Below, piece after piece: positions 1 through 61,936 of a stretch of DNA of 61,936 bases. Location of the stretch: positions 1-61,936 of the IMG/VR virus record IMGVR_UViG_3300031974_003128. One strand, written 5' to 3'. The notes under the pieces were generated by a model. That model was not told the DNA's origin and did not search any database. It saw only the letters and a list, made by a program, of their open reading frames with translations. Each line of letters opens with the position of its first letter. Within the stretch, counting starts at the first letter, position 1. Origin of the DNA: a virus. The translations under genes were made by a program, and so were the position numbers.

Positions 1-60
1 TCTTCTAAACTTACATCTTCTAAAAATTACCTTAAAAGATATAGAGGTCAAGGCAGGTAA
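1..60 (+). CDS. 3' end of small basic protein (continues from 61771)
   Basis: Twenty in-frame codons ending in TAA at 58-60. They are the same as the C-terminus of the 44-residue Lys/Arg/Ser-rich protein at 61771-61905. It is partial here only because the contig was opened inside the gene. Confidence 0.8.
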   Translation, partial: SSKLTSSKNYLKRYRGQGR

Positions 61-68
61 ATAATTTA

Positions 69-76
69 TATCTTTG
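69..76 (+). promoter_or_regulatory. Bacteroidota -7 promoter element TATCTTTG
   Basis: TATCTTTG fits the Bacteroidota sigma-ABfr consensus TAnnTTTG. It lies 20 bp before the ATG at 97, followed by an A/T-only leader. It probably drives the packaging/head operon. The same element is repeated at 61914-61921. Confidence 0.7.
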
Positions 77-96
77 TATTAATTAAATTTAATCTA

Positions 97-321
97 ATGG
101 ATATAAGAAAGATTTCTATAGGTCAAGACTATAAGTCAAGCTCTATGCATTACATAGTTGGCCAAGAAGTTTTGGGAGGTAAATATTTTATCCATCTCAT
201 TCAGTATGTTGAACATTCAGATAGTTATAAGATTTGGATTCAACAAGAAGACGAAGTGCTACTTTGGAAAGAATTTAATTCCAATATGCCAGTGTCAGTA
301 GAATATAATATAAACTTTTAA
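97..321 (+). CDS. hypothetical protein (74 aa)
   Basis: First gene of the late/packaging operon. It starts 20 bp after a TATCTTTG element and overlaps the next gene by one base (TAATG). It is a small, mixed-charge, soluble protein with several aromatic residues and no motif I recognise. The start is the first ATG after the promoter, preceded by the A/T-rich leader used throughout this genome. Confidence 0.7.
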   Translation: MDIRKISIGQDYKSSSMHYIVGQEVLGGKYFIHLIQYVEHSDSYKIWIQQEDEVLLWKEFNSNMPVSVEYNINF

Positions 322-884
322 TGAGGTCACCTTTTTATTTTATTGTAAAACCACTAGGTGATAAAAGATACACCAATACTAAAAATATTGAGGGTGTTGA
401 ATTTGTTACCAATACATCTGAGGAAAACCATAAAGCTTCAAACAGGCATGGTGTTGTTATATCAACTCCTCTTGGTTATGATGGCCCTATTAAAGTTGGT
501 GATATACTTTTAGTACATCATAATGTATTTAAGTTCTACAATGATATGAAAGGTAGACAGAAAAGTAGCAAGAGTTATTTTATGGATGGTATGTTCTTTA
601 TTGAGAACGACCAGTTCTTTATGTTTAAACAAGATGATGTATGGCATTGTCATGACAGATATTGTTTTGTAAAGCCAGTTCCAAAAGAAGAATCATTTAT
701 ATCTAAACTAGGAACAGAAGAACCTCTTATTGGTGAGATGAAATATCCAAATGATTATTTAAAATCTAAAGGAGTAAAACAAGGTGATAGAATATGTTTC
801 AAACCAGAGAGTGAATATGAATTTACTGTAGATGATGAGAAACTATACAGAATGTATGACCACCAAATAACTTTAATTTTATGA
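321..884 (+). CDS. GroES-like beta-barrel protein upstream of terminase
   Basis: A protein of 187 residues. Residues about 40-75 read like a Cpn10 barrel strand pair (GVVISTPLG, then IKVGDILLVHHNVFKF). The C-terminus (residues about 150-187: GVKQGDRICFKP, then EKLYRMYDHQITLIL) has the spacing of the GroES C-terminal segment 'GD.V.f......i....y.i..e.dila'. I infer a GroES-fold protein, possibly helping capsid assembly as T4 gp31 does, but this rests on pattern only. It sits directly before the terminase genes and overlaps the next ORF by 4 bp (ATGA). It is distinct from the shorter GroES at 48893. Confidence 0.6.
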   Translation: MRSPFYFIVKPLGDKRYTNTKNIEGVEFVTNTSEENHKASNRHGVVISTPLGYDGPIKVGDILLVHHNVFKFYNDMKGRQKSSKSYFMDGMFFIENDQFFMFKQDDVWHCHDRYCFVKPVPKEESFISKLGTEEPLIGEMKYPNDYLKSKGVKQGDRICFKPESEYEFTVDDEKLYRMYDHQITLIL

Positions 885-1159
885 AATCAGAAGAACTTAA
901 AAAACAAATTATACAAGCAGGGCGTAGAGCAGTAGAGCAACTTATTAAAGTAGCAAAAGAAGATATTATAAAACCTGATCCTGAAGATGAACTAGCTGCA
1001 GATAGATTAAAGAATGCAGCAGCCACAAAAAAGCTAGCTATTTTTGATGCTTTTGATATTTTAAATAAAATAGATTTAGAAGAAGAAGTACTTGAAAGTG
1101 GAGGAACAATAGATAAAACAAATACAAAACAAGGGTTTGCAGAACGAAGATCAAAATAG
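881..1159 (+). CDS. terS: putative terminase small subunit
   Basis: A protein of 92 residues, mostly helical and charged (ELAADRLKNAAATKKLAIFDAF in the centre), lying immediately before the large terminase and overlapping it by 23 bp. Position, size and helical character fit a small terminase, which binds phage DNA and regulates the large subunit. No helix-turn-helix is obvious. The assignment depends mainly on context. It starts at an ATG overlapping the previous stop (ATGA). Confidence 0.6.
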   Translation: MKSEELKKQIIQAGRRAVEQLIKVAKEDIIKPDPEDELAADRLKNAAATKKLAIFDAFDILNKIDLEEEVLESGGTIDKTNTKQGFAERRSK

Positions 1160-3383
1160 TTTATATCAAGAATTAAGAGATTATATTCCTAAAACTGTTC
1201 TTAGTAAAAAGAATACGGCTAAAACTTGGGTGTATGGATATAACGAAAAGTATGATGTGGTTGTTATATCTAGATCAGGTCAAATAGGTCAGGTAATAAA
1301 TATTAATGGTTTATGTATTGCACTGCCAAAAAAGCCAGAAGATATTTTTTCCAGACATAAAAGTAAAGAAAAACAATATTGGGAAAGACATGAGCTTCCA
1401 AAAGATTTAACTAGAATAAATTCTATATTTCAGTGGAACGAAAGACCACCTCAGTTTAAAAACAAATGGGTAGATTATATCGAGGGAGAGTTTGATAAAA
1501 GAGAACTAGGTTATTGGTTTTATAATAATGGTAAACCTACGTATATAACAGGCTCTCATTATATGTACTTGCAATGGACAAGTATTGATGTTGGTTATCC
1601 TGATTACAGAGAAGCAAACAGAATATTCTTTTTATACTGGGAGGCTTGTAAAGCAGATAATAGATGTTTTGGAATGGATTATTTAAAAATAAGACGTTCA
1701 GGTTTTTCTTTTATGGGGTCATCAGAATGTGTAAATACAGGAACATTGGCTAGAGATTCTAGGGTTGGTATTTTATCAAAGACAGGTTCTGATGCTAAAA
1801 AAATGTTTACAGATAAAGTTGTACCTATTGCAAACAGACTACCATTTTTTTTCAAACCGATACAAGATGGTATGGATAAACCAAAAACAGAATTAGCATT
1901 TAGAATACCAGCTTCTAAGATTACAAAGAAAAATATGTATGATGATGTTGATGAAGAGCTGACAGGACTTGATACAACTATTGACTGGAAAAATACAGAT
2001 GACAACTCTTATGATGGTGAAAAACTTTTACTGCTTGTACATGATGAATCTGGTAAATGGATAAAGCCAAATAATATTTTAAATAACTGGCGTGTAACTA
2101 AAACTTGTCTCAGACTAGGAAGCAAAGTTATTGGTAAATGTATGATGGGTTCTACATCAAATGCTCTTGATAAAGGGGGTGATAATTTTAAAAAGTTATT
2201 TGAAGATTCAAATGTAAATACTAGAAACGCAAACGGTCAAACTAAATCTGGATTATATTCTTTATTTATTCCCATGGAATGGAATATGGAAGGTTTTATA
2301 GATAGATATGGTATGCCTGTATTTAGAAAACCTGAGAAACCCGTAGCTGGAGTTGATGGAGAATGGATTACAAATGGAGCAATAGATTATTGGGAAGCTG
2401 AAGTAGATTCATTGAAGAATGATGCTGATGCATTAAATGAATTTTACAGACAGTTTCCAAGAACAGAGTCTCACGCATTTAGAGATGAGAGTAAATCATC
2501 ACTATTTAATCTAACTAAAATATATCAGCAGATTGATTATAATGATTCTTTAATTATGGAGCATCACGTAACTCGTGGTAGATTCTATTGGAAGGATGGT
2601 ATAAAAGATTCTGAGGTTATATGGACTCCAGATTCCAGAGGTAGATTCAAAGTGTCTTGGACACCTAACAAAGGATTAAATAATAAAAAGATTCAAAAGC
2701 ATGGCGTATACTTTCCTCTGAATGAACATATCGGTGCATTTGGTTGTGATAGTTATGATATATCTGGAACTGTTGGAGGTGGTGGATCAAATGGAGCTTT
2801 GCATGGTTTAACTAAGTTTAATATGGAAGAAGCTCCGAGTAATGAGTTCTTTCTAGAATATGTTGCTAGACCACAAACAGCAGAGATATTTTTTGAAGAA
2901 GTATTAATGGCTTGTGTATTTTATAGTATGCCAATACTTGTAGAGAATAACAAACCTAGATTATTATATCATTTTAAAAACAGAGGATATAGGGGATATT
3001 GTATGAATAGGCCAGATAAACATTATAATAAATTATCAAAGACTGAAAAAGAACTGGGTGGTATTCCTAATACATCTGAAGATGTAAAGCAATCACACGC
3101 TGCAGCTATAGAATCATATATAGAAAAGTATGTTGGTATTGATTTAGATGGCACATATAGGTCTATGGATGAAATGGGGTCAATGTATTTTACAAGGACA
3201 CTAGAAGACTGGGCAAGGTTTGATATTAGCAGTAGAACAAAGTTTGATGCCAGTATTAGTTCTGGGCTTGCAATAATGGCAAATCAAAAGAATGTTTACC
3301 TTCCTGAGAAAAAACAATCAAAAATAAGTCTTAACTTTGCACAATATAATAATAAAGGAATTTTAAGTGAATTAATTAGATGA
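1137..3383 (+). CDS. terL: terminase large subunit
   Basis: A DNA-packaging motor ATPase/nuclease of 748 residues, the size seen in crAss-like and related podoviruses. Residues 184-197 (KIRRSGFSFMGSSE) occupy the place of a degenerate Walker A. Residues 297-304 (LLLLVHDE) are the Walker B with catalytic Glu304, followed by SGKW. The C-terminal half has the acidic clusters expected of the RNase H-like nuclease, e.g. AFGCDSYD. The start is a TTG at 1137: the same frame is closed by a stop at 1110-1112, and no ATG lies between that stop and the conserved region. The end overlaps the portal start by 4 bp. Confidence 0.9.
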   Translation: MQNEDQNSLYQELRDYIPKTVLSKKNTAKTWVYGYNEKYDVVVISRSGQIGQVININGLCIALPKKPEDIFSRHKSKEKQYWERHELPKDLTRINSIFQWNERPPQFKNKWVDYIEGEFDKRELGYWFYNNGKPTYITGSHYMYLQWTSIDVGYPDYREANRIFFLYWEACKADNRCFGMDYLKIRRSGFSFMGSSECVNTGTLARDSRVGILSKTGSDAKKMFTDKVVPIANRLPFFFKPIQDGMDKPKTELAFRIPASKITKKNMYDDVDEELTGLDTTIDWKNTDDNSYDGEKLLLLVHDESGKWIKPNNILNNWRVTKTCLRLGSKVIGKCMMGSTSNALDKGGDNFKKLFEDSNVNTRNANGQTKSGLYSLFIPMEWNMEGFIDRYGMPVFRKPEKPVAGVDGEWITNGAIDYWEAEVDSLKNDADALNEFYRQFPRTESHAFRDESKSSLFNLTKIYQQIDYNDSLIMEHHVTRGRFYWKDGIKDSEVIWTPDSRGRFKVSWTPNKGLNNKKIQKHGVYFPLNEHIGAFGCDSYDISGTVGGGGSNGALHGLTKFNMEEAPSNEFFLEYVARPQTAEIFFEEVLMACVFYSMPILVENNKPRLLYHFKNRGYRGYCMNRPDKHYNKLSKTEKELGGIPNTSEDVKQSHAAAIESYIEKYVGIDLDGTYRSMDEMGSMYFTRTLEDWARFDISSRTKFDASISSGLAIMANQKNVYLPEKKQSKISLNFAQYNNKGILSELIR

Positions 3384-5815
3384 AAGATGTAAACATAAAT
3401 ATTTCATCTGTAGGATTCCCTAGTCAGTTTGTATCTGATGCTGAGAAGGCAACTGATGAGTTTGGATTACAAATAGGGCAAGCTATACAATACGAATGGT
3501 TTCGTAAAGATTCTACCGGATGCAGATACTATAATCAGTGGAGGGATTTTAATAGATTAAGATTATACGCAAGAGGTGAACAATCAGTAGCAAAATATAA
3601 AAATGAATTAGCTGTTGATGGTGATTTATCTTACTTAAATTTAGATTGGACACCAGTTCCAATCATTCCTAAATTTGTTGATATAGTAGTAAACGGAATG
3701 TCTGATAGATTATTCAAAGTAAAAGCGTATGCTCAAGATGCTTTGTCTCAATCTAAAAGAAGCAAGTATCAAGAAATGATTGAAGGGCAGATGGCTGCTA
3801 AAGATGTACTTGATATTGTACAAAAGAATACAGGGTTCGATCCATTCATTATGAATCCTGATGAACTTCCTGCAAGTGATGAGGAGCTTTCATTATACAT
3901 GAACTTAAATTACAAACCAGCTATTGAGATTGCTGAAGAAGAAGCTATCAATACAATGTTTGAAGAAAACCATTATAATGATATTCGTAAAAGATTAGAT
4001 TACGATATTATGGTTACTGGTATGGCTGTTGCAAAGCATGAGTTTTTAAAAGGAGCTGGAGTAGAAATTAAATATGTAGATCCAGCAAATGTAGTTTATA
4101 GTTATACAGAAGATCCTCATTTTAAAGATTGTTTTTATTGGGGTGAAATTAAAACAGTTCCAATCACTGAACTAGTGAAGATTGATCCTACGCTAACTAA
4201 GGAAGATTTAGAAAAAATATCTCAGTATAGTCAAAGCTGGTATGATTATTACAACACAGCTCAATATTATGAGAACGATATATTTTATAGAGACACAGCT
4301 ACTTTAATGTACTTTAATTATAAAACCACTAAGAAGATGGTTTATAAAAAGAAGATTAAAGAGAATGGTAATATCTCTATGATAGAAAAGGACGATACTT
4401 TTAACCCTCCTAATGAAATGATGGAAGAGGGTAATTTTGAAAAAGTAGAAAAAACAATTGACGTATGGTATGATGGTGTAATGGTTATGGGTACTAACTT
4501 TATTTTAAAGTGGGAGCTTGCAAAGAATATGGTTAGACCAAAATCATCTTCACAGCACGCTATACCAAATTATGTAGCAGTTGCTCCAAGAATGTATAAA
4601 GGTGTGATTGAATCTCTTGTTAGAAGAATGATTCCTTATGCTGACCTTATACAGATGACTCATTTAAAACTACAACAGGTAATTGCTAGAACAGTTCCTG
4701 ATGGTGTATATATAGATGCAGATGGATTGAATGAGGTTGATCTTGGAACAGGATCAGCTTATAACCCAGAAGATGCACTTAGATTGTATTTCCAAACAGG
4801 TTCTGTAATTGGTAGAAGTTATACGCAAGAAGGTGATTATAATCAGGGTAAAGTTCCTATACAGCAGCTCACAAGCAATTCTGGCGCTTCTAAGGCACAA
4901 ATGCTTATAGGTAACCTTAACCACTACTTAGACATGATTCGAGCTGTAACGGGCTTAAATGAAGCGAGAGACGGTACTATAGCAAATTCAGATGCTTTAG
5001 TAGGTGTTCAAAAGCTAGCTGCGCTTAGTTCAAATACAGCAACAAGACATATTCTTGATGGAAGTTTATATATATACAGAACATTATCAGAAGCATTAAC
5101 TTATAGAATAGCTGATATATTAGAGTATTCTGACTTTAAGGATGACTTTATTAATAAAATCGGTAAATACAATGTTAGCATTCTTGGAGAAATTTCTGAC
5201 CTATATATATATGACTTTGGAATCTTTATTGAGTTGTCTCCAGATGAAGAACAAAAAGCAATGCTTGAGCAAAATATTCAAATGGCATTATCTAAGGGTG
5301 ATATTAATTTGGAAGACGCTATTGACATACGTGAAATAAAGAATTTAAAATTAGCTAATCAACTTTTAAAAGTTAAAAGAAAAGCTAAGCAAGAGCAAGA
5401 CCAAAAGCAAGAAATGCAAAAGCAGGCTATGATTGCTCAACAACAATTAAAATCTCAAGAACTTGCAGCTCAAGTAGCAATGCAAAAAATAGAAGCTGAA
5501 ACTCAGTCTAAAATTAGATACAGACAAGCTGATATTGCATTTGAAATTGAAAAGCAAAAACAAGAAGCTGCTCTTAAATCACAACTGATGGAGCAAGAGT
5601 TTCAATATAATATGCAAGTTAAAGGATTAGATGCTGCTACGCTAGCAGAGAGAGAGCAATCAAGAGAGAAAGCTAAAAGTGATAGAATTAGTCAGCAGAA
5701 TACAGAACAATCAAAACTTATAACGCAGAGGAAAAATAATTTACCTCCTCAAAATTTTGAGTCTAATGAAGATACGTTAGATGGTTTTGATTTAGCAGAG
5801 TTTGAGCCAAGATAA
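3380..5815 (+). CDS. portal protein
   Basis: A protein of 811 residues directly downstream of terL (ATGA overlap), as expected for the dodecameric portal through which DNA is packaged and ejected. The N-terminal and central parts have the mixed alpha/beta, aromatic-rich character of large podovirus portals (e.g. RLYARGEQSVAKYKNEL near residue 60). Residues about 640-750 form a long Gln/Lys-rich coiled coil, as in portal barrel or crown regions. It is assigned from position, length and overall resemblance to crAss-like portals; no catalytic motif exists to check. Confidence 0.85.
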   Translation: MKDVNINISSVGFPSQFVSDAEKATDEFGLQIGQAIQYEWFRKDSTGCRYYNQWRDFNRLRLYARGEQSVAKYKNELAVDGDLSYLNLDWTPVPIIPKFVDIVVNGMSDRLFKVKAYAQDALSQSKRSKYQEMIEGQMAAKDVLDIVQKNTGFDPFIMNPDELPASDEELSLYMNLNYKPAIEIAEEEAINTMFEENHYNDIRKRLDYDIMVTGMAVAKHEFLKGAGVEIKYVDPANVVYSYTEDPHFKDCFYWGEIKTVPITELVKIDPTLTKEDLEKISQYSQSWYDYYNTAQYYENDIFYRDTATLMYFNYKTTKKMVYKKKIKENGNISMIEKDDTFNPPNEMMEEGNFEKVEKTIDVWYDGVMVMGTNFILKWELAKNMVRPKSSSQHAIPNYVAVAPRMYKGVIESLVRRMIPYADLIQMTHLKLQQVIARTVPDGVYIDADGLNEVDLGTGSAYNPEDALRLYFQTGSVIGRSYTQEGDYNQGKVPIQQLTSNSGASKAQMLIGNLNHYLDMIRAVTGLNEARDGTIANSDALVGVQKLAALSSNTATRHILDGSLYIYRTLSEALTYRIADILEYSDFKDDFINKIGKYNVSILGEISDLYIYDFGIFIELSPDEEQKAMLEQNIQMALSKGDINLEDAIDIREIKNLKLANQLLKVKRKAKQEQDQKQEMQKQAMIAQQQLKSQELAAQVAMQKIEAETQSKIRYRQADIAFEIEKQKQEAALKSQLMEQEFQYNMQVKGLDAATLAEREQSREKAKSDRISQQNTEQSKLITQRKNNLPPQNFESNEDTLDGFDLAEFEPR

Positions 5816-5832
5816 TGCGTTTAAATTTTGCG

Positions 5833-5840
5833 TAAATTTG
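5833..5840 (+). promoter_or_regulatory. -7 promoter element TAAATTTG
   Basis: TAAATTTG fits TAnnTTTG and lies 22 bp before the scaffold/capsid operon start, followed by a repeated AATTA leader. It probably gives the scaffold-capsid genes their own promoter. Confidence 0.6.
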
Positions 5841-5862
5841 CAAATAAATTAAATTAAATTAA

Positions 5863-7032
5863 ATGGATATAAAAGTTAGAGAAGTAACTGATGTTGAGTC
5901 TAAATCAACACAGGAAGTAGAAAAAGAATTGCTTGAAAAACACGAGCAGGAACAACAACAGAAAGAAGAAACGGTTGTTGAAGAACAAAGTACTCAAGAA
6001 CCTGTTGCTGAAAATGAAACTTCAGAAGAAGTTGTAGCGCAGGAGACAGAGGTTAGTGAGCCAGAAGAAGTTAAAGAAGTTGAAGCTCCACCAGTAAAAC
6101 CCTCAGAATTAAATGAGGATGAAGTTCTTTCATATATTGGTAAAAGATATGGTAAGGAAATTAAATCTATTGATGATTTAGTTAATGCAAGACAAGAATC
6201 AGAAGAATTACCTTCTGATGTTGCAGCTTACCTAAAGTATAAAAAGGAAACAGGTCGTGGTATAGACGATTATGCAAAATTGCAAAAAGATTATTCCGAC
6301 ATGGATTCCGATTCTTTGCTTAGAGAATATTATTCAATAACAGAAGAAGGTTTAGATTCTGATGATATTGATATGTTAATGGAAGAGTTTGTTTATGATG
6401 AAGAAATAAACGAACCAGCTGAAATTAAAAAAATAAAACTAGCAAAGAAGAAAGAGATTGCTAAAGCAAAAAAGTTTCTTAGAGAACAGCAGGAGTTATA
6501 CAAACAGCCTCTTGAGTCAAGGGAAAGTTCTGCCACTGCTAACAACGAGGAACTTATTGAGTATAGGCAATATTTAGAGTCAGCTAAAGCTCAACAAGAA
6601 GATGCTAATCAAAAAAGAGAATGGTTTGTCAAAAAAAGTGACGAAGTATTCAGCTCCGAATTTAAAGGTTTTAAGTTCAACATAGGAGAGAATGATATAG
6701 TGTATTCTCCAGGTAGCGCTTCTGAACTTAAAAAAGCTCAAGAGACTCCACTTAACTTTGTAAATAAGTATTTGGATTCTAATGGTTTTATTAAAGATGC
6801 AGAAGGTTATCACAAAGCTCTAGCTATAGCTATGAATCCTGATAAATTTGCTCAGTTCTTTTACGAGCAGGGTAAATCACAGGCTACTGATGATGTAATT
6901 CGTAAAACTAAAAACGTTGATATGACGGAACGAAGTGCACCACAAGTATCTGCTAAATCTGGATTCCAAGTTAAATCAGTTTCTCAGCCATCAAGCCGAG
7001 GACTGAAAATTAGAAGTATAAAAAAAAGTTAA
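5863..7032 (+). CDS. putative capsid scaffold protein
   Basis: A protein of 389 residues, very Glu-rich in the first 90 (EVEKELLEKHEQEQQQKEE) and helical throughout, with a basic C-terminus (SSRGLKIRSIKKS). It lies between portal and major capsid protein, the usual position of a scaffold. Acidic N-terminus, coiled-coil middle and basic tail fit a scaffolding protein that binds capsid subunits by its C-terminus. No protease signature is seen. An A/T-only leader precedes the ATG. Confidence 0.7.
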   Translation: MDIKVREVTDVESKSTQEVEKELLEKHEQEQQQKEETVVEEQSTQEPVAENETSEEVVAQETEVSEPEEVKEVEAPPVKPSELNEDEVLSYIGKRYGKEIKSIDDLVNARQESEELPSDVAAYLKYKKETGRGIDDYAKLQKDYSDMDSDSLLREYYSITEEGLDSDDIDMLMEEFVYDEEINEPAEIKKIKLAKKKEIAKAKKFLREQQELYKQPLESRESSATANNEELIEYRQYLESAKAQQEDANQKREWFVKKSDEVFSSEFKGFKFNIGENDIVYSPGSASELKKAQETPLNFVNKYLDSNGFIKDAEGYHKALAIAMNPDKFAQFFYEQGKSQATDDVIRKTKNVDMTERSAPQVSAKSGFQVKSVSQPSSRGLKIRSIKKS

Positions 7033-7052
7033 TAACATAAAAATTTAAAACA

Positions 7053-8510
7053 ATGGCAGGACAAGTTTTAGCGTCACCTACTTATGCGTTGACGCCGAGT
7101 TCAGAAAGAACTCCAACAGCCCAAAACTATATCGTTAACTTCGACTTTTTAAACCAGTATCTACCTGATACTTACGAAAAAGAGTTCGAAAGATACGGTA
7201 ATAGAACTATCTCATCTTTCTTAAGAATGGTGGGAGCAGAAATGCCTACTAACTCTGACTTAATTAAATGGGCAGAGCAAGGTAGATTACACACGAAATA
7301 TACGTCAGTTGGTACTGCAGCTTTAGTAAACGCAGACACTGCAACATTTCAGGTAAACGACACATTAGACCCAACAACAGCTGAGCAAGTAATTAGAATT
7401 GGTCAGACAGTTGTAATCGTACAAAACGATGGTTCAGGTGTAAACAAAGCAGTTGTTACTGCAGTTAATAACGCAGCTGGTGGTGCAGGTCAATTTACTG
7501 TTGCTTTTTACGAAGCAGGTGGTTTAGTGACTGCAGGTACAGGTGCTGGTAACGCAGATGTAACTGTATTTATTTATGGTTCAGAGTTCAAAAAAGGAAC
7601 TGCTGGTATGGTAGGTTCTCTTGAAGCTAATGACTTCATTTTTGAAAACAAACCAATTATTTTAAAAGATACATATACTGTAAATGGTTCAGATATGGCA
7701 CAAATCGGATGGGTAGAAGTTACTACTGAAGATGGTGCTACTGGATACCTTTGGTATTTAAAATCTGAGCATGAAACAAGATTAAGATTTGATGACTATT
7801 TAGAAACAGCTATGATTGAAGCTGTACCTGCTGAGACTAACTCAGGTGCTGCTGCTGCATTAGGTAGCTCAGGTGCTGCTGCAAATCCAGGTGCTGGTTC
7901 TGATGGTATATTCTACGCAGTAACTCAAAGAGGAAATATCTGGGATGGTGGTAACCCTACTACACTTGCAGATTTTGACTCTATTATTAGTAGATTAGAC
8001 AAACAAGGTGCAATTGAAGAAAACGTACTGTTTATTGACAGACAATTCTCATTTGATATTGACGATATGTTAGCTGCTCAAAACTCTTACGGAGCTGGTG
8101 GTACTTCATACGGTCTATTTGACAATGACGAAGAAATGGCATTAAACTTAGGATTCTCTGGATTCAGAAGAGGATACGATTTCTACAAAACTGATTGGAA
8201 ATACTTAAACGACCCTACAATGAGAGGTGGTTTACCATCAGGAGCTAACTCTGGTAAAATCAATGGACTATTAGTTCCAGCTGGTTCTACTACAGTGTAT
8301 GACCAAATTCTTGGTAAAAATGCAAAAAGACCTTTCTTACATGTAAGATATAGAGCTTCAGAAACTGAAGACAGAAGATATAAAACTTGGATCACTGGTT
8401 CAGCTGGTGGTGCAGCAACTTCTGATATCGATAACATGCAAGTTAACTTTTTATCAGAAAGAGCTGTATGTACTTTAGGTGCAAACAACTTCTTCTTATT
8501 CCAAGATTAA
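7053..8510 (+). CDS. major capsid protein
   Basis: A protein of 485 residues. The N-terminal region (residues about 38-85: EKEFERYGNRTISSFLRM, then GAEMPTNSDLIKWAEQGRLH) resembles the conserved block of crAss-like major capsid proteins, which have the HK97 fold. The gene uses more C-ending codons (AAC, TTC, TAC) than its neighbours, as very highly expressed genes do. It follows the scaffold and is followed by a strong terminator at 8521-8549, consistent with separate high expression. Confidence 0.9.
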   Translation: MAGQVLASPTYALTPSSERTPTAQNYIVNFDFLNQYLPDTYEKEFERYGNRTISSFLRMVGAEMPTNSDLIKWAEQGRLHTKYTSVGTAALVNADTATFQVNDTLDPTTAEQVIRIGQTVVIVQNDGSGVNKAVVTAVNNAAGGAGQFTVAFYEAGGLVTAGTGAGNADVTVFIYGSEFKKGTAGMVGSLEANDFIFENKPIILKDTYTVNGSDMAQIGWVEVTTEDGATGYLWYLKSEHETRLRFDDYLETAMIEAVPAETNSGAAAALGSSGAAANPGAGSDGIFYAVTQRGNIWDGGNPTTLADFDSIISRLDKQGAIEENVLFIDRQFSFDIDDMLAAQNSYGAGGTSYGLFDNDEEMALNLGFSGFRRGYDFYKTDWKYLNDPTMRGGLPSGANSGKINGLLVPAGSTTVYDQILGKNAKRPFLHVRYRASETEDRRYKTWITGSAGGAATSDIDNMQVNFLSERAVCTLGANNFFLFQD

Positions 8511-8520
8511 TATTAAATTC

Positions 8521-8549
8521 AAAGGGGTGCAGCAATGTGCCCCTTTTTT
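8521..8549 (+). terminator. rho-independent terminator after the capsid gene
   Basis: The AAAGGGG arm at 8521 and the CCCCTTT arm near 8540 flank an inner GCA/TGT pair, followed by a T run. It lies 11 bp after the capsid stop codon. Confidence 0.85.
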
Positions 8550-8573
8550 AAATTATAAATTAAATTAAATCAA

Positions 8574-9401
8574 ATGTCAAAAGAAACTAAAACTACAGAA
8601 ACAGTAGAAGAGACTACTGAAATTGTGCAAAAAAAGAAAAGCACACCTAAAAAATCTCAACCAAAATTTGTTGATAAAACATATAAGCTAACTAAAGAAG
8701 TAGCTCCATTATCATTAATACTTTCATCAAGACACACATCAAGATTTCCTTTATTATGGTTTGATGAAGAAACTGGTATCAATAGACCACTTAGATATGC
8801 AAGAAACCAGAACAGCCCATTTCAAGATGAGCAAGATGATAATGCGATATTAGAACCTATTGTATTTGAGAATGGTTTTTTATACGTTCCAAAAAACAAT
8901 CAAGTATTACAAAAGTTTTTACAATACCATCCTGGTAACGGAAGAACTTTTATTGAAGTAAATAAAGAAAAAGAAGCAGAAGTATTAGTAGAAGATTTAA
9001 ATGCTGAAGTAGATGCATTAATCGAAGCTAGACAATTAGATGTAGAGCAAGTAGAAAATGTAGCTAGAGTATTATTTCAAAGAGATGTTACTAAAGTTTC
9101 AACTTCAGAGCTTAGAAGAGATATATTAATATTTGCTAAACAAAATCCTAAAGACTTTTTGAATTTACTTAAAGATCCTATGCTAAAATTAAATGCTACA
9201 ATTCAAAACTTTTTTGATAAAGGTTTAGTTGTACTTAGAAACAGCAACAAGGAGATATGGTTTAATACACCATCAAATAAAAAGAAAATGTGTAATGTTC
9301 CTTATGGTGAAGACCCTATGTATATTGCAGCGTCATTCTTTCAAAGTGATGATGGTATTGACCTATTTAAACATTTAAAAAGCATATCAAAAAATTCGTA
9401 A
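8574..9401 (+). CDS. conserved head-associated structural protein
   Basis: A protein of 275 residues. The N-terminus is Thr/Lys-rich and disordered (about 35 residues). It is followed by a conserved-looking core (SLILSSRHTSRFPLLWFDEE, then RPLRYARNQNSPFQDEQD and LQYHPGNG) of a type I associate with the gene next to the capsid in crAss-like phages. It is probably a head or connector protein; its exact role is unknown to me. The leader before the ATG is A/T-only, and the gene ends inside the next promoter. Confidence 0.65.
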   Translation: MSKETKTTETVEETTEIVQKKKSTPKKSQPKFVDKTYKLTKEVAPLSLILSSRHTSRFPLLWFDEETGINRPLRYARNQNSPFQDEQDDNAILEPIVFENGFLYVPKNNQVLQKFLQYHPGNGRTFIEVNKEKEAEVLVEDLNAEVDALIEARQLDVEQVENVARVLFQRDVTKVSTSELRRDILIFAKQNPKDFLNLLKDPMLKLNATIQNFFDKGLVVLRNSNKEIWFNTPSNKKKMCNVPYGEDPMYIAASFFQSDDGIDLFKHLKSISKNS

Positions 9402-9406
9402 CTTTG
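9399..9406 (+). promoter_or_regulatory. -7 promoter element TAACTTTG
   Basis: TAACTTTG overlaps the stop codon of the preceding gene and lies 29 bp before the ATG at 9436. It fits TAnnTTTG, and the single-gene unit it would drive ends at the terminator at 9749. Confidence 0.6.
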
Positions 9407-9435
9407 CCTAAAGTTTAACTATTAATTTTTTAACA

Positions 9436-9717
9436 ATGCAAAAATTTTTAAATATTCCAGTAACTAATGAGCAATACCAATTAGTTGCTATTAATGATAT
9501 TGTTTTAATAGAGCAAGCATCTACTACTACAGTAACAATTACTTATGGTGGTGGTAAAGTAACTACTATCACTCACGCAACAGCAGGTGCGGGAGATGAA
9601 ACACAAAGAGACACAATTGAAGGTGCAGTTGTAGCTGCACTAGCTACATCATGGACAAACGTAGCATACAACGTAGATAACCTACCGTATGCTGTGAGTG
9701 GAATTGGAGTAGCATAA
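9436..9717 (+). CDS. small virion-type protein (93 aa)
   Basis: A Thr/Val/Ala/Gly-rich beta protein (TTTVTITYGGGKVTTITHATAG) with no charged linkers. It has its own promoter (9399) and its own terminator (9749-9776), so it is a monocistronic and presumably strongly expressed gene in the head cluster. That suggests an abundant structural or decoration protein. I do not recognise the family. Confidence 0.6.
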   Translation: MQKFLNIPVTNEQYQLVAINDIVLIEQASTTTVTITYGGGKVTTITHATAGAGDETQRDTIEGAVVAALATSWTNVAYNVDNLPYAVSGIGVA

Positions 9718-9748
9718 CGATTATCCTTCCTTTACTATCGACAGCGAG

Positions 9749-9776
9749 AAAGCACCCAATTTCAGGGTGCTTTTTT
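9749..9776 (+). terminator. rho-independent terminator
   Basis: AAAGCACCC (9749-9757) pairs with GGGTGCTTT (9765-9773) around a 7-base loop and is followed by a T run. Confidence 0.9.
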
Positions 9777-9784
9777 ATTTTGTT

Positions 9785-9792
9785 TATCTTTG
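9785..9792 (+). promoter_or_regulatory. -7 promoter element TATCTTTG
   Basis: It lies directly after the terminator at 9749-9776 and 15 bp before the ATG at 9808. A TTG at 9790 that would lengthen the next ORF is part of this element, which argues for the ATG start. Confidence 0.7.
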
Positions 9793-9807
9793 TATAAACA
9801 TTTTCAA

Positions 9808-10533
9808 ATGATAAATTCTGTAAGAAATACTGTGCTTGCAATAATAAATAAAAATAACTATGGGTATATATCTCCTAGTGATTTTAACTTATTTGCAAAG
9901 CAAGCTCAGCTTGATATATTTGACGAATACTTTACAAATTATAATCAGCAAATAAACGAAGAGAATGCAAGAGTTTCTGGGACAGGTTATGCTGATATCA
10001 AAAAAGGATATGAAGAAGTAATAGATAGTTTTTCTGTTACAAACTATTTATCTCAAAGCGCTGCTAATGTTTACTTTTTACCTTCAACAGCTACAACTGG
10101 AGACGAATATTATTTATTAAATAAAGTTTTATGTTTTAGTTCAGGTATTTATCAAGGAGAAGCAGAGCAGGTTAGTCACTCAAAAATAACAATGTTAAGA
10201 AACTCTTTACTGACTGCTCCATCAAATCAATTTCCAGCATATACAATACAAGGAGACACTATATCAGTATTTCCTAGTTCATTTAATTCACCTAATGATG
10301 TTCAAGCGCAATACATAAGATATCCTAGAGATCCTAAATGGACTTATGTAACACTTTACGGAGGTGAGCCTTTGTTCGATCAATCTCAATCAGATTATCA
10401 AGACTTTGAACTTCCACCAGATGATGCTAATAATTTAGTAGCAAGGATATTACAATACGCTGGTATATCTATAAGAGAGGGAGATGTATATCAATTTGGA
10501 AATTTAGAAGAACAAAAAGAAAACCAAGAATAG
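9808..10533 (+). CDS. tail ring/connector protein
   Basis: About 241 residues starting MINSVRNTVLAIINKNNYGY. The pattern of an N-terminal helix, then YISPSDFNLFAKQAQLDIFDEYF, then a YPRDPKW segment is what I associate with the first ring/tail-tubular protein of crAss-like podoviruses, which extends the portal. It sits one base from the next tail gene. The ATG at 9808 is preferred over the TTG at 9790 because the latter lies within the promoter element. Confidence 0.65.
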   Translation: MINSVRNTVLAIINKNNYGYISPSDFNLFAKQAQLDIFDEYFTNYNQQINEENARVSGTGYADIKKGYEEVIDSFSVTNYLSQSAANVYFLPSTATTGDEYYLLNKVLCFSSGIYQGEAEQVSHSKITMLRNSLLTAPSNQFPAYTIQGDTISVFPSSFNSPNDVQAQYIRYPRDPKWTYVTLYGGEPLFDQSQSDYQDFELPPDDANNLVARILQYAGISIREGDVYQFGNLEEQKENQE

Positions 10534-10534
10534 T

Positions 10535-11455
10535 ATGGCATATATGAATCAAAATAAGTACTACACTAACAACGGGATAACTCCTACAGATACTAATTGG
10601 GGATCTTATCAATATGTTAGTTTGACAGACATTGTAAATAATTTTTTATTGATGTATGATGGCAACCATTCTCTTATTAATAATGAGCCTAGATATAAGA
10701 TATTATTTCATGCTAAGCGTGGTATACAAGAATTAAACTACGATGCTTTTAAAGAAATAAAAGCTTTAGAGTTAACTGTCTATGATGACTTAAGGTTTGT
10801 TTTACCTTCTGATTATGTCAACTGGGTAAAGCTATATCTTTTAAAAGACAATGTGTTAAGAGAGCTTGTTGAAAATATTCAAGTACAATCTGCTACACAA
10901 TACATACAATCTGCAACTGCTACATTTACTTATGATGGAGATAATAATGTAAACACTCAAGAATCTACATTAGATACTGAAAGAAAAAATGGATCATTAA
11001 AAAGTATTTATTTGAATGATGAGATAGATGAGAATGTAAATCCAAATGTTTATTACTTTGATAGTGATATTTATAATTACAAAATAGGAGCTAGATATGG
11101 ATTAAATACTGAAACAGCAAATATTAATCCTACATTTACAATTGATAAAAAAGCTGGTGTAATTAATTTTGATTCAACAATGGCAAATCAGCAGTGTGTA
11201 TTACAATATATATCTGATGGTATGGAAAATGGAGACAATACTCAGATTAGTGTCAATAAATTATTTGAAGAATATATATATGCATATATTAAATATGCCA
11301 TTTTAAATAGTAAATTTGGTGTTCAAGAATATATAGTGAACAGAGCTAAGAGAGATAAACAAGCTTTATTGAGAAACGCAAAGATCAGATTAAGTAACAT
11401 TCATCCAAGTAGATTGCTTATGAATCTTAGGGGTGAGAATAAGTGGCTAAAATAA
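10535..11455 (+). CDS. tail hub/tubular protein
   Basis: A protein of 306 residues. Features such as LLMYDGNHSLINNEPRYKIL, FHAKRGIQELNYDAFKEIKA and VLPSDYVNWVKLYLL match the second tail-tubular (hub) protein that precedes the stabilization gene in Bacteroidota podoviruses. It probably forms the tail tube base with the preceding product. It is tightly packed: one base after the upstream gene and one base before the giant downstream gene. Confidence 0.65.
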   Translation: MAYMNQNKYYTNNGITPTDTNWGSYQYVSLTDIVNNFLLMYDGNHSLINNEPRYKILFHAKRGIQELNYDAFKEIKALELTVYDDLRFVLPSDYVNWVKLYLLKDNVLRELVENIQVQSATQYIQSATATFTYDGDNNVNTQESTLDTERKNGSLKSIYLNDEIDENVNPNVYYFDSDIYNYKIGARYGLNTETANINPTFTIDKKAGVINFDSTMANQQCVLQYISDGMENGDNTQISVNKLFEEYIYAYIKYAILNSKFGVQEYIVNRAKRDKQALLRNAKIRLSNIHPSRLLMNLRGENKWLK

Positions 11456-11456
11456 A

Positions 11457-14400
11457 ATGGCAAACATTCAAAGAAATTTTATAGCGGGCCGTATGAACAA
11501 AAGCCTTGATGAAAGGCTTGTTCCTAATGGAGAGTATATAGATGCTTTGAATGTTAGATTGGGTTCTACTGAAGAATCTGAGATAGGTGCAGTTGAAAAT
11601 ACAAAAGGTAACATACAGGTTACTACTTTACAGTATACAGACGGAACTCCACTGAGCACTTCTGCTAGATGTATTGGAGCTTATGAAGATGGAGCAAATG
11701 AAACCATTTATTGGTTTGTACACGATCCAGCTTTTACAGTTGGAGCTACAGGTAAACTAGATTTAATTGTTTCATACAATGTAGTTACAGGTTCTCTTAT
11801 ATACCACGTTGTTAGCATCAATGATGGTTTCGGGGGTAGCACTGTATTAAATTTCAATCCAGATTATTTAATAACAGGTATAGATAAGGTAGATGATTTA
11901 TTATTCTTTACAGATAATTTTAATCCACCAAGAGTAATTAATATAGGAAGAAACTACCCTAACCCTGTATCTAATATAGACCAGGTTACAAATGAACAAT
12001 TAAATGTAATTAAAAAACCACCAACACAATCGCCAAGTATTACATTAATTCAAACTTCTTTACAAGATTCATATTTAGAAGAAAACTTTATTTGTTTTGC
12101 ATACAGATATAAATATGCCAACGGAGAATATTCTGCTATATCACAGTTTTCTGAAGCAGCTTTTTTCCCTCAATCATTTCAATTTTCTGCAAATAGTTTT
12201 TTAAATGAAGGAATGATTAATAATAGTAACGGAGTTACTATAACTTATAATTCTGGAAGTTCTTTAGTTACAGGTATTGATTTATTATTTAAAGAAGCCA
12301 CTGATCCTACTATTAAAGTTATAGAAAGAATTGATAAAGCTAAAAATGGTTTAGCAAATAATGTTAATTACACTTTTACATTTACAAATAGCAAAATATT
12401 TACTGTTCTTCCTGAATATGAAATATTAAGATTATATGACAATGTTCCAAAGCTAGCTAAAGCTCAAACTGTAATGAACAATAGACTAGTTTATGGTAAC
12501 TATGTAGAAGGATATAATTTAATTGATATTAATAATACTGATGTTAACATTGATTTTTCAACAACATTAAATTCTACGTCTGTAGATTTAACAGACTTAA
12601 CAACAACTTTTGCTAATTCTCAATATCAAGCTTTTGGTAATACATATCCTGGTGTTAATAACAGATTACAGGTAGACTTTAATGGTAATACAGATAAGTT
12701 AAAACAGGGGGCTCAAATTAATTTTTTATTTAGATTTGAGTTTGATTCTGCATTTGATTCAAGTGGAGGTGGTTTACCTAATACAGATCAAGGTAGTACG
12801 ACAATAAGTTTTTCTTATGTTTTAACTCAAGATTATTATCAATCTGCTACACCTATATTAGATTTAGTCGCAAATGCTGATTTTAAAGCAAGAATAGGTA
12901 CTGCTACTTCTATTCAAACTGTAGCTAATGCTCAAGCTGGAAATGGTTCTACAATGACAGATCAGTTTAATGCTTCATTGCTTGCTCAACTTGGAACTAC
13001 TAGCCCACAATATGATGTTTATCAAACAGGTATTTCAGCTAGTACAGCAACACCTCCAGCAAAAGGAGAGCCTATTGCTACATCTGGCCCTAATAATGTA
13101 TTACAATTAGTTATACCAGCTGCTCAGTACGAAGAAACAGGAGTTGGTACTAACACAATTATACAGTATTATCAAATTACAGAAGCTTCAGCTTCAATTC
13201 AAGATATATCAGATACACAAAGTTTACATTCAAACAGAGGTTATGAAATTGGTATAGTATATATGGATGCATACAATAGAGCTTCAACAGCTTTAGTAAG
13301 TGACACTAATACAGTTAACATTCCTTGTTCAGCTTCTACATCAAAGAATGAAATACAAGTTACTATACCTATTACACAAAGAGCTCCAAGCTGGGCAACT
13401 AGATATAAGTTTGTTATTAAACCAGATAGAGAAAATTATGAAACTATATACTCAAGTATATTTATAAATGATCCAAACTCATTAAATACTTATTTATTAT
13501 TAGAAGGTGATAATGTTTCTAAAGTAGAAGAAGGGGATAGATTAATAGTAAAGAGAGATGCTAATGGCCCTATGCAGTCTTGTGTATACGCAACTGTATT
13601 AGAAAAAAAATCACAAGCTCCTGACTTTATAACACCTACAAGTGGTAATCCAGTTCCTGGAGGTACTTATATGAAAATGAGTGCTGAAGATTTTTCAACT
13701 ATAGAAGGAACAGATGATGTAATTAACTTAGGAACATTTGAACAAACTGCTGATAATGCTGACGAAAATCCAGTGGCAGCAAATCCTTTCTTTACAACAA
13801 GTGGTGGTATAAACACGAATTATGATGTACCTGTAGGATCAAGAATTGTAATGAAGATTGAGCAAGTAAGAAATGGAACAGGTAGTTTATGTGAACAAAG
13901 AACAAGTGTATTAGAAGAAACATTTATTGCAAGCGATAGTTTCAATGATATGTATGATTGGTTTGTTAGTGATAATGTAGCTTATGTTATTGAAAACAAT
14001 GCTACTACTGTTTCTGGCGATCCATCAGACCCTGTAGGAAATGTAGTAATTCCAAACTTAGTACCTGGTTCACCAACAGGGACACCTGAATCAAATGGAT
14101 ATGCAGGGAATAATATTGGTGATGCTGCAATGTTTACAATGTTTGGTGGTGAAACTAACAGCCCTACTACTAGCAGTGATTTACTTCTAAACAACTATTA
14201 TAGATTTTATCAAGACGGAAACGATAACAGTTATTATTTATTAGTTAGCGGAACAGCAGCATGTGGTGGAGGATCAAATCAAAGATCACTGGTAAAAGTA
14301 TCATTTACAGTTTATAGAAGAGATACATTTATTGTATTTGAAACTGAACCAGAAGAAGCTTTACCAGATGTGTGGTATGAAAATAATTTATCTTTTGGTA

Positions 14401-17400
14401 TTGATTCTGTTGGTAATCATGATGGTAATGTAATAAATCAAGATATTGCAACATCTCAACCTGGTATTGTTAATACAGGTTTCTTTAACTGTTATGCTTT
14501 TGGTAATGGTGTTGAGAGTTATAAAATAAGAGACTCTATTTCAGGTAAAGCAATCAATTTAGGTAACAGAGTATTTACAACATCTAATGTAGAATACAAA
14601 GAATCACATAGATTTGCTGATTTAACATATAGTGGTGTTTATAATGATGAAACTAACGTAAATAAACTTAACGAATTTAACCTTGGTTTATTAAACTTTA
14701 AACCATTAGAAGATTCTTATGGAGATATTGAAATATTATATGGAAGAAAAACAGATATTCTTACTCTACAAGAAGATAAAATATCTTATGTATTAGCAGG
14801 TAAAAATATACTGACAGACGCAGGCGGTGCAAACCAATTAACATCTGTTCCAGAAGTATTAGGTCAACAAGTCGCTAGAATAGAAGAGTATGGTATAAGT
14901 AATAACCCAGAAAGTTTTGCAGTATGGGGGCAAAATAAATACTTTACAGATGTAAAAAGAAGTGCAGTTGTAGAATTAATTGGTAGTTCTGCATCTGATG
15001 AACAACTTAGAATAATATCTGAAGCAGGTATGAGAAGCTGGTTTAGAGATTTATTTACTTCTGCATTTACTACACAAAAATTAGGAGGTTATGATCCATA
15101 CATGAATGAGTATGTACTTACCTCTAATACAATATTAAAACCTGAAGTAGCAGTATGTCTAGCTTGTGGTGTTTCTAAAAACATTACAGTTCCAGCAGGA
15201 GCTGAGTTTATTTATTGTGTTGATGTTACGCAAGCTGTAGGCACAGTAACAGTTGATTATGTAATACCAAGAGAAGGTGAATTAGATATAAACACTGAAT
15301 TAGCTGATGCTATGGTTTCAGAATCAGGAGTTCAATTAATTACAGAAGGAAATCTATCTACTACTTTTTACACTGTTCAGGTTATATACAATGGTATTAT
15401 ATATACATCAGGATCAGTAAACCAATCTGGATCAATTACATTTGCAAAAGATGTGCCTTCTCAAACACAAGCTACAGTTATTGTTACACAAGATTCTTCA
15501 GCTAATGATACAATAGAAATTACAGTTGGATGTCCATCTGCAGAAGAGCTAACTATTTATAGTGTATGTGTTACTGAACCAGCAGACGCAGGAAAATTTA
15601 TACACAATGAATTTGACTGGACTGACGGAACAACTACATCAGCTACACAATCAGATTTAGTTACATTTGGATCAGGAACTACTACATTTATTGTGTCACA
15701 ATATACTGTAAAAGTAGGAAGTCAAGGCACTGGTTTAATACCACCTGATTACGCTACGGTTACAATGTACTCAAACAAAATCGGATTTGATGATTTTGTA
15801 TTTAATCCTGCTACAGATAGATTTGGTTATTTAAGAACAAACACATTCTATGACAACAACATAGTTGATATTACTAGTTTATTAGCAGCCGCTGCTACTA
15901 TACCAACAAATGGAACTTTTGCTCCAACAAAATATTACTCAGACTTTACAATGCCTGCAACAACAGGTAATAAACTGTATTTAATCTGGGATTACACAGG
16001 AACTTTATCACCAACACCTCCTACTGCGCCAGTTGCTCCAACAGCACCTACACCAGTAGCACCAACTCCACCTACTCCAATAGCACCAACTCCTGTGCCA
16101 GTTCCTATTCCAACTCCTGTGCCAGCGCCAGTTCCTATTCCAACTCCGCCAACTCCGCCAACTCCGCCAACTCCAGTTGCTCCTACCCCAACACCTGTTC
16201 CGGTAGCACCAACTCCAGTTGCGCCAGTTGCTCCAACAGCACCTACTCCTACAGCTTTATACTATAGATTAAACCCTTGTGTTGGAACAGCTCAATTCTG
16301 TTACTATCAAGCAGCTGCACAGCCTGCTCCTAATCAGAGATATATTGATGGTACTACAGGTGTTTATTATTATTATAGTGGTGACGCTGGTTTAGTGAGT
16401 CCTGGTGGAACAGTTTGTTCAAACATACAAATTATTAGTGGTCAAACAGGATGTCCAGGAGCGCCTACTGCGCCTACTGCACCAACTCCAACTGCAACAT
16501 TCCAAGATGTAGAAATTAGAGAATGTTACACAACAGGAACAACATACCTTGTAAGATTACAAGGAGGGGTATTAACATCACCTACTTTATCAAGTGGGAC
16601 TGCTGTAAAAATTACTGGCTCAGCTTTCTTCCCTAATCCTGAGTTTACAGGAACTAAATGTTGGGAAATTATAGACGCATCGGCATCAAGCTATGATTCA
16701 GTCGTTTCAGTTGATGCAATAGAAAGTAGTTGTGGAAGTACAAATTGTCCTGTTACTTATGAATACAGAGAATATACAGAATGTCACACAAGTTTAACTC
16801 AAATATTTAGAAACTTTGCAGGAAGTACTTGGCCAAGTGTAATACAATACAATATAGGTGGAAATGATTTATGTTTCTCAAGCGGTGTTACAACAAGTAC
16901 AACATCGACAGTAGATATAGCAGGATTAACAACATTTAATAATTGTTATGATTGTGAAAGTCCAAACACTTGGAGTACTGCTATAGCAGGTAGTGGTGAT
17001 GGATCTGATTCAACGGCTTGTCCAAAAAGAACTGACTATGCTATATTTACAACAAGAGCTGATGTTTCATTAATACAAGCAGGAGATATAATGTATGCAA
17101 ACTCATCATTATCAACTGTATTTAATGGTGGTACATTATGGTATGGAGTATCAAATACTCAAGGATTATTAGGAGCTGATTACGCATTATTAATATTAGC
17201 AACAGGGGTTGTTCAAACTGTTGTGAATTGTAATCCTCCAACACCAAACCCTGTAGCGCCTATACCGACACCTCCATTCCCACCTACGCCTCCAACACCA
17301 CCATCGCCACCGACACCGGTTGCGCCAACTCAAGAAATTTCAGTTGTTAGATGTGGTACTGCTTCTCCAACTTATCATGTAGAAGTTATAGGAGCATCAG

Positions 17401-18368
17401 GATTAACAACAGGATTAGGTATTCAGTTTAGTTCTGGTGGATCAACTGGTGGTTGTCCAACTTTTGACACCACTCAATGTTATGAGATTACAGCTGTTAA
17501 CATTGGTTTCCATAACTGTCAAGGTAACTGGTATTTTACTAGTAGTAATTGTGGTGGATTAAGTGGATGTGTAGCGCCTACACCTCCGACTCCTCCAACA
17601 CCTACAGCGCCTACACCGACGCCTACTGCGCCTACACCCACACCGACTCCAACTCCTCCAACACCAGGGCCTACGCCTACGCCTACGCCTACACCGACGC
17701 CTACGCCTACGCCGACTCCGGTAGCACCAACACCTGTTCCGGTAGCATCGACTTATTACGCTACATTTGTTGAATGTGGTGATCCAACAGGAGCAGTGTT
17801 ACAAGTATTTGATTCTAGTCCAATTTCTAGTATATGGGTTATTGATGACGGTATATTATGTTATGAATATGTAAATAGTAGTGGAACAGGAGCTGATGGA
17901 AATATAAATAGTTATAATTTATTTACGAGCTGTATAGATTGTCAGAATCCTCCAACGCCTACGCCAGTACCTGTACCAGTACCAGTGCCTGTGCCTGTGC
18001 CTGTGCCTGTGCCTACTCCAGTGCCGACACCTACGCCGCCGACACCTACTCCGCCGACACCTACTCCAGTGCCTGTGCCTACTCCAGTGCCTGTGCCGAT
18101 ACCTACACCTACTCCAGTAGCGCCTAGCCCAAGTTGTATAGGATTAACGGGAAGTAGAAGCTCAATATCTGCGGCAGATGCTTGTAGTTCAACAAGAGTT
18201 GAAACTCATTACTATAATAGCGGAAGTTTCTGTTCAGCAACAGCATACTATGGAACAACAGCAGGATGTTCAAGCTTATATGCATCAGCAGTATATGTTA
18301 CTGTAGGGGGTAATGTTAGATTCTGGAATGGATCAGCATTTACTACATCTTGTCAAGGATGTCCATAA
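11457..18368 (+). CDS. giant tail stabilization ('muzzle') protein with five proline-rich blocks
   Basis: A protein of 2303 residues. The N-terminus (IQRNFIAGRMNKSLDERL, then PNGEYIDALNVRLG and EIGAVENTKGN) is the recognisable start of the crAss-like stabilization/muzzle family that caps the tail. After about residue 1510 it becomes modular. Pro-rich blocks dominated by TP, VP, AP and IP dipeptides lie at about 1519-1598, 1668-1681, 1926-1959, 2039-2098 and 2163-2227. They separate small Cys-containing beta domains (Cys pairs in each). The C-terminus is a last Cys-rich domain ending CQGCP. The expected family C-terminus is missing and appears instead in the gene at 22430. The Pro blocks resemble hydroxyproline glycomodules, and a prolyl hydroxylase gene follows directly. 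Block DNA is short-period repeat, so its length may vary. Confidence 0.85.
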   Translation: MANIQRNFIAGRMNKSLDERLVPNGEYIDALNVRLGSTEESEIGAVENTKGNIQVTTLQYTDGTPLSTSARCIGAYEDGANETIYWFVHDPAFTVGATGKLDLIVSYNVVTGSLIYHVVSINDGFGGSTVLNFNPDYLITGIDKVDDLLFFTDNFNPPRVINIGRNYPNPVSNIDQVTNEQLNVIKKPPTQSPSITLIQTSLQDSYLEENFICFAYRYKYANGEYSAISQFSEAAFFPQSFQFSANSFLNEGMINNSNGVTITYNSGSSLVTGIDLLFKEATDPTIKVIERIDKAKNGLANNVNYTFTFTNSKIFTVLPEYEILRLYDNVPKLAKAQTVMNNRLVYGNYVEGYNLIDINNTDVNIDFSTTLNSTSVDLTDLTTTFANSQYQAFGNTYPGVNNRLQVDFNGNTDKLKQGAQINFLFRFEFDSAFDSSGGGLPNTDQGSTTISFSYVLTQDYYQSATPILDLVANADFKARIGTATSIQTVANAQAGNGSTMTDQFNASLLAQLGTTSPQYDVYQTGISASTATPPAKGEPIATSGPNNVLQLVIPAAQYEETGVGTNTIIQYYQITEASASIQDISDTQSLHSNRGYEIGIVYMDAYNRASTALVSDTNTVNIPCSASTSKNEIQVTIPITQRAPSWATRYKFVIKPDRENYETIYSSIFINDPNSLNTYLLLEGDNVSKVEEGDRLIVKRDANGPMQSCVYATVLEKKSQAPDFITPTSGNPVPGGTYMKMSAEDFSTIEGTDDVINLGTFEQTADNADENPVAANPFFTTSGGINTNYDVPVGSRIVMKIEQVRNGTGSLCEQRTSVLEETFIASDSFNDMYDWFVSDNVAYVIENNATTVSGDPSDPVGNVVIPNLVPGSPTGTPESNGYAGNNIGDAAMFTMFGGETNSPTTSSDLLLNNYYRFYQDGNDNSYYLLVSGTAACGGGSNQRSLVKVSFTVYRRDTFIVFETEPEEALPDVWYENNLSFGIDSVGNHDGNVINQDIATSQPGIVNTGFFNCYAFGNGVESYKIRDSISGKAINLGNRVFTTSNVEYKESHRFADLTYSGVYNDETNVNKLNEFNLGLLNFKPLEDSYGDIEILYGRKTDILTLQEDKISYVLAGKNILTDAGGANQLTSVPEVLGQQVARIEEYGISNNPESFAVWGQNKYFTDVKRSAVVELIGSSASDEQLRIISEAGMRSWFRDLFTSAFTTQKLGGYDPYMNEYVLTSNTILKPEVAVCLACGVSKNITVPAGAEFIYCVDVTQAVGTVTVDYVIPREGELDINTELADAMVSESGVQLITEGNLSTTFYTVQVIYNGIIYTSGSVNQSGSITFAKDVPSQTQATVIVTQDSSANDTIEITVGCPSAEELTIYSVCVTEPADAGKFIHNEFDWTDGTTTSATQSDLVTFGSGTTTFIVSQYTVKVGSQGTGLIPPDYATVTMYSNKIGFDDFVFNPATDRFGYLRTNTFYDNNIVDITSLLAAAATIPTNGTFAPTKYYSDFTMPATTGNKLYLIWDYTGTLSPTPPTAPVAPTAPTPVAPTPPTPIAPTPVPVPIPTPVPAPVPIPTPPTPPTPPTPVAPTPTPVPVAPTPVAPVAPTAPTPTALYYRLNPCVGTAQFCYYQAAAQPAPNQRYIDGTTGVYYYYSGDAGLVSPGGTVCSNIQIISGQTGCPGAPTAPTAPTPTATFQDVEIRECYTTGTTYLVRLQGGVLTSPTLSSGTAVKITGSAFFPNPEFTGTKCWEIIDASASSYDSVVSVDAIESSCGSTNCPVTYEYREYTECHTSLTQIFRNFAGSTWPSVIQYNIGGNDLCFSSGVTTSTTSTVDIAGLTTFNNCYDCESPNTWSTAIAGSGDGSDSTACPKRTDYAIFTTRADVSLIQAGDIMYANSSLSTVFNGGTLWYGVSNTQGLLGADYALLILATGVVQTVVNCNPPTPNPVAPIPTPPFPPTPPTPPSPPTPVAPTQEISVVRCGTASPTYHVEVIGASGLTTGLGIQFSSGGSTGGCPTFDTTQCYEITAVNIGFHNCQGNWYFTSSNCGGLSGCVAPTPPTPPTPTAPTPTPTAPTPTPTPTPPTPGPTPTPTPTPTPTPTPTPVAPTPVPVASTYYATFVECGDPTGAVLQVFDSSPISSIWVIDDGILCYEYVNSSGTGADGNINSYNLFTSCIDCQNPPTPTPVPVPVPVPVPVPVPVPTPVPTPTPPTPTPPTPTPVPVPTPVPVPIPTPTPVAPSPSCIGLTGSRSSISAADACSSTRVETHYYNSGSFCSATAYYGTTAGCSSLYASAVYVTVGGNVRFWNGSAFTTSCQGCP
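16011..16255 (+). repeat. proline-codon low-complexity block 1
   Basis: Degenerate short-period repeat (CCA-ACT-CCN, GCA-CCA, GTT-CCT units) encoding alternating Pro with Thr, Ala, Val or Ile. It lies between the virion body and the first C-terminal Cys-rich domain. Confidence 0.85.
17571..17750 (+). repeat. proline-codon low-complexity block 4
   Basis: Tandem 6-base units of the CCTACG/CCGACG type encoding (TP)n with some APTP. The units are near-identical over dozens of bases, so slippage-driven length change is plausible. Confidence 0.85.
17945..18135 (+). repeat. proline-codon low-complexity block 5
   Basis: Tandem CCTGTG/CCAGTA units encoding (VP)n followed by (TP)n. The 6-base units are repeated about six times without change near 17985-18015. 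Confidence 0.85.
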
Positions 18369-18427
18369 AATAATATTTGCACCCTTTAAATATAATTTTT
18401 AACTTTATTAAAATTTAATTTAATATA

Positions 18428-19717
18428 ATGGAGGAAATAAAAGATTTTTTGACTCAAGAAGAGTGTCAAGAATTAATAAAATTAATAGATGCCGACCACC
18501 AAAGATCACAAGTTGTGGAAGGTGGAACTGATAGATCAGCAGTATCAGAAGTAAGAACATCAAGCACTTGTAATCTTAGTAACGAAAACCCACTTGTTTT
18601 AAAAGTACATAAAAAAATATCTGAACACCTTGGTTTAGATATAAAATATGGTGAGTCACTTCAAGGACAACTATACGAAGTTGGTCAGTTTTTTAAACCA
18701 CACCAAGATTTCTTTAGTGGTATTGCATACGATAAACATTGCAAAGCTTCAGGTAATAGAACGCATACATTTATGATTTATTTAAATGATGATTTTGAGG
18801 GCGGAGGAACACACTTTCCAACATTGAAAAAAACAATAGAGCCTGAAACAGGGAAAGGTTTATGGTGGTATAATATGGTAGATGGTGAAGTACAGAATCA
18901 ATATATGCACGAAGGTGTATCAGTTGACAGTGGTAAAAAATATATTATAACTTCTTGGTGGAGAGAGAAAGTTTGGGATGGAGCAGCTGATCAAAATCTT
19001 TATGAGCAATCTGCCAAAGAAGATATTGAAGATGCTGTAGTAGTAGAAGAGCCACAATCATATATTGTTAAAGCATCAGAGTTAATTAAAACCACTGAGG
19101 TAATTGAGTCATCAGCTAAAACATTTTCAAGCAAAGATGATTTTCCCAAGTTTACTGAACAAGGTTTTGCATTACAAAAATGTCCTGCAAATGTGTGGGG
19201 AGTTATTCAGGATGCATATAACTTATTGAAAGAAAAACTTGTAGAAGAAAACTTCGAAGGCAAAGAACAATTTATAGTAGGTGGTGGTAGTGATATATTA
19301 TCTTTTGACCACGCTCCTAATATAAGATCTTATATTCATAATGAGTTGATTGGTATACACGAAGAGTTTTCAAAAGAAAACCTTGAGCCATCTTTTGTAT
19401 ATGGTATAAGATCATATACTAAAAATGCAACTTTAACACCTCATACCGATAGAATAGCAACCCATCATATATCGTCAATTATAATTGTAGATAAAGACTT
19501 AGCTTGCGGTTGTTCAAATAAACCAAACGCTGATGATTGGCCACTAGATATTCAGGGTCATGATGGTGAATGGTATAAAGTATATGCACAACCAGGAGAT
19601 ATGATACTGTATGAATCTGCTAAATGTGAACACGGAAGAGTAGAACCTTTTGGAGGAACATTCTTTAGGAACTTTTATGTGCATTATAAATTAAAAGACT
19701 GGGAGTATAAACCATGA
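18428..19717 (+). CDS. tandem 2OG-Fe(II) oxygenase; N-terminal prolyl 4-hydroxylase domain
   Basis: A protein of 429 residues with two oxygenase domains. Domain 1 (about 1-180) has the full prolyl 4-hydroxylase set. The Fe ligands are His92-x-Asp94 (FKPHQDFF) and His161 (MHEGVSVDSGKKY). The 2-oxoglutarate-binding Lys171 lies exactly ten residues after the distal His, as in collagen P4H. The family signature GGGTHFPTL is also present. Domain 2 (about 240-429) has His339-x-Asp341 (LTPHTD), His402 (CEHGR) and a candidate 2OG-binding Arg414. It begins 59 bp after the Pro-rich tail gene and overlaps the dehydratase by 4 bp. I infer that it hydroxylates prolines in the neighbouring virion proteins. 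It needs O2, Fe and 2-oxoglutarate, fitting an aerobic host. The substrate is not proven, and a small-molecule or sugar oxygenase role remains possible. Confidence 0.88.
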   Translation: MEEIKDFLTQEECQELIKLIDADHQRSQVVEGGTDRSAVSEVRTSSTCNLSNENPLVLKVHKKISEHLGLDIKYGESLQGQLYEVGQFFKPHQDFFSGIAYDKHCKASGNRTHTFMIYLNDDFEGGGTHFPTLKKTIEPETGKGLWWYNMVDGEVQNQYMHEGVSVDSGKKYIITSWWREKVWDGAADQNLYEQSAKEDIEDAVVVEEPQSYIVKASELIKTTEVIESSAKTFSSKDDFPKFTEQGFALQKCPANVWGVIQDAYNLLKEKLVEENFEGKEQFIVGGGSDILSFDHAPNIRSYIHNELIGIHEEFSKENLEPSFVYGIRSYTKNATLTPHTDRIATHHISSIIIVDKDLACGCSNKPNADDWPLDIQGHDGEWYKVYAQPGDMILYESAKCEHGRVEPFGGTFFRNFYVHYKLKDWEYKP

Positions 19718-20730
19718 GTAAAACAATACTTGTAACAGGTGGCGCTGGTTTTATAGCTCATCACGTTATAGAAGAAATACTGGATAATACTGACTGGAAT
19801 ATAGTTAGTCTAGATAGATTAGATTTTAGTGGTAATCTAAATAGACTGCAAGAAGTAGTAGGTAGTAGAAAAGATAAGAAAAGAGTTAAAGTTATACATC
19901 ACGATTTAAAAGCTCCTCTTAATCCTCAGATTACTTCTTCTATTGGTAAGGTAAATTATGTAGCTCATTTAGCTGCAGGATCTCACGTAGATAGAAGTAT
20001 TGACTATCCAATGGAGTTTGTTCTTGATAATGTGGTTGGGACAGCAAACATATTAGAGTATGCTAAAACATTAGATATGCTAGATAAGTTTGTTTATTTT
20101 AGTACGGATGAAGTATTTGGCCCAGCTCCAGGAGAAGTTAAGTATAAGGAGAATGATAGATATAATTCTACTAATCCATATAGCGCATCTAAAGCTGGGG
20201 CAGAAGAGTTAGTTGTGGCTTTTGAAAACACTTATCAAATGCCAAACATAATAACCCATACTATGAATGTCTTTGGCGAAAGACAACATCCCGAAAAGTT
20301 TATACCAATGTGTATTAATAAAGTGTTAAAAGGTGAAAAGATTTGGATACACGGTAACAAAGAAAAAACAGAAGCCGGTAGCAGACACTACATACACGCT
20401 AAAGATGTAGCTAGTGCTTTATTGTTTTTACTAAATAATGACACACCATCTGTGCCTGATGAAACAGGAATTAAGTGTCCTAAGTATAATATTGTAGGTT
20501 CAGAAGAAATAGATAATTTATCATTAGCATTATATATATCAGCAGTGTTAAAGAAAAAATTAAAATATGAAATTATAGACTTTCATTCATCAAGACCAGG
20601 GCATGATTTACGTTATGCTTTATGTGGTGATAAAATGAAAAGTATTGGATGGACACCTAGTGAAGTTTATGATAAACTAAAACAAACTGTAAACTGGACT
20701 GTAGAAAATAAAAGATGGTTGATAGATTAA
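19714..20730 (+). CDS. rmlB: dTDP-glucose 4,6-dehydratase-like extended SDR
   Basis: A protein of 338 residues. The NAD-binding GGAGFI motif is at 9-14. The dehydratase triad signature is Thr131-Asp132-Glu133 (YFSTDEVFG), with Tyr156-x3-Lys160 (YSASK), almost the same numbering as E. coli RmlB. The TDE residues point to a 4,6-dehydratase and away from an epimerase. It would make a 4-keto-6-deoxy NDP-sugar for the two following glycosyltransferases. It is coupled by overlap to the oxygenase upstream and abuts the next gene. RmlA/C/D partners are absent, so the donor would depend partly on host enzymes. Confidence 0.88.
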   Translation: MSKTILVTGGAGFIAHHVIEEILDNTDWNIVSLDRLDFSGNLNRLQEVVGSRKDKKRVKVIHHDLKAPLNPQITSSIGKVNYVAHLAAGSHVDRSIDYPMEFVLDNVVGTANILEYAKTLDMLDKFVYFSTDEVFGPAPGEVKYKENDRYNSTNPYSASKAGAEELVVAFENTYQMPNIITHTMNVFGERQHPEKFIPMCINKVLKGEKIWIHGNKEKTEAGSRHYIHAKDVASALLFLLNNDTPSVPDETGIKCPKYNIVGSEEIDNLSLALYISAVLKKKLKYEIIDFHSSRPGHDLRYALCGDKMKSIGWTPSEVYDKLKQTVNWTVENKRWLID

Positions 20731-21552
20731 ATGAACAATTTCAACTTTCTAATTACTGCTCACTCTGATAATCCTACCAGATTAAATTTACTTTTACAAT
20801 GTATTGAATCAATAAAAAGATTTGGATATAAAGCCATAGTCGTTGATCATTTTTTTAACTACGAAGCATTTAAAGAAGCTGATGGTTTTGTATGGGTAGA
20901 AGATAATGCTATAGTAAAGCCTCAAGAGTGGAGTAAATATGATTTGTATCATGTGTGTCAAACCAATTATGAAAAGGTAGATACATTTACACCTTACGAT
21001 AGCTTTGCTCCATTTGCAATCATAGATCAATTCAACAAAGGTTATAGACTAGTTGAAGGTGATGGTGTATTTAGTATACATTATGATTGGCAACTTAAAA
21101 AAGATGTAAAAGAACTAGTAGAAAAATATCCTAACAGAGAAGGTATATTCTTTAAATATCCTCCAGATAATATGTCTTTATTTAGCAGTTGTTTTTATTT
21201 AAAGAAGTCACTTTGGAAAAAGTTTGAAAGAATACAATCTTTAGATCAGTATATGCATGAAATTAAAAAATATATGGAGTGGTTTTTTTATGATGAGTTC
21301 AAAGATGAAAATGTAGAAATATTAAAATCACACCCTAACGAATATTTTATTAATGATTTATATTATAGATCATCTTATTTAAATTTTAAATGCAATCTAT
21401 ATGGTTTAGATGATGAGGTTATATTTAATTTTAATAATTCATTTGAAACATTAGACAAAAAATTAGATTACTATTTTGTAAAAGAAGACAAGCCTCTTAA
21501 TATTCATTTACATAAAGACCATTTTAAATTTCATACATTTAGAAAAAAATGA
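20731..21552 (+). CDS. putative glycosyltransferase (GT-A type, weak)
   Basis: A protein of 273 residues. The opening NFNFLITAHSDNPTRLNLLL, then CIESIKRF and KAIVVDH, is the Rossmann-like beginning of a GT-A transferase. FFKYPPDNMSLFSSCFYLKK in the middle resembles acceptor-side segments of phage and capsule glycosyltransferases. No clean DxD is visible; ADGFVWVED near residue 54 is a candidate. The family call is weak; the context (RmlB before, a clearer GT after, ATGA overlap) supports it. Confidence 0.55.
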   Translation: MNNFNFLITAHSDNPTRLNLLLQCIESIKRFGYKAIVVDHFFNYEAFKEADGFVWVEDNAIVKPQEWSKYDLYHVCQTNYEKVDTFTPYDSFAPFAIIDQFNKGYRLVEGDGVFSIHYDWQLKKDVKELVEKYPNREGIFFKYPPDNMSLFSSCFYLKKSLWKKFERIQSLDQYMHEIKKYMEWFFYDEFKDENVEILKSHPNEYFINDLYYRSSYLNFKCNLYGLDDEVIFNFNNSFETLDKKLDYYFVKEDKPLNIHLHKDHFKFHTFRKK

Positions 21553-22382
21553 TACGATTTATTCCCAGTGCAATAGTAGATGATAGATACAGATGGATGG
21601 CTAACTTCTGGGCGTATTGTCAAAAAAAAGCTTATGGTTTACAATCATATAATAATAGTCTTGTAACTGTAGTAAAACAAAACAATACATTTAGTCCTGT
21701 ATATAATAATGTTGATTGGGATTTAAAAGGATTACCTTATTATATGTCACCTCCAATATGGGATTATGTAACTTGTCGAAACGAAAACTGTGTAGTTATA
21801 AATGTATTCTCTTCTATAAAACCACTGCTTGATTTATATGATGATGAGGACACAATAGTCTTGTGTGATATGGATATTGTTTCACTAAAAAAATATAATC
21901 ATATAATGCCAGGTGATAGTAATGTTATATGCTATGATGGCTATGAAGAATGGCATATGTTTATAGCAGATGAGTCAAAGAAAAACTATAATAAAATTAA
22001 AAAGTATTTAACTCATGAATCTGGTAAGTTTATGAACGGTGGTTTTGTTCCTATACTTGTAAAGAATAAAACTTTAAAACTTATCATTGATGATGTTATA
22101 TCTATAGCAGAACAAATTATAGAATCAGACTCAGAAGTAAACTGGAAATGGTGGGCTTGTATGACTGCATTTTCTATTGCTTGTCATAATAATAGAATTA
22201 AAATGATAGGGCAGAATAATACTTATATACCTAGTTTTAATCAGTTTGATGAACACGATCATTACTTCGCTCACTATAGTGTTGATTCTCAGTTTAATAA
22301 AGCTACATTTCCTAATCATAATATAGCAGAATATCCAAATAATTCTTTTTATGCTTTAGTTAAGGAATGGATGGCAAATTAA
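21549..22382 (+). CDS. glycosyltransferase (GT-A, DxD)
   Basis: A protein of 277 residues. The segment DTIVLCDMDIVSLKKYN has the metal-binding DxD at 107-109. FMNGGFVPIL (162-170) is the typical GT8-like NGG acceptor/donor loop, and a His-rich segment lies near the C-terminus (DEHDHYFAHY). This layout is shared with GT8-type and plant Ser/hydroxyproline transferases; I cannot say which is closer. It is the last gene of the oxygenase-dehydratase-GT-GT cassette. Transfer of a sugar to hydroxylated or threonine residues of the Pro-rich fibres is inference. Confidence 0.7.
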   Translation: MIRFIPSAIVDDRYRWMANFWAYCQKKAYGLQSYNNSLVTVVKQNNTFSPVYNNVDWDLKGLPYYMSPPIWDYVTCRNENCVVINVFSSIKPLLDLYDDEDTIVLCDMDIVSLKKYNHIMPGDSNVICYDGYEEWHMFIADESKKNYNKIKKYLTHESGKFMNGGFVPILVKNKTLKLIIDDVISIAEQIIESDSEVNWKWWACMTAFSIACHNNRIKMIGQNNTYIPSFNQFDEHDHYFAHYSVDSQFNKATFPNHNIAEYPNNSFYALVKEWMAN

Positions 22383-22403
22383 AACACTTAACTTTTTAAT
22401 TTG

Positions 22404-22411
22404 TAAATTTG
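22404..22411 (+). promoter_or_regulatory. -7 promoter element TAAATTTG
   Basis: It fits TAnnTTTG and lies 18 bp before the ATG at 22430. It gives the second Pro-rich protein a promoter separate from the modification cassette. Confidence 0.65.
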
Positions 22412-22429
22412 TACAATATTAATTGATTT

Positions 22430-23635
22430 ATGGATTGTTTAACCTATGTAATAGTTTGTCCAGTAGGAGCAGATGGTGGTGAGTGTTCTTGGAATATACT
22501 TTGTTGTGATGGTGTTAAAAGATCAGTAACAATTCCAGAGGAAGATGAGCGAGAAGTATGTTTAGGTTACCCCTACAATATAGGTAAAACTTCTATATCA
22601 GGTTCTTCATATAGAAAAGAACCGGCAGAATCTTGTAATACTACTTGTGGTTATGCCGATCCTAGCCCACTACCTCCACCTAGTCCACCAACTCCGGTTG
22701 CACCGACACCAAGTCCTGCACCGAGTCCAACTCCAACTCCAACTCCAACTCCAACTCCTATACCTACTCCAACTCCTATACCTACTCCAACTCCAGTTCC
22801 TGCGAGTATAGTTCCACCTATACCTTCGCCAGTAACTACAGAGTATACATTAACTTATTCTCAAGCAGCTCAAGGTTGGCCATCTTTTTATTCTTTCATA
22901 CCTGAGATTATGATTGGTATGAATCAATACTTTTATTCATTTAGTGGTGGTAATTTATATCAACATAATAGTGATCTATCAAGAAATAATTTTTATGGAA
23001 CTCAATACAACTCATATATAACTACAGTGTTTAATGAGAGACCTCTTGAAAACAAACTATTTAAAACAATTAATTTAGAATCAGATCAAGCTTGGGATGT
23101 TACAATGGAAACAGATATACAAACTAATGGGTATATAGATTCAGAATGGTTTGAGAAAAAAGAAAACGCATTCTTTGCATTTATTAGACAAAGAGGAGAG
23201 ATACCTGCATTAACAGGTGAGTATGCCATGAGATCAGTAAATGGTATAGGTAAAGCATTATCTTGGAGTTTAGTCACCACTACCTTGACAGTAAACTTTT
23301 CAATCACGCCTCTAGTTAGTATAGGTAGTGAGGTGTCAGTAGGAGACTATTTATATTTCTCTGTTCCTTCATATACCACAGTAGAATTAGCAGGTCAGAT
23401 TACAAACATTGAAGTAAATCTTCCAGCAGGTATAAACAGAATTACAGTTGACGCATCCGTATCAGGAGCACAGCCTATTACAGTAGCAGATCCTTATATC
23501 TTATTTATTAAAAGTGCTGAAGCAGAATCTAATGGTTTACTTGGTCACTATGGTATATTTACCCTTACAAACAAAAGCACGCAATCAACTGAATTATTTG
23601 CCGTTGAATCGGAAATCATGAAAAGCTATCCGTAA
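22430..23635 (+). CDS. second proline-rich virion protein with detached stabilization-protein C-terminus
   Basis: A protein of 401 residues. The first 75 are Cys-rich (eight or more Cys, including CCDG and CNTTCG). Residues about 77-135 are a Pro block of SP, TP, IP and VP repeats. The rest (GWPSFYSFIPEIMIGMNQYF, then YSFSGGNLYQHN, NRP-type LENKLFKTINLE, and ENAFFAFIRQRGE) is what normally ends the stabilization/muzzle protein of Bacteroidota podoviruses. The ancestral protein thus looks split, with the hydroxylase/glycosyltransferase cassette between the halves and both halves ending or beginning in Pro-rich, Cys-rich modules. It has its own promoter at 22404. Confidence 0.75.
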   Translation: MDCLTYVIVCPVGADGGECSWNILCCDGVKRSVTIPEEDEREVCLGYPYNIGKTSISGSSYRKEPAESCNTTCGYADPSPLPPPSPPTPVAPTPSPAPSPTPTPTPTPTPIPTPTPIPTPTPVPASIVPPIPSPVTTEYTLTYSQAAQGWPSFYSFIPEIMIGMNQYFYSFSGGNLYQHNSDLSRNNFYGTQYNSYITTVFNERPLENKLFKTINLESDQAWDVTMETDIQTNGYIDSEWFEKKENAFFAFIRQRGEIPALTGEYAMRSVNGIGKALSWSLVTTTLTVNFSITPLVSIGSEVSVGDYLYFSVPSYTTVELAGQITNIEVNLPAGINRITVDASVSGAQPITVADPYILFIKSAEAESNGLLGHYGIFTLTNKSTQSTELFAVESEIMKSYP

Positions 23636-23641
23636 AATTAG

Positions 23642-23649
23642 TATCTTTG
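23642..23649 (+). promoter_or_regulatory. -7 promoter element TATCTTTG, nearly leaderless
   Basis: It fits TAnnTTTG and ends only 6 bp before the ATG at 23656, so the transcript would have almost no 5' leader. A TTG at 23647 inside the element is in frame but unlikely to be the start. Confidence 0.7.
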
Positions 23650-23655
23650 CATAGA

Positions 23656-24054
23656 ATGGAATTTAATATACGAAAATTAAATCCATCTGATTATGAAGAG
23701 GTATTGGTAGGTTGGTGGAAAGATTGGGGTTGGAAAGCTCCAGCTAAAGATTTTCTACCAGAAAACGGAGAAGGTGGATTAATGGTTTTAGATGATATTA
23801 AACCAGTTTGCGCTGGTTTTTTGTACATTTCAAACTCTAAAGTTGCTTGGGTTGAGTGGATAATATCAGATAAGAACTATAAAAACAAAGATAAAGCTTT
23901 GAATTTATTATTGGATACATTAATATTAACAAGCAAAAATTTAAATATGAAATATATATTTGCTACAAATGACAATAAAAGTTTAATTAAAAGATTTGTA
24001 GGCAAAGGTTTTCAAAAAGGTAGTATAACAACTGAATTAATTAAAGTATTATAA
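23656..24054 (+). CDS. GNAT-like acetyltransferase
   Basis: About 132 residues from the ATG at 23656. The order is an N-terminal strand FNIRKLNPSDYEEVL, a central strand pair VCAGFLYISNSKVAWVEWII, a helix over the cofactor site (KDKALNLLLDTLI) and the terminal FVGKGFQKGS. This fits the GNAT fold, although the classical Q/RxxGxG/A loop is replaced by NKDKAL. It probably acetylates an amine; the target is unknown. It lies between the second Pro-rich protein and the ejection proteins. Confidence 0.65.
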   Translation: MEFNIRKLNPSDYEEVLVGWWKDWGWKAPAKDFLPENGEGGLMVLDDIKPVCAGFLYISNSKVAWVEWIISDKNYKNKDKALNLLLDTLILTSKNLNMKYIFATNDNKSLIKRFVGKGFQKGSITTELIKVL

Positions 24055-24055
24055 T

Positions 24056-24808
24056 ATGGGACTAGGAACAGCAGAAACCGCAAATGCACCACAAAGTGGA
24101 GGAATTTATACACCATCAATAACAGCTCCTTCTAAAGCAGCAGTAGGTCAAACTTTGCAGAATCAACTAATGAATAGATCTTCGGCTCCTACAACAACAC
24201 CCTCATCTACAGGTAATTTTTTACAAGGATTAGGCAACGCATTTGCTGCTGTTTCAGGGCCTTTAGGTTTAGCAATGGGTGTGGCGGGTAGTATAATGAG
24301 TTTTGCAGACGCAAAAAAACAACGAGAGTTACAAGTTGAAGCTCAACTTGAAGCAGATAAAGCATTTGAGGAAGCTGGTCGTATACTACAAGAACAATAT
24401 ATGTCTGGTGTAAGCATACCTCTTGGAGCTTATGAGCTTGAAAGAGAAGGGATTGCACAGGCAGGAGCTCAAGCAATACAAGCTTTAACTGAAGGTGAAG
24501 CTAGAGGAGCTGCAGGTGGAGTAGGTAGAGTAGTAGCTTTACAACAAGAAGCTCTTGCAAAACAAAGAGCTGATCTTGAGGAAAGACAGTTTCAACTAGA
24601 AAAAGCTCAGGCAGAAGAATTAATGGCTCTACAACAAGGAAGACTTGGGTTAAAAATGGGAGAAGTTGCAGGTCAACAAGAATATTTAGCAGATCTAAGA
24701 GCACAAGAAGCTGCATCTAGATTAGCTGGCGTGCAAGGTGTAGCACAAACATCTGCAGATTTATTTAAAGCTTTTACACCTTTGTTTAAGAAAGACAAAG
24801 AAGATTAA
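24056..24808 (+). CDS. internal virion/ejection protein (250 aa)
   Basis: The N-terminal 45 residues are Ser/Thr/Pro-rich. Then comes a hydrophobic Gly/Ala helix (about 55-85: FAAVSGPLGLAMGVAGSIMS), then long Ala/Glu/Gln coiled-coil helices (about 90-235). This design (one membrane-active helix plus coiled coil) is typical of the small internal protein of podoviruses that is ejected and helps form a channel through the envelope. It is the first of three ejection-type genes in a row. Confidence 0.65.
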   Translation: MGLGTAETANAPQSGGIYTPSITAPSKAAVGQTLQNQLMNRSSAPTTTPSSTGNFLQGLGNAFAAVSGPLGLAMGVAGSIMSFADAKKQRELQVEAQLEADKAFEEAGRILQEQYMSGVSIPLGAYELEREGIAQAGAQAIQALTEGEARGAAGGVGRVVALQQEALAKQRADLEERQFQLEKAQAEELMALQQGRLGLKMGEVAGQQEYLADLRAQEAASRLAGVQGVAQTSADLFKAFTPLFKKDKED

Positions 24809-24814
24809 AATATT

Positions 24815-26317
24815 ATGGCTACAAAGTTTGGTTATGTAAGAGATAAACAGCCCTTAAGTATTAACTGGGCAGAAATATCTAAAAGTTTTAATGACAGGTT
24901 AGCTGCTGATGAAGCAGAGAGACAAAGCAAAAGAGAGGATATACAGAAGCAATATGATGATTTATCTAAAGAATTAATTAATAGGCCTGTCGGATATAAT
25001 ACAGATTTAAATGATGTTATTGCGTCATACTCCACGCAAGCTTCTCAATCAGCCCTAACAAATCTTAACAAATTAAAAAGTGGTGAAATTACTGAACAAG
25101 AATACTACAATCGTAGAGCTAATTTAAAAAGCAGTACAGAAAATTTCTTTTTATATGCAAATAATTTTAATCAAAAGTTAAATGAAAATATGAAGCTAAT
25201 TCAATCACAAGACCCTAACAATAAAGGCTCTGATAGAATGGCTTTTCAATTAGCTTTGGCTCAGGATATGCTTAACTTTAAAAACACAAAAGCTATAATA
25301 GATCCTGCAACTGATGAGCTTATACTTGTTAAAACAGATGCAGAAGGAAATCCTACAAATGAAATTATTGATGTAACACAATTAGGATATTTATCTTCAT
25401 TACAAGAAAAATCTTATAACTACAAGCAAAAAGTTAATCAAATAATTGAAGGAAAAGGCACTAAGAAATATAGAGATTCTACAGGAAAAGAAGTAATAAC
25501 AATATTAGGTGCTGAAATTAATAGCGAACAAGCAGCTAAAACCATTGATTCAATTGCTGAAAGTTTACTAGGAGGTGAACCAGAGATATTAAGTATTTTA
25601 TCTCAGAACGGATATAAGTATACTCAAGATGAAAGTTTAAAAGGCAAAGATGGTTTTATATATTATGATATAAAAAATAATACCTATGACTATGACAAAT
25701 CTAAAGCTAAAGATATTTTAGTTGAGGATATAAAATCTGCTATACCTGAGACAATTTTAGAACCAAAAGCTAAAACTGAAAACGAACTTGAGATAGAAAG
25801 ATTACAAATAGAAAACTTACAAAATCAAGTAGAACTTGGTAAAGTAAAAGTAAATGAAGCAAGAGCTAGAGATATTGATACATCAAACCTTCAACCTCAA
25901 TTAAATGCAGATATACAAAAAACCATTGGCCCTGCTGTAGTAGATTTATATAAAAATAATTTTACAGGTTTGAGAGAAAGTAAAAAATATAAAAATGCTA
26001 TTGACGCAACTCTTGAATTATTAAATAGATATGGAGCAGGATTTGCAACTACCATTGAAAGAGATGGTGATGTAATTAGATTTACAACACCAGCTTACGA
26101 TGCTTCAGGAAAAGAATTAAAAACACCTCAAGAGGAAATTTATTCTATAGAAAATATAAAAAGCGGTGAAACTTTAAATGCTTTATTAGAAGCGTTTATT
26201 ATAAATTATACTGCCCCACAATTTATAAACAATGCTTACCAAACAGGTAAGTTTAAACAACCTTTATCTGAAGAAACTGTTGTTTCAGAAGAAACAGAAA
26301 CTCTTGAATTAGACTAG
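24815..26317 (+). CDS. putative ejection/cargo protein (500 aa)
   Basis: A helical, charged, soluble protein with no signal sequence. It lies between the small internal protein and the giant 1876-residue protein, in the place of crAss-like 'cargo' proteins packed in the virion and released with DNA. Residues about 320-350 form a coiled coil (ELEIERLQIENLQNQVELG). No enzymatic motif is recognised. Confidence 0.6.
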   Translation: MATKFGYVRDKQPLSINWAEISKSFNDRLAADEAERQSKREDIQKQYDDLSKELINRPVGYNTDLNDVIASYSTQASQSALTNLNKLKSGEITEQEYYNRRANLKSSTENFFLYANNFNQKLNENMKLIQSQDPNNKGSDRMAFQLALAQDMLNFKNTKAIIDPATDELILVKTDAEGNPTNEIIDVTQLGYLSSLQEKSYNYKQKVNQIIEGKGTKKYRDSTGKEVITILGAEINSEQAAKTIDSIAESLLGGEPEILSILSQNGYKYTQDESLKGKDGFIYYDIKNNTYDYDKSKAKDILVEDIKSAIPETILEPKAKTENELEIERLQIENLQNQVELGKVKVNEARARDIDTSNLQPQLNADIQKTIGPAVVDLYKNNFTGLRESKKYKNAIDATLELLNRYGAGFATTIERDGDVIRFTTPAYDASGKELKTPQEEIYSIENIKSGETLNALLEAFIINYTAPQFINNAYQTGKFKQPLSEETVVSEETETLELD

Positions 26318-26318
26318 T

Positions 26319-29300
26319 ATGGATGAAATCAAAAAACTTTATGACGTTTTAATTAGAGATGGATACTATTCAAAATCATTTGATGATTTTCAATTACAAT
26401 TTTCAAATCCAGAATATGTTGATAAAGTATATAATGTTGTAACAAGAGATGGGTTATACTCAAAGGATAAAAATAGTTTTGTTGAAAAATATTCTTTAAA
26501 AAAAAAAGATTTATCAGAAATTCCTACGGTATCAGGATTGGAAACTGGCACATTGGATTTACCAGAACCTGAAGTTTATCAAGAACCCCTTGGTTTTTTT
26601 GAAGGAAACTTTGGTAAAGGAATGTTTTTTGATTTATTAGATGATACAATTCTAGATATTAGAAGAGGTTTTGCTCAAGGCGCAAGTCTTAAACAAGCTC
26701 TTAAATTACAAAGAAAAGGCTCTAAGGCTACTCCTGAAGATATAGACAGATATGTTGATGTTGTAAATAAAATGCAGTCTATACCTATTACAGATGAAAT
26801 GCGAAATTTTCAAAAAATTTATGAAGAAAATGACAGGTCATGGCTGGGATTTGTAAAAGGCGCATTAAATAATCCATCTGTTTTAACTGGAGTTGTTGCT
26901 CAATCTGTAGCAAGTATGTTAAATCCCCAAGTTGCTTTTGGAGCTATAAAAGGAGGTGTAGGAGGTGGGATTGTAGGAGGAGCTGGTGGATTATCAGTAG
27001 GCGGCCCGTTAGTAGGTTTAGCAGGTTTAACAAAAGGTGCGCAGTATGGAGCTATTGCAGGTCTCACTAACACATTAGAAGCAGGGCTTGCTTTTACAGA
27101 ATTTTTACAAGAGGAAATAGAAAAAAACCCTGATTTAAAATTTGATGACGAAGGTATTGCTGCGGTATTAAATGATGATGAAGCTTTTAAAAGAATTAAA
27201 TCAAGAACAAAAGCAAGAGGGTATTCAATTGCAACAGTAAATGCTATAACTTATGGTGTTGCTAACCAGTTAGCAAGAGCTGGTAGAAATATAAAAAGAT
27301 TAAAATATTTACCATCACCACAAACTGCATTAAGAAAAGGTACTGAATTTGTTGGAGGAGGTTTAGGTGAAGTTGCGGGTAGAGCTGCAGCAGGTCAAGA
27401 AATGGATGTAGCTGAAGTGGGTTTCGAAGCTTTTGGTGAAGTATTAGCTCCTGAAAGTGTTATACCTACATTTCAAAATGCTGTTTATAGTATAGATGGC
27501 GAAAGGGTAAATAAAGTAGATGTTATGGATATGCTTGAAGGGGATCCTGAAGCTTTATTAAAAACTGAGATTACTATTAAGAATGACGAAAGTTTTGATG
27601 CAGAAGTACAAGCTGCAGTAAAAAAAGCTATAACAGTAAGAAATGTTAAAAATGGATTAACTCCTGAGCAAAGAGAAAATATAACTGATGAGCAGTTAAA
27701 TAATTTAGTTGATTTACAATTAGAATTAGATAATGAAAAAAGTAGCGAATCTCAGGTGGGAGAAGATAATGCTATAGAAACAAAACAAAAAATAAAACAA
27801 ATTACAGATGCCATTCAAAAGCCAAGCCCAGAGAAGGTGGATGTACAAAAACCTGCCCCAGATAGCGAAGCAGTGGGAGAGAGAGACATCCAACAACAGC
27901 CAGTTACCGGAAAGGTTACACCCGAGCCAGTCGAACCAGAAGCAAAACCAGCCGAAGAAGTCACGCCTGAGGTTGAGACTAAGGAGAGCCAGGTAGAACC
28001 CGCTCTTACCCAGGAAAATTTATTAGAAAATGAAACACTAGAGGAGGGGGAACACTCAGAAAACAAAGGCAGAGTGTTTACTAAAATTGCACAGGTGACA
28101 GAAAAGGATGGGGTTACTACTACTAAGTTTTTCTTTAATAAAAGTGATAAAGATAAATCCCAAAGAGCCAAAGGTAAAGTGTCAGAAAAAGCATTAGAAA
28201 AAAGAGGGTATCAGATTTCCAAAGAAGATAAAGAAACTTTTGAAGATGACTTTGCAGAAGGAGTAACGGTAAATTATGAGGTTACAGAAATAAGAGAATC
28301 AGAAAGTGGAGCAGCAGCAGATGTTACAGTAACCTATACTAGGCCAGATGGAACTCAGGATACGATAACTGGTAGTGTAACATTAGAACCTTTTGTAGAA
28401 ACTGAACAAGTAGAAGAAACATACACTCTTCCAGAAAATCCTATAGAAGCTAAAAAAGATTTTGAGATTATTGATAACAGAAATCAAAAAGCAGGTCTGG
28501 AAATAGATGAAGATGGTAATGGTAAATACTATGTAGAGAATATTAAAACAGGAAAAATAGTTGCTGTTAAAACAAAAAAAGAAGCACAGGAAACAATACA
28601 AAATCCTAAAAGTTTTGATTACGGAGAAGGTCAACCTGTGCTTGAAGAGTTTAGAACTAAAGTTATAGAAGAAGTTGTAGAAGCTCCTATTGAAGCTGCG
28701 CCTACTGATAAAGTAAGAAAGATTGGAAACTTTGAAGTTATAATTACTGAGGATAATAAAATAAAAAGTATTAAAAAAGATGGGAAAGAAGTTTCTGCTC
28801 AAGGTAGAAGAAATGCTGAGAAACTTATTATGCAATCTGGTGAAATTGATGTAACTAAAGGAGAAGATGCTCAGCTTGATAAAGGAATGTCAGAACTTGA
28901 AGTATCTGAAAAAATTGCTAGAGAAAGTAACAACCCCTCACAAATTGCTAAAGAAATACAGTTTATAAAAGAGAAAAAGAAAAATCAAAAACAAGAGTTA
29001 AAAAATTCTAAAGAATCTGGTTTACCTTCTATGTTTACTAAAAATAAAAAATTTACTCCTGAATCAATTGAAGAAAGATTAGGAACTAAAATATCTGAAT
29101 TAGGAAAAGGTTTTAAAGAAACATGGGTTAGTGAGACTGGTGATAATATTAGGGAAGGTTATCTTGAGGAAGTTTCTGATGATTTAAAAATTGATCACAG
29201 TGAAGCAGATGTTACTGATTTTATTAAATTGTATCCTAATGTTACTAAATATAATCAAGAATTTTTAAGTAAATTAACACAGCTGCAAAAAGATCTTGAG

Positions 29301-31949
29301 AATAAATTTGAAGAAACCACAGGTATCACTCCTACTGAAGGTAACATAAAATTAGCATCATCTCCAGAACTAATAGCTGAAGTTGCAGAGAAATCTATAT
29401 TTGAAGCTGAAAGAAAAGCAGAAGAAAAACCTATTGTAGAAAAGGAAAAAGTAGTAAAGAAAAAAGAATCACCAGAGGAAATAAAATCTATTCAGGATGA
29501 TATAAATGAATTATCAAAACCTGTAAATAAAATTACTTCTAAAATATTAAGATTAAATTTTGGTAACGCTTATGCATATATTAAAAATACTTTAGCAAAA
29601 GGAAAAGGTGTAATTAATGTGATACAGGAACAGCTTCGTAGTATACCTACTACTAAAATAGATTTTATTTTAGGTAACGAAAACAGTACTTTGTTTTATA
29701 GAAAATTATTTTTACCCCTTGTAAAATCATATCAACAATATGCAGATAGATTCAAACAAAAAGAAAAAATTATTTTAGAAGCACAAGATCAATTATTAAG
29801 AGAAGCAAAAGGCGATAGAAATAAAGCAAAAATAAATGGATTTAAAATTGCTATTGCTCAAAAAGCAAAGATACATGAATCAAATCCAGATAGTAATGTA
29901 ACTCCTCCTGTAATTGAGTTATTAGATTTTACTATAAAGCTAGCTAATTCAGGCAGGCTGGCTGGTGTTAACAAAAGAACTGCAAAAGAGCTTGAAAAAT
30001 TAAAAAACCAATATCAAAAAAATGGTGAAATAACTTTTGAAAATGTTTACAATTCTTTAACACCAACTCAAAAAAAGGTTTACAATACTCTTCAAGAAGA
30101 AAATAAAAAGCTTGAGCCTTTTGCACAAAAAGCTGCAGAGAGAAGAGGTATTGAATTAGAAATGTTAAATGATTATTCTCACCGTGTAGTGTTAAGCACA
30201 AGAAATGAAGAAATAGATATTATAGAAAAAAAAGCAAATGATTTTTCTAATGAATCTTTAAGAGGTAAAAATTTATTAGAAAGAACTGAAGGCGTTAAAG
30301 CTGTTAGCTTTGACCCTTTTTTATCTTCATTAAGAGGTACGCAAGAAGTTTATCTTGATTACTATATGTCTCCTGATGTAAGTAAAGTACAAAAAATAGC
30401 AGCAGGATTATTAAAAAAATATGAAAATGGTAATGAGGGTCAGGTAGCGGCAACAATTGGTTTAGAAGAAACACTAAGAGAGTTATTAAGAGTAACATAC
30501 TTGCGTTCATTTGTTCCTTCTGGTTATGGAACAAATATTGCTACAGAAGCAAAAAGAATTGGTTATAGATTATTATTAGGATCAGCTCCTAGATTTGTCG
30601 CAGAACTTGCTGGAAACTCAGCTATGTTATTAGCAGAAAAACCATCAGTAGTAAGAGATGCTGTAACTAAGTATGGTTCTTTTTCTTTAAAAACAGGTAG
30701 TGAAGCAAATAATAATTACATTAATTTGTTAACTGAATTAGGTTCTGGTGAAACTGATAAAATGGGAGGAAGACTTCAAGCTGATTCTAAATATTCTGAT
30801 AGAAATGGAATATTAAACATAAGCAGAGAACAGAGAAGTTTATATAATCCTATTTTAAATAAACTTGATAAATTAAGTAGGCTTCCAAAAAAATTAACTT
30901 ATGATAAAGTAGCGTCTGTATCTGATTTTTTAATGTCAGGAGGTGATAGGGTAATATCAAGACCTATATGGGTTTCAAAATTTGCAGATCAATTTAAACA
31001 AAATGTTAAAAAAGAATTGGGAGAAGATATAGATATATCTGTAAAAGATTTGAATGAAATATCAAAAGGAGAATCTAAATATTTAAAAGATTCAAAGTAT
31101 AAAAATGCTATTGATAAAGCTGTGTTTGAGGCAGACAAAACTGTTATAAACATTTCTACTTCAGCAAACCCATTTAATGCCATAGCTAAAAATGTAAAGA
31201 GAGGTGATGTTAAAGATTATTATAGAACAATAAACTCTTTTATGGCAAACTTTACATTAAATGAATATGCTACAGCGAGGATGGCTATAGGAGCTTTAGT
31301 TAATAGTGGAGAAATGTCTCCAAGACAAGCTGGTTTTTTACTTACAGGAGTTTTAGCCAGAATGTCTTCGTATGTAATTGCTTATGGTTTATTAGCTGAT
31401 CTGATGGATGAAGAGATCTTTGGCGCACCAGAAGAAGAAGATGAAGAACTAGATTCATTAATAAAAAGACAGCTTATAGGTTCAGTATTGACATTGATGT
31501 TCAGACAAAACCTAGGAAACATTCCATCTCTTCCCGTAAATCTAGCAATAGAAGAATTTAATAAACAATATTTAGATGAATTAAGAGATGGCAAACCTTA
31601 TAACTCTTATGATAATTCTATTGTTTACAGTTTGATTACTCTTGACAGGCTTGATAAAGGATTAGAAAAACAAATAATACCTATTCTTACAGGGCCTTAT
31701 GTTGAATATTATAAATCTGCTATGAGAGCTATAGAGTTATATAATAGAAGTAAAACAAGAAAAACTAAGGAAGCGAGAGATAGAGCTGTAAAAGAACTTG
31801 AAGAAGTGATTGGTCTTCAACTTATAGGTCAACTACAAATGATACCTCTATACAAAGATTTCTTAAGAGCTAAAAGAAAAAAATTCTATAAAGAAAATTA
31901 TGAGTCTCAAGGAGGTGGAGGAGGAAGCTCTACACCTGTTGTAAGATAA
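26319..31949 (+). CDS. giant ejection/internal virion protein (1876 aa)
   Basis: The N-terminus has two copies of a 30-residue motif (LYDVLIRDGYYSKSFDDFQ and VYNVVTRDGLYSKDKNSF). Next come amphipathic helices and a Gly-rich hydrophobic stretch (about 200-250) likely to cross a membrane. An acidic, Pro/Glu/Lys-rich linker follows (about 470-590), then several hundred helical residues, with a second hydrophobic segment near 1650-1690 (AYGLLADLMDEEIFG). It ends in a Gly/Ser tail (QGGGGGSS). Size and position fit the largest ejected virion protein. The linker DNA also encodes a conserved small protein in the +1 frame (27808-27996). The stop abuts the convergent minus gene with no spacer. Confidence 0.7.
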   Translation: MDEIKKLYDVLIRDGYYSKSFDDFQLQFSNPEYVDKVYNVVTRDGLYSKDKNSFVEKYSLKKKDLSEIPTVSGLETGTLDLPEPEVYQEPLGFFEGNFGKGMFFDLLDDTILDIRRGFAQGASLKQALKLQRKGSKATPEDIDRYVDVVNKMQSIPITDEMRNFQKIYEENDRSWLGFVKGALNNPSVLTGVVAQSVASMLNPQVAFGAIKGGVGGGIVGGAGGLSVGGPLVGLAGLTKGAQYGAIAGLTNTLEAGLAFTEFLQEEIEKNPDLKFDDEGIAAVLNDDEAFKRIKSRTKARGYSIATVNAITYGVANQLARAGRNIKRLKYLPSPQTALRKGTEFVGGGLGEVAGRAAAGQEMDVAEVGFEAFGEVLAPESVIPTFQNAVYSIDGERVNKVDVMDMLEGDPEALLKTEITIKNDESFDAEVQAAVKKAITVRNVKNGLTPEQRENITDEQLNNLVDLQLELDNEKSSESQVGEDNAIETKQKIKQITDAIQKPSPEKVDVQKPAPDSEAVGERDIQQQPVTGKVTPEPVEPEAKPAEEVTPEVETKESQVEPALTQENLLENETLEEGEHSENKGRVFTKIAQVTEKDGVTTTKFFFNKSDKDKSQRAKGKVSEKALEKRGYQISKEDKETFEDDFAEGVTVNYEVTEIRESESGAAADVTVTYTRPDGTQDTITGSVTLEPFVETEQVEETYTLPENPIEAKKDFEIIDNRNQKAGLEIDEDGNGKYYVENIKTGKIVAVKTKKEAQETIQNPKSFDYGEGQPVLEEFRTKVIEEVVEAPIEAAPTDKVRKIGNFEVIITEDNKIKSIKKDGKEVSAQGRRNAEKLIMQSGEIDVTKGEDAQLDKGMSELEVSEKIARESNNPSQIAKEIQFIKEKKKNQKQELKNSKESGLPSMFTKNKKFTPESIEERLGTKISELGKGFKETWVSETGDNIREGYLEEVSDDLKIDHSEADVTDFIKLYPNVTKYNQEFLSKLTQLQKDLENKFEETTGITPTEGNIKLASSPELIAEVAEKSIFEAERKAEEKPIVEKEKVVKKKESPEEIKSIQDDINELSKPVNKITSKILRLNFGNAYAYIKNTLAKGKGVINVIQEQLRSIPTTKIDFILGNENSTLFYRKLFLPLVKSYQQYADRFKQKEKIILEAQDQLLREAKGDRNKAKINGFKIAIAQKAKIHESNPDSNVTPPVIELLDFTIKLANSGRLAGVNKRTAKELEKLKNQYQKNGEITFENVYNSLTPTQKKVYNTLQEENKKLEPFAQKAAERRGIELEMLNDYSHRVVLSTRNEEIDIIEKKANDFSNESLRGKNLLERTEGVKAVSFDPFLSSLRGTQEVYLDYYMSPDVSKVQKIAAGLLKKYENGNEGQVAATIGLEETLRELLRVTYLRSFVPSGYGTNIATEAKRIGYRLLLGSAPRFVAELAGNSAMLLAEKPSVVRDAVTKYGSFSLKTGSEANNNYINLLTELGSGETDKMGGRLQADSKYSDRNGILNISREQRSLYNPILNKLDKLSRLPKKLTYDKVASVSDFLMSGGDRVISRPIWVSKFADQFKQNVKKELGEDIDISVKDLNEISKGESKYLKDSKYKNAIDKAVFEADKTVINISTSANPFNAIAKNVKRGDVKDYYRTINSFMANFTLNEYATARMAIGALVNSGEMSPRQAGFLLTGVLARMSSYVIAYGLLADLMDEEIFGAPEEEDEELDSLIKRQLIGSVLTLMFRQNLGNIPSLPVNLAIEEFNKQYLDELRDGKPYNSYDNSIVYSLITLDRLDKGLEKQIIPILTGPYVEYYKSAMRAIELYNRSKTRKTKEARDRAVKELEEVIGLQLIGQLQMIPLYKDFLRAKRKKFYKENYESQGGGGGSSTPVVR
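27808..27996 (+). CDS. nested ORF of the conserved 'MPFKS-QRRWM' small phage protein family
   Basis: Sixty-two residues in the +1 frame inside the giant protein gene. The first 35 (MPFKSQAQRRWMYKNLPQIA, then KQWERET and LPERL) match a very common small phage protein that begins MPFKSKAQRRFM and has a KRW..ET...LPE pattern. Such a match is not expected by chance from a shadow frame. The host frame here is a low-complexity linker, and the DNA is less AT-rich than its flanks. Either it is a translated overprinted gene, or the linker arose by reading a captured copy of that gene in a shifted frame. The C-terminal Lys/Arg stretch is not part of the family. Confidence 0.45.
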   Translation: MPFKSQAQRRWMYKNLPQIAKQWERETSNNSQLPERLHPSQSNQKQNQPKKSRLRLRLRRAR

Positions 31950-32033
31950 TTAATTAAATATATACCAGAACAACGCATACAATAATACTGCGTTGATAAT
32001 AAATACTAATGCAAAATTTAGTTGAGGGTTCAT
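31950..32033 (-). CDS. 27-residue membrane peptide
   Basis: The product starts MNPQLNFALVFIINAVLLYA and ends LFWYIFN, one hydrophobic helix from end to end. Its start overlaps the stop of the phosphoesterase gene by one base (TAATG), the coupling used all through this operon. Its stop lies directly against the stop of the convergent plus-strand gene. It is the last gene of the minus-strand operon. The function is unknown; it may be a small membrane or lysis accessory peptide. Confidence 0.5.
   Translation of the reverse strand: MNPQLNFALVFIINAVLLYALFWYIFN
31972..31994. terminator. weak hairpin at the convergent operon ends
   Basis: AACGCA and TGCGTT arms flank an 11-base loop, inside the 27-residue peptide gene. 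There is no long T run on either side, so a bidirectional terminator role is only possible. Confidence 0.3.
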
Positions 32034-32749
32034 TATAATTCCATTAAACAATTAATAGCAGTGTGCCCTCCCAGAACTACACCACATCCGATAGCTTGCT
32101 TTTTAAAATGCTTTGCGTAGGCAGCTGCGTATGATGTAGTATCTATACCACAACCTACTTGCATTCCAAAAATTCTAAAGTTTCTTCCAACCATCCACTC
32201 AATATAAGCCTGCGTGTGTATGTGTCCTTGTACTGTAGACATCATATCATTCTTAGCTTTTGTTCTGGCTGTTCCACCTTCTCCGTGTATGTATTGAACA
32301 TTATCATAGACAACTCTCTCTACCCAGTTCCATTTAGTTCCAAGTACTTCGTTGTAGGATTTAATCCACATTGTAGGTATTGCTGAGGTCTGAGCTTTAC
32401 GCATAACCATACGGTCGTGGTTTCCAATAATAACATCTGCCTTTGGAAAAGCTTTTTTCCATCCAGCTACTGCTTCTATTGCGTACTCTAACTCATCAGC
32501 TCCACCCATTGCGTCACTAGATGTTTCGTGGTATGATGAATAATGGTTGTCTATTATATCTCCAATAAATATTACTTGATTGCAAAGGTATCTTGCATAA
32601 GTCTCTTGACAAAATTCTAGGTAACCGTCAAGTTCAAATGGTGTGTGTAAATCTCCTATCACTAGTATCCTGCGCTCATCTTTTGTTAGGTGATCGTATG
32701 CTATTTTTTTATCGCCTTTTAACCTAGGGCGAAAGTCTTTATATGTCAT
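32033..32749 (-). CDS. calcineurin-like metallophosphoesterase
   Basis: A protein of 238 residues with the complete metallophosphoesterase signature: GDLH (Asp33, His35), GDIIDNH (Asp64), GNHD (Asn110-His111-Asp112), His155 in IHGEGG and GHIH (His176, His178). These bind two metal ions. Substrates of phage members include nucleotides, phosphoproteins and DNA ends; here the target is unknown. It is the penultimate gene of the early operon and overlaps its upstream neighbour by 11 bp. Confidence 0.88.
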   Translation of the reverse strand: MTYKDFRPRLKGDKKIAYDHLTKDERRILVIGDLHTPFELDGYLEFCQETYARYLCNQVIFIGDIIDNHYSSYHETSSDAMGGADELEYAIEAVAGWKKAFPKADVIIGNHDRMVMRKAQTSAIPTMWIKSYNEVLGTKWNWVERVVYDNVQYIHGEGGTARTKAKNDMMSTVQGHIHTQAYIEWMVGRNFRIFGMQVGCGIDTTSYAAAYAKHFKKQAIGCGVVLGGHTAINCLMEL

Positions 32750-32927
32750 CTTCTAGGGAGTCAGTTATGGTTTTTAGTTTAGAAACTATTTTTGAAACCT
32801 CTCCTTTAAGTTCTGAGTATTCTTGGTCAACAAGCAGTTCGTATATATTATTTACAGAGTCATGAAGATCATCCATAATATAATTTATGTTACGAATACG
32901 CTTCTGTTCTAGCGGAGAGATGTTCAT
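32739..32927 (-). CDS. hypothetical coiled-coil protein (62 aa)
   Basis: An acidic helical protein (MDDLHDSVNNIYELLVDQEY and later KIVSKLKTITDSLEDDI) with heptad-like spacing. It overlaps the phosphoesterase start by 11 bp and follows the next gene by 4 bp, so it belongs to the same operon. No known family recognised. Confidence 0.6.
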   Translation of the reverse strand: MNISPLEQKRIRNINYIMDDLHDSVNNIYELLVDQEYSELKGEVSKIVSKLKTITDSLEDDI

Positions 32928-32931
32928 TTTT

Positions 32932-33162
32932 CTATTGTGTTTCTCTTAACATCATTCCTCCCCAATACTTATCGATAGACTTTATTGCTCTATATATTTT
33001 TCTGGATTGTTTTTTAGCGTTTTCAATGTCGGTTTTAGTTGATTCCTTTCCTAGATTACAATATAAATCTGCATCTATTTCTAACAATTTATCTATTTTT
33101 TTTCGATTAGACCAAGACGTAAATCCTATTATCTTGTCTATGTCATCAATAGAATATGCCAT
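32932..33162 (-). CDS. hypothetical protein (76 aa)
   Basis: A small, charged, helical protein (YSIDDIDKIIGFTSWSNRKK) in the early operon. It has a 24-bp gap to the DnaA-like gene upstream and a 4-bp gap downstream. The N-terminal region could form a small helix-turn-helix, but nothing definite is seen. Confidence 0.6.
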   Translation of the reverse strand: MAYSIDDIDKIIGFTSWSNRKKIDKLLEIDADLYCNLGKESTKTDIENAKKQSRKIYRAIKSIDKYWGGMMLRETQ

Positions 33163-33186
33163 AATTTATATTCAATCTAATTAAAG

Positions 33187-33708
33187 TTATAAAATTTTTT
33201 CCAATTTACGATTTAATATTTCATATTTTTCTTTTGCATAATGTGGATCATATCCATAATTTTTCTTAGCAAGCTCAAAAAAATCCTTGTATTCCTTTAA
33301 CAAACCATTAACAATAAACTCTTTCAAGACTGTACATTGATCTAGTAATTTTTTATTTTGTTCTATCAAATCATCAATGGTATAATACTTTTCTTCTGAT
33401 ACTAAAACTTTTAGTTTATCTACAAGATCTTCTCTAAGCTCATGGTATGGATCAAGATATTCTCTATCATTTGTAAAGACTAAATCTTCAAACTTTTTTA
33501 AACCATGCAGTACAGTGGCATGATCTCTGTTTACTAAACTTCCTATTTGAGTTAGCGAACAGAATGTAAAGTCTTTAGCAAGTCTGTAGTATATATATCT
33601 AGCATAAACTATATAAGGTATTCTTGATTTAATATTTATTTTAGTTTCGAATTTAACCTCAACTATATTTTTAATTATTTCTAGGGATTTGTTTGTTCTA
33701 ATTTTCAT
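33187..33708 (-). CDS. DnaA domain IV-like DNA-binding protein
   Basis: A protein of 173 residues. Residues 61-69 read RDHATVLHG, the DnaA domain IV signature (RDHSTVLHA in many DnaA proteins) that contacts the DnaA box. It is preceded by the correct helices (IPYIVYARYIYYRLAKDF, then LTQIGSLVN). The AAA+ ATPase domain of DnaA is absent. I infer an origin- or promoter-binding protein that either recognises phage sites or redirects host replication factors. It lies next to the nuclease and helicase genes and overlaps its neighbour by 4 bp. Confidence 0.8.
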   Translation of the reverse strand: MKIRTNKSLEIIKNIVEVKFETKINIKSRIPYIVYARYIYYRLAKDFTFCSLTQIGSLVNRDHATVLHGLKKFEDLVFTNDREYLDPYHELREDLVDKLKVLVSEEKYYTIDDLIEQNKKLLDQCTVLKEFIVNGLLKEYKDFFELAKKNYGYDPHYAKEKYEILNRKLEKIL

Positions 33709-34043
33709 TTGTGGTAATCTATTACTTGGTTTAAATTAATGTAATCTAAAAAATCATCACTATCTATAAAGTTTAGTTTATAAAATAATGGGTGATCATT
33801 TTTTTTAATGTATTGAACACTATAGTATAATGGATTTGATAAGGGGACAACCCCACCAAGTGTACCATAATGTTTTAATTTTAATTCACTTAGGTTTTGA
33901 ATGTATATATCATAAGCTAAATTATCTAGCTGCATAAGAATAGCTGCGCTATATAAAGACGGGATGCTTTCTAGAGCTTCTACAAAATCATCATCCATTT
34001 CGTAGTAGTACTCACCCTCTGTAGACTTCGGCTTTAAATCCAT
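33705..34043 (-). CDS. hypothetical protein (about 112 aa)
   Basis: The frame is open from 34112, but that start would overlap the nuclease gene by 101 bp. I prefer the ATG at 34043 (MDLKPKSTEGEYYYEMDDDF), with the ATG at 33998 as alternative. It is an acidic protein with a hydrophobic middle (AAILMQLDNLAYDIYIQNL). No family recognised. The C-terminus overlaps the DnaA-like gene by 4 bp. Confidence 0.55.
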   Translation of the reverse strand: MDLKPKSTEGEYYYEMDDDFVEALESIPSLYSAAILMQLDNLAYDIYIQNLSELKLKHYGTLGGVVPLSNPLYYSVQYIKKNDHPLFYKLNFIDSDDFLDYINLNQVIDYHK

Positions 34044-34251
34044 ACTCTCTAAGTTCTTTAATTCTGTATTCCTGTAGCTTAGATGTTTTGCCTTTTGAGT
34101 TTTTAATTTCATAAAATTCTATTCCTTTAGTAGGATGTAGGGCTAAGATGTCAGGGATACCGTTCTTGTTTGTTTTAATTAATTTAATCACATAATAACC
34201 TAAGTCTTCCAGTTCGTTTATTTTCTTTTTTTGAATCTGTTGCTCGGTCAT
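34012..34251 (-). CDS. VRR-NUC family nuclease
   Basis: Seventy-nine residues, the usual size for single-domain phage VRR-NUC proteins. The PD-(D/E)xK site is GIPDILAL (Asp34) and IEFYEIK (Glu48-x-Lys50), followed by the conserved KTSKLQEYRIKELREYGF. These enzymes cut branched or flapped DNA and act like Holliday-junction resolvases before packaging. It is preceded by a TAAATTTG element only 4 bp from the ATG, so the message may be leaderless. Confidence 0.85.
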   Translation of the reverse strand: MTEQQIQKKKINELEDLGYYVIKLIKTNKNGIPDILALHPTKGIEFYEIKNSKGKTSKLQEYRIKELREYGFKAEVYRG

Positions 34252-34255
34252 TATA

Positions 34256-34263
34256 CAAATTTA
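34256..34263 (-). promoter_or_regulatory. minus-strand -7 element TAAATTTG
   Basis: On the minus strand TAAATTTG ends 4 bp before the ATG of the VRR-NUC gene. This internal promoter would make a leaderless transcript. Confidence 0.55.
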
Positions 34264-34268
34264 AAAAA

Positions 34269-34481
34269 CTATTCTTTGTTTTTCTCTGCTTCCTGTTTTT
34301 GTTTCTCTGATTCTTCTTTTAATTTCTCCAGAGCTTGATCATAATCTGGCATACGCTTTATAGTTTCCAGCGTACCTACTGACAAGCTTTTTAAGTTATA
34401 CATCTCTTGTATAATTTGTTGCACTGTTATCTCTAACTGCTCTACTTTATTTTTAATTTGAATTAATGTTTGTTCTTTCAT
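34269..34481 (-). CDS. hypothetical coiled-coil protein (70 aa)
   Basis: Two helical stretches: IQIKNKVEQLEITVQQIIQE and a C-terminal Lys/Glu/Gln helix ending KQKQEAEKNKE. It begins 2 bp after the SF2 helicase gene, so it is co-translated with it. It may be a helicase partner; no family recognised. Confidence 0.6.
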   Translation of the reverse strand: MKEQTLIQIKNKVEQLEITVQQIIQEMYNLKSLSVGTLETIKRMPDYDQALEKLKEESEKQKQEAEKNKE

Positions 34482-34483
34482 AT

Positions 34484-35710
34484 CTATAAACTTAATAAAT
34501 CTTTTTTGAAATGAGATAGTGTGTAGTCTTTTTTCTTTATTACTGCATCATAAATCTTGTCTTCTATACCACCCTCTGAGAAAATCCAATACACATCATT
34601 CTCCAATCTATCTTTGGTAGTCATACGATCTCTAGATTGCCAGTAACTTGTCGCACTAAAATCTATGTTATAATATACCAAACATTTAGCCTGTTTTAAA
34701 CTGATTCCTTCTCTTCCAGATACGATCTGAAGAGCAATAGATTTATCTGTATCAACAAACTCTTCTAAAGTAGTACACAAATCATCCCCGTAGACTTGTT
34801 TTAAGGCATCTAATTCGGCTTTAAATTTATAAAATATTCCTATCTTCATTTTAGAAAATTTCTCTCGTATAAACGAAGCTTTTGAGGTGTCTATAACCTG
34901 AGCATTTCCACTCTCAAACTTAACAGTCCCTGAATACATCTGATGAAGCTTGCTCATAAGCTTAACAGCAGTGTCAGCAAGTAGGACTTCATCCTTTCCT
35001 TCGATTACCAAATCATTCTTTAGCTTCTTAGTTAGCTTGTATGTTAGATCACTCATCTTTACATGCAGTACATTCTCTGTGGTCTTTACTTTGAAGCCAG
35101 CTTCTTTCTGTGAATAGCTAATCATATATGGTTTCATCTCATCTATAATAGATTGCTTGCCTCTGGAGTAGTCTCTTATTGTCAGTGCATTTATTTTTTT
35201 CTCAAACACATCCACATATACTTTAGAGAATTTATAAAAGCTTATGTAGTTTCTAAATGGATTCATTGGACAGAAGTAAACCTGATGGTATATCTGGCTA
35301 TAAGATTCTGGAGTTGGAGTTCCAGACATCTGTATCACATAAGGGTTTTGCTTTCTGACAATTTGTTTTACTTGCTTAGCTCTCTTGCTAGGTTTAGGAT
35401 ATGCTCCCATACTATGAGCTTCATCCAGTACTATTGACTCATAAAAGCCAGTGACCTTATGTAGGCTCTCGTAGTTAACTACATTAATATGAAACTTTGG
35501 TTTTAGTTTATTGTAGTCATCTTGTATAGAGCTAATAGCTTTTTTCTTAGTAACAAATAGCATATTAGATACACCTAGTTTTTCTGCTATACCTAATGAT
35601 GTTAAAGTTTTACCTGTTCTAACCTCCATTGCAAGGTACACAAACCTATGCTCCTGGAGTACATCAACAGCTTTATCTATAATATCTTCTTGGTAATCTC
35701 TAAATTTCAA
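34484..35710 (-). CDS. SF2 (SNF2/DEAH-type) DNA helicase
   Basis: A protein of 408 residues. Motif I is MEVRTGKT (Lys34). Motif II is LDEAH (96-99). Motif III is MSGTPTPE. Motif V is QIVSGREGISL and motif VI is YWQSRDRM. It starts directly with the Q-like FRDYQ motif and has no extra DNA-binding domain. It is a replication or recombination remodeller of the type found next to primases in Bacteroidota phages. It overlaps the primase-helicase gene by 4 bp. Confidence 0.88.
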   Translation of the reverse strand: MKFRDYQEDIIDKAVDVLQEHRFVYLAMEVRTGKTLTSLGIAEKLGVSNMLFVTKKKAISSIQDDYNKLKPKFHINVVNYESLHKVTGFYESIVLDEAHSMGAYPKPSKRAKQVKQIVRKQNPYVIQMSGTPTPESYSQIYHQVYFCPMNPFRNYISFYKFSKVYVDVFEKKINALTIRDYSRGKQSIIDEMKPYMISYSQKEAGFKVKTTENVLHVKMSDLTYKLTKKLKNDLVIEGKDEVLLADTAVKLMSKLHQMYSGTVKFESGNAQVIDTSKASFIREKFSKMKIGIFYKFKAELDALKQVYGDDLCTTLEEFVDTDKSIALQIVSGREGISLKQAKCLVYYNIDFSATSYWQSRDRMTTKDRLENDVYWIFSEGGIEDKIYDAVIKKKDYTLSHFKKDLLSL

Positions 35711-38121
35711 AATGGTATAACTTCTTGATCATCTGTCTCATCTTTCTCTGTCATTTCTATCCATTTGCCTATTTCACTTTTACCCTCAATAGGTTTTAAA
35801 CCTGTTTTAAATACTGCATATGCATATACCCATTTATAAAACCTCTGTCTACTTATAGTTAGCTTTGATTTAGGCCCATAATCTGGGTACTCATTTATAA
35901 AATCAAAATACAAATCGTTTAAATTATTTCTGATTCCAGGGACTAACTTGTCATTAGTATTAGCACTATCAAGTAAACCACACCACTCAATAAAATCGTG
36001 AGAAGTTTCAGCAGATAGTTGTCTAATCTTAAGGTTTACAAATTTACTTCTAATCAATCCTTTTCTTAGATATAATTGAAGACATCCAATCATGTAATTA
36101 TCAAAGTTGCACCACTCATCATCATCCCAATCTCCAAAGAATAATCTACCAAACTCATCCTGAGGTGTGTATTCTTTACTATAATGTTGATGAAGCTCTA
36201 ACTCCCACTTCCTTCTAGCAAAACTATTCCCAGCCCCTTTTATTGCATAATTTGTAGTGATCGCAATTTTTGGACTCTTGCTAAATGGTATCTTTATAGC
36301 ATCTTTATTTTTCTTTTCAAGAGTTAATCCCTCTGTTACTACACTAAACAATCTTTCAAAGTCAAAGTATTTTTTTACATCATCAAAACAAAGTATCTGA
36401 GTATCTGCTGATACCAACTGATAAGCAAATGATCTTTCAAATGTAAAAGCTTTCCCATCTATTGTGACTAACTTTTTCATGTGAGATAGTGCATTCATAA
36501 AGATACCTTTACCTGTTCCTCCCTCTGGGTTGTCTGATATTACCTCATCATTTAGTATAACTGCCGGACAATAAGATAAATTTTTATGCCCATGCATTAA
36601 GAATCCAATCGTTGACTCCATTGATGTAATCCTTGTGTCATCTCTTGCACAAATGTTTTCAATAAAAGTTTTGTAGTCACACTGCATTGGCTCGCAATCT
36701 TTAAATGTTCTATCAATGACATGATCTTTCCAAACATATCCTCCAAGATCTACATAGTCAATCGCAACCACCTCATCCTTAGTTATTTGCACAGCACAGT
36801 TTCTAAAATATAAATAAGATGTACTCTTTGTATCATTGATAAAGTATATGTCAATCGTAGATAATAAAGTTAAAAACTCTTCTCTGAAGAATCTTGTTTG
36901 GTCTGCAAAGTAATTATATATAGACATATCATCTAGATCAATTAAGTAATCAAGAATAAAATCTTTGATCTCTTTCTCGCTAGTGTGGTCTATTAAATTA
37001 TTAGTTACCTTAACAAAGACATAGTTCTTTCCTCCCTCTGGACAATACTTATAAAACCCATTGTCTTCTAAAAACTTTTTAAATAGAATAGGTATAATCT
37101 TTATTGTTCCTTTCTCATTCTTGCTCCAGAACTTATCAGTGGTTTCCTCTTCTGCTTTTTCAATCACATTCTCTATTACATCAAGCTCAATGTTTGTGTC
37201 CTGAAGATCTCTTCTAATCTCTGACTTTGAATCACCTCTTTTTAATCTAAGTCTCACATCATTGATAGTCTCTGTATCCTCATAAAACTTAGTAGCAAAG
37301 TTTTGTGTATTAGAATATGCTGAATTAATTGTAGTCTCAATCTCTCTCTGACTAAAATCTGATGAAGCATATTGGTTACAAACAAATGAAGCTAGTGTCT
37401 TGCTAATTCCAAAGTCATTAAAAGCCATAGCAAGTATATAAACATTATGGTTTCTTTGACCCTCTACCATTGGGTACTTTTGTTGCCACCACTTTATTAA
37501 TATGTCTACTATTTTATTCTCATCTGTAATTTTAAGTACAGGTATATCTTTGAATGTACTCTTCTCTTCATAAGTTTCCTCCTCTATTGTATCCCAAACT
37601 GATGAAGTTTCATTTAAATATAGTAGTGGATCATAAGACTCATAACATACTCTACTTATATTTTTTGAGGTGCTATCAAAGTACTGAGAATCAAACTCTT
37701 TCTTAAGTGCATTAAAATATTTTACATGGTTGTCTGCCTCTGGAGGTATCTTAACTAATACCTTGAGTCCATTTCCTGATGGAGAAACAAATACAGAGAA
37801 CACAAACTTGTTGTTTTGAAAGTTCTCTTTGTCCTCCAGTAAATCTTTTTGTTTTTCGTAGCCATCAAAGTCAAGACATATTAGCCCACTGTGTTCTACT
37901 ATTGAAGTGTCAGCTCTTTTATTAAATTGCCCTGAGAAACAAACTGCCGGTAGTTCTTTCTTGAGTTCGTTACGAATGGTTTTATTCTTTTCACTTCTGA
38001 TATTTTTTACAAGTTCTTTAGATTTTCCCTCTTTAATTCTTTGGAGAATGTAGGTTACATCCTTGAAGAATGGGGCTTCTGTTTCTCGTATGTTTTTAAA
38101 TATCGTTACTACCTGAGGCAT
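35707..38121 (-). CDS. primase-helicase with SF3-type ATPase
   Basis: A protein of 804 residues. The N-terminus (about 1-180) looks like the BT4734/VirE-N primase-type domain: GLICLDFDGYE (Asp84, Asp86), SPSGNGLKVLV and SRVCYESYDP. A helical linker follows. The ATPase then has Walker A NPEGGTGKG (about 530), Walker B ILCFDDV (about 577) and sensor IAITTNY. The C-terminal tip TDDQEVIPF copies the acidic ...IPF tip of bacterial SSB. With no polymerase gene visible, this is the central replication enzyme. A hairpin with a T run lies in its leader. Confidence 0.85.
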   Translation of the reverse strand: MPQVVTIFKNIRETEAPFFKDVTYILQRIKEGKSKELVKNIRSEKNKTIRNELKKELPAVCFSGQFNKRADTSIVEHSGLICLDFDGYEKQKDLLEDKENFQNNKFVFSVFVSPSGNGLKVLVKIPPEADNHVKYFNALKKEFDSQYFDSTSKNISRVCYESYDPLLYLNETSSVWDTIEEETYEEKSTFKDIPVLKITDENKIVDILIKWWQQKYPMVEGQRNHNVYILAMAFNDFGISKTLASFVCNQYASSDFSQREIETTINSAYSNTQNFATKFYEDTETINDVRLRLKRGDSKSEIRRDLQDTNIELDVIENVIEKAEEETTDKFWSKNEKGTIKIIPILFKKFLEDNGFYKYCPEGGKNYVFVKVTNNLIDHTSEKEIKDFILDYLIDLDDMSIYNYFADQTRFFREEFLTLLSTIDIYFINDTKSTSYLYFRNCAVQITKDEVVAIDYVDLGGYVWKDHVIDRTFKDCEPMQCDYKTFIENICARDDTRITSMESTIGFLMHGHKNLSYCPAVILNDEVISDNPEGGTGKGIFMNALSHMKKLVTIDGKAFTFERSFAYQLVSADTQILCFDDVKKYFDFERLFSVVTEGLTLEKKNKDAIKIPFSKSPKIAITTNYAIKGAGNSFARRKWELELHQHYSKEYTPQDEFGRLFFGDWDDDEWCNFDNYMIGCLQLYLRKGLIRSKFVNLKIRQLSAETSHDFIEWCGLLDSANTNDKLVPGIRNNLNDLYFDFINEYPDYGPKSKLTISRQRFYKWVYAYAVFKTGLKPIEGKSEIGKWIEMTEKDETDDQEVIPF

Positions 38122-38135
38122 TATTAAATTAAATT

Positions 38136-38203
38136 AAAAAAGGGGAGAGAAAGACTTAATAAAGAAAAAGAAAAAAGCCAAAGAAAAAGCCAAGCCTCTC
38201 CCC
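38136..38203 (-). terminator. minus-strand hairpin before the primase gene
   Basis: GGGGAGAG (38142-38149, plus-strand letters) pairs with CTCTCCCC (38196-38203) around a 46-base A/G-rich loop. On the minus strand a T run follows, then an A/T-only leader and the primase ATG. It may be an attenuator within the early operon. Similar G/C hairpins occur near 44440 and 45115. Confidence 0.6.
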
Positions 38204-38236
38204 TCCATAAACAAAACTAATTAATATGAATCTGCT

Positions 38237-38485
38237 TTAGAAAGGTAGCCCATCGGACTCCTCTTTCTTGTTGTCAGAATCATTCTTTACATAAGGTTTA
38301 CTGATCTGAATAGAAATTTTCTCTTCGCCATTCTGGGTTTGACCTTTCCAGCCAGCTATTTCAAATTCATTTCCACTTAGATCTGTCATTGATCCTTTCA
38401 TATCGGGTTGAGTTTCTTTTTCTTTGTATTTATTTACAAATAAACTTGCTCTTCCCTCAGGGTGTTTGTATTTATTATCACTCAT
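38237..38485 (-). CDS. small protein with SSB-like acidic tail
   Basis: Eighty-two residues. Residues about 10-65 form a small beta barrel-like pattern (GRASLFVNKYKEKETQPDMK, then NEFEIAGWKGQ and EKISIQISKP). The C-terminus is acidic and ends DGLPF, very like the SSB tip that docks host replication and repair proteins. It overlaps the exonuclease gene by 4 bp. I infer a single-strand DNA-binding or SSB-mimic protein; a DUF736-type protein is an alternative. Confidence 0.6.
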   Translation of the reverse strand: MSDNKYKHPEGRASLFVNKYKEKETQPDMKGSMTDLSGNEFEIAGWKGQTQNGEEKISIQISKPYVKNDSDNKKEESDGLPF

Positions 38486-39276
38486 AATGTTGCTTTTAAA
38501 ACTATTTCATCTATACTCTTTTTAGCATTCTTGCTAAAGTAATCTTGATAGTGGACAAGTGCATGTTCCACTGCTTCCCTTCCTCTATCTATAAATTCAG
38601 GGCTGACATTGAAGATTCCTACATCATAGTAATCTCCACTTATCGTACCATATTGCTTTCTTTCTTTTCCAATAACAAAGAAAACCATTGGCATTTCAAA
38701 TAGTGCATTGTATATATATGCTTGAGTATGGTATCCAAAAAATGGAGCATTCTTAGCAAATTTATATACATCACTACTTGTTTTAAGATCTATTATCATA
38801 CCTCTGCTGATAACATCTGCTTTACCTTTGAAGTTTATACCTTCGTATAACTCTTTGACCATTGGCTCTTCATACTTAGCACCAAGATCGAAAAGGTATT
38901 CTTTAATTCCTATTGTTTTTTTATTGTCTTTCTCCATAAACCATTCAACCATTAACTCCACATCTTTAGCCTCTGAAGTCTTAAGAGCAAAGTCTAAGTT
39001 ATTCTCAGCAAGAAACTCTTTGTATTCCTTGCTCCTAACTTTCACATCACAAATAGGAAAGTCCTTTGCTTTTTCAGGTTCAAGTAATAACTGATGAAAG
39101 TATCTACCCTTAGCAAGATTTTCATTCTCTATTACCTTTTGCCCAAATTGTTCTATATTACTAAGCAAAGTTTTTATATCTGAATTAGATATAAATTGTC
39201 TTCCAAAGTCTCCATAGTACTGCTCATCATCACGAAGCTTATCAATGATTTGCTCTTTTGATAACTGCTTAGGCAT
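38482..39276 (-). CDS. PD-(D/E)xK exonuclease (RecE/exo VIII-like)
   Basis: A protein of 264 residues. The core shows GKADVISRGMIIDLKTSSD (catalytic Asp, Asp-x-Lys) followed by YHTQAYIYN, where the Gln-Tyr helix is typical of exodeoxyribonuclease VIII-type PDDEXK enzymes. Upstream is NENLAKGRYFHQLLLEPEKA, also characteristic. It degrades one strand of double-stranded DNA to expose single strands for annealing. It is coupled to the annealing protein (8-bp overlap) as a two-component recombinase. Confidence 0.85.
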   Translation of the reverse strand: MPKQLSKEQIIDKLRDDEQYYGDFGRQFISNSDIKTLLSNIEQFGQKVIENENLAKGRYFHQLLLEPEKAKDFPICDVKVRSKEYKEFLAENNLDFALKTSEAKDVELMVEWFMEKDNKKTIGIKEYLFDLGAKYEEPMVKELYEGINFKGKADVISRGMIIDLKTSSDVYKFAKNAPFFGYHTQAYIYNALFEMPMVFFVIGKERKQYGTISGDYYDVGIFNVSPEFIDRGREAVEHALVHYQDYFSKNAKKSIDEIVLKATL

Positions 39277-39796
39277 TGGCTTGTGATTTAAGTTTGTCTA
39301 TTTGCTCTTCTGTTACCTTGTACTGAAGTTTTAACTCATTGACAATATCATCCCATGTCTCGCCATTATCTAGCTTTCTTTTGATATTTAAAATGACTGT
39401 CGGAGCATCTTTTACCCCTAGTACTTTTAATGATCTAGGTTTTGTTGGTTTGTCTTGATTAAGTATTGCATTAGCAACCTCTTCGTATGAAGCTACTTGC
39501 GAATCAATACCTATTCCAAAGTTACCTAATGCTCTACCCCATGCAGAAGTTTCGCAGTTTTCTACATAGCTTGTCTTATTAATATAAGTTGAACCCTCTT
39601 TTTCTTCAGCAACCCCAGTTGCTATTGGTCTATCTTCTTCATTGTAGATAGTAGCTTTGATAAGTATAGATGTAGGTGTCTTCTCTATCACCTCACTTAT
39701 CAAGCTATAATTAGGATAGTTTGATCTGAAATACTTAAGTCTTTCATTGACCTCAACATATTCCTTTCCTTTTATATTAGTTGTTTTTAGTGTCAT
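39269..39796 (-). CDS. putative single-strand annealing protein
   Basis: A protein of 175 residues. The central motif ENCETSAWGRALGNFGIGID, then SYEEVANAI, is characteristic of a phage annealing-protein group (Erf/Rad52-like). The N-terminal half supplies the beta strands (SILIKATIYNEEDRPIATG). The C-terminal 50 residues form a separate helical domain. Overlap with the exonuclease gene makes a Red/RecET-like pair. The subfamily is uncertain. Confidence 0.7.
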   Translation of the reverse strand: MTLKTTNIKGKEYVEVNERLKYFRSNYPNYSLISEVIEKTPTSILIKATIYNEEDRPIATGVAEEKEGSTYINKTSYVENCETSAWGRALGNFGIGIDSQVASYEEVANAILNQDKPTKPRSLKVLGVKDAPTVILNIKRKLDNGETWDDIVNELKLQYKVTEEQIDKLKSQANA

Positions 39797-40190
39797 GTTG
39801 TAGTTTTTGTGTTATTAAATAGTATTTTTTAAGGATTTGTTCTCTTGAATCCTTAAAATAGTTTAATCTCTTTTTACTTTTACCTCCATTGAGTTCTTTT
39901 TTTATACTCTCTTTTATTCTTTCAAGCTTGTCTTTGTATTTATCTAGTGTTAATGTTAATACTCCTTTATACCAACCAAGATCATCTACTACTGCTTTAT
40001 TTTTGTCTTTCATCTCAACATAATAATCTGATTTTGAGTGGTCGTATATAACTACTTCATTGGTCTCTAAATCTCTTGTTATCTTTACTCCTAATTTCAT
40101 TCTTGCTTCGTACCCATTATCCGATAAATCTGCTGAGCCATAATCATTTATAGCTTCTTGAAATATTTCTTGCAATCTTTTAGAGTTCAA
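39777..40190 (-). CDS. hypothetical protein (137 aa)
   Basis: Residues 1-75 are mixed alpha/beta (LGVKITRDLETNEVVIYDHS). The C-terminal 60 are a highly basic helix (ERIKESIKKELNGGKSKKRL) that could bind nucleic acid. It overlaps the annealing gene by 20 bp and the gene upstream by 11 bp. No family recognised. Confidence 0.6.
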   Translation of the reverse strand: MNSKRLQEIFQEAINDYGSADLSDNGYEARMKLGVKITRDLETNEVVIYDHSKSDYYVEMKDKNKAVVDDLGWYKGVLTLTLDKYKDKLERIKESIKKELNGGKSKKRLNYFKDSREQILKKYYLITQKLQHDTKNN

Positions 40191-40479
40191 TGTTTTCTAG
40201 TTTTCTAACAATATACTTATAATCGGGGTCATTATCAACAATTTCTTTTGCTTTTTCTACTCCCCTTGTCATAGTAGATAAAGCCACATCAAAGCCTTGT
40301 GCTTTCATATATGATTGTATCTCAGCTATTTGCATACCTCTCTGCTGACATAAATAATATAAAATATATCGAGCTTCAGTAATCCTTCTCTCTTTAGTGT
40401 CATCAAGAAGTTCTTCCAATGATATACCTAAATGATTCAAAATATTATCTAGGTATTGTTTAAAAATATACTCTTTCAT
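40180..40479 (-). CDS. second small DnaA C-terminal-like protein
   Basis: Ninety-nine residues. ITEARYILYYLCQQRGMQIA, then EIQSYMKAQG and STMTRGVEKAKEIVD, has the helix order of DnaA domain IV (arginine-helix, turn, recognition helix, long helix). The RDHST signature is replaced by VALSTMTRG. It may bind DNA in partnership or competition with the protein at 33187. The ATG overlaps the stop of the gene upstream (ATGA). Confidence 0.6.
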   Translation of the reverse strand: MKEYIFKQYLDNILNHLGISLEELLDDTKERRITEARYILYYLCQQRGMQIAEIQSYMKAQGFDVALSTMTRGVEKAKEIVDNDPDYKYIVRKLENIEL

Positions 40480-40646
40480 TTTATGTTCTTTATTGAATTA
40501 ATAATCTTATTAATAAAAATAAACTGCTCTCCCTCTGATAATCCAGATCTCATCTCTTGATAAGTTGATAAAGCATTATGTATTTCTACTATCTTGTCTC
40601 TCAGAGCATTGTTACTCTGGACAAGAAACGAATGTTGATCTTCCAT
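40476..40646 (-). CDS. hypothetical small helical protein (56 aa)
   Basis: MEDQHSFLVQSNNALRDKIV, then a helix with LSEGEQFIFINKII. It is coupled by ATGA to the DnaA-C-like gene and follows the next gene by one base. Its position and coding pattern support a real gene; the function is unknown. Confidence 0.55.
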   Translation of the reverse strand: MEDQHSFLVQSNNALRDKIVEIHNALSTYQEMRSGLSEGEQFIFINKIINSIKNIK

Positions 40647-40647
40647 T

Positions 40648-40845
40648 TTAAAAATTTAATAGTTGTAATCTTTTACTATACTTTTTTTGAAGTTTTGTTT
40701 TGAATATAATCTTTTTGATAATTGTCTTATCATTTACAGATTTTAAACTTCTTCTCAGCTTTTCGCACTCAAAGTCAAGTGCTAAGATATAATTAGATAT
40801 ATATCTTTTATGTTGTTTTTTCCTTACGATCTTCCTTATTTTCAT
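40648..40845 (-). CDS. hypothetical small basic protein (65 aa)
   Basis: Very Lys/Arg-rich (MKIRKIVRKKQHKRYISNYI, ending KYSKRLQLLNF) with one short hydrophobic stretch. It overlaps the zinc-ribbon gene by 38 bp, more than usual here, so the start may be internal. It possibly binds nucleic acid. Confidence 0.45.
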   Translation of the reverse strand: MKIRKIVRKKQHKRYISNYILALDFECEKLRRSLKSVNDKTIIKKIIFKTKLQKKYSKRLQLLNF

Positions 40846-41011
40846 TTTTGATAAAGTGTTTGTTGGTTATATTATAAGTTACATCATAGTAGAATATCCC
40901 ACTCTGACCACAATCTTGACAAGCATATCCAAGCGAAGCATACTCTCCGGCATAATCGAAGTTGCCGAAGATTAAGTTATCGCTTTCACATTTATTGCAA
41001 AATTGTTCCAT
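40808..41011 (-). CDS. zinc-ribbon protein (67 aa)
   Basis: Two Cys-x2-Cys pairs (FCNKCESDN and YACQDCGQSG) separated by 22 residues form a classic zinc ribbon. The C-terminus is a charged tail. It may be a small transcription or DNA-binding accessory factor. A TAAATTTG element lies 8 bp before the ATG. Confidence 0.7.
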   Translation of the reverse strand: MEQFCNKCESDNLIFGNFDYAGEYASLGYACQDCGQSGIFYYDVTYNITNKHFIKNENKEDRKEKTT

Positions 41012-41019
41012 AATTAGTG

Positions 41020-41027
41020 CAAATTTA
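41020..41027 (-). promoter_or_regulatory. minus-strand -7 element TAAATTTG
   Basis: It fits TAnnTTTG on the minus strand, 8 bp before the zinc-ribbon start. It would be an internal promoter for the recombination/replication half of the early operon. Confidence 0.6.
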
Positions 41028-41029
41028 GT

Positions 41030-41644
41030 TTAATTTGAAATACTATCCAAATATTTTTTAGCTTCATCTAAATTTTTTCCTAAATATTCATGTAAACTCC
41101 AATGATAGTAGTATCCACTCCTAAAATTACCATAAGGAGATTCATAATCATCAGCTAAAAACTGAATTTCTTCATCATCAGTTTCTTCCCAGTTAGGTAT
41201 ATCATATTCTTTATGATATACTCTTTTTCCATTTTCATATTCATAAACTGCACCATACCCTTGTTCTTCTTCCCACGAATAATGAAAAGTCGGTATGTAT
41301 TTAGCTAACATTTCGATAATCTCATCAAGAAGTGGACTCCATGCAGTAGTGTACCTATATGTATTGTCGGTTTTACTAAACTCATTATCATAAGTTCCCC
41401 ATTTTGTACCCCAATTTATATAAGCCCATTCGTACCAATTCTCTGCACCATATATGGCCCTAAGATTCAGTTGAATAATATATTGGTTTTCATCTTCCTC
41501 CTTTTTAGGTGTAGGCGAAGTTGTACCCTCAAATATTTTTGGTCGAGGTCTAAAAAATTCTGCTAATCCTACTTTAGATATAGCTTCAAGTTTATCGGCA
41601 TACTCTTGTTCAACCGATATGTTATTAAATACATGATTTGGCAT
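41030..41644 (-). CDS. Api92/YubB ferredoxin-like domain protein
   Basis: A protein of 204 residues beginning MPNHVFNNISV, with INWGTKWGTYDNEF near residue 79 and TAWSPLLDEIIEML. This is the pattern of the Api92-like/YubB (ferredoxin-like) family common on plasmids and phages. Its biochemical role is unknown. It joins the next gene by a one-base overlap. Confidence 0.7.
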   Translation of the reverse strand: MPNHVFNNISVEQEYADKLEAISKVGLAEFFRPRPKIFEGTTSPTPKKEEDENQYIIQLNLRAIYGAENWYEWAYINWGTKWGTYDNEFSKTDNTYRYTTAWSPLLDEIIEMLAKYIPTFHYSWEEEQGYGAVYEYENGKRVYHKEYDIPNWEETDDEEIQFLADDYESPYGNFRSGYYYHWSLHEYLGKNLDEAKKYLDSISN

Positions 41645-41988
41645 TATATTATTGATTTTATGTACATATATAAATGTGAAGCTGAATACTTCTTTAAGTA
41701 TTTTTTAAGTGCTAATTCAGTAGCATAGGCATAATTACTCAACCCCTCTTTTTCATTTGTTAAAAATGACAAATGATTTTTAATTCTCATTTTTAAAGAA
41801 TTTTCATCTACTCCTATTTCCTGAGATACTCTTACCAAGAAATCTCTTTTAGTTTCCATAAAGTCTAAGTCGTACTTTTCTGTTTTATGTTTAAGTATAG
41901 AGCAACGATTAATAATTTCATAAAGAATATACATATCATCTGCTATTGTCCAGTGTTTAAAATTTTTTCTATCTATTTTATTTTCCAT
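41644..41988 (-). CDS. hypothetical protein, possible Myb/SANT-like helical domain (114 aa)
   Basis: A helical protein. FKHWTIADDMYILYEI resembles the first helix of a Myb/SANT fold, and VDENSLKMRIKNHLSFL resembles a recognition-helix region (similar to 'S..S..MRL.N' in HNH-associated domains). The evidence is pattern only. It lies in the cluster of small early genes. Confidence 0.55.
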   Translation of the reverse strand: MENKIDRKNFKHWTIADDMYILYEIINRCSILKHKTEKYDLDFMETKRDFLVRVSQEIGVDENSLKMRIKNHLSFLTNEKEGLSNYAYATELALKKYLKKYSASHLYMYIKSII

Positions 41989-41990
41989 TT

Positions 41991-42149
41991 TTATTTAGTT
42001 TTAGTTATTGTGCATTCTATTTTTATATTATCATAATGATAATTTAAAGGATTCTCTCCCCTTTCTTTTAGTTCAGCACGAAATTCATCAAGTAAATTAT
42101 AATAAGTTTCGTACCTAATTTTATTTGTATTAAGTTTTATTTTTACCAT
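41991..42149 (-). CDS. hypothetical protein (52 aa)
   Basis: The product starts MVKIKLNTNKIRYETYYNLL, with an acidic middle and ECTITKTK at the end. It overlaps its upstream neighbour by 7 bp and precedes the next gene by 2 bp. Too short for a family call. Confidence 0.5.
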   Translation of the reverse strand: MVKIKLNTNKIRYETYYNLLDEFRAELKERGENPLNYHYDNIKIECTITKTK

Positions 42150-42436
42150 TGTACTTTTGATTCATCAATATGAAATTCCTCTCTGAAGTATTGTCTTACT
42201 ATTTCGTATAGTTCATCAAATAAAGGTGGTTGTATATCGTTTCTACTATTTAATTCATAGATACCAATATCACAAATACCTCTACCCTCTACTTCATAGG
42301 TGCAGTATGCCCCATAGTTCTTGCCTTTGTAATCAAAGTGCATTTCAAGTTCAAATGATTTTACCAAAGCTAATTCGCTATTTACATTTATCATTTGATC
42401 TTCCCTTTGTTTTAGTTCGTAGTCATGTCGTTCCAT
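42143..42436 (-). CDS. hypothetical protein (97 aa)
   Basis: An alpha/beta protein with a central antiparallel strand pattern (FELEMHFDYKGKNYGAYCTY) and a C-terminal helix (YEIVRQYFREEFHIDESKVQ). It is probably part of the anti-host/early gene set. No family recognised. Four-base gap to the gene upstream. Confidence 0.55.
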   Translation of the reverse strand: MERHDYELKQREDQMINVNSELALVKSFELEMHFDYKGKNYGAYCTYEVEGRGICDIGIYELNSRNDIQPPLFDELYEIVRQYFREEFHIDESKVQW

Positions 42437-42440
42437 AGTT

Positions 42441-42686
42441 TTATTGTTCTAAATAAGATTTAGGTATTGGATAACCTAGTTCATCTAATCTTGTTTCAGG
42501 GTGTTGCCAATCAATATCTTCAAATATTTTCCTAGCAAGCGTTTCATTACCCTTACACATACTTAAAAAATCTTGATAAGTATATTCTTGATCTGATAAT
42601 TCGGGTATATAACATACCCCCTTTTTATTGTTAAAAGCATTTATATCTTTATAACAATATCCATTATATGTTTCTTGTCTTTCCAT
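42441..42686 (-). CDS. hypothetical protein (81 aa)
   Basis: An acidic, aromatic-rich small protein (GYCYKDINAFNNKKGVCYIP, ending LDELGYPIPKSYLEQ). The central YTYQDFLSMCKGNETLARKI looks like a helix pair. No family recognised; kept by operon spacing and a sensible start. Confidence 0.55.
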   Translation of the reverse strand: MERQETYNGYCYKDINAFNNKKGVCYIPELSDQEYTYQDFLSMCKGNETLARKIFEDIDWQHPETRLDELGYPIPKSYLEQ

Positions 42687-42690
42687 AGTT

Positions 42691-42960
42691 TTAGTTGTTT
42701 ATTGGTGTTGTTTTTTTTGTTACAATTTTATTTAAAGATTCTCCAATTCTCTTTAAACTTTTATTATCGAACCAATTTATCCAATCATAAGCAGATAGCT
42801 GAATAATAATTTCTTTATTATCCCAATCTAACATTTGAATAGTTAAATAATCTGATTCTTTTGTTGGGTATGATAGCCCAATTATTTCTTTGATTTCGCT
42901 TTGAATTACCTTAGCTTTTCTAAGGCATTTCGTTGTTTGTTCGTTGTCGGTTAGTGTCAT
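42691..42960 (-). CDS. hypothetical protein (89 aa)
   Basis: A soluble alpha/beta protein (SDYLTIQMLDWDNKEIIIQL, then SAYDWINWF). It overlaps the upstream gene by 4 bp. No family recognised. Confidence 0.55.
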   Translation of the reverse strand: MTLTDNEQTTKCLRKAKVIQSEIKEIIGLSYPTKESDYLTIQMLDWDNKEIIIQLSAYDWINWFDNKSLKRIGESLNKIVTKKTTPINN

Positions 42961-43085
42961 AAGTTGTTTTTAAATTGTTGGTTTAGTTTTAAATATTCTT
43001 GCCATACCTCATCAAAAGTTCCTTTGAAGTGGTATACCTTTTGCCCTTTGTTTGTTCTATCTCTATTTTGTTTTTTGTTCTTCAT
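42957..43085 (-). CDS. hypothetical small basic protein (42 aa)
   Basis: The frame is open from 43163, but the ATG at 43085 overlaps the preceding stop as ATGA, the coupling used in this operon, so I take that start. The N-terminus is Lys/Arg/Asn-rich (MKNKKQNRDRTNKGQKVYHF), followed by a helix FDEVWQEYLKLNQQF. Confidence 0.5.
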   Translation of the reverse strand: MKNKKQNRDRTNKGQKVYHFKGTFDEVWQEYLKLNQQFKNNL

Positions 43086-43339
43086 AGTAGTTGTATTAAA
43101 ATGTTTGTTATTTTTATTTGAGTGTCTAAGCAATTTTCTTTTGCATATTCTAAACATACCCACCTATCATCATTAACATCAACAAGTATTGGGTTGTCCC
43201 ATAGATCAGTTTGTTCTATTATATGGTTTCCAAAAAATTTATCATATCCCAATTTATCTTCTTTCATATAAGAAGTTTTAAATATTATTGGTTTATCAAT
43301 AAACTTTTTTAATTCTTTTATTTTTTCTTTAGTTGTCAT
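43082..43339 (-). CDS. hypothetical protein (85 aa)
   Basis: A Lys-rich N-terminal helix followed by beta strands (KPIIFKTSYMKEDKLGYDKF, later DNPILVDVNDDRWVCLEYA). It overlaps the next gene upstream by 4 bp. No family recognised. Confidence 0.55.
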   Translation of the reverse strand: MTTKEKIKELKKFIDKPIIFKTSYMKEDKLGYDKFFGNHIIEQTDLWDNPILVDVNDDRWVCLEYAKENCLDTQIKITNILIQLL

Positions 43340-43836
43340 AATCTAAATATTTCTCCATTCCAAGTAAAGTTATAGTCATTAGCTTCAATAGTTTCTATTA
43401 TAGCTTCATCACTAGTTTGATAATCATATTCATCTCTTAGATAAGATAATATGTCGATCTCAAATTCTCTTTGATATATTTCATCAAGTATTTCAAGATT
43501 TCTTTCAATATCTTCATCCTCTTTATAATTAGCTTGTATCTTATTAAATTCATCTATATAATTTTTTGCAGTTTGTTTGATAGGCACTCTATCTCCAAAT
43601 TCATCAATGATATTTTTACTGGTATGTTCAAAATCATCAATATGTATTTCGGCAAAGCTTCCTCTATCAAGATCAAAGCTTCTGATCTCTAATCCTAATC
43701 TTATAAAATCTTCTTTTATAAAGTCATACCAAAATGTATCTTCTACATTTATGTATCTATTATTATCTATTACTTTTTCTTTTGTTTGTTTATCTAGTTC
43801 CTCGAACTTATAAACATTAATTTCTATTGTTTTCAT
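43336..43836 (-). CDS. 'antitoxin of toxin-antitoxin stability system'-type protein
   Basis: A protein of 166 residues. The opening IEINVYKFEELDKQTKEKVI and the closing TSDEAIIETIEANDYNFTWN, then GEIFRL, are hallmarks of a protein group often annotated as an antitoxin of a stability system. No toxin gene is recognisable beside it, so the antitoxin role is doubtful and the real function may be anti-defence or regulatory. Family membership is more certain than function. Confidence 0.7.
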   Translation of the reverse strand: MKTIEINVYKFEELDKQTKEKVIDNNRYINVEDTFWYDFIKEDFIRLGLEIRSFDLDRGSFAEIHIDDFEHTSKNIIDEFGDRVPIKQTAKNYIDEFNKIQANYKEDEDIERNLEILDEIYQREFEIDILSYLRDEYDYQTSDEAIIETIEANDYNFTWNGEIFRL

Positions 43837-43985
43837 ATTAGTTGTTTGTTTACTTTTTTAGCTAGAAAAGAGATCATCTTATCTTTCTTTTCTATATCCT
43901 TGTTAAGAGTATTTATTTGTCTTCTTAACATATAAATCTCGTGTTGGTTTATTTGATTAAGTTCTTTTAGCTGGTGTGTTGTCAT
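43833..43985 (-). CDS. hypothetical coiled-coil peptide (50 aa)
   Basis: One long charged helix (LNQINQHEIYMLRRQINTLN, then KDIEKKDKMISFL). The stop overlaps the next ATG by 4 bp. Confidence 0.55.
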   Translation of the reverse strand: MTTHQLKELNQINQHEIYMLRRQINTLNKDIEKKDKMISFLAKKVNKQLI

Positions 43986-43987
43986 AA

Positions 43988-44134
43988 TTAATAAGTGTTT
44001 AAAATAAATTCAGTTAATTGATCTTCGGTTAAAGTGTTTAGATCAATATTATTACTTTGTAAATCTTCCTTAACTAAATAAGGGTTTATTTCATACTCTT
44101 GGCATATCCAGTTGAAGTTTAAATTTTTATTCAT
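43988..44134 (-). CDS. hypothetical protein (48 aa)
   Basis: A small acidic helical protein (MNKNLNFNWICQEYEINPYL, then LTEDQLTEFILNTY). Gaps of 2 bp on both sides place it in the operon. No family recognised. Confidence 0.5.
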   Translation of the reverse strand: MNKNLNFNWICQEYEINPYLVKEDLQSNNIDLNTLTEDQLTEFILNTY

Positions 44135-44136
44135 AA

Positions 44137-44400
44137 TTAATAAATTAAAGTTTCGTATTTTTTCGGTAGCTTATTATACATTCTAATCTTATGGGTACAT
44201 GACCAATGAGTCTCAAATATTTCCTCAATGATAATCGATTTTTTACCCTTTGCACCATATAAAATAAGTTTACCTAATCCTAAACTTCCCTCTTGTATTT
44301 GGTGCAAATGTCCATGATATTTATTGATATAAATGTCAATTACTTCTTCGCAAGTTTTTAATCTATATGTTTTCGGTTTGTAACTAAATAATCTTTTCAT
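44137..44400 (-). CDS. hypothetical protein (87 aa)
   Basis: I take the ATG at 44400 (MKRLFSYKPKTYRLKTCEEV). The frame is open further up to an ATG at 44454 that sits in the right arm of the G/C hairpin at 44427-44451. That longer version would add 18 residues beginning MGGNGLVFP. Family unknown; the core is alpha/beta with a Gly-rich turn (EGSLGLGKLILYGAKGKK). Confidence 0.55.
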   Translation of the reverse strand: MKRLFSYKPKTYRLKTCEEVIDIYINKYHGHLHQIQEGSLGLGKLILYGAKGKKSIIIEEIFETHWSCTHKIRMYNKLPKKYETLIY

Positions 44401-44421
44401 AATGTTATTTTTAAGTTGGTT

Positions 44422-44451
44422 AAAAAGGGGGAAAACTAGTCCATTTCCCCC
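44422..44451 (-). terminator. minus-strand G/C hairpin
   Basis: GGGGGAAA (44427-44434) pairs with TTTCCCCC (44444-44451). On the minus strand a T run follows (plus-strand AAAAA at 44422-44426). It sits between two early genes and may attenuate the operon. Confidence 0.6.
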
Positions 44452-44466
44452 CATACATAAACTAAA

Positions 44467-44748
44467 TTAATTAAGGTTTGATAATTTATAAATCCCCTCT
44501 TTAATGTCTTCCTCTAGTTCTTTTTTACTTTTACTAGTTCCTAAAAATACTTTTAGATATCTTAAGGTTGTCGCTGAATAGTCCCACGAGTTTTTGTCTA
44601 GTGTTATTTTGTTCGTGTTTTTATCTTCTTTGGCTATAATTGTTTCATAAGATTTGAAAATATTATATTTATCGGTACTTATCAAAAATTGATTTGCTAC
44701 AGGGTTGCCACTTCGTGGGCTTTGTAAATTTGTAATTTGTGTTGTCAT
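44467..44748 (-). CDS. conserved hypothetical (PRSGNPVANQF family, 93 aa)
   Basis: The N-terminus LQSPRSGNPVANQFLI, then a YNIFKSYETIIAK stretch and SWDYSATTLRYLKVFLG, matches a small protein group (DUF8033-like) widespread in Bacteroidota phages and plasmids. Its function is unknown. It overlaps the next gene upstream by 4 bp. Confidence 0.65.
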   Translation of the reverse strand: MTTQITNLQSPRSGNPVANQFLISTDKYNIFKSYETIIAKEDKNTNKITLDKNSWDYSATTLRYLKVFLGTSKSKKELEEDIKEGIYKLSNLN

Positions 44749-45080
44749 AGTGTTTTAATTTGGTTATTATAAAGGGTTTCAATTTCCTTTAATTCTCTTT
44801 TTTTACATTTATCAATTATCGAAGATCTATAAATAATATTGTTTTCTCTACAATGTTGTTTAAGGCTTTCGAACCATTTAAGGCTTATTAAATTGAATTC
44901 AGTTAATATGGCTTTTGCTTCTTGCTCGTAGCTAGAGCCATAACCATACTGAAAAGGCATTAAAAAAGTTTTTTCATTTTTCATGCCATAATTTAAGGTA
45001 ATAGTTCCGGCAAAATAAGAGTTACCGTTTATTTTATCAAACCATTCTTTAGCGTTTATGTCTATTGTTTTTATTTTCAT
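44745..45080 (-). CDS. hypothetical protein (111 aa)
   Basis: I take the ATG at 45080 (MKIKTIDINAKEWFDKINGN, then SYFAGTITLNYGM). An in-frame ATG at 45128 inside the G/C hairpin would add MGGLIFPPYINLNLIN. The YFAGTITLNYGM and LMPFQYGYGSSYEQEA motifs recur in small early proteins of Bacteroidota phages. Function unknown. Confidence 0.6.
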   Translation of the reverse strand: MKIKTIDINAKEWFDKINGNSYFAGTITLNYGMKNEKTFLMPFQYGYGSSYEQEAKAILTEFNLISLKWFESLKQHCRENNIIYRSSIIDKCKKRELKEIETLYNNQIKTL

Positions 45081-45105
45081 ATTAATTAAGTTTAAGTTTA
45101 TATAA

Positions 45106-45126
45106 GGGGGGAAAATTAATCCCCCC
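45106..45126 (-). terminator. minus-strand GGGGGG/CCCCCC hairpin
   Basis: GGGGGG (45106-45111) and CCCCCC (45121-45126) flank a 9-base A/T loop between two early genes. On the minus strand it is followed by a T/A-rich leader. There is no long T run, so it may be a pause, attenuator or RNA-stability element. Confidence 0.5.
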
Positions 45127-45133
45127 ATTGTTT

Positions 45134-45301
45134 TTATACTTCTTCAAGTATTCCCTTTTTAAATTGAATTATAGCACCTAGTAAATAAAAGGCTAGGCTT
45201 GTCGCTTCGTTTAATTCTTGTTGATCGCACTCCGATACACTTTTATTATAAAGTTCTTGAGTTGCGAAGTTCATAAATCTTTTAATTTGTTTATCGTTCA
45301 T
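45134..45301 (-). CDS. hypothetical protein (55 aa)
   Basis: A helical protein (MNDKQIKRFMNFATQELYNK, later LAFYLLGAIIQFKKGILEEV) with a moderately hydrophobic C-terminal helix. It is likely an early host-takeover protein by position; no family recognised. Confidence 0.5.
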   Translation of the reverse strand: MNDKQIKRFMNFATQELYNKSVSECDQQELNEATSLAFYLLGAIIQFKKGILEEV

Positions 45302-45302
45302 A

Positions 45303-45482
45303 TTAATTTAGTTTTATGTTAAGTTTTTTCAGTTCTGGAGTGTTCTCCAGTTGGTTCAAAGAGTGTGCGACTACTTTAACCAATAATTTTAAAGTTTGAG
45401 GGTCTAACCCTCTAAACTGTTTTAAATCTTCTAAGGCGTTAAGCGTTAAAGATTCAGCGTTATTAAATAGTTTTACTTTCAT
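45303..45482 (-). CDS. hypothetical protein (59 aa)
   Basis: A helical protein (LFNNAESLTLNALEDLKQF, then LKLLVKVVAHSLNQLENTPE). One base separates it from the next gene downstream. No family recognised. Confidence 0.5.
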   Translation of the reverse strand: MKVKLFNNAESLTLNALEDLKQFRGLDPQTLKLLVKVVAHSLNQLENTPELKKLNIKLN

Positions 45483-45492
45483 ATTAATTAAT

Positions 45493-45711
45493 TTAGTTTA
45501 AATTTAAAATTGATCTTTTAGAAATGATCTTAAAATTGTTTTTCATCTCTTTTTGCTCTTCTCTGGAAAGTTCATCTCCGATTAAGTCGTTAATAAAAAA
45601 CTTACAGTCGTCTTTGTCATCATACGCTTGTATAATTGTGTTTTCCTCAATGTCTAGAATATAAAATTTATAGTCGGTTTCATTGTAGTAAAATTCATTT
45701 TGTTTGTTCAT
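45493..45711 (-). CDS. hypothetical protein, first gene of the early operon (72 aa)
   Basis: A small acidic protein with N-terminal strands (FYYNETDYKFYILDIEENTI) and a C-terminal helix rich in Glu/Lys. As the first gene after the divergent control region it is probably the earliest expressed. The leader (TTTTTAATTTAG-type, A/T-only) contains no perfect -7 element; TAAATTGC at about 45750 on the minus strand is a weak candidate. Confidence 0.6.
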   Translation of the reverse strand: MNKQNEFYYNETDYKFYILDIEENTIIQAYDDKDDCKFFINDLIGDELSREEQKEMKNNFKIISKRSILNLN

Positions 45712-46114
45712 ATTATTTTTAATTTAGTTATATATTACTTGCAATTTAGTCATTTTAAATTAAATAATATCATTTTTTTAGTATTATTTTGCTAAATAGC
45801 TGAAATTTAGAATGATTCTAAATAATTTTAGTGTTTTATGTTTGGTTTCTTTTGGGTTTTGGCTGGTATAAATGAAGGGGTCTTTCCCCCTTATCCCCAA
45901 AAAAATTTAAGGGAAGGGACAAAGCGTGGACCAAGGGGTCGATGGGTTCGGGGTCGAGGGTCTAGGAAAAAACGGCAAAAAATCGGGCAAAGGGGTTTGG
46001 ATTTGACCCCCCTACTAGCTTAAAAAAAATGATTTCCGGTTTGGCAGGGTCGGGGCAAAATGTATATATTATCCAAACACTCTAAGTGTGTAATAAAATT
46101 TATTACCTTTGTAT
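45712..46114. other. divergent control region with G-rich block
   Basis: It separates the minus-strand early operon from the plus-strand genes. 45712-45837 is almost pure A/T. 45875-46056 is abruptly G-rich on the plus strand, with many runs of three to four G. At 45935-45960 four G-runs are separated by loops of 5, 3 and 4 bases, a canonical G-quadruplex pattern. AAGGGG and CCCCTT (45875-45892) can form a hairpin, and ACACT-CTA-AGTGT (46077-46089) is a small palindrome just before the plus-strand promoter. I see no convincing gene; a 61-codon frame (45838-46023) is rejected. Confidence 0.7.
46104..46111 (+). promoter_or_regulatory. -7 promoter element TACCTTTG
   Basis: It fits TAnnTTTG and ends 3 bp before the ATG at 46115, so the message is probably leaderless. 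A 13-bp palindrome 14 bp upstream may be an operator. Confidence 0.65.
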
Positions 46115-46255
46115 ATGAATTGGGAACTAGAGATTCACAATAGAATCAATTTAGGATTCGCTTTAGGTTGGAGCTACTACAGTAAAGACGAAGAGCATGA
46201 CTGGGTTGAATTAAATTTGTATCTTGGTTTAATCGGTTTAACAATAAAATATTAG
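46115..46255 (+). CDS. hypothetical protein (46 aa)
   Basis: MNWELEIHNRINLGFALGWS is followed by acidic residues and a short hydrophobic end (LNLYLGLIGLTIKY). This looks like a small beta, possibly membrane-associated peptide. It sits directly behind a TACCTTTG element and 2 bp ahead of the next gene. Confidence 0.55.
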   Translation: MNWELEIHNRINLGFALGWSYYSKDEEHDWVELNLYLGLIGLTIKY

Positions 46256-46257
46256 TC

Positions 46258-46440
46258 ATGAAAAATTTTGTAGACGGGCTATATGTGAAAGACGGAAGGT
46301 TGATTAACGATCGACCTGATGGTATGACAGGAATTGCTAAAGCAGCAATGATGAAGAAGGCTTTAAAAAAACAAGAGAAAGCACAGATGATCGAAGATGG
46401 TATTCTTCGTGCTAAGATGATGGAAAAGTATATGGATTAG
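46258..46440 (+). CDS. hypothetical protein (60 aa)
   Basis: The N-terminus MKNFVDGLYVKDGRLINDRP is followed by a Met/Lys/Ala helix (MTGIAKAAMMKKALKKQEKA). It forms a two-gene unit with the 46-residue gene and is closed by a strong terminator at 46471-46508. The pattern suggests a DNA- or RNAP-binding small protein, without proof. Confidence 0.6.
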   Translation: MKNFVDGLYVKDGRLINDRPDGMTGIAKAAMMKKALKKQEKAQMIEDGILRAKMMEKYMD

Positions 46441-46470
46441 GTTTCATAATTAGTTGGTAATAGTGTTGGT

Positions 46471-46508
46471 AAAGCTATCCTATCTAGGGGTAGCTTTTCT
46501 TTTTTTAT
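46471..46508 (+). terminator. rho-independent terminator
   Basis: AAAGCTATCC pairs with GGGGTAGCTTT (about 10 bp with one G-T pair) around a short loop, followed by a T run. It lies 30 bp after the 60-residue gene. Confidence 0.9.
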
Positions 46509-46512
46509 AAAT

Positions 46513-46740
46513 ATCCTGACGAAAATGACAAAAAAATGACGAACCTGACGAAAAACTGACGAAAATAAAAAATTTCGTCAGCCACTTAACTTATTGATTT
46601 CTAATATATTATATTCTTTTTTTTATTATTTCTGACGAAATGATGAAAATAAAAGAGAAATAGAGAAGAAAAAAAAAGAAAAAAAATATTTTTTTTTATT
46701 GAAGAGAAAAAAACAAAAAATTTCGTCAGTTCGTCAGGAT
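46513..46740. repeat. iteron array, putative replication origin
   Basis: TGACGAA occurs five times on the plus strand (starting about 46517, 46537, 46546, 46557 and 46633) and three times inverted as TTCGTCA (46574, 46723, 46730). The outermost copies extend into a perfect 11-bp inverted pair, ATCCTGACGAA at 46513 and TTCGTCAGGAT at 46730. One pair can fold as a 9-bp hairpin (46556-46581). The space between is extremely A/T-rich (poly-A/T tracts at 46640-46720), as in a DNA-unwinding element. Iterons plus an A/T tract in the only sizeable non-coding region fit an origin; a multi-site operator is the alternative. Confidence 0.6.
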
Positions 46741-46904
46741 TATATTTAGGTAAATTTATCTTAATTGTTGATTATCAGTGGTTTATATAAAATGGGACAT
46801 TTTTGTCCCCTAATGAGACAATTTTATTTTGTATGAAAACATTGGAATTCTTGGAACACATTGGAAAATTCCAATCTTTTTTTGGTCAGATTAAAAATTA
46901 ATTA
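46741..46904. other. non-coding stretch with two hairpins
   Basis: GGGACA-TTTT-TGTCCC (46794-46809) is a tight hairpin. ATTGGAATT and AATTCCAAT (46839-46877) form a longer inverted repeat followed by a T run (about 46878-46886), like a terminator. A 22-codon frame at 46833-46901 overlaps the second structure and is not called. Confidence 0.5.
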
Positions 46905-46994
46905 TATATTTACATAGCACACGAGCCATTAGATAAGTAGCTTCAAAGCTTTTCTTTTGGAAAAAAGAACCAACTGTAATAGGTTGGTTTTTTT
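46905..46994 (+). ncRNA. candidate small RNA or attenuated leader
   Basis: A near-consensus element TATATTTA (46905-46912) is followed by about 75 bases without a reading frame. These contain small stems (AGCT-TCAA-AGCT near 46939-46950, CTTTTC with AAAAAG after it). They end in a clear terminator, AACCAAC (46968-46974) with GTTGGTT (46983-46989) and T7. It either makes a short RNA or attenuates transcription into the CDGSH-groEL operon. Confidence 0.4.
46968..46994 (+). terminator. rho-independent terminator ahead of the groEL operon
   Basis: A 7-bp stem AACCAAC/GTTGGTT with an 8-base loop and T run, 32 bp before the CDGSH peptide gene. Confidence 0.85.
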
Positions 46995-47025
46995 GTTTTA
47001 TATAAAATAATATTATATTAGCATT

Positions 47026-47112
47026 ATGAAATTAAAAGACAGACCTAAATGCGGTTGTGGTAACACAAATGATCCTGAGGGATACTGCGATGGGTCTCAT
47101 AATAAAATTTAA
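47026..47112 (+). CDS. 28-residue CDGSH iron-sulfur peptide
   Basis: The whole product is a CDGSH motif: MKLKDRPKCGCGNT, then NDPEGYCDGSHNKI. The Cys9, Cys11, Cys21 and His25 ligands match the C-x-C...C-D-G-S-H cluster site that binds a 2Fe-2S centre. Spacing between the second and third Cys (nine residues) is within or close to the family's range. The gene ends 4 bp before groEL and is too short for most gene finders. A possible -7 element TATATTAG lies at 47014-47021. Possible roles are redox sensing or helping iron-sulfur-dependent folding; these are inference. Confidence 0.7.
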   Translation: MKLKDRPKCGCGNTNDPEGYCDGSHNKI

Positions 47113-47116
47113 TTAA

Positions 47117-48712
47117 ATGGAAACATCTGGGGGGTACTCACCAAAAGATTTGCATTTTGCAGAAGATGCACGCTCAAAACTAATTAGTGGTATATCTAAA
47201 ATGGCTAAGGCTGTTAAGTCAACGCTTGGGCCAATGGGTAACACTGTACTGATAGAATCAAATCAGCATACACACGGAATCACCGTGACAAAAGATGGGG
47301 TGACAGTAGCTAAGTCTATTCAACTCCTAGACCCTGTGGAAAATTTAGCCGTACAGATGATGAGAGAGGCGGCCTCTCGAACAGCCGCCAACGCAGGGGA
47401 CGGTACAACAACTGCTATAGTTCTAACAGAAGCTTTGGTTGAGAAAGGTAGTGAGCTACTAGAAAATGCAGATAACAAACCACAGGTTCTGCGTGATATG
47501 GTCAGCGTAACTAATGAGATCGTGGCTAATCTAAAAAAGAGAAGCAAGGCTGTCTCTAAAAATAAATTACTAGATGTAGCTACTATATCAGCCAATAATG
47601 ACGCAGGGGTGGGTAAAGTAATAGCAGACACTTACAATGCAGTTGGAAAGAATGGGATAGTGACCGTTGAGAAATCACAAGGTAGTGAAACAAACTTTGA
47701 GACCACTAATGGTTTAAAAATAGATAGAGGGTACTCATCACCTCTATTTATAAATAATCAAAAGAAAGATGAGTGTATACTAGAAGATGTGTATGTGCTA
47801 GTATCCGATGCAGAGATAAATAATATACTGACAATCGAGAATGTACTAAAACCAATCATCTCAGATAATAAAAAATTACTAATAGTAGCGCCTTGTTCAC
47901 AAAACGTCATAAACACCCTAGCGGCGAATGTGATGAAGAACAACTTGAAGCTTTGCGCCATAATTCCACCCTCCTTTGGCTATAAGCAACATGAACTGAT
48001 GCAAGACATAGCTCTGTCGGTTGGTGCTACTTATTTTTCAGAAAAGACAGGAGACGACCTTAGCCTAATTACATTTGAGGATCTAGGGCGTGCTCAGAAA
48101 ATTATTGTTGGAAAGGATAGTTCTATTATTCTTAAAGACGATGACCATGTAGACAAATCCGCTATTGATGATAGAGTGAAGCAACTTAAGGATGCTCACT
48201 CTATTGCCACTAGCAAAGTGGATAAAGATTTTATCATGTCTAGAATCGCATCACTAACCGGTGGTGTAGGGGTTATCTATGTTGGGGGTAATACTGACCT
48301 TGAACAAAAAGAACTGTTCGATAGAGTTGATGATGCTGTGTGTGCTGTCCGTAGTGCCCTGGAGGAAGGAATACTTCCGGGGGGAGGACTGGCACTGTAT
48401 CAGGAGGGACTAAAACTATTGAGCTCTAAAAATTCTTCCAAAAAAATCGCTAAAGCGATTTTAGGGGGGGCGCTTAAAGAACCGCTCCTACAGATACAAT
48501 ATAACGCAGGGATTGAGTTTGTAAAAAAATATGACAAAGACAATATAGGTCTTGATGTAAAAAACAACAAAGAGGGTGATCTAATAAATATGGGGATTAT
48601 TGATCCTATGAAAGTAACAAAGCAAGCTCTGCAGAATGCTGTGAGTGTAGCGGTGACTATACTATCTACTAACGCCATAGTAACCATGGCAAGAACTTAC
48701 GAGACGCAATGA
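47117..48712 (+). CDS. groEL: GroEL-type chaperonin
   Basis: A protein of 531 residues with group I chaperonin hallmarks: LGPMGNTVLIE near 37-47, TKDGVTVAK (58-66), the ATPase motif ANAGDGTTTAIVL (91-103) and EEGILPGGGLAL near 410. Its length is close to E. coli GroEL (548), but the C-terminal Gly-Gly-Met tail is missing (it ends VTMARTYETQ). Its DNA is visibly richer in G and C than its neighbours, with runs such as GGGGGG, suggesting acquisition from another genome. It is coupled by ATGA to a lipoprotein gene, with GroES after it. It would fold capsid or fibre proteins. Confidence 0.93.
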   Translation: METSGGYSPKDLHFAEDARSKLISGISKMAKAVKSTLGPMGNTVLIESNQHTHGITVTKDGVTVAKSIQLLDPVENLAVQMMREAASRTAANAGDGTTTAIVLTEALVEKGSELLENADNKPQVLRDMVSVTNEIVANLKKRSKAVSKNKLLDVATISANNDAGVGKVIADTYNAVGKNGIVTVEKSQGSETNFETTNGLKIDRGYSSPLFINNQKKDECILEDVYVLVSDAEINNILTIENVLKPIISDNKKLLIVAPCSQNVINTLAANVMKNNLKLCAIIPPSFGYKQHELMQDIALSVGATYFSEKTGDDLSLITFEDLGRAQKIIVGKDSSIILKDDDHVDKSAIDDRVKQLKDAHSIATSKVDKDFIMSRIASLTGGVGVIYVGGNTDLEQKELFDRVDDAVCAVRSALEEGILPGGGLALYQEGLKLLSSKNSSKKIAKAILGGALKEPLLQIQYNAGIEFVKKYDKDNIGLDVKNNKEGDLINMGIIDPMKVTKQALQNAVSVAVTILSTNAIVTMARTYETQ

Positions 48713-48909
48713 GATTTATAGACTACATTATGTTCTTTGCAATTGTTGCACTTTTTCTAACTATAGCTGGTTGTAGTAAATCAGATGATAGATGTATTAA
48801 TTATTACGTTGATCAGTATAAACTAGGAGAAACTGTCTGTGAGGATGGTATATGTGAAGATATTTATATAACTGAAATATTTTGTTCGTACTATGAAACC
48901 AATAGGTAA
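48709..48909 (+). CDS. small lipoprotein between groEL and groES
   Basis: Sixty-six residues. A hydrophobic signal (YIMFFAIVALFLTIA) is followed by the lipobox IAGC with Cys22, then an acidic, Cys-containing mature part (CINYYVDQY, CEDGICED, FCSYYE). The acidic SKSDD after the lipidated Cys is the kind of signal that sends Bacteroidota lipoproteins to the cell surface. It could be a superinfection-exclusion lipoprotein. It overlaps both chaperonin genes. Confidence 0.7.
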   Translation: MRFIDYIMFFAIVALFLTIAGCSKSDDRCINYYVDQYKLGETVCEDGICEDIYITEIFCSYYETNR

Positions 48910-49150
48910 GAATATAGTTTTAAAAATGATTGAAGAAGAAATTAAAACTTCTTCAGGACTTCTTCTTAGTTCGGAAGACGCAAACCAACTAAGATACAAA
49001 AAAGGAGTGATAATAAAAAGCGGAACTGATGTGGAGGTAATAGATGAGGGTGATATAGTATATTTTGATAAAAGAGCAGGGTATACTATGATGATTAATG
49101 ACGAGCCGTATACTATTATTCAGGAGAAAGACGTCGTTGTTGTCTTATAG
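48893..49150 (+). CDS. groES: GroES-type co-chaperonin
   Basis: Eighty-five residues. PIGKNIVLKMIEEE is the first barrel strand pair. TSSGLLLSSEDANQLRYKKG corresponds to the mobile loop with its hydrophobic (G)LLL contact for GroEL, then GVIIKSG. DEGDIVYFDKRAGYTMMIND, then EPYTIIQEKDVVVV, is the C-terminal half. It is a little shorter than E. coli GroES (97). Its position two genes after groEL supports a dedicated pair. The 3' end overlaps the convergent regulator gene by 35 bp. Confidence 0.82.
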   Translation: MKPIGKNIVLKMIEEEIKTSSGLLLSSEDANQLRYKKGVIIKSGTDVEVIDEGDIVYFDKRAGYTMMINDEPYTIIQEKDVVVVL

Positions 49151-49562
49151 CCGCATTCATTTCTTTTATCATATTCCTGTATACTTCATCACTAAAGCTT
49201 ACATTTTTTGCAAACATAGGATTGGATGTTTGAGACATTGGGATTTCTTCTCCTGATAATTTTTTATAGAGTGAATCTATCATCCTTTGTGTTTTATAAG
49301 TAACACTGTATAGAGTTTTAATTCTTTTTGTTTTAGGTCTAAAGATTTCAATCCAATCTTGATCTAGCAATCTTTTAAATCTATGTCTATCCCATGATAG
49401 TAAATTATCATAATCTAAAAATTGTTGTTTAGAAAATATATCTTCGCTATATAAAAAAAGAAGCATATCTAGGTCTGCAGTGCTTAGACCATATTTACGT
49501 TTTATAAAGTATCTGATCACACGCCAGTACTTAAGGCAGTCGTGAATACCCTGGGATTGCAT
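49116..49562 (-). CDS. MarR-like winged-helix protein
   Basis: About 149 residues from the ATG at 49562 (MQSQGIHDCLKYWRVIRYFI). The frame is open upstream to 49712, but that part is promoter and the opposite-strand gene. YGLSTADLDMLLFLYSEDIF, then a Trp-Asp-Arg-His recognition helix and DWIEIFRPKTKRIKTLYSVT as the wing, fits a MarR-type winged helix. It is transcribed from the palindromic shared promoter, so it may regulate itself and the plus gene. It is the only minus gene in the late region. Confidence 0.65.
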   Translation of the reverse strand: MQSQGIHDCLKYWRVIRYFIKRKYGLSTADLDMLLFLYSEDIFSKQQFLDYDNLLSWDRHRFKRLLDQDWIEIFRPKTKRIKTLYSVTYKTQRMIDSLYKKLSGEEIPMSQTSNPMFAKNVSFSDEVYRNMIKEMNAAIRQQRRLSPE

Positions 49563-49576
49563 TTTATTAGATTTAT

Positions 49577-49594
49577 TATCTTTGTACAAATATA
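49577..49594. promoter_or_regulatory. palindromic bidirectional promoter
   Basis: TATCTTTG on the plus strand (49577-49584) and TATATTTG on the minus strand (49587-49594) share the perfect palindrome TTTGTACAAA (49581-49590). The two -7 elements point at each other through the same DNA, serving the lipoprotein gene (ATG 49594) and the winged-helix gene (ATG 49562). Confidence 0.65.
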
Positions 49595-49848
49595 TGAAAA
49601 GGATTCTTTTTTTAGCGTTTATGTTAGCTTCTTGTTCATCAACTAAGGTGGTAAGCGAAAAAGATATTACCAGTACAACCGGTTGGTTAGAAAGTTCAAA
49701 AGACAATCCCATAATAAATGTAATACAGAAGGTTTACAAAAATGATGACATTGTAATTGTCATTAAAAAAAAACTAACAACTGATTATGTTAAGCTAACG
49801 TTAAGAAACAAAAAAAGGATCATATCTAAAGAAACTAAAAAAAATTAA
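49594..49848 (+). CDS. small lipoprotein (84 aa)
   Basis: MKRILFLAFMLASCSSTKVV is a short lipoprotein signal with lipobox LASC, Cys14. The mature part is Lys-rich beta (DIVIVIKKKLTTDYVKLTLR). I take the ATG at 49594; the TTG at 49582 lies inside the promoter. It shares a palindromic promoter with the winged-helix gene. A surface or spanin-like role is possible. Confidence 0.65.
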   Translation: MKRILFLAFMLASCSSTKVVSEKDITSTTGWLESSKDNPIINVIQKVYKNDDIVIVIKKKLTTDYVKLTLRNKKRIISKETKKN

Positions 49849-49849
49849 A

Positions 49850-50047
49850 ATGTCTAGACATAACCCTATACAGAAAATAAAAGATTCTACTAATATGCGT
49901 AATAAAGCTATTGATAAGTTTCTTAAAAATAGAAAACCAGCTGAGATAAAAGACGTGGAAGTTTATAATCCAAAAACTGGTCAATCAAAAATGATTAGTT
50001 TACCAGGAGATTCAATTCCAAAAAAGAAAAAAAAATACAGTAGATAA
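49850..50047 (+). CDS. hypothetical small basic protein (65 aa)
   Basis: Lys/Arg-rich (MSRHNPIQKIKDSTNMRNKA, ending SIPKKKKKYSR) with one short beta segment (EVYNPKTGQSKMISLPG). It is the first of a run of tiny basic proteins that probably enter the virion or bind DNA. The stop overlaps the next start (TAATG). Confidence 0.6.
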   Translation: MSRHNPIQKIKDSTNMRNKAIDKFLKNRKPAEIKDVEVYNPKTGQSKMISLPGDSIPKKKKKYSR

Positions 50048-50166
50048 TGTATAAGAGTTCTCTAGATAAGAATAAATATAATTATACGTGTCCAAAGGGT
50101 AACACGAAAGACTACCCTAATATGTTAATTTATAAAAAACAAGGTTATGCCAACAGTAAAGTATAA
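50047..50166 (+). CDS. hypothetical small protein (39 aa)
   Basis: The product starts MYKSSLDKNKYNYTCPKGNT. It overlaps the upstream gene by one base and the next by 20 bp. Basic and Tyr-rich; no family recognised. Confidence 0.5.
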   Translation: MYKSSLDKNKYNYTCPKGNTKDYPNMLIYKKQGYANSKV

Positions 50167-50290
50167 AGGCGGAGAAAAAAAATTTCCATATAACGCCTGT
50201 GGAAAAGCACAAGCAGCTTCGTTTGCAAAAATGATGAAAGGTACAATGAAAAATAACCCCGGCTACGGCATGGAAAAAAAGTCTTACTAA
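50147..50290 (+). CDS. small basic protein (47 aa)
   Basis: The pattern MPTVKYKGGEKKFPYNACGK, then AQAASFAKMMKG and NPGYGM, recurs in small proteins of marine phages. It is Lys-rich and Gly-containing, suggesting a DNA- or virion-associated peptide. One base separates it from the next gene. Confidence 0.55.
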   Translation: MPTVKYKGGEKKFPYNACGKAQAASFAKMMKGTMKNNPGYGMEKKSY

Positions 50291-50291
50291 G

Positions 50292-50585
50292 ATGGATGAG
50301 CTAGATATTGAAAAAATAAAAAAACAAAAATTCAACATATCAATTGAAAACTTAATTACAATAGGGTTTGTAGTTGTTACAGTAACCGGTATGTGGTATT
50401 CACTGAAAGAAGACATAGAGCTTGCAAAACAATTACCAGAGCCAGAAGTATCTAGAACTGAGTATGACCTAAAAGACCAACTTATTAGAGAAACTATAAT
50501 CACAACGCAGAAGCAAGTAGAAGAGAATGGAGATAAGTTGAAAGATATAGATGAAAAATTATTTGAAATTATAACAAAAGACTAA
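50292..50585 (+). CDS. single-pass membrane protein with coiled coil (97 aa)
   Basis: The N-terminal 20 residues are cytoplasmic and charged. One membrane helix follows (LITIGFVVVTVTGMWYSL, about 23-40), then a charged coiled coil to the end (QKQVEENGDKLKDIDEKLFE). The design fits a pinholin, spanin-like or lysis-control protein, but no motif decides it. It joins the next gene by one base. Confidence 0.6.
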   Translation: MDELDIEKIKKQKFNISIENLITIGFVVVTVTGMWYSLKEDIELAKQLPEPEVSRTEYDLKDQLIRETIITTQKQVEENGDKLKDIDEKLFEIITKD

Positions 50586-50896
50586 TGAGAGTATTAATAT
50601 TAGTATTATTTTTTAGCGTGTTTAGTTACGGTCAAGATATAACTACTATACATTTTAATTATAAATGGAATAGTAATAGCGAATACAAAGGTCTTAATAA
50701 ATTAAAACACACAAAAGTTCAATATGCTTATGTAGAAGACCAACATGAATCAATTAAAAATTCAATAAAGTCTGTTCCTACTATTGTAATTTATAAAGGA
50801 CAAAAACCTGTTGCAAGATTTGAAGCAGGTTTGGTTTTAAAAATTACGGTTAAATTAGACAGTATACAAAGTGTTATTGATAAACATTTAGACTAA
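50585..50896 (+). CDS. exported thioredoxin-fold protein lacking CXXC
   Basis: A protein of 103 residues. A signal peptide (MRVLILVLFFSVFSYGQ) is followed by a strand, then NYKWNSNSEY where thioredoxins have WCxxC. The cis-Pro segment SVPTIVIYKGQKPVARFEAG and the last helix (KLDSIQSVIDKHL) are clear. It therefore has the fold and export signal but no redox cysteines. It probably acts in the periplasm as a binding protein. One-base overlaps at both ends. Confidence 0.65.
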   Translation: MRVLILVLFFSVFSYGQDITTIHFNYKWNSNSEYKGLNKLKHTKVQYAYVEDQHESIKNSIKSVPTIVIYKGQKPVARFEAGLVLKITVKLDSIQSVIDKHLD

Positions 50897-51051
50897 TGGC
50901 AAGAAAAAGAACAGGTCGTAAAAATAAAATATGCGCAGCTGGTATAGCTTGGGCAAAAAGAACGTTTGATACGTATCCTTCTGCTTATGCTAATATGGCT
51001 GCTAGTAAATATTGTAAAGACCCTAACTACGCAAAAAAAAGTAAGAAATGA
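50896..51051 (+). CDS. small basic protein (PSAYANMAASKYC family, 51 aa)
   Basis: MARKRTGRKNKICAAGIAWA is followed by FDTYPSAYANMAASKYCKDP. The (Y)PSAYAN..ASKYC motif is one I know from small proteins of marine phages and large algal viruses, where they are thought to pack with DNA. It overlaps the next gene by 4 bp. Confidence 0.65.
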   Translation: MARKRTGRKNKICAAGIAWAKRTFDTYPSAYANMAASKYCKDPNYAKKSKK

Positions 51052-51194
51052 GTAAACATAGTAAAATGAGCAAAAAGGGTCGTAATGGAAAAAGACCTAG
51101 CCTAGGAATGCAAAGTGTTATATATGGTATTGATAATAATCCAAATATAACTGCTGCTGACCCTAAAGCTAAATTCATTGCAAAAAATAAATAG
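51048..51194 (+). CDS. small basic protein (48 aa)
   Basis: MSKHSKMSKKGRNGKRPSLG is strongly basic, followed by MQSVIYGIDNNPNITAADPK. It belongs to the same tiny-gene string; no certain family. Confidence 0.55.
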   Translation: MSKHSKMSKKGRNGKRPSLGMQSVIYGIDNNPNITAADPKAKFIAKNK

Positions 51195-51196
51195 TA

Positions 51197-51439
51197 ATGG
51201 GTGAGTTAAAAAAGTGGAGAGACCAGAAATGGGTACGCATAGGAACTGATGGTAAAATCAAAGGTGAATGCGGAACTAGTAAGGATAAGAAAAATCCAGA
51301 TAGATGTCTGCCACTTGCTAAAGCTAGAAGGCTTTCTAAAAGACAACTAGCAGCAACAGCTCGTAAAAAGAAAAAGGAAGGAAGAAAAGGAAAAACAGTA
51401 GTGTCTAACACTGCAGCAGCAAAAGTTAGAAATGCCTAA
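51197..51439 (+). CDS. small basic protein, DUF6321-like (80 aa)
   Basis: The segment GKIKGECGTSKDKKNPDRCL, then PLAKARRLSKRQLAATARKK, matches a protein group (DUF6321-like) of marine phages with the same GxCGTSKDKKNPDRC core. The C-terminus is a Lys/Arg block. It is probably a virion DNA-condensing or packaging peptide. It overlaps the next gene by 8 bp. Confidence 0.65.
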   Translation: MGELKKWRDQKWVRIGTDGKIKGECGTSKDKKNPDRCLPLAKARRLSKRQLAATARKKKKEGRKGKTVVSNTAAAKVRNA

Positions 51440-51527
51440 TAAATATGTATTTTGGATAGGTATACCGCTTTGGCTTATTGTAATTATGTTAGTTGTACTG
51501 TGTTTAACAATAGAAAATTTATTTTAA
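51432..51527 (+). CDS. 31-residue membrane peptide
   Basis: The product starts MPNKYVFWIGIPLWLIVIML and ends VVLCLTIENLF, a single hydrophobic helix. The stop is followed at once by the next ATG. It may be a lysis or membrane accessory peptide. Confidence 0.5.
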   Translation: MPNKYVFWIGIPLWLIVIMLVVLCLTIENLF

Positions 51528-52115
51528 ATGGCAATACCAGCAGGAACTAAATTTCACGGAGTAGCACCAGGAGTTGACACAATCAACAAAGGTTCTGCTA
51601 CAGCAAACGCAAACAGAGACGCATATACTCTGGAACAAATCCAAGAAGCTACATCTCCAGGCTGGGCTAGATATATAGACACCCAATACACAGAAGCCTC
51701 TCCTTTAAATTTAACTGACCAAGTTAAAGTGACCCTGCCTAATAATGCAGGCACAATCACTAAAAGTAGAATAACTTCAGATTTTTATGATTTAGCAACA
51801 CAAAAAATCATAGGTCTACAAATTAATGAAGTTCAAATTATAAGTATTGAATTTAAAGCTCAAGCGCCCAATGCGAATCAAACTCATTTAGATTTGTCTA
51901 TTGAAGACGGCGGCGCTAATATTCAAAATTTAGAAAAAGCTATAGGCTTTATAAAGGGTAATGCAACAACTGAAGTGTTTCATAATATGTTTCAGTATTA
52001 TATTGACCAACAATTTATAGACAATGGAGCTACAATTAAAATTCAAGCTCACGGCGGAACTGCTACAATATGGGATATAGAATATTTTATACAAAGAACT
52101 CAATATGGCGAATAA
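51528..52115 (+). CDS. putative virion surface protein (195 aa)
   Basis: A beta-rich protein (LTDQVKVTLPNNAGTITKSR, then QIISIEFKAQAPNANQTHLD and TIKIQAHGGTATIWDIEYFI) with a jelly-roll-like alternation and a disordered N-terminus. It probably is a decoration or fibre-base protein. It sits between tiny basic genes and overlaps the next by 11 bp. Confidence 0.55.
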   Translation: MAIPAGTKFHGVAPGVDTINKGSATANANRDAYTLEQIQEATSPGWARYIDTQYTEASPLNLTDQVKVTLPNNAGTITKSRITSDFYDLATQKIIGLQINEVQIISIEFKAQAPNANQTHLDLSIEDGGANIQNLEKAIGFIKGNATTEVFHNMFQYYIDQQFIDNGATIKIQAHGGTATIWDIEYFIQRTQYGE

Positions 52116-52395
52116 AAGTAAAATGGCTTGTAACAAGCCTATGAAATCAGATAGAGCAGGTAAAAAGAAAATGGTAAAAGCCTGCGCAGGAGGTAAGGAA
52201 AAATTAATACACTTTGGAGCAACAGGTTATGGTCATAACTATTCTGCTGCTGCACGTAAAAGTTTTAAGGCAAGACACAAGTGTAGTACTGCTACATCTA
52301 AGCTAACTGCTAGATACTGGGCGTGTAAAAATTTATGGGCAGGCAAGGGTGGTTCAACTAAGTCTTCTCCAAAAAATAGACAAGGAAAATATTAG
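52105..52395 (+). CDS. small basic Cys-containing protein, DUF5872-like (96 aa)
   Basis: GGKEKLIHFGATGYGHNYSA, then AARKSFKARHKC and TARYWACKNLW, is a motif set found in small proteins of phages and giant viruses (DUF5872-like). The first 35 residues are Lys-rich. It probably binds DNA inside the particle. The gene ends next to the promoter at 52396. Confidence 0.65.
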   Translation: MANKSKMACNKPMKSDRAGKKKMVKACAGGKEKLIHFGATGYGHNYSAAARKSFKARHKCSTATSKLTARYWACKNLWAGKGGSTKSSPKNRQGKY

Positions 52396-52403
52396 TATCT
52401 TTG
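52396..52403 (+). promoter_or_regulatory. -7 promoter element TATCTTTG
   Basis: It fits TAnnTTTG, starts one base after the DUF5872-like gene's stop and ends 20 bp before the ATG at 52424. It supports that ATG over the upstream in-frame start at 52349. Confidence 0.7.
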
Positions 52404-52423
52404 TATCAATTAAAAATATTAAA

Positions 52424-52639
52424 ATGAAAAAACAAGGTTATAACGACAGATTAGACGACTCACTAGGAGCAAAACATGGTAAGAAATCTCAGTCTATGAA
52501 AGACAGAAGAGATGAAAGCGAAGCAATGGCTAAGAAAATATATAAGCACAAATACGGTGGTGACCACTCAATGGCTTATGTAACTCATGGTGAGAAAGGA
52601 AGCGTTAAGCAACACCTTGGGAAACTCATAAAAAAATAA
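52424..52639 (+). CDS. small basic protein (71 aa)
   Basis: MKKQGYNDRLDDSLGAKHGK, then KSQSMKDRRDESEAMAKK and YGGDHSM, is a pattern shared by small marine phage proteins. The start follows the promoter at 52396. It is highly charged and helical, probably DNA- or virion-associated. Confidence 0.6.
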   Translation: MKKQGYNDRLDDSLGAKHGKKSQSMKDRRDESEAMAKKIYKHKYGGDHSMAYVTHGEKGSVKQHLGKLIKK

Positions 52640-52645
52640 AACACT

Positions 52646-52813
52646 ATGAAAAAATTAGGAGCATGGCTCATTAAAACTTCTCACGACATCGCAAGATGGT
52701 GGGGTAAACTAACAAAAAATATAAAGTGCGCTTGGAATAAAATGTTGTACAAAATGACATTCAACATTAAGGAATGCGCACATACCGAGTCTATATGTAT
52801 TTGCAAGAAATGA
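52646..52813 (+). CDS. hypothetical small protein (55 aa)
   Basis: A basic amphipathic N-terminus (MKKLGAWLIKTSHDIARWWG) followed by Cys-containing ends (CAW, ECAHTESICICKK). It overlaps the next gene by ATGA. Function unknown. Confidence 0.5.
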   Translation: MKKLGAWLIKTSHDIARWWGKLTKNIKCAWNKMLYKMTFNIKECAHTESICICKK

Positions 52814-52971
52814 AATCAAGAGGACTCGGAGATGATATAGAAAAATTTACTAAGTTCACTGGAATAAAAAGAGCAGTGGACGTAGTAGCACAAAAATTTA
52901 ATAAAGACTGTGGATGCAGCGGTAGAAGAGATTCTTTAAATCGTATGTTTCCATATAATAGAGATAATTAA
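52810..52971 (+). CDS. conserved small protein (53 aa)
   Basis: I take the ATG at 52810, coupled as ATGA; the frame is open to 52774. GLGDDIEKFTKFTGIKRAVD, then NKDCGCSGRRDSLNRMFPY, matches a small protein I associate with marine flavobacterial phages (…KDCGC..R...LN..FPY). The CGC could bind metal. Confidence 0.6.
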   Translation: MKSRGLGDDIEKFTKFTGIKRAVDVVAQKFNKDCGCSGRRDSLNRMFPYNRDN

Positions 52972-52973
52972 TT

Positions 52974-53444
52974 ATGGCATATCAAAAATTACAAGCAGGA
53001 AGAGCGTGGAAAGTTTATCCAAGTGATAACACGGATATTCCTGATATAGGAACAGGTGGCCCAACAGGCACAACGACGTCTGGTGGTACGAGTCAACTAA
53101 TCGACAATACAAAAGATTTTGTCACCGCTGGTGTTAAAAAAGGTATGATTGTAGTAAACACGACTGATGGAACTCAGACAACTGTTACTAGCATTGAGAA
53201 TGCCACAACACTAAACGTAAAAGATAATATATTTTCAGTAACATCAAAAGCATATCAGATATATGGCGGAAACCAAGAAGGTGCGGTATTATATATTGGA
53301 ACTGCTGGAGATTTAAAAGTAGAGACTGTTGCTGGAGATGAGGTAACATTTGTAGGAATTAACACAGGAGCTTTTTTCCCGGTGCATGTTAAAAAGGTGT
53401 TTGCAACAGGAACAAGTGCTTCTAATATTATAGCTCTTTGGTAG
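52974..53444 (+). CDS. putative small virion protein (156 aa)
   Basis: A Gly/Thr-rich N-terminus (TGGPTGTTTSGGTSQLID) followed by beta strands (MIVVNTTDGTQTTVTSIENA, later EVTFVGINTGAFFPVHVKKV). It is the first gene of the fibre cluster and has the composition of a small baseplate or fibre-attachment protein. No family recognised. Confidence 0.55.
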   Translation: MAYQKLQAGRAWKVYPSDNTDIPDIGTGGPTGTTTSGGTSQLIDNTKDFVTAGVKKGMIVVNTTDGTQTTVTSIENATTLNVKDNIFSVTSKAYQIYGGNQEGAVLYIGTAGDLKVETVAGDEVTFVGINTGAFFPVHVKKVFATGTSASNIIALW

Positions 53445-53445
53445 T

Positions 53446-53598
53446 ATGTCTTTATTAATCGCCATAGGTAATTTTATTGGAACAAATCAAGGTTCAGTAA
53501 ACCCACCTTATGGAGGAGAAGATATAGTAACAGAGCTTGGAATACAAATGGTATCAGAATTAACAAGTCAAGATATTATAACAGAACAAGCACCTTAA
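53446..53598 (+). CDS. hypothetical small protein (50 aa)
   Basis: MSLLIAIGNFIGTNQGSVNP is followed by an acidic C-terminus (EDIVTELGIQMVSELTSQDI). It sits one base after the preceding gene and 11 bp before the fibre gene. Function unknown. Confidence 0.5.
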   Translation: MSLLIAIGNFIGTNQGSVNPPYGGEDIVTELGIQMVSELTSQDIITEQAP

Positions 53599-53609
53599 AA
53601 ATTTAAATA

Positions 53610-54275
53610 ATGGCAGTAAAATTTTCACAATTTACAACAGGAGCGACACTAGCGGACATAGATTATTTCGTTGGTTATCAAGGTACAGATAACGTACAGA
53701 TACCGAAAGCTCTTCTGACTGGAACAACATATACGGTAGATGTTCCAGCAGCAACTACAAATATAAACCTAGCAGGTAGTGATGGTAGCAATGATGCTAT
53801 TACGCTAACAGCCGGAACAGATATTGCTCTAACAAGAGTGAGTGATAGCGAGATTTCAATTGCATCAACTGCAACTGGAGATACATATACGCTTCAAGCT
53901 GGAACTAAAGTTGGTTCTAGTGTTCCATTACAATTAGATGCTGCCGTAGGAACTGATTCTACTGTTAATCTTACTGAAGGTGCAGGAATAACTATAACAC
54001 AAAACTCAGCAACAGAAATAACAGTAGCTGCCACTGCCACAGGAACTACAGTTGTTAAAGACCAATTTACAGGAGATAATTCAACAACTGGATTCACATT
54101 ATCAACTACTCCGAGTAGTGCAGACAATATTAACATTTATATAAGCGGTGTATATCAGAACTCACTTGATTCAGCTGGTGTAGCTAATTACAGCGTAGCA
54201 GGTACAACATTAACGTTTGTAACTGCGCCACCGGTAACCGCAACAAATGGTATAGAAGTAGTAATAACACAATAA
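53610..54275 (+). CDS. tail fibre protein (221 aa)
   Basis: A Thr/Ser/Ala/Gly-rich beta-repeat protein. MAVKFSQFTTGATLADIDYF, then VGYQGTDNVQIPKALL, is the usual N-terminal attachment block of marine phage fibres. Repeats of the GAGITITQNSATEITVAATA type follow, with a C-terminal DQFTGDNSTTGFTLSTTPSS knob. It is probably the first piece of the receptor-binding apparatus. Confidence 0.65.
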   Translation: MAVKFSQFTTGATLADIDYFVGYQGTDNVQIPKALLTGTTYTVDVPAATTNINLAGSDGSNDAITLTAGTDIALTRVSDSEISIASTATGDTYTLQAGTKVGSSVPLQLDAAVGTDSTVNLTEGAGITITQNSATEITVAATATGTTVVKDQFTGDNSTTGFTLSTTPSSADNINIYISGVYQNSLDSAGVANYSVAGTTLTFVTAPPVTATNGIEVVITQ

Positions 54276-54285
54276 CGCTTAGCTC

Positions 54286-55332
54286 ATGGCAACAAACAAA
54301 GTAACTACAAACGTAATTGACATGAGTGGTAACACTGGAGGACTAGTGTGGGCGCAGGGCACAAAAGCCCAAAGACCCGCAGGAGTTGCTGGTGATTTAC
54401 GTTTGAATACTACAGATTCCAGATTAGAGCTTTACAACGGAACAGATTGGAAAAGATTATCCGAAACAGCATCACCTACACCTGATTTTCAAGCAGACTT
54501 TTTGGTACTTGCCGGAGGTGGAGCTGGAGGTACTGCTAATGGTGCTGGGGGTGGTGGAGCTGGAGGGCTTCGTACTTCTTACGGTTCTACTTCTGGAGGT
54601 GGTTCTTCTGCTGAGTCTATATTAAATATGAATTTAGCAACAAACTATACAGTAACTGTTGGAGCAGGAGGAACAGCTGTTTATGGTGCAGGTGCAGGTG
54701 CATCTGGAAATAATGGGGGAGATTCAGTGTTTAGCACAATAACATCTTTAGGAGGAGGTGGTGGAGCTCACGAGACTAGTACTTCAAAAAGTGGAGGTTG
54801 TGGTGGAGGAGCAGGAACTCTAAATGTAAATTCACCTGTAGCGGGTGGAGCAGGTACTGCAAATCAAGGATTTGACGGAGGTTCAGGAGACTTTACTGGA
54901 AGCGTTAGACATGGTGGTGGAGGTGGAGGTACTGCAGCAGTTGGAGAAGACGGTAGAACAAGCAACTCAAATGGAGGTGCGGGATTAGCTGTATCTATAA
55001 CTGGTTCATCTGTCACTTATGGAGGTGGTGGAGGAGGAAATGGAAATACCAATGGAAGTGGAGCTCCTGGTGCAGGAGGAGGTGGAAATGGATACCAATA
55101 TCCTTCAACTAATTCAGGAGGCACAGCTGGAACTAATAACCTCGGTGGAGGTGGTGGTGGAGGAGCTTATCAGCAAACTGGTAAAAATGGTGGTTCTGGA
55201 GTTGTAATAGTTAGATATCCTAACACCTATACTATATCAGTAGGAGCAGGTTTAACAAGTTCAACTACTACAGATGGTAGTGATAAAGTAACAACATTCA
55301 CTGCAGGCAGTGATACAGTAAGTTTTAGTTAA
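54286..55332 (+). CDS. glycine-rich adhesin 1
   Basis: A protein of 348 residues. The head domain reads RPAGVAGDLRLNTTDSRLEL, then YNGTDWKRL. DFLVLAGGGAGGTANGAGGG follows, then a long Gly-rich region (about 80-300) with GGxGGxR turns. The end is SGVVIVRYPNTYTIS. The Gly-rich design recalls the polyglycine-II sandwich tip adhesins of T-even-like phages (S16 gp38). It is paralogous to the genes at 56163 and 57192. Confidence 0.7.
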   Translation: MATNKVTTNVIDMSGNTGGLVWAQGTKAQRPAGVAGDLRLNTTDSRLELYNGTDWKRLSETASPTPDFQADFLVLAGGGAGGTANGAGGGGAGGLRTSYGSTSGGGSSAESILNMNLATNYTVTVGAGGTAVYGAGAGASGNNGGDSVFSTITSLGGGGGAHETSTSKSGGCGGGAGTLNVNSPVAGGAGTANQGFDGGSGDFTGSVRHGGGGGGTAAVGEDGRTSNSNGGAGLAVSITGSSVTYGGGGGGNGNTNGSGAPGAGGGGNGYQYPSTNSGGTAGTNNLGGGGGGGAYQQTGKNGGSGVVIVRYPNTYTISVGAGLTSSTTTDGSDKVTTFTAGSDTVSFS

Positions 55333-55333
55333 T

Positions 55334-56161
55334 ATGGCACATTACGCATTTTTAAATAACGACTCTACAACACAAACTCTAAGAGAGGAGCTTTCTCTTT
55401 TAATGATTGATATGGGTAATCTTACTTCTATTGAAGAGCCAGATACAGCTGCCATTGAAGCTAAGCAAGTAGAGATAGACGCAAAGCAGCAAGAAATAGA
55501 TAATGCACTTTGTGTAGTAACAGGAGTTATAACAGGAGTGCCTGAGACTTATATGGAGGCTGCAAGCGATGAAACGATAGAGCAGGAAATAAAAGATTTA
55601 GAAGCTAGTAGGGTTGACCCTGAAACACACGAAGCTTTACCAATAGAAGAGGTTGCAGTAATAGATGCGCAGATTCAAGCTAAGGTTGAAGAGCTTAACG
55701 CTTTACCACCAGTAGAAGTAGATAATACAGAATACTGGGAAGGGTATTATGGAAAAAGCGGACTATGTAAAAGAACTTCTTATAACACATTAGGTGGTGT
55801 TCACCAAAACGGAGGCACACCTTTTAGAAAAAATTATGCAGGCATTGGTATGATATACGACCCTGTAAGAGATGCGTTTTATGCACCGCAGCCATTTGCA
55901 AGTTGGACTTTAAATGAAGATACTTGTTTATGGGAATGCCCTGTAGAAAAACCTGAGGGTGAATACTGGTGGAAAGATGATACTGGGGAGTGGGTAGATT
56001 ATAAATACTACTCTCAGCCTTTATATGAAACATCACCATCACCAAGTGCAAACTGGAATACAAATATAGGTCAATGGGAGTACCCTAAGCCAGTTCCAGA
56101 TATTGAAAATTCGTATCTTTGGAGATGGGATGAAGAAACACAAGATTGGATAGTTATTTAA
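55334..56161 (+). CDS. fibre-associated protein with APQP/SW repeats (275 aa)
   Basis: The N-terminal 130 residues are an acidic coiled coil. The rest (YAGIGMIYDPVRDAFYAPQP, then FASWTLNEDTCLWECP, later SYLWRWDEETQDWIVI) is related to the 121-residue protein at 60334 (AGIGFTYDDVNDVFVAPQPY, then PSWSLDENHDW). This domain is common in marine phages near fibres. One- or two-base gaps to both neighbouring adhesins. Confidence 0.6.
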   Translation: MAHYAFLNNDSTTQTLREELSLLMIDMGNLTSIEEPDTAAIEAKQVEIDAKQQEIDNALCVVTGVITGVPETYMEAASDETIEQEIKDLEASRVDPETHEALPIEEVAVIDAQIQAKVEELNALPPVEVDNTEYWEGYYGKSGLCKRTSYNTLGGVHQNGGTPFRKNYAGIGMIYDPVRDAFYAPQPFASWTLNEDTCLWECPVEKPEGEYWWKDDTGEWVDYKYYSQPLYETSPSPSANWNTNIGQWEYPKPVPDIENSYLWRWDEETQDWIVI

Positions 56162-56162
56162 T

Positions 56163-57188
56163 ATGGCAACAACAAAAATAATACCTGAAGTACTTGATTT
56201 AAACTCAGCAACGTCTGATAAAGGTTTAAAAATGCCTAGCGGCACTATCTTTAATAGGCCTACTGGCGTCACAGGTTCTATGAGAAACAATACGAGTGAA
56301 TCTTCAAATGGAGGAGCTTCAGCAATGGAATATTATAATGGAACTGAATGGCAAAAAATTTCTAATGATGCTCCGCCTGTTTTTATGGATTACCTTGTAG
56401 TTGCTGGTGGGGGAACTGGAGGAAGTTATTATAATGGTAATGCTGGTCAAGAAGCTGGAGGTGGGGGTGCAGGAGGAGTGCGTACATCTTATGGTAGTAT
56501 ATCAGGAGGTGGATGTTCAGCAGAAACAATTTTACAAATATTTCCAGGAACATACACAATTACAGTAGGTGCAGGAGGTGCGGTTACTAATACTGAGGCA
56601 AGAAGCGGAAACCCTTCATCTATTGCTGACGCAACAACTACATTAGTATCTTGTACTGGCGGTGGAAGAGGTGGAGGAAATAGGTCATCTACACATCAAG
56701 TAGATTCTCAGGGCGGTGGTTCTGGTGGAGGTGGAGGTTGTGTAAATTTAACAGGAAAAGCTGGAACAGCATGTGAGGGGTTTGCTGGTTCAAATAAAAC
56801 AGGGTCATCTGGTGGTGCTGGAGGTGGAGCAGGAGAAGCTCCAACAAGTTATAATGGAGGAGATGGAATTGAAGTGTCTATAACAGGTACAGCAACATAC
56901 TACGGTGGAGGTGGTGGAGGTTCAGATAATGCTGGAATAGATGTAGGTACTGGAGGTCAAGGTGGAGGTGGTGCTGGAAACGGTGGTTCAGCAACTGCAA
57001 ATACTGGAGGTGGTAGTGGTGGTGCAGCGCCAGGTGCAGTTGCAGCAAGCGGAGGTTCAGGAGTAGTAATATTAAGATTACCTACAAGTAAATACTCTGG
57101 AAACACTACAGGTTCGCCAACTGTAACTACCGATGGAACAGATACAATATTAAAATTTACAGGAAGCGGAACATACGTACATTCATAA
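56163..57188 (+). CDS. glycine-rich adhesin 2
   Basis: A protein of 341 residues with the same plan as adhesin 1: RPTGVTGSMRNNTSESSNGG, then YNGTEWQKIS, then DYLVVAGGGTGGSYYNGNAG, a long Gly-rich body, and an end SGVVILRLPTSKYSGNTTGS that is nearly repeated in adhesin 3. The start and end DNA segments are similar between copies, which would allow recombination between them. Confidence 0.7.
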   Translation: MATTKIIPEVLDLNSATSDKGLKMPSGTIFNRPTGVTGSMRNNTSESSNGGASAMEYYNGTEWQKISNDAPPVFMDYLVVAGGGTGGSYYNGNAGQEAGGGGAGGVRTSYGSISGGGCSAETILQIFPGTYTITVGAGGAVTNTEARSGNPSSIADATTTLVSCTGGGRGGGNRSSTHQVDSQGGGSGGGGGCVNLTGKAGTACEGFAGSNKTGSSGGAGGGAGEAPTSYNGGDGIEVSITGTATYYGGGGGGSDNAGIDVGTGGQGGGGAGNGGSATANTGGGSGGAAPGAVAASGGSGVVILRLPTSKYSGNTTGSPTVTTDGTDTILKFTGSGTYVHS

Positions 57189-57191
57189 ATT

Positions 57192-60100
57192 ATGGCAACA
57201 ACAAAAATTACATCACCGGAATTATTTGACTTAGCAAGTTTAGACTCAGCTTTACAGCTACCTAGTGGTACAACTGCACAAAGACCTACGAGTCCTTCTA
57301 CAGGAGAATGGAGATATAATACGGATGATAACAAAATTGAATTTTATGATGGTGCTGATTGGTTAACTATACAAGACGAAGATATACCACCAGTACCAAG
57401 TGAGAATTTTAGTATTGTTACATACACGGGTAATGGGGGCACACAATCTATTACAGGAGTTGGATTTCAACCAGATTTTGTTTGGATAAAAGATTACAGT
57501 CAAGCAAGGAATCACATTGTATTTGATTCAAATAGAGGGGTTCAAAAAAGACTTCATACTAATACAACTGATACAGAATCAACACTTACAAATGGGTTAA
57601 GTAGTTTTGATGCAGATGGCTTTAGTATAGGAAGTAATGTTAATGTAAATGCGAATGCAGCTGGATATGTGGCGTGGTGTTGGAAAGTGAATGGAGGAAC
57701 AACAGTTACAAACACAGACGGTTCTGTAAACTCTACAGTACAAGTAAATCAAAAAACTGGAACAAGTATAATACAATATTCTGCAAGCGGTAGTGATTTA
57801 ACTTATGGGCACGGTTTAAGCCAAGAACCAAATTTTATTTTAGTAAAAGCTAGAACATGGGCAAGTGCGTGGTTTGCTTGGCATAAAGAATCTGGGGGTG
57901 CTCAGTATGGAGGTTATTTTAATGACACTTCAGCTGTTTCTGCTGGAAATTCACAAGTTGGAACACCTAACGCTACAACCATCGGAGCTAATCACCCTGG
58001 AACAAGAAATAGTGGAGATTATATAGTTTATGCTTTTCATGATGTAGCTGGGTATTCAAAATTTGGTACATATACAGGAAGTAGTACTAACCAATATGCT
58101 AGTGTATTTGTTTCAACAGGATTTAAACCAGCTTTTTTAATTATAAGAAAAGTAACAGGAACAGGTGTTGAATGGGTAATGTTTGACAACAAAAGAGCGA
58201 ATGGAGGATTTCTTGGAGAGTTTCAATTACATAATAGTAGCTCATCTGAACAATATAAAAATAGTGGTAACCCAGCTTATGTATTATTTACTGAAGATGG
58301 TTTTGAAATAAACGGGAATCCACAGTCTGTTAATGGTAATGGTGTGACATATATTTACATGGCATTTGCCGCTGACCCAACTACAACATCTCCTACATTA
58401 TCAGACTCATTTAATATAGTAACTTATAATGGTGATTCAAATACTTATAGAGATATTACAGGGTATGAGTTTGCCCCTACGCTTGTGTGGGCAAAAAACA
58501 GAAACTCTGGTAACTGGCATACATGGAAAGATAGAATAAGAAGTACTACACCATATAGTTTTTTATCTTCTAATCTTAGTGATGCAAGTAATGGTTCTGG
58601 CGCTAATGATGCTATTAGTGAGTTTTTACCAGATGGATGGGAATCTAGTACAAATTGGAATGGTAGCTCTGCTGGTTTGACAAATCAACCAGGTCTTACT
58701 TATGTTGGATGGGGATGGAAAGCTAATAATGATTCAACAACCAGAGATACTTCAGGAACAATACCTGCAATTATAACAGCAAATCAAGCAGCTGGGTTTT
58801 CTATCGTTAAGTATACTGGTACTGGAACAAACTCTCAAACTCTTCCACATGGATTAGGTGCAAAGCCAGATTTTGTTGTTATAAAACAAAGAAACGCAAT
58901 ATCGCAATGGGTTGGATTTACAGACGCTACAGGTACTTTTAGTTTCTTTTATATGAATAGTTCGCAAGCTTTAACAGCTTATCCGTCTATGTCGTGGGAT
59001 GCTACGTATTTAAATTTAAATAGTGGTGGAGACCAAAATGGTGCTGGTGACCAGCACGTTGCATATTTCTTTCGTTCTATAGCAGGTTTTAGTAAAATAG
59101 GAAGTTATACAGGTAATGGCGCAAATCAATCTATAACGGGATTAGGATTCCAACCTGATTATGTTATGATAAAAGGAGCAACAAGTGCTGATAACTGGTT
59201 TGTTAATGATTCTTTAAGAGGCCCTTCTTATACAGTTTATCCAAATTTAGCAAACACTGAAACTAATCCTAGTGCAGACCTTAACTTAACATCATTTGAT
59301 TCAGATGGTTTTTCAGTTTCTAGTTCACCTGGAGTTAATAGAAATGGAGATACATTTATGTATATGGCATTTAAAGCCACAGACCAACCAGCTCAAAGTA
59401 TTGCGGCAGGTGAAATGGCATTTTTAGGAGTTGGTGGTGGAGGAGCAGCAGGTATTTATTATGGGCCAGGTGGAGGTGCAGGAGGTTTAAGAACATCTTA
59501 TGGTACTGTATCTGGTAGAAATTCTGCTCCGGAGTCTAATATAACTTTAGCTGCAGGAACATATACTATAACAGTAGGAGCTGGAGGTGGCCCAAGTCAA
59601 ACTACCGCTACATCTCCGTCATCAAGAAGTGGTGTTAACACAACTATTGCAGGCCCAAGTATGACAACAATAACTTGTAATGGAGGTGGTGGAGGTGCTT
59701 CGGGTGGAGGTGCAGGTACTGCTTTTCTTACAGGGGCAACTGGTGGTTCTGGGGGTGGAGGTTGGACTACTTTTGGTGCAGGTGCTGGGACAGCTAATCA
59801 AGGTTACCAAGGTGGTGATGGAACAAATTTAGGTGGTTACTCTGAAGTTAACGGAGGTGGTGGAGGAGCAGGTCAAGCAGGTGAAACAGGTACTTCAGCA
59901 GTTGGAGCAGGTAATGGAGGTAATGGATTATTAAATACAATTACTGCAAGGATTGCTTATTACGCTGGCGGGGGTGGTGCTGGTGGGCCAGAGTCAGGCG
60001 CTGGTGATGGAACATTCGGAATTGGTGGACTTGGTGGTGGTGGTAACGGTGGATATTCTACACCAGGTTTTGAAAATGGTCAAAACGCAGCTCCTAACAC

Positions 60101-60302
60101 CGGAGGTGGTGGTGGAGGAGGTTCTGCAGGTATTTTAGCAGGTTCAGTAGGAACAAATGGTTTAGGTGGTTCAGGTATTGTTGTTTTAAGAATGAATACA
60201 TCAGATTATTCAGGAACTACAACAGGTTCACCAACCGTAACTACTGACGGAGATTATACAATACTAACATATACAGGTAGTGGAACTTACGTACATTCGT
60301 AA
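57192..60302 (+). CDS. large glycine-rich adhesin 3 with lectin-like repeats
   Basis: A protein of 1036 residues. After the paralogous head (RPTSPSTGEWRYNTDDNKIE, then FYDGADWLTI) come about six copies of a lectin-like unit (starting FSIVTYTGNGGTQSITGVGF, then QPDFVWIK; similar at about 195, 290, 405, 535 and 635). These are of the DUF7483/concanavalin-like type seen in marine phages. From about 740 the Gly-rich body and C-terminus of adhesins 1 and 2 return (ending SGIVVLRMNTSDYSGTTTGS). It looks like an adhesin enlarged by insertion of the lectin repeats, probably the main receptor-binding protein. Confidence 0.75.
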   Translation: MATTKITSPELFDLASLDSALQLPSGTTAQRPTSPSTGEWRYNTDDNKIEFYDGADWLTIQDEDIPPVPSENFSIVTYTGNGGTQSITGVGFQPDFVWIKDYSQARNHIVFDSNRGVQKRLHTNTTDTESTLTNGLSSFDADGFSIGSNVNVNANAAGYVAWCWKVNGGTTVTNTDGSVNSTVQVNQKTGTSIIQYSASGSDLTYGHGLSQEPNFILVKARTWASAWFAWHKESGGAQYGGYFNDTSAVSAGNSQVGTPNATTIGANHPGTRNSGDYIVYAFHDVAGYSKFGTYTGSSTNQYASVFVSTGFKPAFLIIRKVTGTGVEWVMFDNKRANGGFLGEFQLHNSSSSEQYKNSGNPAYVLFTEDGFEINGNPQSVNGNGVTYIYMAFAADPTTTSPTLSDSFNIVTYNGDSNTYRDITGYEFAPTLVWAKNRNSGNWHTWKDRIRSTTPYSFLSSNLSDASNGSGANDAISEFLPDGWESSTNWNGSSAGLTNQPGLTYVGWGWKANNDSTTRDTSGTIPAIITANQAAGFSIVKYTGTGTNSQTLPHGLGAKPDFVVIKQRNAISQWVGFTDATGTFSFFYMNSSQALTAYPSMSWDATYLNLNSGGDQNGAGDQHVAYFFRSIAGFSKIGSYTGNGANQSITGLGFQPDYVMIKGATSADNWFVNDSLRGPSYTVYPNLANTETNPSADLNLTSFDSDGFSVSSSPGVNRNGDTFMYMAFKATDQPAQSIAAGEMAFLGVGGGGAAGIYYGPGGGAGGLRTSYGTVSGRNSAPESNITLAAGTYTITVGAGGGPSQTTATSPSSRSGVNTTIAGPSMTTITCNGGGGGASGGGAGTAFLTGATGGSGGGGWTTFGAGAGTANQGYQGGDGTNLGGYSEVNGGGGGAGQAGETGTSAVGAGNGGNGLLNTITARIAYYAGGGGAGGPESGAGDGTFGIGGLGGGGNGGYSTPGFENGQNAAPNTGGGGGGGSAGILAGSVGTNGLGGSGIVVLRMNTSDYSGTTTGSPTVTTDGDYTILTYTGSGTYVHS

Positions 60303-60315
60303 ATAAAAAAATAGT

Positions 60316-60323
60316 ATTTTTGT
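60316..60323 (+). promoter_or_regulatory. -7 promoter element TATTTTTG
   Basis: It fits TAnnTTTG and lies 10 bp before the ATG at 60334. It may start the lysis operon. Confidence 0.6.
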
Positions 60324-60333
60324 AAAAATAATT

Positions 60334-60699
60334 ATGGCACACTTTGCAGAACTTGATGAAAACAATGTAGTATTACAAGTAATTGTTGTACACAACAATG
60401 AGCTCAAAGGAGCTAACGGTGTTGAGTATGAAAACAAAGGCATAGAGTTTTGTAACTCTTTGTTTGGTCATACGAATTGGGTGCAAACCTCTTATAATCA
60501 CAATATGAGAAAACAATTCGCTGGAATAGGTTTTACTTATGATGATGTGAATGATGTTTTTGTAGCGCCACAACCTTATCCTAGTTGGTCTCTTGATGAA
60601 AACCACGATTGGCAAGCTCCTGTAGCAATGCCAGATGATGGTCAGTTGTATGGTTGGAACGAAGAAACGCAAAGCTGGGATTTAATAAATATAGAATAA
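60334..60699 (+). CDS. MAHFAELDENN-type protein (121 aa)
   Basis: MAHFAELDENNVVLQVIVVH, then FAGIGFTYDDVNDVFVAPQP and YPSWSLDENHDWQAP, is a small protein common in cyanophages and other marine phages near tail genes. It is related to the C-terminal half of the 275-residue protein at 55334. Its role is not known. It may be driven by TATTTTTG at 60316. Confidence 0.7.
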   Translation: MAHFAELDENNVVLQVIVVHNNELKGANGVEYENKGIEFCNSLFGHTNWVQTSYNHNMRKQFAGIGFTYDDVNDVFVAPQPYPSWSLDENHDWQAPVAMPDDGQLYGWNEETQSWDLINIE

Positions 60700-60703
60700 T
60701 AAT

Positions 60704-60850
60704 ATGAACTTAGATTTCGAACCTACGATACTTGGTGTAGCAGTTTACATAATAACAATCGCAGAAATAAATGCGGTCTTGCAAGGTCTTTTAATAATTG
60801 CTACCTTAGTGTATACGATTATTAAAACGTACCAGTTATTAAAAAAATAA
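60704..60850 (+). CDS. holin-like small membrane protein (48 aa)
   Basis: Two hydrophobic helices (TILGVAVYIITIAEI and LQGLLIIATLVYTII) joined by a short polar turn, with a Lys-ended C-terminus (KTYQLLKK). This is the size and shape of a small holin and it lies directly before the endolysin. The last codons form A-AAA-AAA-TAA, a slippery run that stops in this frame and opens into the endolysin frame at -1. Confidence 0.65.
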   Translation: MNLDFEPTILGVAVYIITIAEINAVLQGLLIIATLVYTIIKTYQLLKK

Positions 60851-61299
60851 GTTCACATATCTCCTACAAAGAAGCAGTAAAATCTAATACTGCACTTCGA
60901 CTTAATATCGACAATACTCCTGATGGTTATGCTCTTGCTAATATGGAAGCAATAGCTAAAGAAATATTTGAACCACTTAGAGAGTGGGTAGGAGGCCCAA
61001 TAAAAATAAATTCATTTTACAGATGCCCAGATTTAAATACTGCTATCGGGGGGAGTAAATCATCACAACATTGCCAAGGTAGAGCGATTGACCTGGATGA
61101 TACTTTTGGTCATAAAACAAATGCTGAGATGTATAATTACATAAAACAGAACTTAAACTTTGACCAGCTTATATGGGAGTTTGGTGATAATGATAATCCT
61201 GACTGGGTGCATGTATCATTTGTTAGTAATGAAGAGAATAGAGGAAGGTGCTTAAAAGCATATAAAGAAAATGGAAAATCTAAATACATGGTAATATGA
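60847..61299 (+). CDS. M15-type peptidase endolysin with non-canonical (AUA?) start
   Basis: The metal site is SSQHCQGRAIDL (His43 and Asp50, counted from the ATG at 60943) and DWVHVSF (His90), as in Peptidase_M15_3 endolysins that cut peptidoglycan cross-links. The ATG at 60943 cuts off a conserved-looking N-terminus (SSHISYKEAVKSNTALRLNI, then DNTPDGYALAN) that is open in frame. The only sensible begin is ATA at 60847, exactly where other genes here have an ATGA overlap with the upstream stop (ATAA). A -1 frameshift on A7 would instead fuse it to the holin. The upstream in-frame stop is at 60823. Confidence 0.7.
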   Translation: MSSHISYKEAVKSNTALRLNIDNTPDGYALANMEAIAKEIFEPLREWVGGPIKINSFYRCPDLNTAIGGSKSSQHCQGRAIDLDDTFGHKTNAEMYNYIKQNLNFDQLIWEFGDNDNPDWVHVSFVSNEENRGRCLKAYKENGKSKYMVI

Positions 61300-61781
61300 G
61301 TAATAAAAAAAAGTTCGGACAAACAACTGTAGGTAAATTATTAAAAGGTGCAGTTGGTTTAATCAACCCAACACTTGGTTCATTAATTCAAGGAGAGATG
61401 AGTGTTGAGGAAGTAATTGCTTCTATTAAAGAATCAGACGCTCCAGTTGAAGATAAAATAAAAGCACAAGAAATGATACTTGAAGCTTATGAAGCTGAAG
61501 TAGCAGACAGAGCATCAGCAAGACAAAGAGAAATTGCAGCTATCCAATCTGGTTCTAATGATAGTTTATTTAAAACAGTTGGATGGGGTATTACACTTTC
61601 TTTTGTTGCAGTTGTAGCAGGAGCTATTGGTGTATGGCAAATACCAGAGGAATCTCAAAGATTATTTGATATGGGGTTCGGTGCAGTAGTTGCAGCATTT
61701 ACACAGGTTATTGGTTATTACTTTGGAAGTTCAGCTGGTTCAAAACAAAAAACAGATTTAATAAGTAAAAGTGGCTCGTAA
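61296..61781 (+). CDS. putative holin of the 3TM type
   Basis: A protein of 161 residues. The N-terminal half is soluble (TTVGKLLKGAVGLINPTLGS, then EEVIASIKESD). The C-terminal half has membrane helices (VGWGITLSFVAVVAGAIGVW and FGAVVAAFTQVIGYYFGSSA). The DRASARQREI segment before the first helix is typical of the 'holin of 3TMs' family. It overlaps the endolysin gene by 4 bp, completing a holin-endolysin-holin lysis block. Confidence 0.75.
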   Translation: MSNKKKFGQTTVGKLLKGAVGLINPTLGSLIQGEMSVEEVIASIKESDAPVEDKIKAQEMILEAYEAEVADRASARQREIAAIQSGSNDSLFKTVGWGITLSFVAVVAGAIGVWQIPEESQRLFDMGFGAVVAAFTQVIGYYFGSSAGSKQKTDLISKSGS

Positions 61782-61905
61782 CGTTTCCTTTGTTCATTTA
61801 GTAAAACCTAAAAAAAGAAGACCTGGTGTTCACGCCAAAACTAAATCTTCTAAACTTACATCTTCTAAAAATTACCTTAAAAGATATAGAGGTCAAGGCA
61901 GGTAA
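61771..61905 (+). CDS. small basic protein across the contig join (44 aa)
   Basis: A GTG start at 61771, overlapping the holin gene by 11 bp. The product is MARNVSFVHLVKPKKRRPGV, then HAKTKSSKLTSSKNYLKRYR and GQGR. It is strongly basic like the small proteins at 50-52 kb and reminiscent of ribosomal or DNA-binding tails. The 3' half is duplicated at positions 1-60. Confidence 0.6.
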   Translation: MARNVSFVHLVKPKKRRPGVHAKTKSSKLTSSKNYLKRYRGQGR

Positions 61906-61936
61906 ATAATTTATATCTTTGTATTAATTAAATTTA
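61846..61936. repeat. 91-bp terminal direct repeat, right copy
   Basis: Identical to 1-91; see the left copy. It contains the end of the small basic gene and the TATCTTTG element at 61914-61921. Confidence 0.95.

What the first reader, a model, noticed from the sequence alone, without database searches (positions are those of the whole stretch)
18428..22382. Prolyl hydroxylase plus sugar-transfer cassette beside proline-rich virion proteins
Seen: a 2OG oxygenase with the complete prolyl 4-hydroxylase site (His92-x-Asp94, His161, Lys at +10), an RmlB-like dehydratase with TDE/YxxxK, and two GT-like genes, all overlapping or abutting. They are flanked on both sides by tail proteins rich in TP, VP, AP and SP repeats. 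Known: in plants and algae such dipeptides are hydroxylated and then O-glycosylated (arabinogalactan/extensin glycomodules). Inference: the phage makes hydroxyproline-glycosylated tail fibres, a plant-cell-wall-like modification of a virion, perhaps to shield fibres from proteases or antibodies or to bind the host surface.
Basis: partly seen in the sequence, partly recalled or inferred. Interest (0 to 1): 0.92.

Follow-up and report, generated by a model that had tools for sequence, protein, structure and literature searches.

The report
Phage proline-hydroxylating and sugar-attaching tail cassette
A marine crAss-like phage appears to carry its own version of the plant and algal cell-wall chemistry: it is predicted to hydroxylate prolines in its proline-rich tail proteins and then attach sugars to them, and unrelated phages carry the same gene set beside equally proline-rich tail proteins.

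Summary
The cassette at 18428-22382 lies between two pieces of a crAss-like muzzle (tail-tip) protein. Proline-rich blocks sit at the C-terminus of the first piece and near the N-terminus of the second. The oxygenase has two 2OG domains. The first matches only peptidyl prolyl 4-hydroxylases, with the algal enzyme bound to (Ser-Pro)5 as the best fold match (Z 23.8). The gene at 21549 matches exactly one Pfam family: hydroxyproline O-arabinosyltransferase (PF23452, above cut-off). Among 81 related loci, all 27 with the hydroxylase have Pro-rich tail proteins; of 45 with neither hydroxylase nor GT60, one does. Unrelated siphovirus and long-tail-fibre-type phages carry Pro-rich tail protein, hydroxylase and HPAT-like gene side by side. 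Some sister phages instead carry a GT60 enzyme, a family that includes the hydroxyproline-GlcNAc transferase Gnt1. Best reading: phage-encoded proline hydroxylation followed by O-glycosylation of tail proteins (about 0.72). The sugar is unknown, and nothing supports arabinose specifically. The second 'GT-like' gene (20731) is unidentified. The crAss association is not phylogenetically independent, and no activity has been tested. I found no earlier report of this in a phage.

The parts
18428..18979 (+). N-terminal peptidyl prolyl 4-hydroxylase domain (residues 1-184) of the 429-aa oxygenase; H92, D94, H161, K171
   Evidence: PF13640 E 1.4e-14; all solved-structure sequence hits are prolyl 4-hydroxylases; best fold match 3GZE, algal P4H with (Ser-Pro)5, Z 23.8; motif invariant in 24
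19145..19702 (+). Second, C-terminal 2OG-type oxygenase domain of the same protein (HxD 339/341, H402, R404)
   Evidence: 31% identity to a cyanophage 2OG oxygenase over 240-427; phrog_2954; H/D/H columns conserved; no Pfam or PDB match
19714..20730 (+). RmlB-like dTDP-glucose 4,6-dehydratase
   Evidence: PF16363 8e-48; PDB best hits dTDP-glucose 4,6-dehydratases 3e-48; present in only part of the relatives
20731..21552 (+). Unidentified 273-aa protein ('GTU'), possibly a GT; in relatives the same slot often holds another unassigned gene (cluster 'D616')
   Evidence: no Pfam match, no meaningful PHROG match; slot replacement
21549..22382 (+). HPAT-like glycosyltransferase (GT-A fold, DxD at 107-109)
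   Evidence: PF23452 E 5.5e-8, 33 bits over cut-off 23.9; only Pfam GT family hit by 28 diverse members; AF2 pLDDT 89.8, retaining GT-A fold matches; D107, D109 invariant
11457..18368 (+). 2303-aa virion protein, N-part of a split crAss-like muzzle, C-terminal Pro-rich blocks
   Evidence: phrog_14478 virion structural protein; homologues L196, L158 hit PF25731 crAss_MUZ; blocks
16011..16277 (+). Pro-rich block 1 (39 P in 89 aa)
17235..17369 (+). Pro-rich block 2
17577..17786 (+). Pro-rich block 3 (TPTPTP)
17949..18131 (+). Pro-rich block 4 (VPVPVP, TPTP)
22430..23635 (+). Muzzle C-part protein (401 aa) with Pro-rich N-terminal half
   Evidence: PF25729 crAss_MUZ_C E 1.4e-19
22622..22882 (+). 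Pro-rich block 5 (TP, IP, SP, VP)

Best explanation
The phage encodes a cytoplasmic protein-modification line for its own tail. The P4H domain hydroxylates prolines in the TP/VP/AP/SP blocks of the two muzzle (tail-tip) proteins. The HPAT-like retaining GT-A enzyme, translated in an overlapping frame in many relatives, then places the first sugar on the hydroxyproline. Other cassette genes (the dehydratase, the unknown 20731 gene and, in relatives, GT60, GT32-like or O-FucT-like genes) would supply or extend the glycan. The result would be extended, sugar-coated polyproline segments at the tail tip. Shown here: the gene families, the motifs, the fold match to the (Ser-Pro)5-bound algal enzyme, and the genomic co-occurrence. 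Inferred: the catalysis, hydroxyproline as the acceptor, the muzzle blocks as the substrate, and any role in host binding or protection. The sugar is unknown.
For: P4H identity. HPAT identity: (18 of 28 members match HPAT at E<=0.01, no other GT family), with a confident GT-A model whose best matches are retaining GTs, including glycogenin and the Skp1 galactosyltransferase. Pairing: 49 of 58 distinct HPAT domains lie within 6 kb of a P4H, and 30 loci show a 4-nt stop-start overlap. Substrate: 27 of 27 P4H loci have Pro-rich tail proteins against 1 of 45 without P4H or GT60. Independent phages: a siphovirus with Pro-rich gene, P4H and HPAT right after the tape measure; L226 with long tail fibre, PTPSPTPS protein, P4H, HPAT and GT60; L262, a T4-like baseplate phage with an AP repeat; also L123 and L015. 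HPAT is fused to a Cupin_8/JmjC hydroxylase or to GT60 in bacteria. GT60 includes the known hydroxyproline-GlcNAc transferase Gnt1 (PMC6939170).
Against: No activity or mass data exist. The HPAT match is distant. GT95 (HPAT) is related to GT96, which glycosylates Ser (PMC8012813). On the muzzle tree P4H changes only about 4 times, so the crAss association rests on few independent events: 2-5 pairs, almost none against, sign test not significant. Two long fragments with P4H, HPAT and GT60 (63 and 90 kb) show no Pro-rich ORF. A few phage HPAT homologues lack a nearby P4H. Some GT60-only sisters have Pro-rich blocks without any P4H.
Confidence: 0.72

Rival explanations
1. Mucin-like O-glycosylation: the GTs act on Thr/Ser in the TP/SP blocks, and proline hydroxylation only stiffens the polyproline helix or is separate.
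For: T is the commonest residue before P (39% in P4H+HPAT loci, 56% in GT60-only loci); GT60 also contains a T. cruzi polypeptide GlcNAc transferase (PMC6939170); GT60-only sisters have no P4H yet are Pro/Thr-rich; GT95 is related to Ser-galactosylating GT96.
Against: HPAT occurs with P4H in 49 of 58 cases and never without it among the 81 crAss-like loci; VP- and AP-only stretches, including L262's pure AP repeat, offer no Thr/Ser.
Confidence: 0.15
2. The oxygenase and GT act on host targets (for example EF-Tu or cell-surface molecules) and sit in the tail module only by chance of insertion.
For: B. anthracis and P. putida P4Hs, which modify EF-Tu, are among the closest structures; P4H and HPAT occur in two fragments without detected Pro-rich proteins; single-domain P4Hs in other phages sit among metabolic genes.
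Against: The tandem-domain P4H is next to Pro-rich tail genes in unrelated phages and absent where the blocks are absent.
Confidence: 0.08
3. The blocks are ordinary low-complexity linkers, expanded by DNA repeat slippage, and the enzymes modify other residues or a glycan precursor.
For: Short tandem DNA repeats underlie the blocks; the second 2OG domain has unknown specificity.
Against: Mixed codon use in the blocks; the first domain's closest relatives are all peptidyl P4Hs; near-perfect co-occurrence.
Confidence: 0.05

Closest known systems
Plant/algal hydroxyproline O-arabinosylation (P4H plus HPAT, GT95) of extensins, AGPs and peptide hormones
   Same: Hydroxylase of the (Ser-Pro)n-binding P4H kind plus a PF23452-family GT beside XP-repeat proteins
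   Different: Phage virion proteins; soluble enzymes; tandem 2OG domains; no evidence for arabinose; only ~200 aa of weak HPAT profile match
Skp1 pathway of Dictyostelium and Toxoplasma (PhyA, Gnt1 of GT60, then further GTs) (PMC6939170)
   Same: Cytoplasmic P4H followed by a GT on hydroxyproline; GT60 genes occur in the same slot in sister phages and as a third gene in L226 and L249
   Different: Skp1 has a single proline; here long XP blocks; the window itself has the HPAT-like gene, not GT60
PBCV-1 and bacterial P4Hs (5C5T; 3ITQ, 5IAX)
   Same: Same hydroxylase family and active site
   Different: Single domain, not known here to be linked with an HPAT-like GT
Crassvirales muzzle (phi-crAss001 gp44; PMC10172136)
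   Same: PF25731/PF25729 muzzle domains at the same place in the tail module
   Different: Split into separate genes with Pro-rich extensions and the modification cassette between them

Membership tests
Peptidyl prolyl 4-hydroxylase | HxD...H iron triad plus Lys for 2OG | tested here: met
   H92, D94, H161, K171 invariant in 24
Peptidyl prolyl 4-hydroxylase | Specific sequence and fold similarity to peptidyl P4Hs rather than other 2OG enzymes | tested here: met
   All 9 PDB sequence hits are P4Hs; 3GZE Z 23.8, rmsd 2.1 A over 178 residues
Peptidyl prolyl 4-hydroxylase | Hydroxylates peptidyl proline | not testable with these tools
   needs enzyme assay or mass spectrometry
HPAT (PF23452 / GT95) | Profile match above curated cut-off | tested here: met
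   33 bits against 23.9; 18 of 28 members at E<=0.01, no competing GT family; 0 of 14 control genomes
HPAT (PF23452 / GT95) | GT-A fold with DxD | tested here: met
   AF2 model and fold matches; D107, D109 invariant
HPAT (PF23452 / GT95) | Transfers beta-L-Araf to hydroxyproline | not testable with these tools
   no assay; an arabinose donor pathway was not searched for systematically
Hydroxyproline O-glycosylation system | P4H, GT and XP-rich substrate encoded together | tested here: met
Crassvirales-type phage | Muzzle domain plus crAss-like portal, ring and terminase genes | tested here: met
   PF25729, PF25731 in homologues, structural PHROGs, Flavobacterium/Cellulophaga phage relatives
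dTDP-glucose 4,6-dehydratase (RmlB) | Extended SDR with TDE and YxxxK, best hits RmlB | tested here: met

The most novel reading that the evidence does not exclude
Hydroxyproline O-glycosylation, the signature chemistry of plant and algal walls, also exists as a mobile phage module that coats tail-tip proteins. The HPAT family would then have prokaryotic and viral members, including hydroxylase-HPAT and GT60-HPAT fusions, that may be close to the family's origin.
Probability: 0.6. Interest if true: 0.92.

Novelty: new variant of a known kind. Interest (0 to 1): 0.85.

Why it matters
If true, a phage makes a plant-like hydroxyproline-rich glycoprotein at its tail tip, in a bacterial cytoplasm without ER or Golgi. 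That would give compact soluble enzymes for Hyp-glycosylation, a new kind of phage surface variation in environmental crAss-like phages (exchangeable HPAT, GT60, O-FucT and GT32 genes beside the same proteins), and a lead on where the HPAT family came from. It can be tested directly with two recombinant enzymes and a synthetic peptide.

Tried and rejected
tblastn of the HPAT-like protein (two divergent forms) against 50,697 phage records: no match, so no cultured model was found. Other phage P4Hs (Erwinia Y3, Salmonella Sen-NF, Microcystis, Synechococcus) are single-domain, with no HPAT or annotated Pro-rich tail gene beside them. HPAT profile against PDB sequences: nothing meaningful; no solved HPAT appeared in the fold search rows. 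C-terminal 2OG domain: no Pfam or PDB match. Collagen-like G-x-y repeats in the window as an alternative P4H substrate: none found. Independent-contrast test on the muzzle tree: too few changes to reach significance. Searching HPAT across bacterial classes failed because the tool needs a G handle and was not repeated. The promoter scan was no better than shuffles. Literature searches found no phage hydroxyproline glycosylation; only open-licence PMC was searched.

Full report
What is there. The four genes at 18428-22382 are real, tightly packed (4-nt overlap, abutting, 4-nt overlap) and on one strand. They lie in the virion module of a crAss-like phage related to Flavobacterium elemo and Cellulophaga phages (terminase 46% and ring-like protein 41% identical to elemo). 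The flanking proteins are not generic fibres. The downstream one carries the crAss muzzle C-terminal domain (PF25729, E 1.4e-19), and homologues of the upstream one carry the start of the muzzle profile (PF25731). The muzzle of phi-crAss001 is a single protein forming a ~1-MDa hexamer at the tail tip (PMC10172136). Here it appears split, with the cassette between the parts and Pro-rich blocks on both sides. In elemo phages the same stretch holds only structural and hypothetical genes.

The oxygenase. Residues 1-184 match only peptidyl prolyl 4-hydroxylases among solved structures: B. anthracis 3e-25, human C-P4H alpha-2 1e-19, Chlamydomonas 1e-13, PBCV-1 2e-13. The AF2 model (mean pLDDT 84.9) matches the Chlamydomonas enzyme with bound (Ser-Pro)5 best (Z 23.8, rmsd 2.1 A over 178 residues). 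H92, D94, H161 and K171 are invariant in 24 relatives. It has its own HxD...H and relatives in cyanophages, but no Pfam or PDB match, so its substrate is unknown. In L256 the Pfam-matching oxygenase domain is C-terminal instead of N-terminal.

The glycosyltransferase at 21549. The only Pfam family it matches is HPAT, hydroxyproline O-arabinosyltransferase (33 bits, cut-off 23.9). Across 28 diverse members, 18 match HPAT at E<=0.01 and none matches another GT family. The 14 control genomes give no match. DxD, the YNGG and WW motifs and an HYSxD motif are conserved. The model (pLDDT 89.8) is a GT-A fold nearest retaining enzymes such as glycogenin, LgtC, UGGT and the Skp1 galactosyltransferase. 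HPAT belongs to GT95, which is related to the Ser-galactosyltransferase family GT96 (PMC8012813), so the acceptor residue is not settled by homology alone.

Other cassette genes. The dehydratase is closest to dTDP-glucose 4,6-dehydratases and occurs in only some relatives. The 20731 gene has no family match; calling it a GT is unproven. Nothing found points to arabinose.

Co-occurrence. In 81 distinct muzzle loci, P4H is present in 27, and all 27 have Pro-rich blocks (12 or more P in 40 aa) in the virion proteins of the slot. Of 45 loci with neither P4H nor GT60, one does (L187, borderline at 12). The pattern holds for thresholds from 10 to 15, with 26 or 27 of 27 against 0 or 1 of 45. HPAT occurs in 21 of the 27 and in none of the others. 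Fisher p is 1e-14, but on the muzzle tree P4H changes only about four times and independent pairs number 2-5. Where both traits differ they nearly always go the same way, yet the pairs are too few to reach significance. The stronger evidence is from phages without any crAss gene: a siphovirus with HK97-type head genes, where the 1167-aa TP/VP/AP-rich protein follows the tape measure and is followed by P4H and HPAT; L226, where a long-tail-fibre protein is followed by a PTPSPTPS protein, P4H, HPAT and GT60; L262, T4-like baseplate genes with an AP-repeat protein, a P4H and HPAT; and L123 and L015. Of 58 distinct HPAT domains, 49 have a P4H within 6 kb, and 30 loci show a 4-nt stop-start overlap (some loci repeat the same contig). 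Counter-cases are two fragments of 63 and 90 kb with P4H, HPAT and GT60 but no Pro-rich ORF, which may be incomplete genomes.

Exchange of enzymes. Several sister phages with Pro-rich muzzles lack P4H and HPAT but carry in the same slot a strong GT60 gene (PF11397, 4e-68). GT60 includes Gnt1, which adds GlcNAc to hydroxyproline of Skp1 in Toxoplasma and Dictyostelium (PMC6939170), and a T. cruzi polypeptide GlcNAc transferase. Their blocks are richer in TP (56% against 39% of prolines preceded by T), which fits direct Thr modification in that branch. Other P4H loci carry O-FucT-like or GT32-like genes. The slot therefore looks like a variable tail-glycosylation island.

Bacterial relatives. 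The only bacterial HPAT relatives found are fusions: HPAT with a Cupin_8/JmjC-type hydroxylase in gammaproteobacterial MAGs, and GT60 with HPAT in Planctomycetaceae MAGs. Both link HPAT to a hydroxylase or to another peptide GT, independently of the phages.

Mechanism. Shown: gene identity, motifs, folds, linkage. Inferred: hydroxylation of the blocks, sugar transfer to hydroxyproline, glycan extension by the neighbouring genes, a glycosylated polyproline brush at the tail tip, and its function (adsorption, protease resistance or escape from host defences are all open).

Novelty. The chemistry is known in plants, algae and protists. Its encoding as a phage module for virion proteins was not found in the papers searched (open-licence PMC only) nor as an annotated gene among 50,697 phage records. 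I rate it a new variant of a known kind.

Noticed in passing
window 47117-48712 and 321-884: A Cpn60/GroEL-family chaperonin (PF00118, E 2e-51) and a GroES-like protein (phrog_13932) in the same phage genome.
   Followed up: no
window 11457-18368 and 22430-23635: The crAss muzzle is split into separate genes in this environmental clade, with variable genes inserted between the parts.
   Followed up: partly
L206 7025-8812, L207 3405-5798: Planctomycetaceae MAG proteins fusing a GT60 domain to an HPAT domain (L207 also with an FkbM methyltransferase).
   Followed up: partly
L203 7971-9920 (also L204, L205): Gammaproteobacterial HPAT domain fused to a Cupin_8/JmjC-type hydroxylase (shown for L203).
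   Followed up: partly
L119 2723-16649 and L115: Variant cassette with a Thr-run protein (TTTTTT), a weak HPAT-like GT, P4H, and (L116, same gene) an O-FucT-carbamoyltransferase fusion.
   Followed up: no
L104 11661-12212: A further weak PhyH-like oxygenase gene inside the cassette of one relative.
   Followed up: no
PHROGs phrog_2954, phrog_3531, phrog_2297, phrog_274: Families labelled ferrochelatase or DNA endonuclease match the 2OG oxygenase domains here; the labels look wrong.
   Followed up: no
L016 10001-10828: HPAT and P4H genes appear broken by frameshifts in one contig; may be sequencing error.
   Followed up: no
L249 11921-15497: Run of paralogous small proteins with similar starts (MIKLIDLLENKILVPRRS...) in a phage contig.
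   Followed up: no
window 54286-60302: Three Gly_rich_2-domain virion-type proteins, one with DUF7483; the same phrog_19943-type protein lies upstream of the Pro-rich gene in siphovirus L107.
   Followed up: no

What the first reader, a model, noticed from the sequence alone, without database searches (positions are those of the whole stretch)
60836..60946. Holin-endolysin junction without a normal start codon: AUA start or -1 frameshift on A7
The M15 endolysin's conserved-looking N-terminus (SSHISYKEAVKSNTAL) is open in frame but has no ATG, GTG or TTG. The holin ends A-AAA-AAA-TAA. At the exact place where this genome normally has ATGA, there is ATAA: one G-to-A change keeps the holin stop but makes the endolysin start AUA. 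The seven-A run is also a classic -1 slippery site that would produce a holin-endolysin fusion anchored in the membrane. Either route would tie endolysin output to holin translation at a low rate.
Basis: partly seen in the sequence, partly recalled or inferred. Interest (0 to 1): 0.78.

Follow-up and report, generated by a model that had tools for sequence, protein, structure and literature searches.

The report
Phage endolysin starting at AUU
In this marine phage and its nearest relatives the cell-wall-cutting lysis enzyme has lost the usual ATG start signal and very probably begins at a rare, weak start codon (AUU or AUC) just inside or behind the preceding gene, which would keep the amount of lysis enzyme low and tied to its neighbour.

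Summary
In detail: the M15 endolysin frame (60826-61299) is open but has no ATG, GTG or TTG before 60943. Its conserved N-terminus lies upstream of that Met, and Met-60943 is an internal residue conserved in all 150 relatives covering it. In 151 distinct junctions, 86 of 138 normally starting relatives have ATG exactly at codon 60838. The ATA at 60847 is the family's internal Ile codon (ATA in 122 of those 138). At 60838 the window has ATT. All 13 junctions without ATG/GTG/TTG carry ATT (9) or ATC (4) there, and the ten full-length ones form one clade (98/80). They come from about 15 other metagenomes, so this is not a read error. The A7 frameshift cannot be the general route: in the ATC members the overlapping small gene is gone and a stop precedes the ATC, while in-frame A_AAA_AAA occurs 24 times in this phage's genes and no structure follows the site. 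The closest ATG-bearing junction is 8 nt longer, which fits a deletion that removed the ATG. Best explanation: AUU/AUC initiation, coupled to the upstream gene, giving low endolysin output. Initiation itself, its rate and any benefit are not shown.

The parts
60838..61299 (+). M15 endolysin gene as proposed here (M/I-KKISSHISYKEA...MVI, 153 aa), starting at AUU
   Evidence: Pfam PF08291 Peptidase_M15_3 E 1.2e-14; PHROG 894 endolysin E 2.6e-30; alignment to 31 relatives; confident fold, pLDDT 95.5, best PDB match zinc DD-peptidase 1lbu
60838..60840 (+). ATT, proposed start codon, at the place of ATG in relatives
   Evidence: 86/138 canonical relatives have ATG and 5 GTG at this codon; all 13 junctions without a canonical start have ATT or ATC here
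60704..60850 (+). 48-aa small hydrophobic protein, putative holin, overlapping the endolysin by 13 nt
   Evidence: ORF; 76-87% identical homologues directly before the endolysin in the L013 and L009 records; no family match
60836..60850 (+). dual-coding overlap block TTA TTA AAA AAA TAA, invariant in 9 relatives although most earlier codons of the small gene vary
   Evidence: chance of the last five codons all being among the invariant ones about 2e-4, ignoring relatedness and lysine codon bias
60841..60847 (+). A7 run, possible -1 slip site A_AAA_AAA
   Evidence: sequence; 24 such in-frame sites in genes of the window; no downstream structure
60847..60849 (+).
   Evidence: Ile in 136/138 canonical relatives, ATA in 122
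60943..60945 (+). internal ATG, a conserved Met and not a start
   Evidence: Met in 12/12 non-canonical and 138/138 canonical relatives; lies inside helix 30-51 of the model
60334..60699 (+). upstream gene, PHROG 7759 of unknown function
   Evidence: E 1.6e-45
61296..61781 (+). downstream gene overlapping the endolysin stop by ATGA; hydrophobic C-terminal half, possible alternative holin (inferred by eye)
   Evidence: PHROG 1544, unknown function

Best explanation
The endolysin is initiated at AUU 60838 (AUC in part of its sister lineages), the position of AUG in the rest of the family. Here that codon lies inside the last codons of the small membrane-protein gene, whose ribosomes stop about 10 nt further on at UAA 60848-60850. 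Those ribosomes, or 30S subunits they leave behind, most likely re-initiate at the AUU with fMet-tRNA at low efficiency, so endolysin output would be low and follow translation of the upstream gene. In the sequence the change looks like an 8-nt deletion at the overlap that removed the ATG. Shown: the missing canonical start, the conserved N-terminus upstream of Met-60943, and a clade-wide AUU/AUC at the homologous codon. Inferred: initiation at that codon, coupling, low rate, any selective benefit, and the deletion.
For: 259 loci gave 151 distinct junctions. 138 have ATG/GTG 1-7 codons before the I-S-x-H motif; 13 have none and all carry ATT (9) or ATC (4) at codon -3. The ten full-length ones form one clade (98/80) with ATT and ATC mixed and none returned to ATG. 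They come from about 15 other metagenomes, which makes a read error very unlikely. The N-terminus is under purifying selection within this clade (pN/pS 0.27 before Met-60943). Codon 60847 is an internal Ile codon in the family. The invariant block in the small gene begins at the codon that carries the A of ATT, not at 60847. In the ATC members the 12 nt before codon 60847 are 100% identical while flanks further out are 66-87%. AUU/AUA starts are real elsewhere: S. aureus cvfC1 AUU and ccpN AUA gave about 10% of AUG (PMC13009471); infC ATT/ATC and sigR GTC are IF3-controlled (PMC5472188).
Against: No translation data. The clade may have kept the non-AUG start by descent, or because ATG at 60838 would put TGA into the small gene (TTA TGA), so selection for a weak start is not shown. 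AUG-to-AUU switches are very rare (1 of 61,358 in PMC5622118). The -3 base before the AUU is G, not the A favoured in Flavobacterium (PMC6847099), whereas the AUA at 60847 has A there.
Confidence: 0.63

Rival explanations
1. Translation starts at AUA 60847, giving M-SSHISYKEA.
For: AUA is a possible weak start and is preceded by A at -3, the favoured context in Flavobacterium (PMC6847099); starts in relatives range from -7 to -1 codons, so a short N-terminus could work.
Against: The codon is Ile in 136/138 normally starting relatives and ATA in 122, so it is an inherited internal codon; residue 4 is an invariant Ile in strand 3-5 of the model; one ATC member has ATT here.
Confidence: 0.13
2. 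A -1 frameshift on A_AAA_AAA makes a membrane protein-endolysin fusion.
For: Correct phase and stop in the zero frame; A7 invariant in all 9 ATT members.
Against: Impossible in the ATC members of the same clade: the overlapping small gene is absent and an in-frame TAA lies two codons before ATC. No stimulatory structure. 24 in-frame A_AAA_AAA sites in genes of the window. The A-run is also required by K-K in both frames.
Confidence: 0.1
3. Translation starts at the internal ATG 60943, giving a 118-aa protein.
For: First canonical start in frame.
Against: Met conserved 138/138 in relatives that start upstream; upstream codons under purifying selection; a start here would remove a strand, two helices and part of a third.
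Confidence: 0.03
4. AUU/AUC starts at codon 60838 but without coupling or any regulatory role: an accident of a small deletion, kept by drift and by the overlap.
For: The overlap makes restoring ATG costly in ATT members, since it would truncate the small gene; deletion pattern relative to L013.
Against: ATC members are free of the overlap yet have not regained ATG.
Confidence: 0.11

Closest known systems
infC (IF3) ATT/ATC/ATA start codon and pcnB AUU start
   Same: conserved AUN start, low initiation and (infC) sensitivity to IF3
   Different: cellular genes; infC is autoregulated by its own product; here it is a phage lysis enzyme, within or behind an upstream gene
Streptomyces sigR GTC start; S. 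aureus cvfC1 AUU and ccpN AUA starts
   Same: non-canonical starts shown to lower protein output (PMC5472188, PMC13009471)
   Different: those have strong Shine-Dalgarno sequences; none is evident here, and this phage appears to infect Bacteroidota, which rarely use them
Overlapping holin-endolysin genes of marine phages (L013, L068 and about 40 other relatives)
   Same: small hydrophobic protein overlapping an M15 endolysin
   Different: those overlap by 17 nt in the other relative frame with ATG or GTG; here 13 nt with AUU
Peptidase_M15_3 / PHROG 894 endolysins (e.g. Flavobacterium phage MaF61, pelagiphages)
   Same: same enzyme family, about 35-46% identity
   Different: ordinary members; the start codon was not examined in those records

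Membership tests
Peptidase M15_3 endolysin | profile match to PF08291 above the curated cut-off | tested here: met
   54.8 bits against 23.2; PHROG 894 endolysin
Peptidase M15_3 endolysin | zinc-peptidase fold | tested here: met
   model pLDDT 95.5, Foldseek match to zinc DD-peptidase 1lbu E 3.9e-06
Genes with a non-canonical AUN start | no ATG/GTG/TTG at the start while the N-terminus is conserved | tested here: met
Genes with a non-canonical AUN start | non-canonical start conserved among relatives | tested here: met
   13 junctions, one clade 98/80
Genes with a non-canonical AUN start | initiation shown experimentally, and IF3 sensitivity | not testable with these tools
   needs bench work
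Programmed -1 frameshift gene | slippery heptamer in phase | tested here: met
   A_AAA_AAA at 60841-60847
Programmed -1 frameshift gene | stimulatory RNA structure downstream | tested here: not met
   z -0.78
Programmed -1 frameshift gene | frame arrangement conserved across the clade | tested here: not met
   absent in ATC members
Holin (48-aa gene) | profile match to a known holin family | tested here: not met
   no match in Pfam, PHROGs, NCBIfam

The most novel reading that the evidence does not exclude
A lysis gene whose start codon is kept at AUU/AUC by selection so that endolysin synthesis depends on initiation-factor (IF3) stringency and on translation of the preceding gene, making the start codon part of the lysis clock.
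Probability: 0.2. Interest if true: 0.75.

Novelty: new variant of a known kind. Interest (0 to 1): 0.5.

Why it matters
Non-AUG AUN starts are known for very few bacterial genes, and the searches made here found no report of one in a phage endolysin. If confirmed, it gives a naturally weak, clade-conserved start in a gene whose dose could set lysis, in a bacterial group that mostly initiates without Shine-Dalgarno sequences. It also warns that gene callers limited to ATG/GTG/TTG would cut this enzyme to 118 aa.

Tried and rejected
Sequencing error in the A-run or the start: rejected, the same junction occurs in about 15 other metagenomes. ATG-to-ATA change at 60847: rejected, the ATA is inherited. 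Phage-encoded special initiator tRNA: no tRNA found in the window. Downstream stem-loop for frameshifting: not found. The small gene moved elsewhere in ATC members: no match in their records, but these are fragments. Relatives in cellular genomes: only two, both with canonical starts. Two viral pattern scans added only two further ATT junctions (L087, L088). Papers: no non-AUG endolysin found; Hecht et al. on all 64 start codons is not held.

Full report
What is there. The window is a virus record with a 91-bp direct terminal repeat, so it is probably a complete genome of about 61.8 kb. Near its end lie, in order, a PHROG 7759 gene (60334-60699), a 48-aa hydrophobic protein (60704-60850), an M15 endolysin and a gene that overlaps the endolysin's stop by ATGA. 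The endolysin frame is open from 60826 to 61299 and has no ATG, GTG or TTG before 60943. TAnnTTTG motifs before 60334 and at the window end suggest a Bacteroidota host (seen by eye, inference).

Where the protein begins. Met-60943 is conserved in 138 of 138 relatives that start further upstream and in all 12 non-canonical ones that reach it (the counts are over the 151 junctions). The codons before it show purifying selection within the clade, pN/pS 0.27, against 0.12-0.15 further on. In the AlphaFold model it lies inside helix 30-51, after one strand and two helices. So translation begins upstream of it.

Which codon. Scans of the viral collection and one of genomes gave 259 loci and 151 distinct junctions. 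Counting codons from the I of I-S-x-H, 138 junctions have a canonical codon between -7 and -1, 86 of them ATG at -3. The 13 without any all have ATT or ATC at -3. In the window this is ATT 60838-60840.

One clade. In a maximum-likelihood tree of 142 proteins the ten full-length non-canonical rows form one clade with support 98/80, AUU and AUC interleaved, all 132 canonical rows outside. The simplest account is one loss of the ATG, later changes between ATT and ATC, and no return. Recombination at gene borders could also mix the two.

How the ATG may have been lost. About 45 relatives have a small hydrophobic gene that overlaps the endolysin by 17 nt, its tail GKNK-stop lying over ATG GAA AAA ATA AGT. 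The small-gene homologue in L013, with ATG, is 76% identical. Its junction CTACTGGAAAATGGAAAAAATAAG is 8 nt longer than the window's TTATTAAAAAAATAAG. An 8-nt deletion would remove the ATG, change the relative frame and create the A-run. In the AUC members the small gene is absent and TAATTAAGTCATCAAAAATATAAG stands there; its last 19 nt align without gaps to the AUU junction. This history is inference.

Dual coding. In nine AUU members the last five codons of the small gene, TTA TTA AAA AAA TAA, are invariant although most earlier codons vary (about 2e-4 by a simple count, which ignores relatedness and codon bias). The block begins with the codon holding the A of ATT. In AUC members the 12 nt before codon 0 are identical while flanks further out are 66-87% identical. 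Both fit a constraint that starts at codon -3, but neither is proof.

Frameshift. The heptamer is in phase, but AUC members cannot use it; no structure follows, and 24 in-frame A_AAA_AAA sites occur in the window's genes. It may still give a minor product in AUU members.

Mechanism. Known AUU and AUA starts give about a tenth of AUG in S. aureus, and non-canonical starts are held down by IF3. Re-initiation without a Shine-Dalgarno sequence is weak and reduced further by excess IF3 in E. coli. With the stop about 10 nt beyond the AUU, coupled re-initiation is the most likely route. Low output, coupling and IF3 dependence are predictions here, not results.

Known and new. The enzyme is an ordinary M15_3 endolysin. 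Non-canonical AUN starts are a known kind. The new element is a phage lysis gene with a clade-conserved AUU/AUC start; the paper searches found no earlier case, but that library lacks most subscription journals.

Noticed in passing
window 1-91 and 61846-61936: 91-bp direct terminal repeat, so the record is probably a complete or circularly permuted genome of about 61.8 kb.
   Followed up: partly
L016, L019, L020 junctions: Relatives with ATA at codon -3 and no ATG at -1, whose only canonical start is an ATG seven codons up, overlapping the small gene by 29 nt; close relatives L021 and L110 start at ATG -1. Possibly a second loss of the near start.
   Followed up: partly
about 45 relatives, e.g. 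L068, L071, L139: A constant 17-nt small-gene/endolysin overlap in which the tail GKNK-stop is encoded by the start M-E-K/R-I-S of the endolysin; also seen behind unrelated upstream genes in L167 and L168.
   Followed up: partly
L007, L008, L011, L012, L044: Phages of this clade without the small hydrophobic gene at the junction; the gene after the endolysin may serve as holin instead.
   Followed up: partly
window 60310-60333 and 61911-61925: TAnnTTTG motifs like those of Bacteroidota promoters; host inference only.
   Followed up: no
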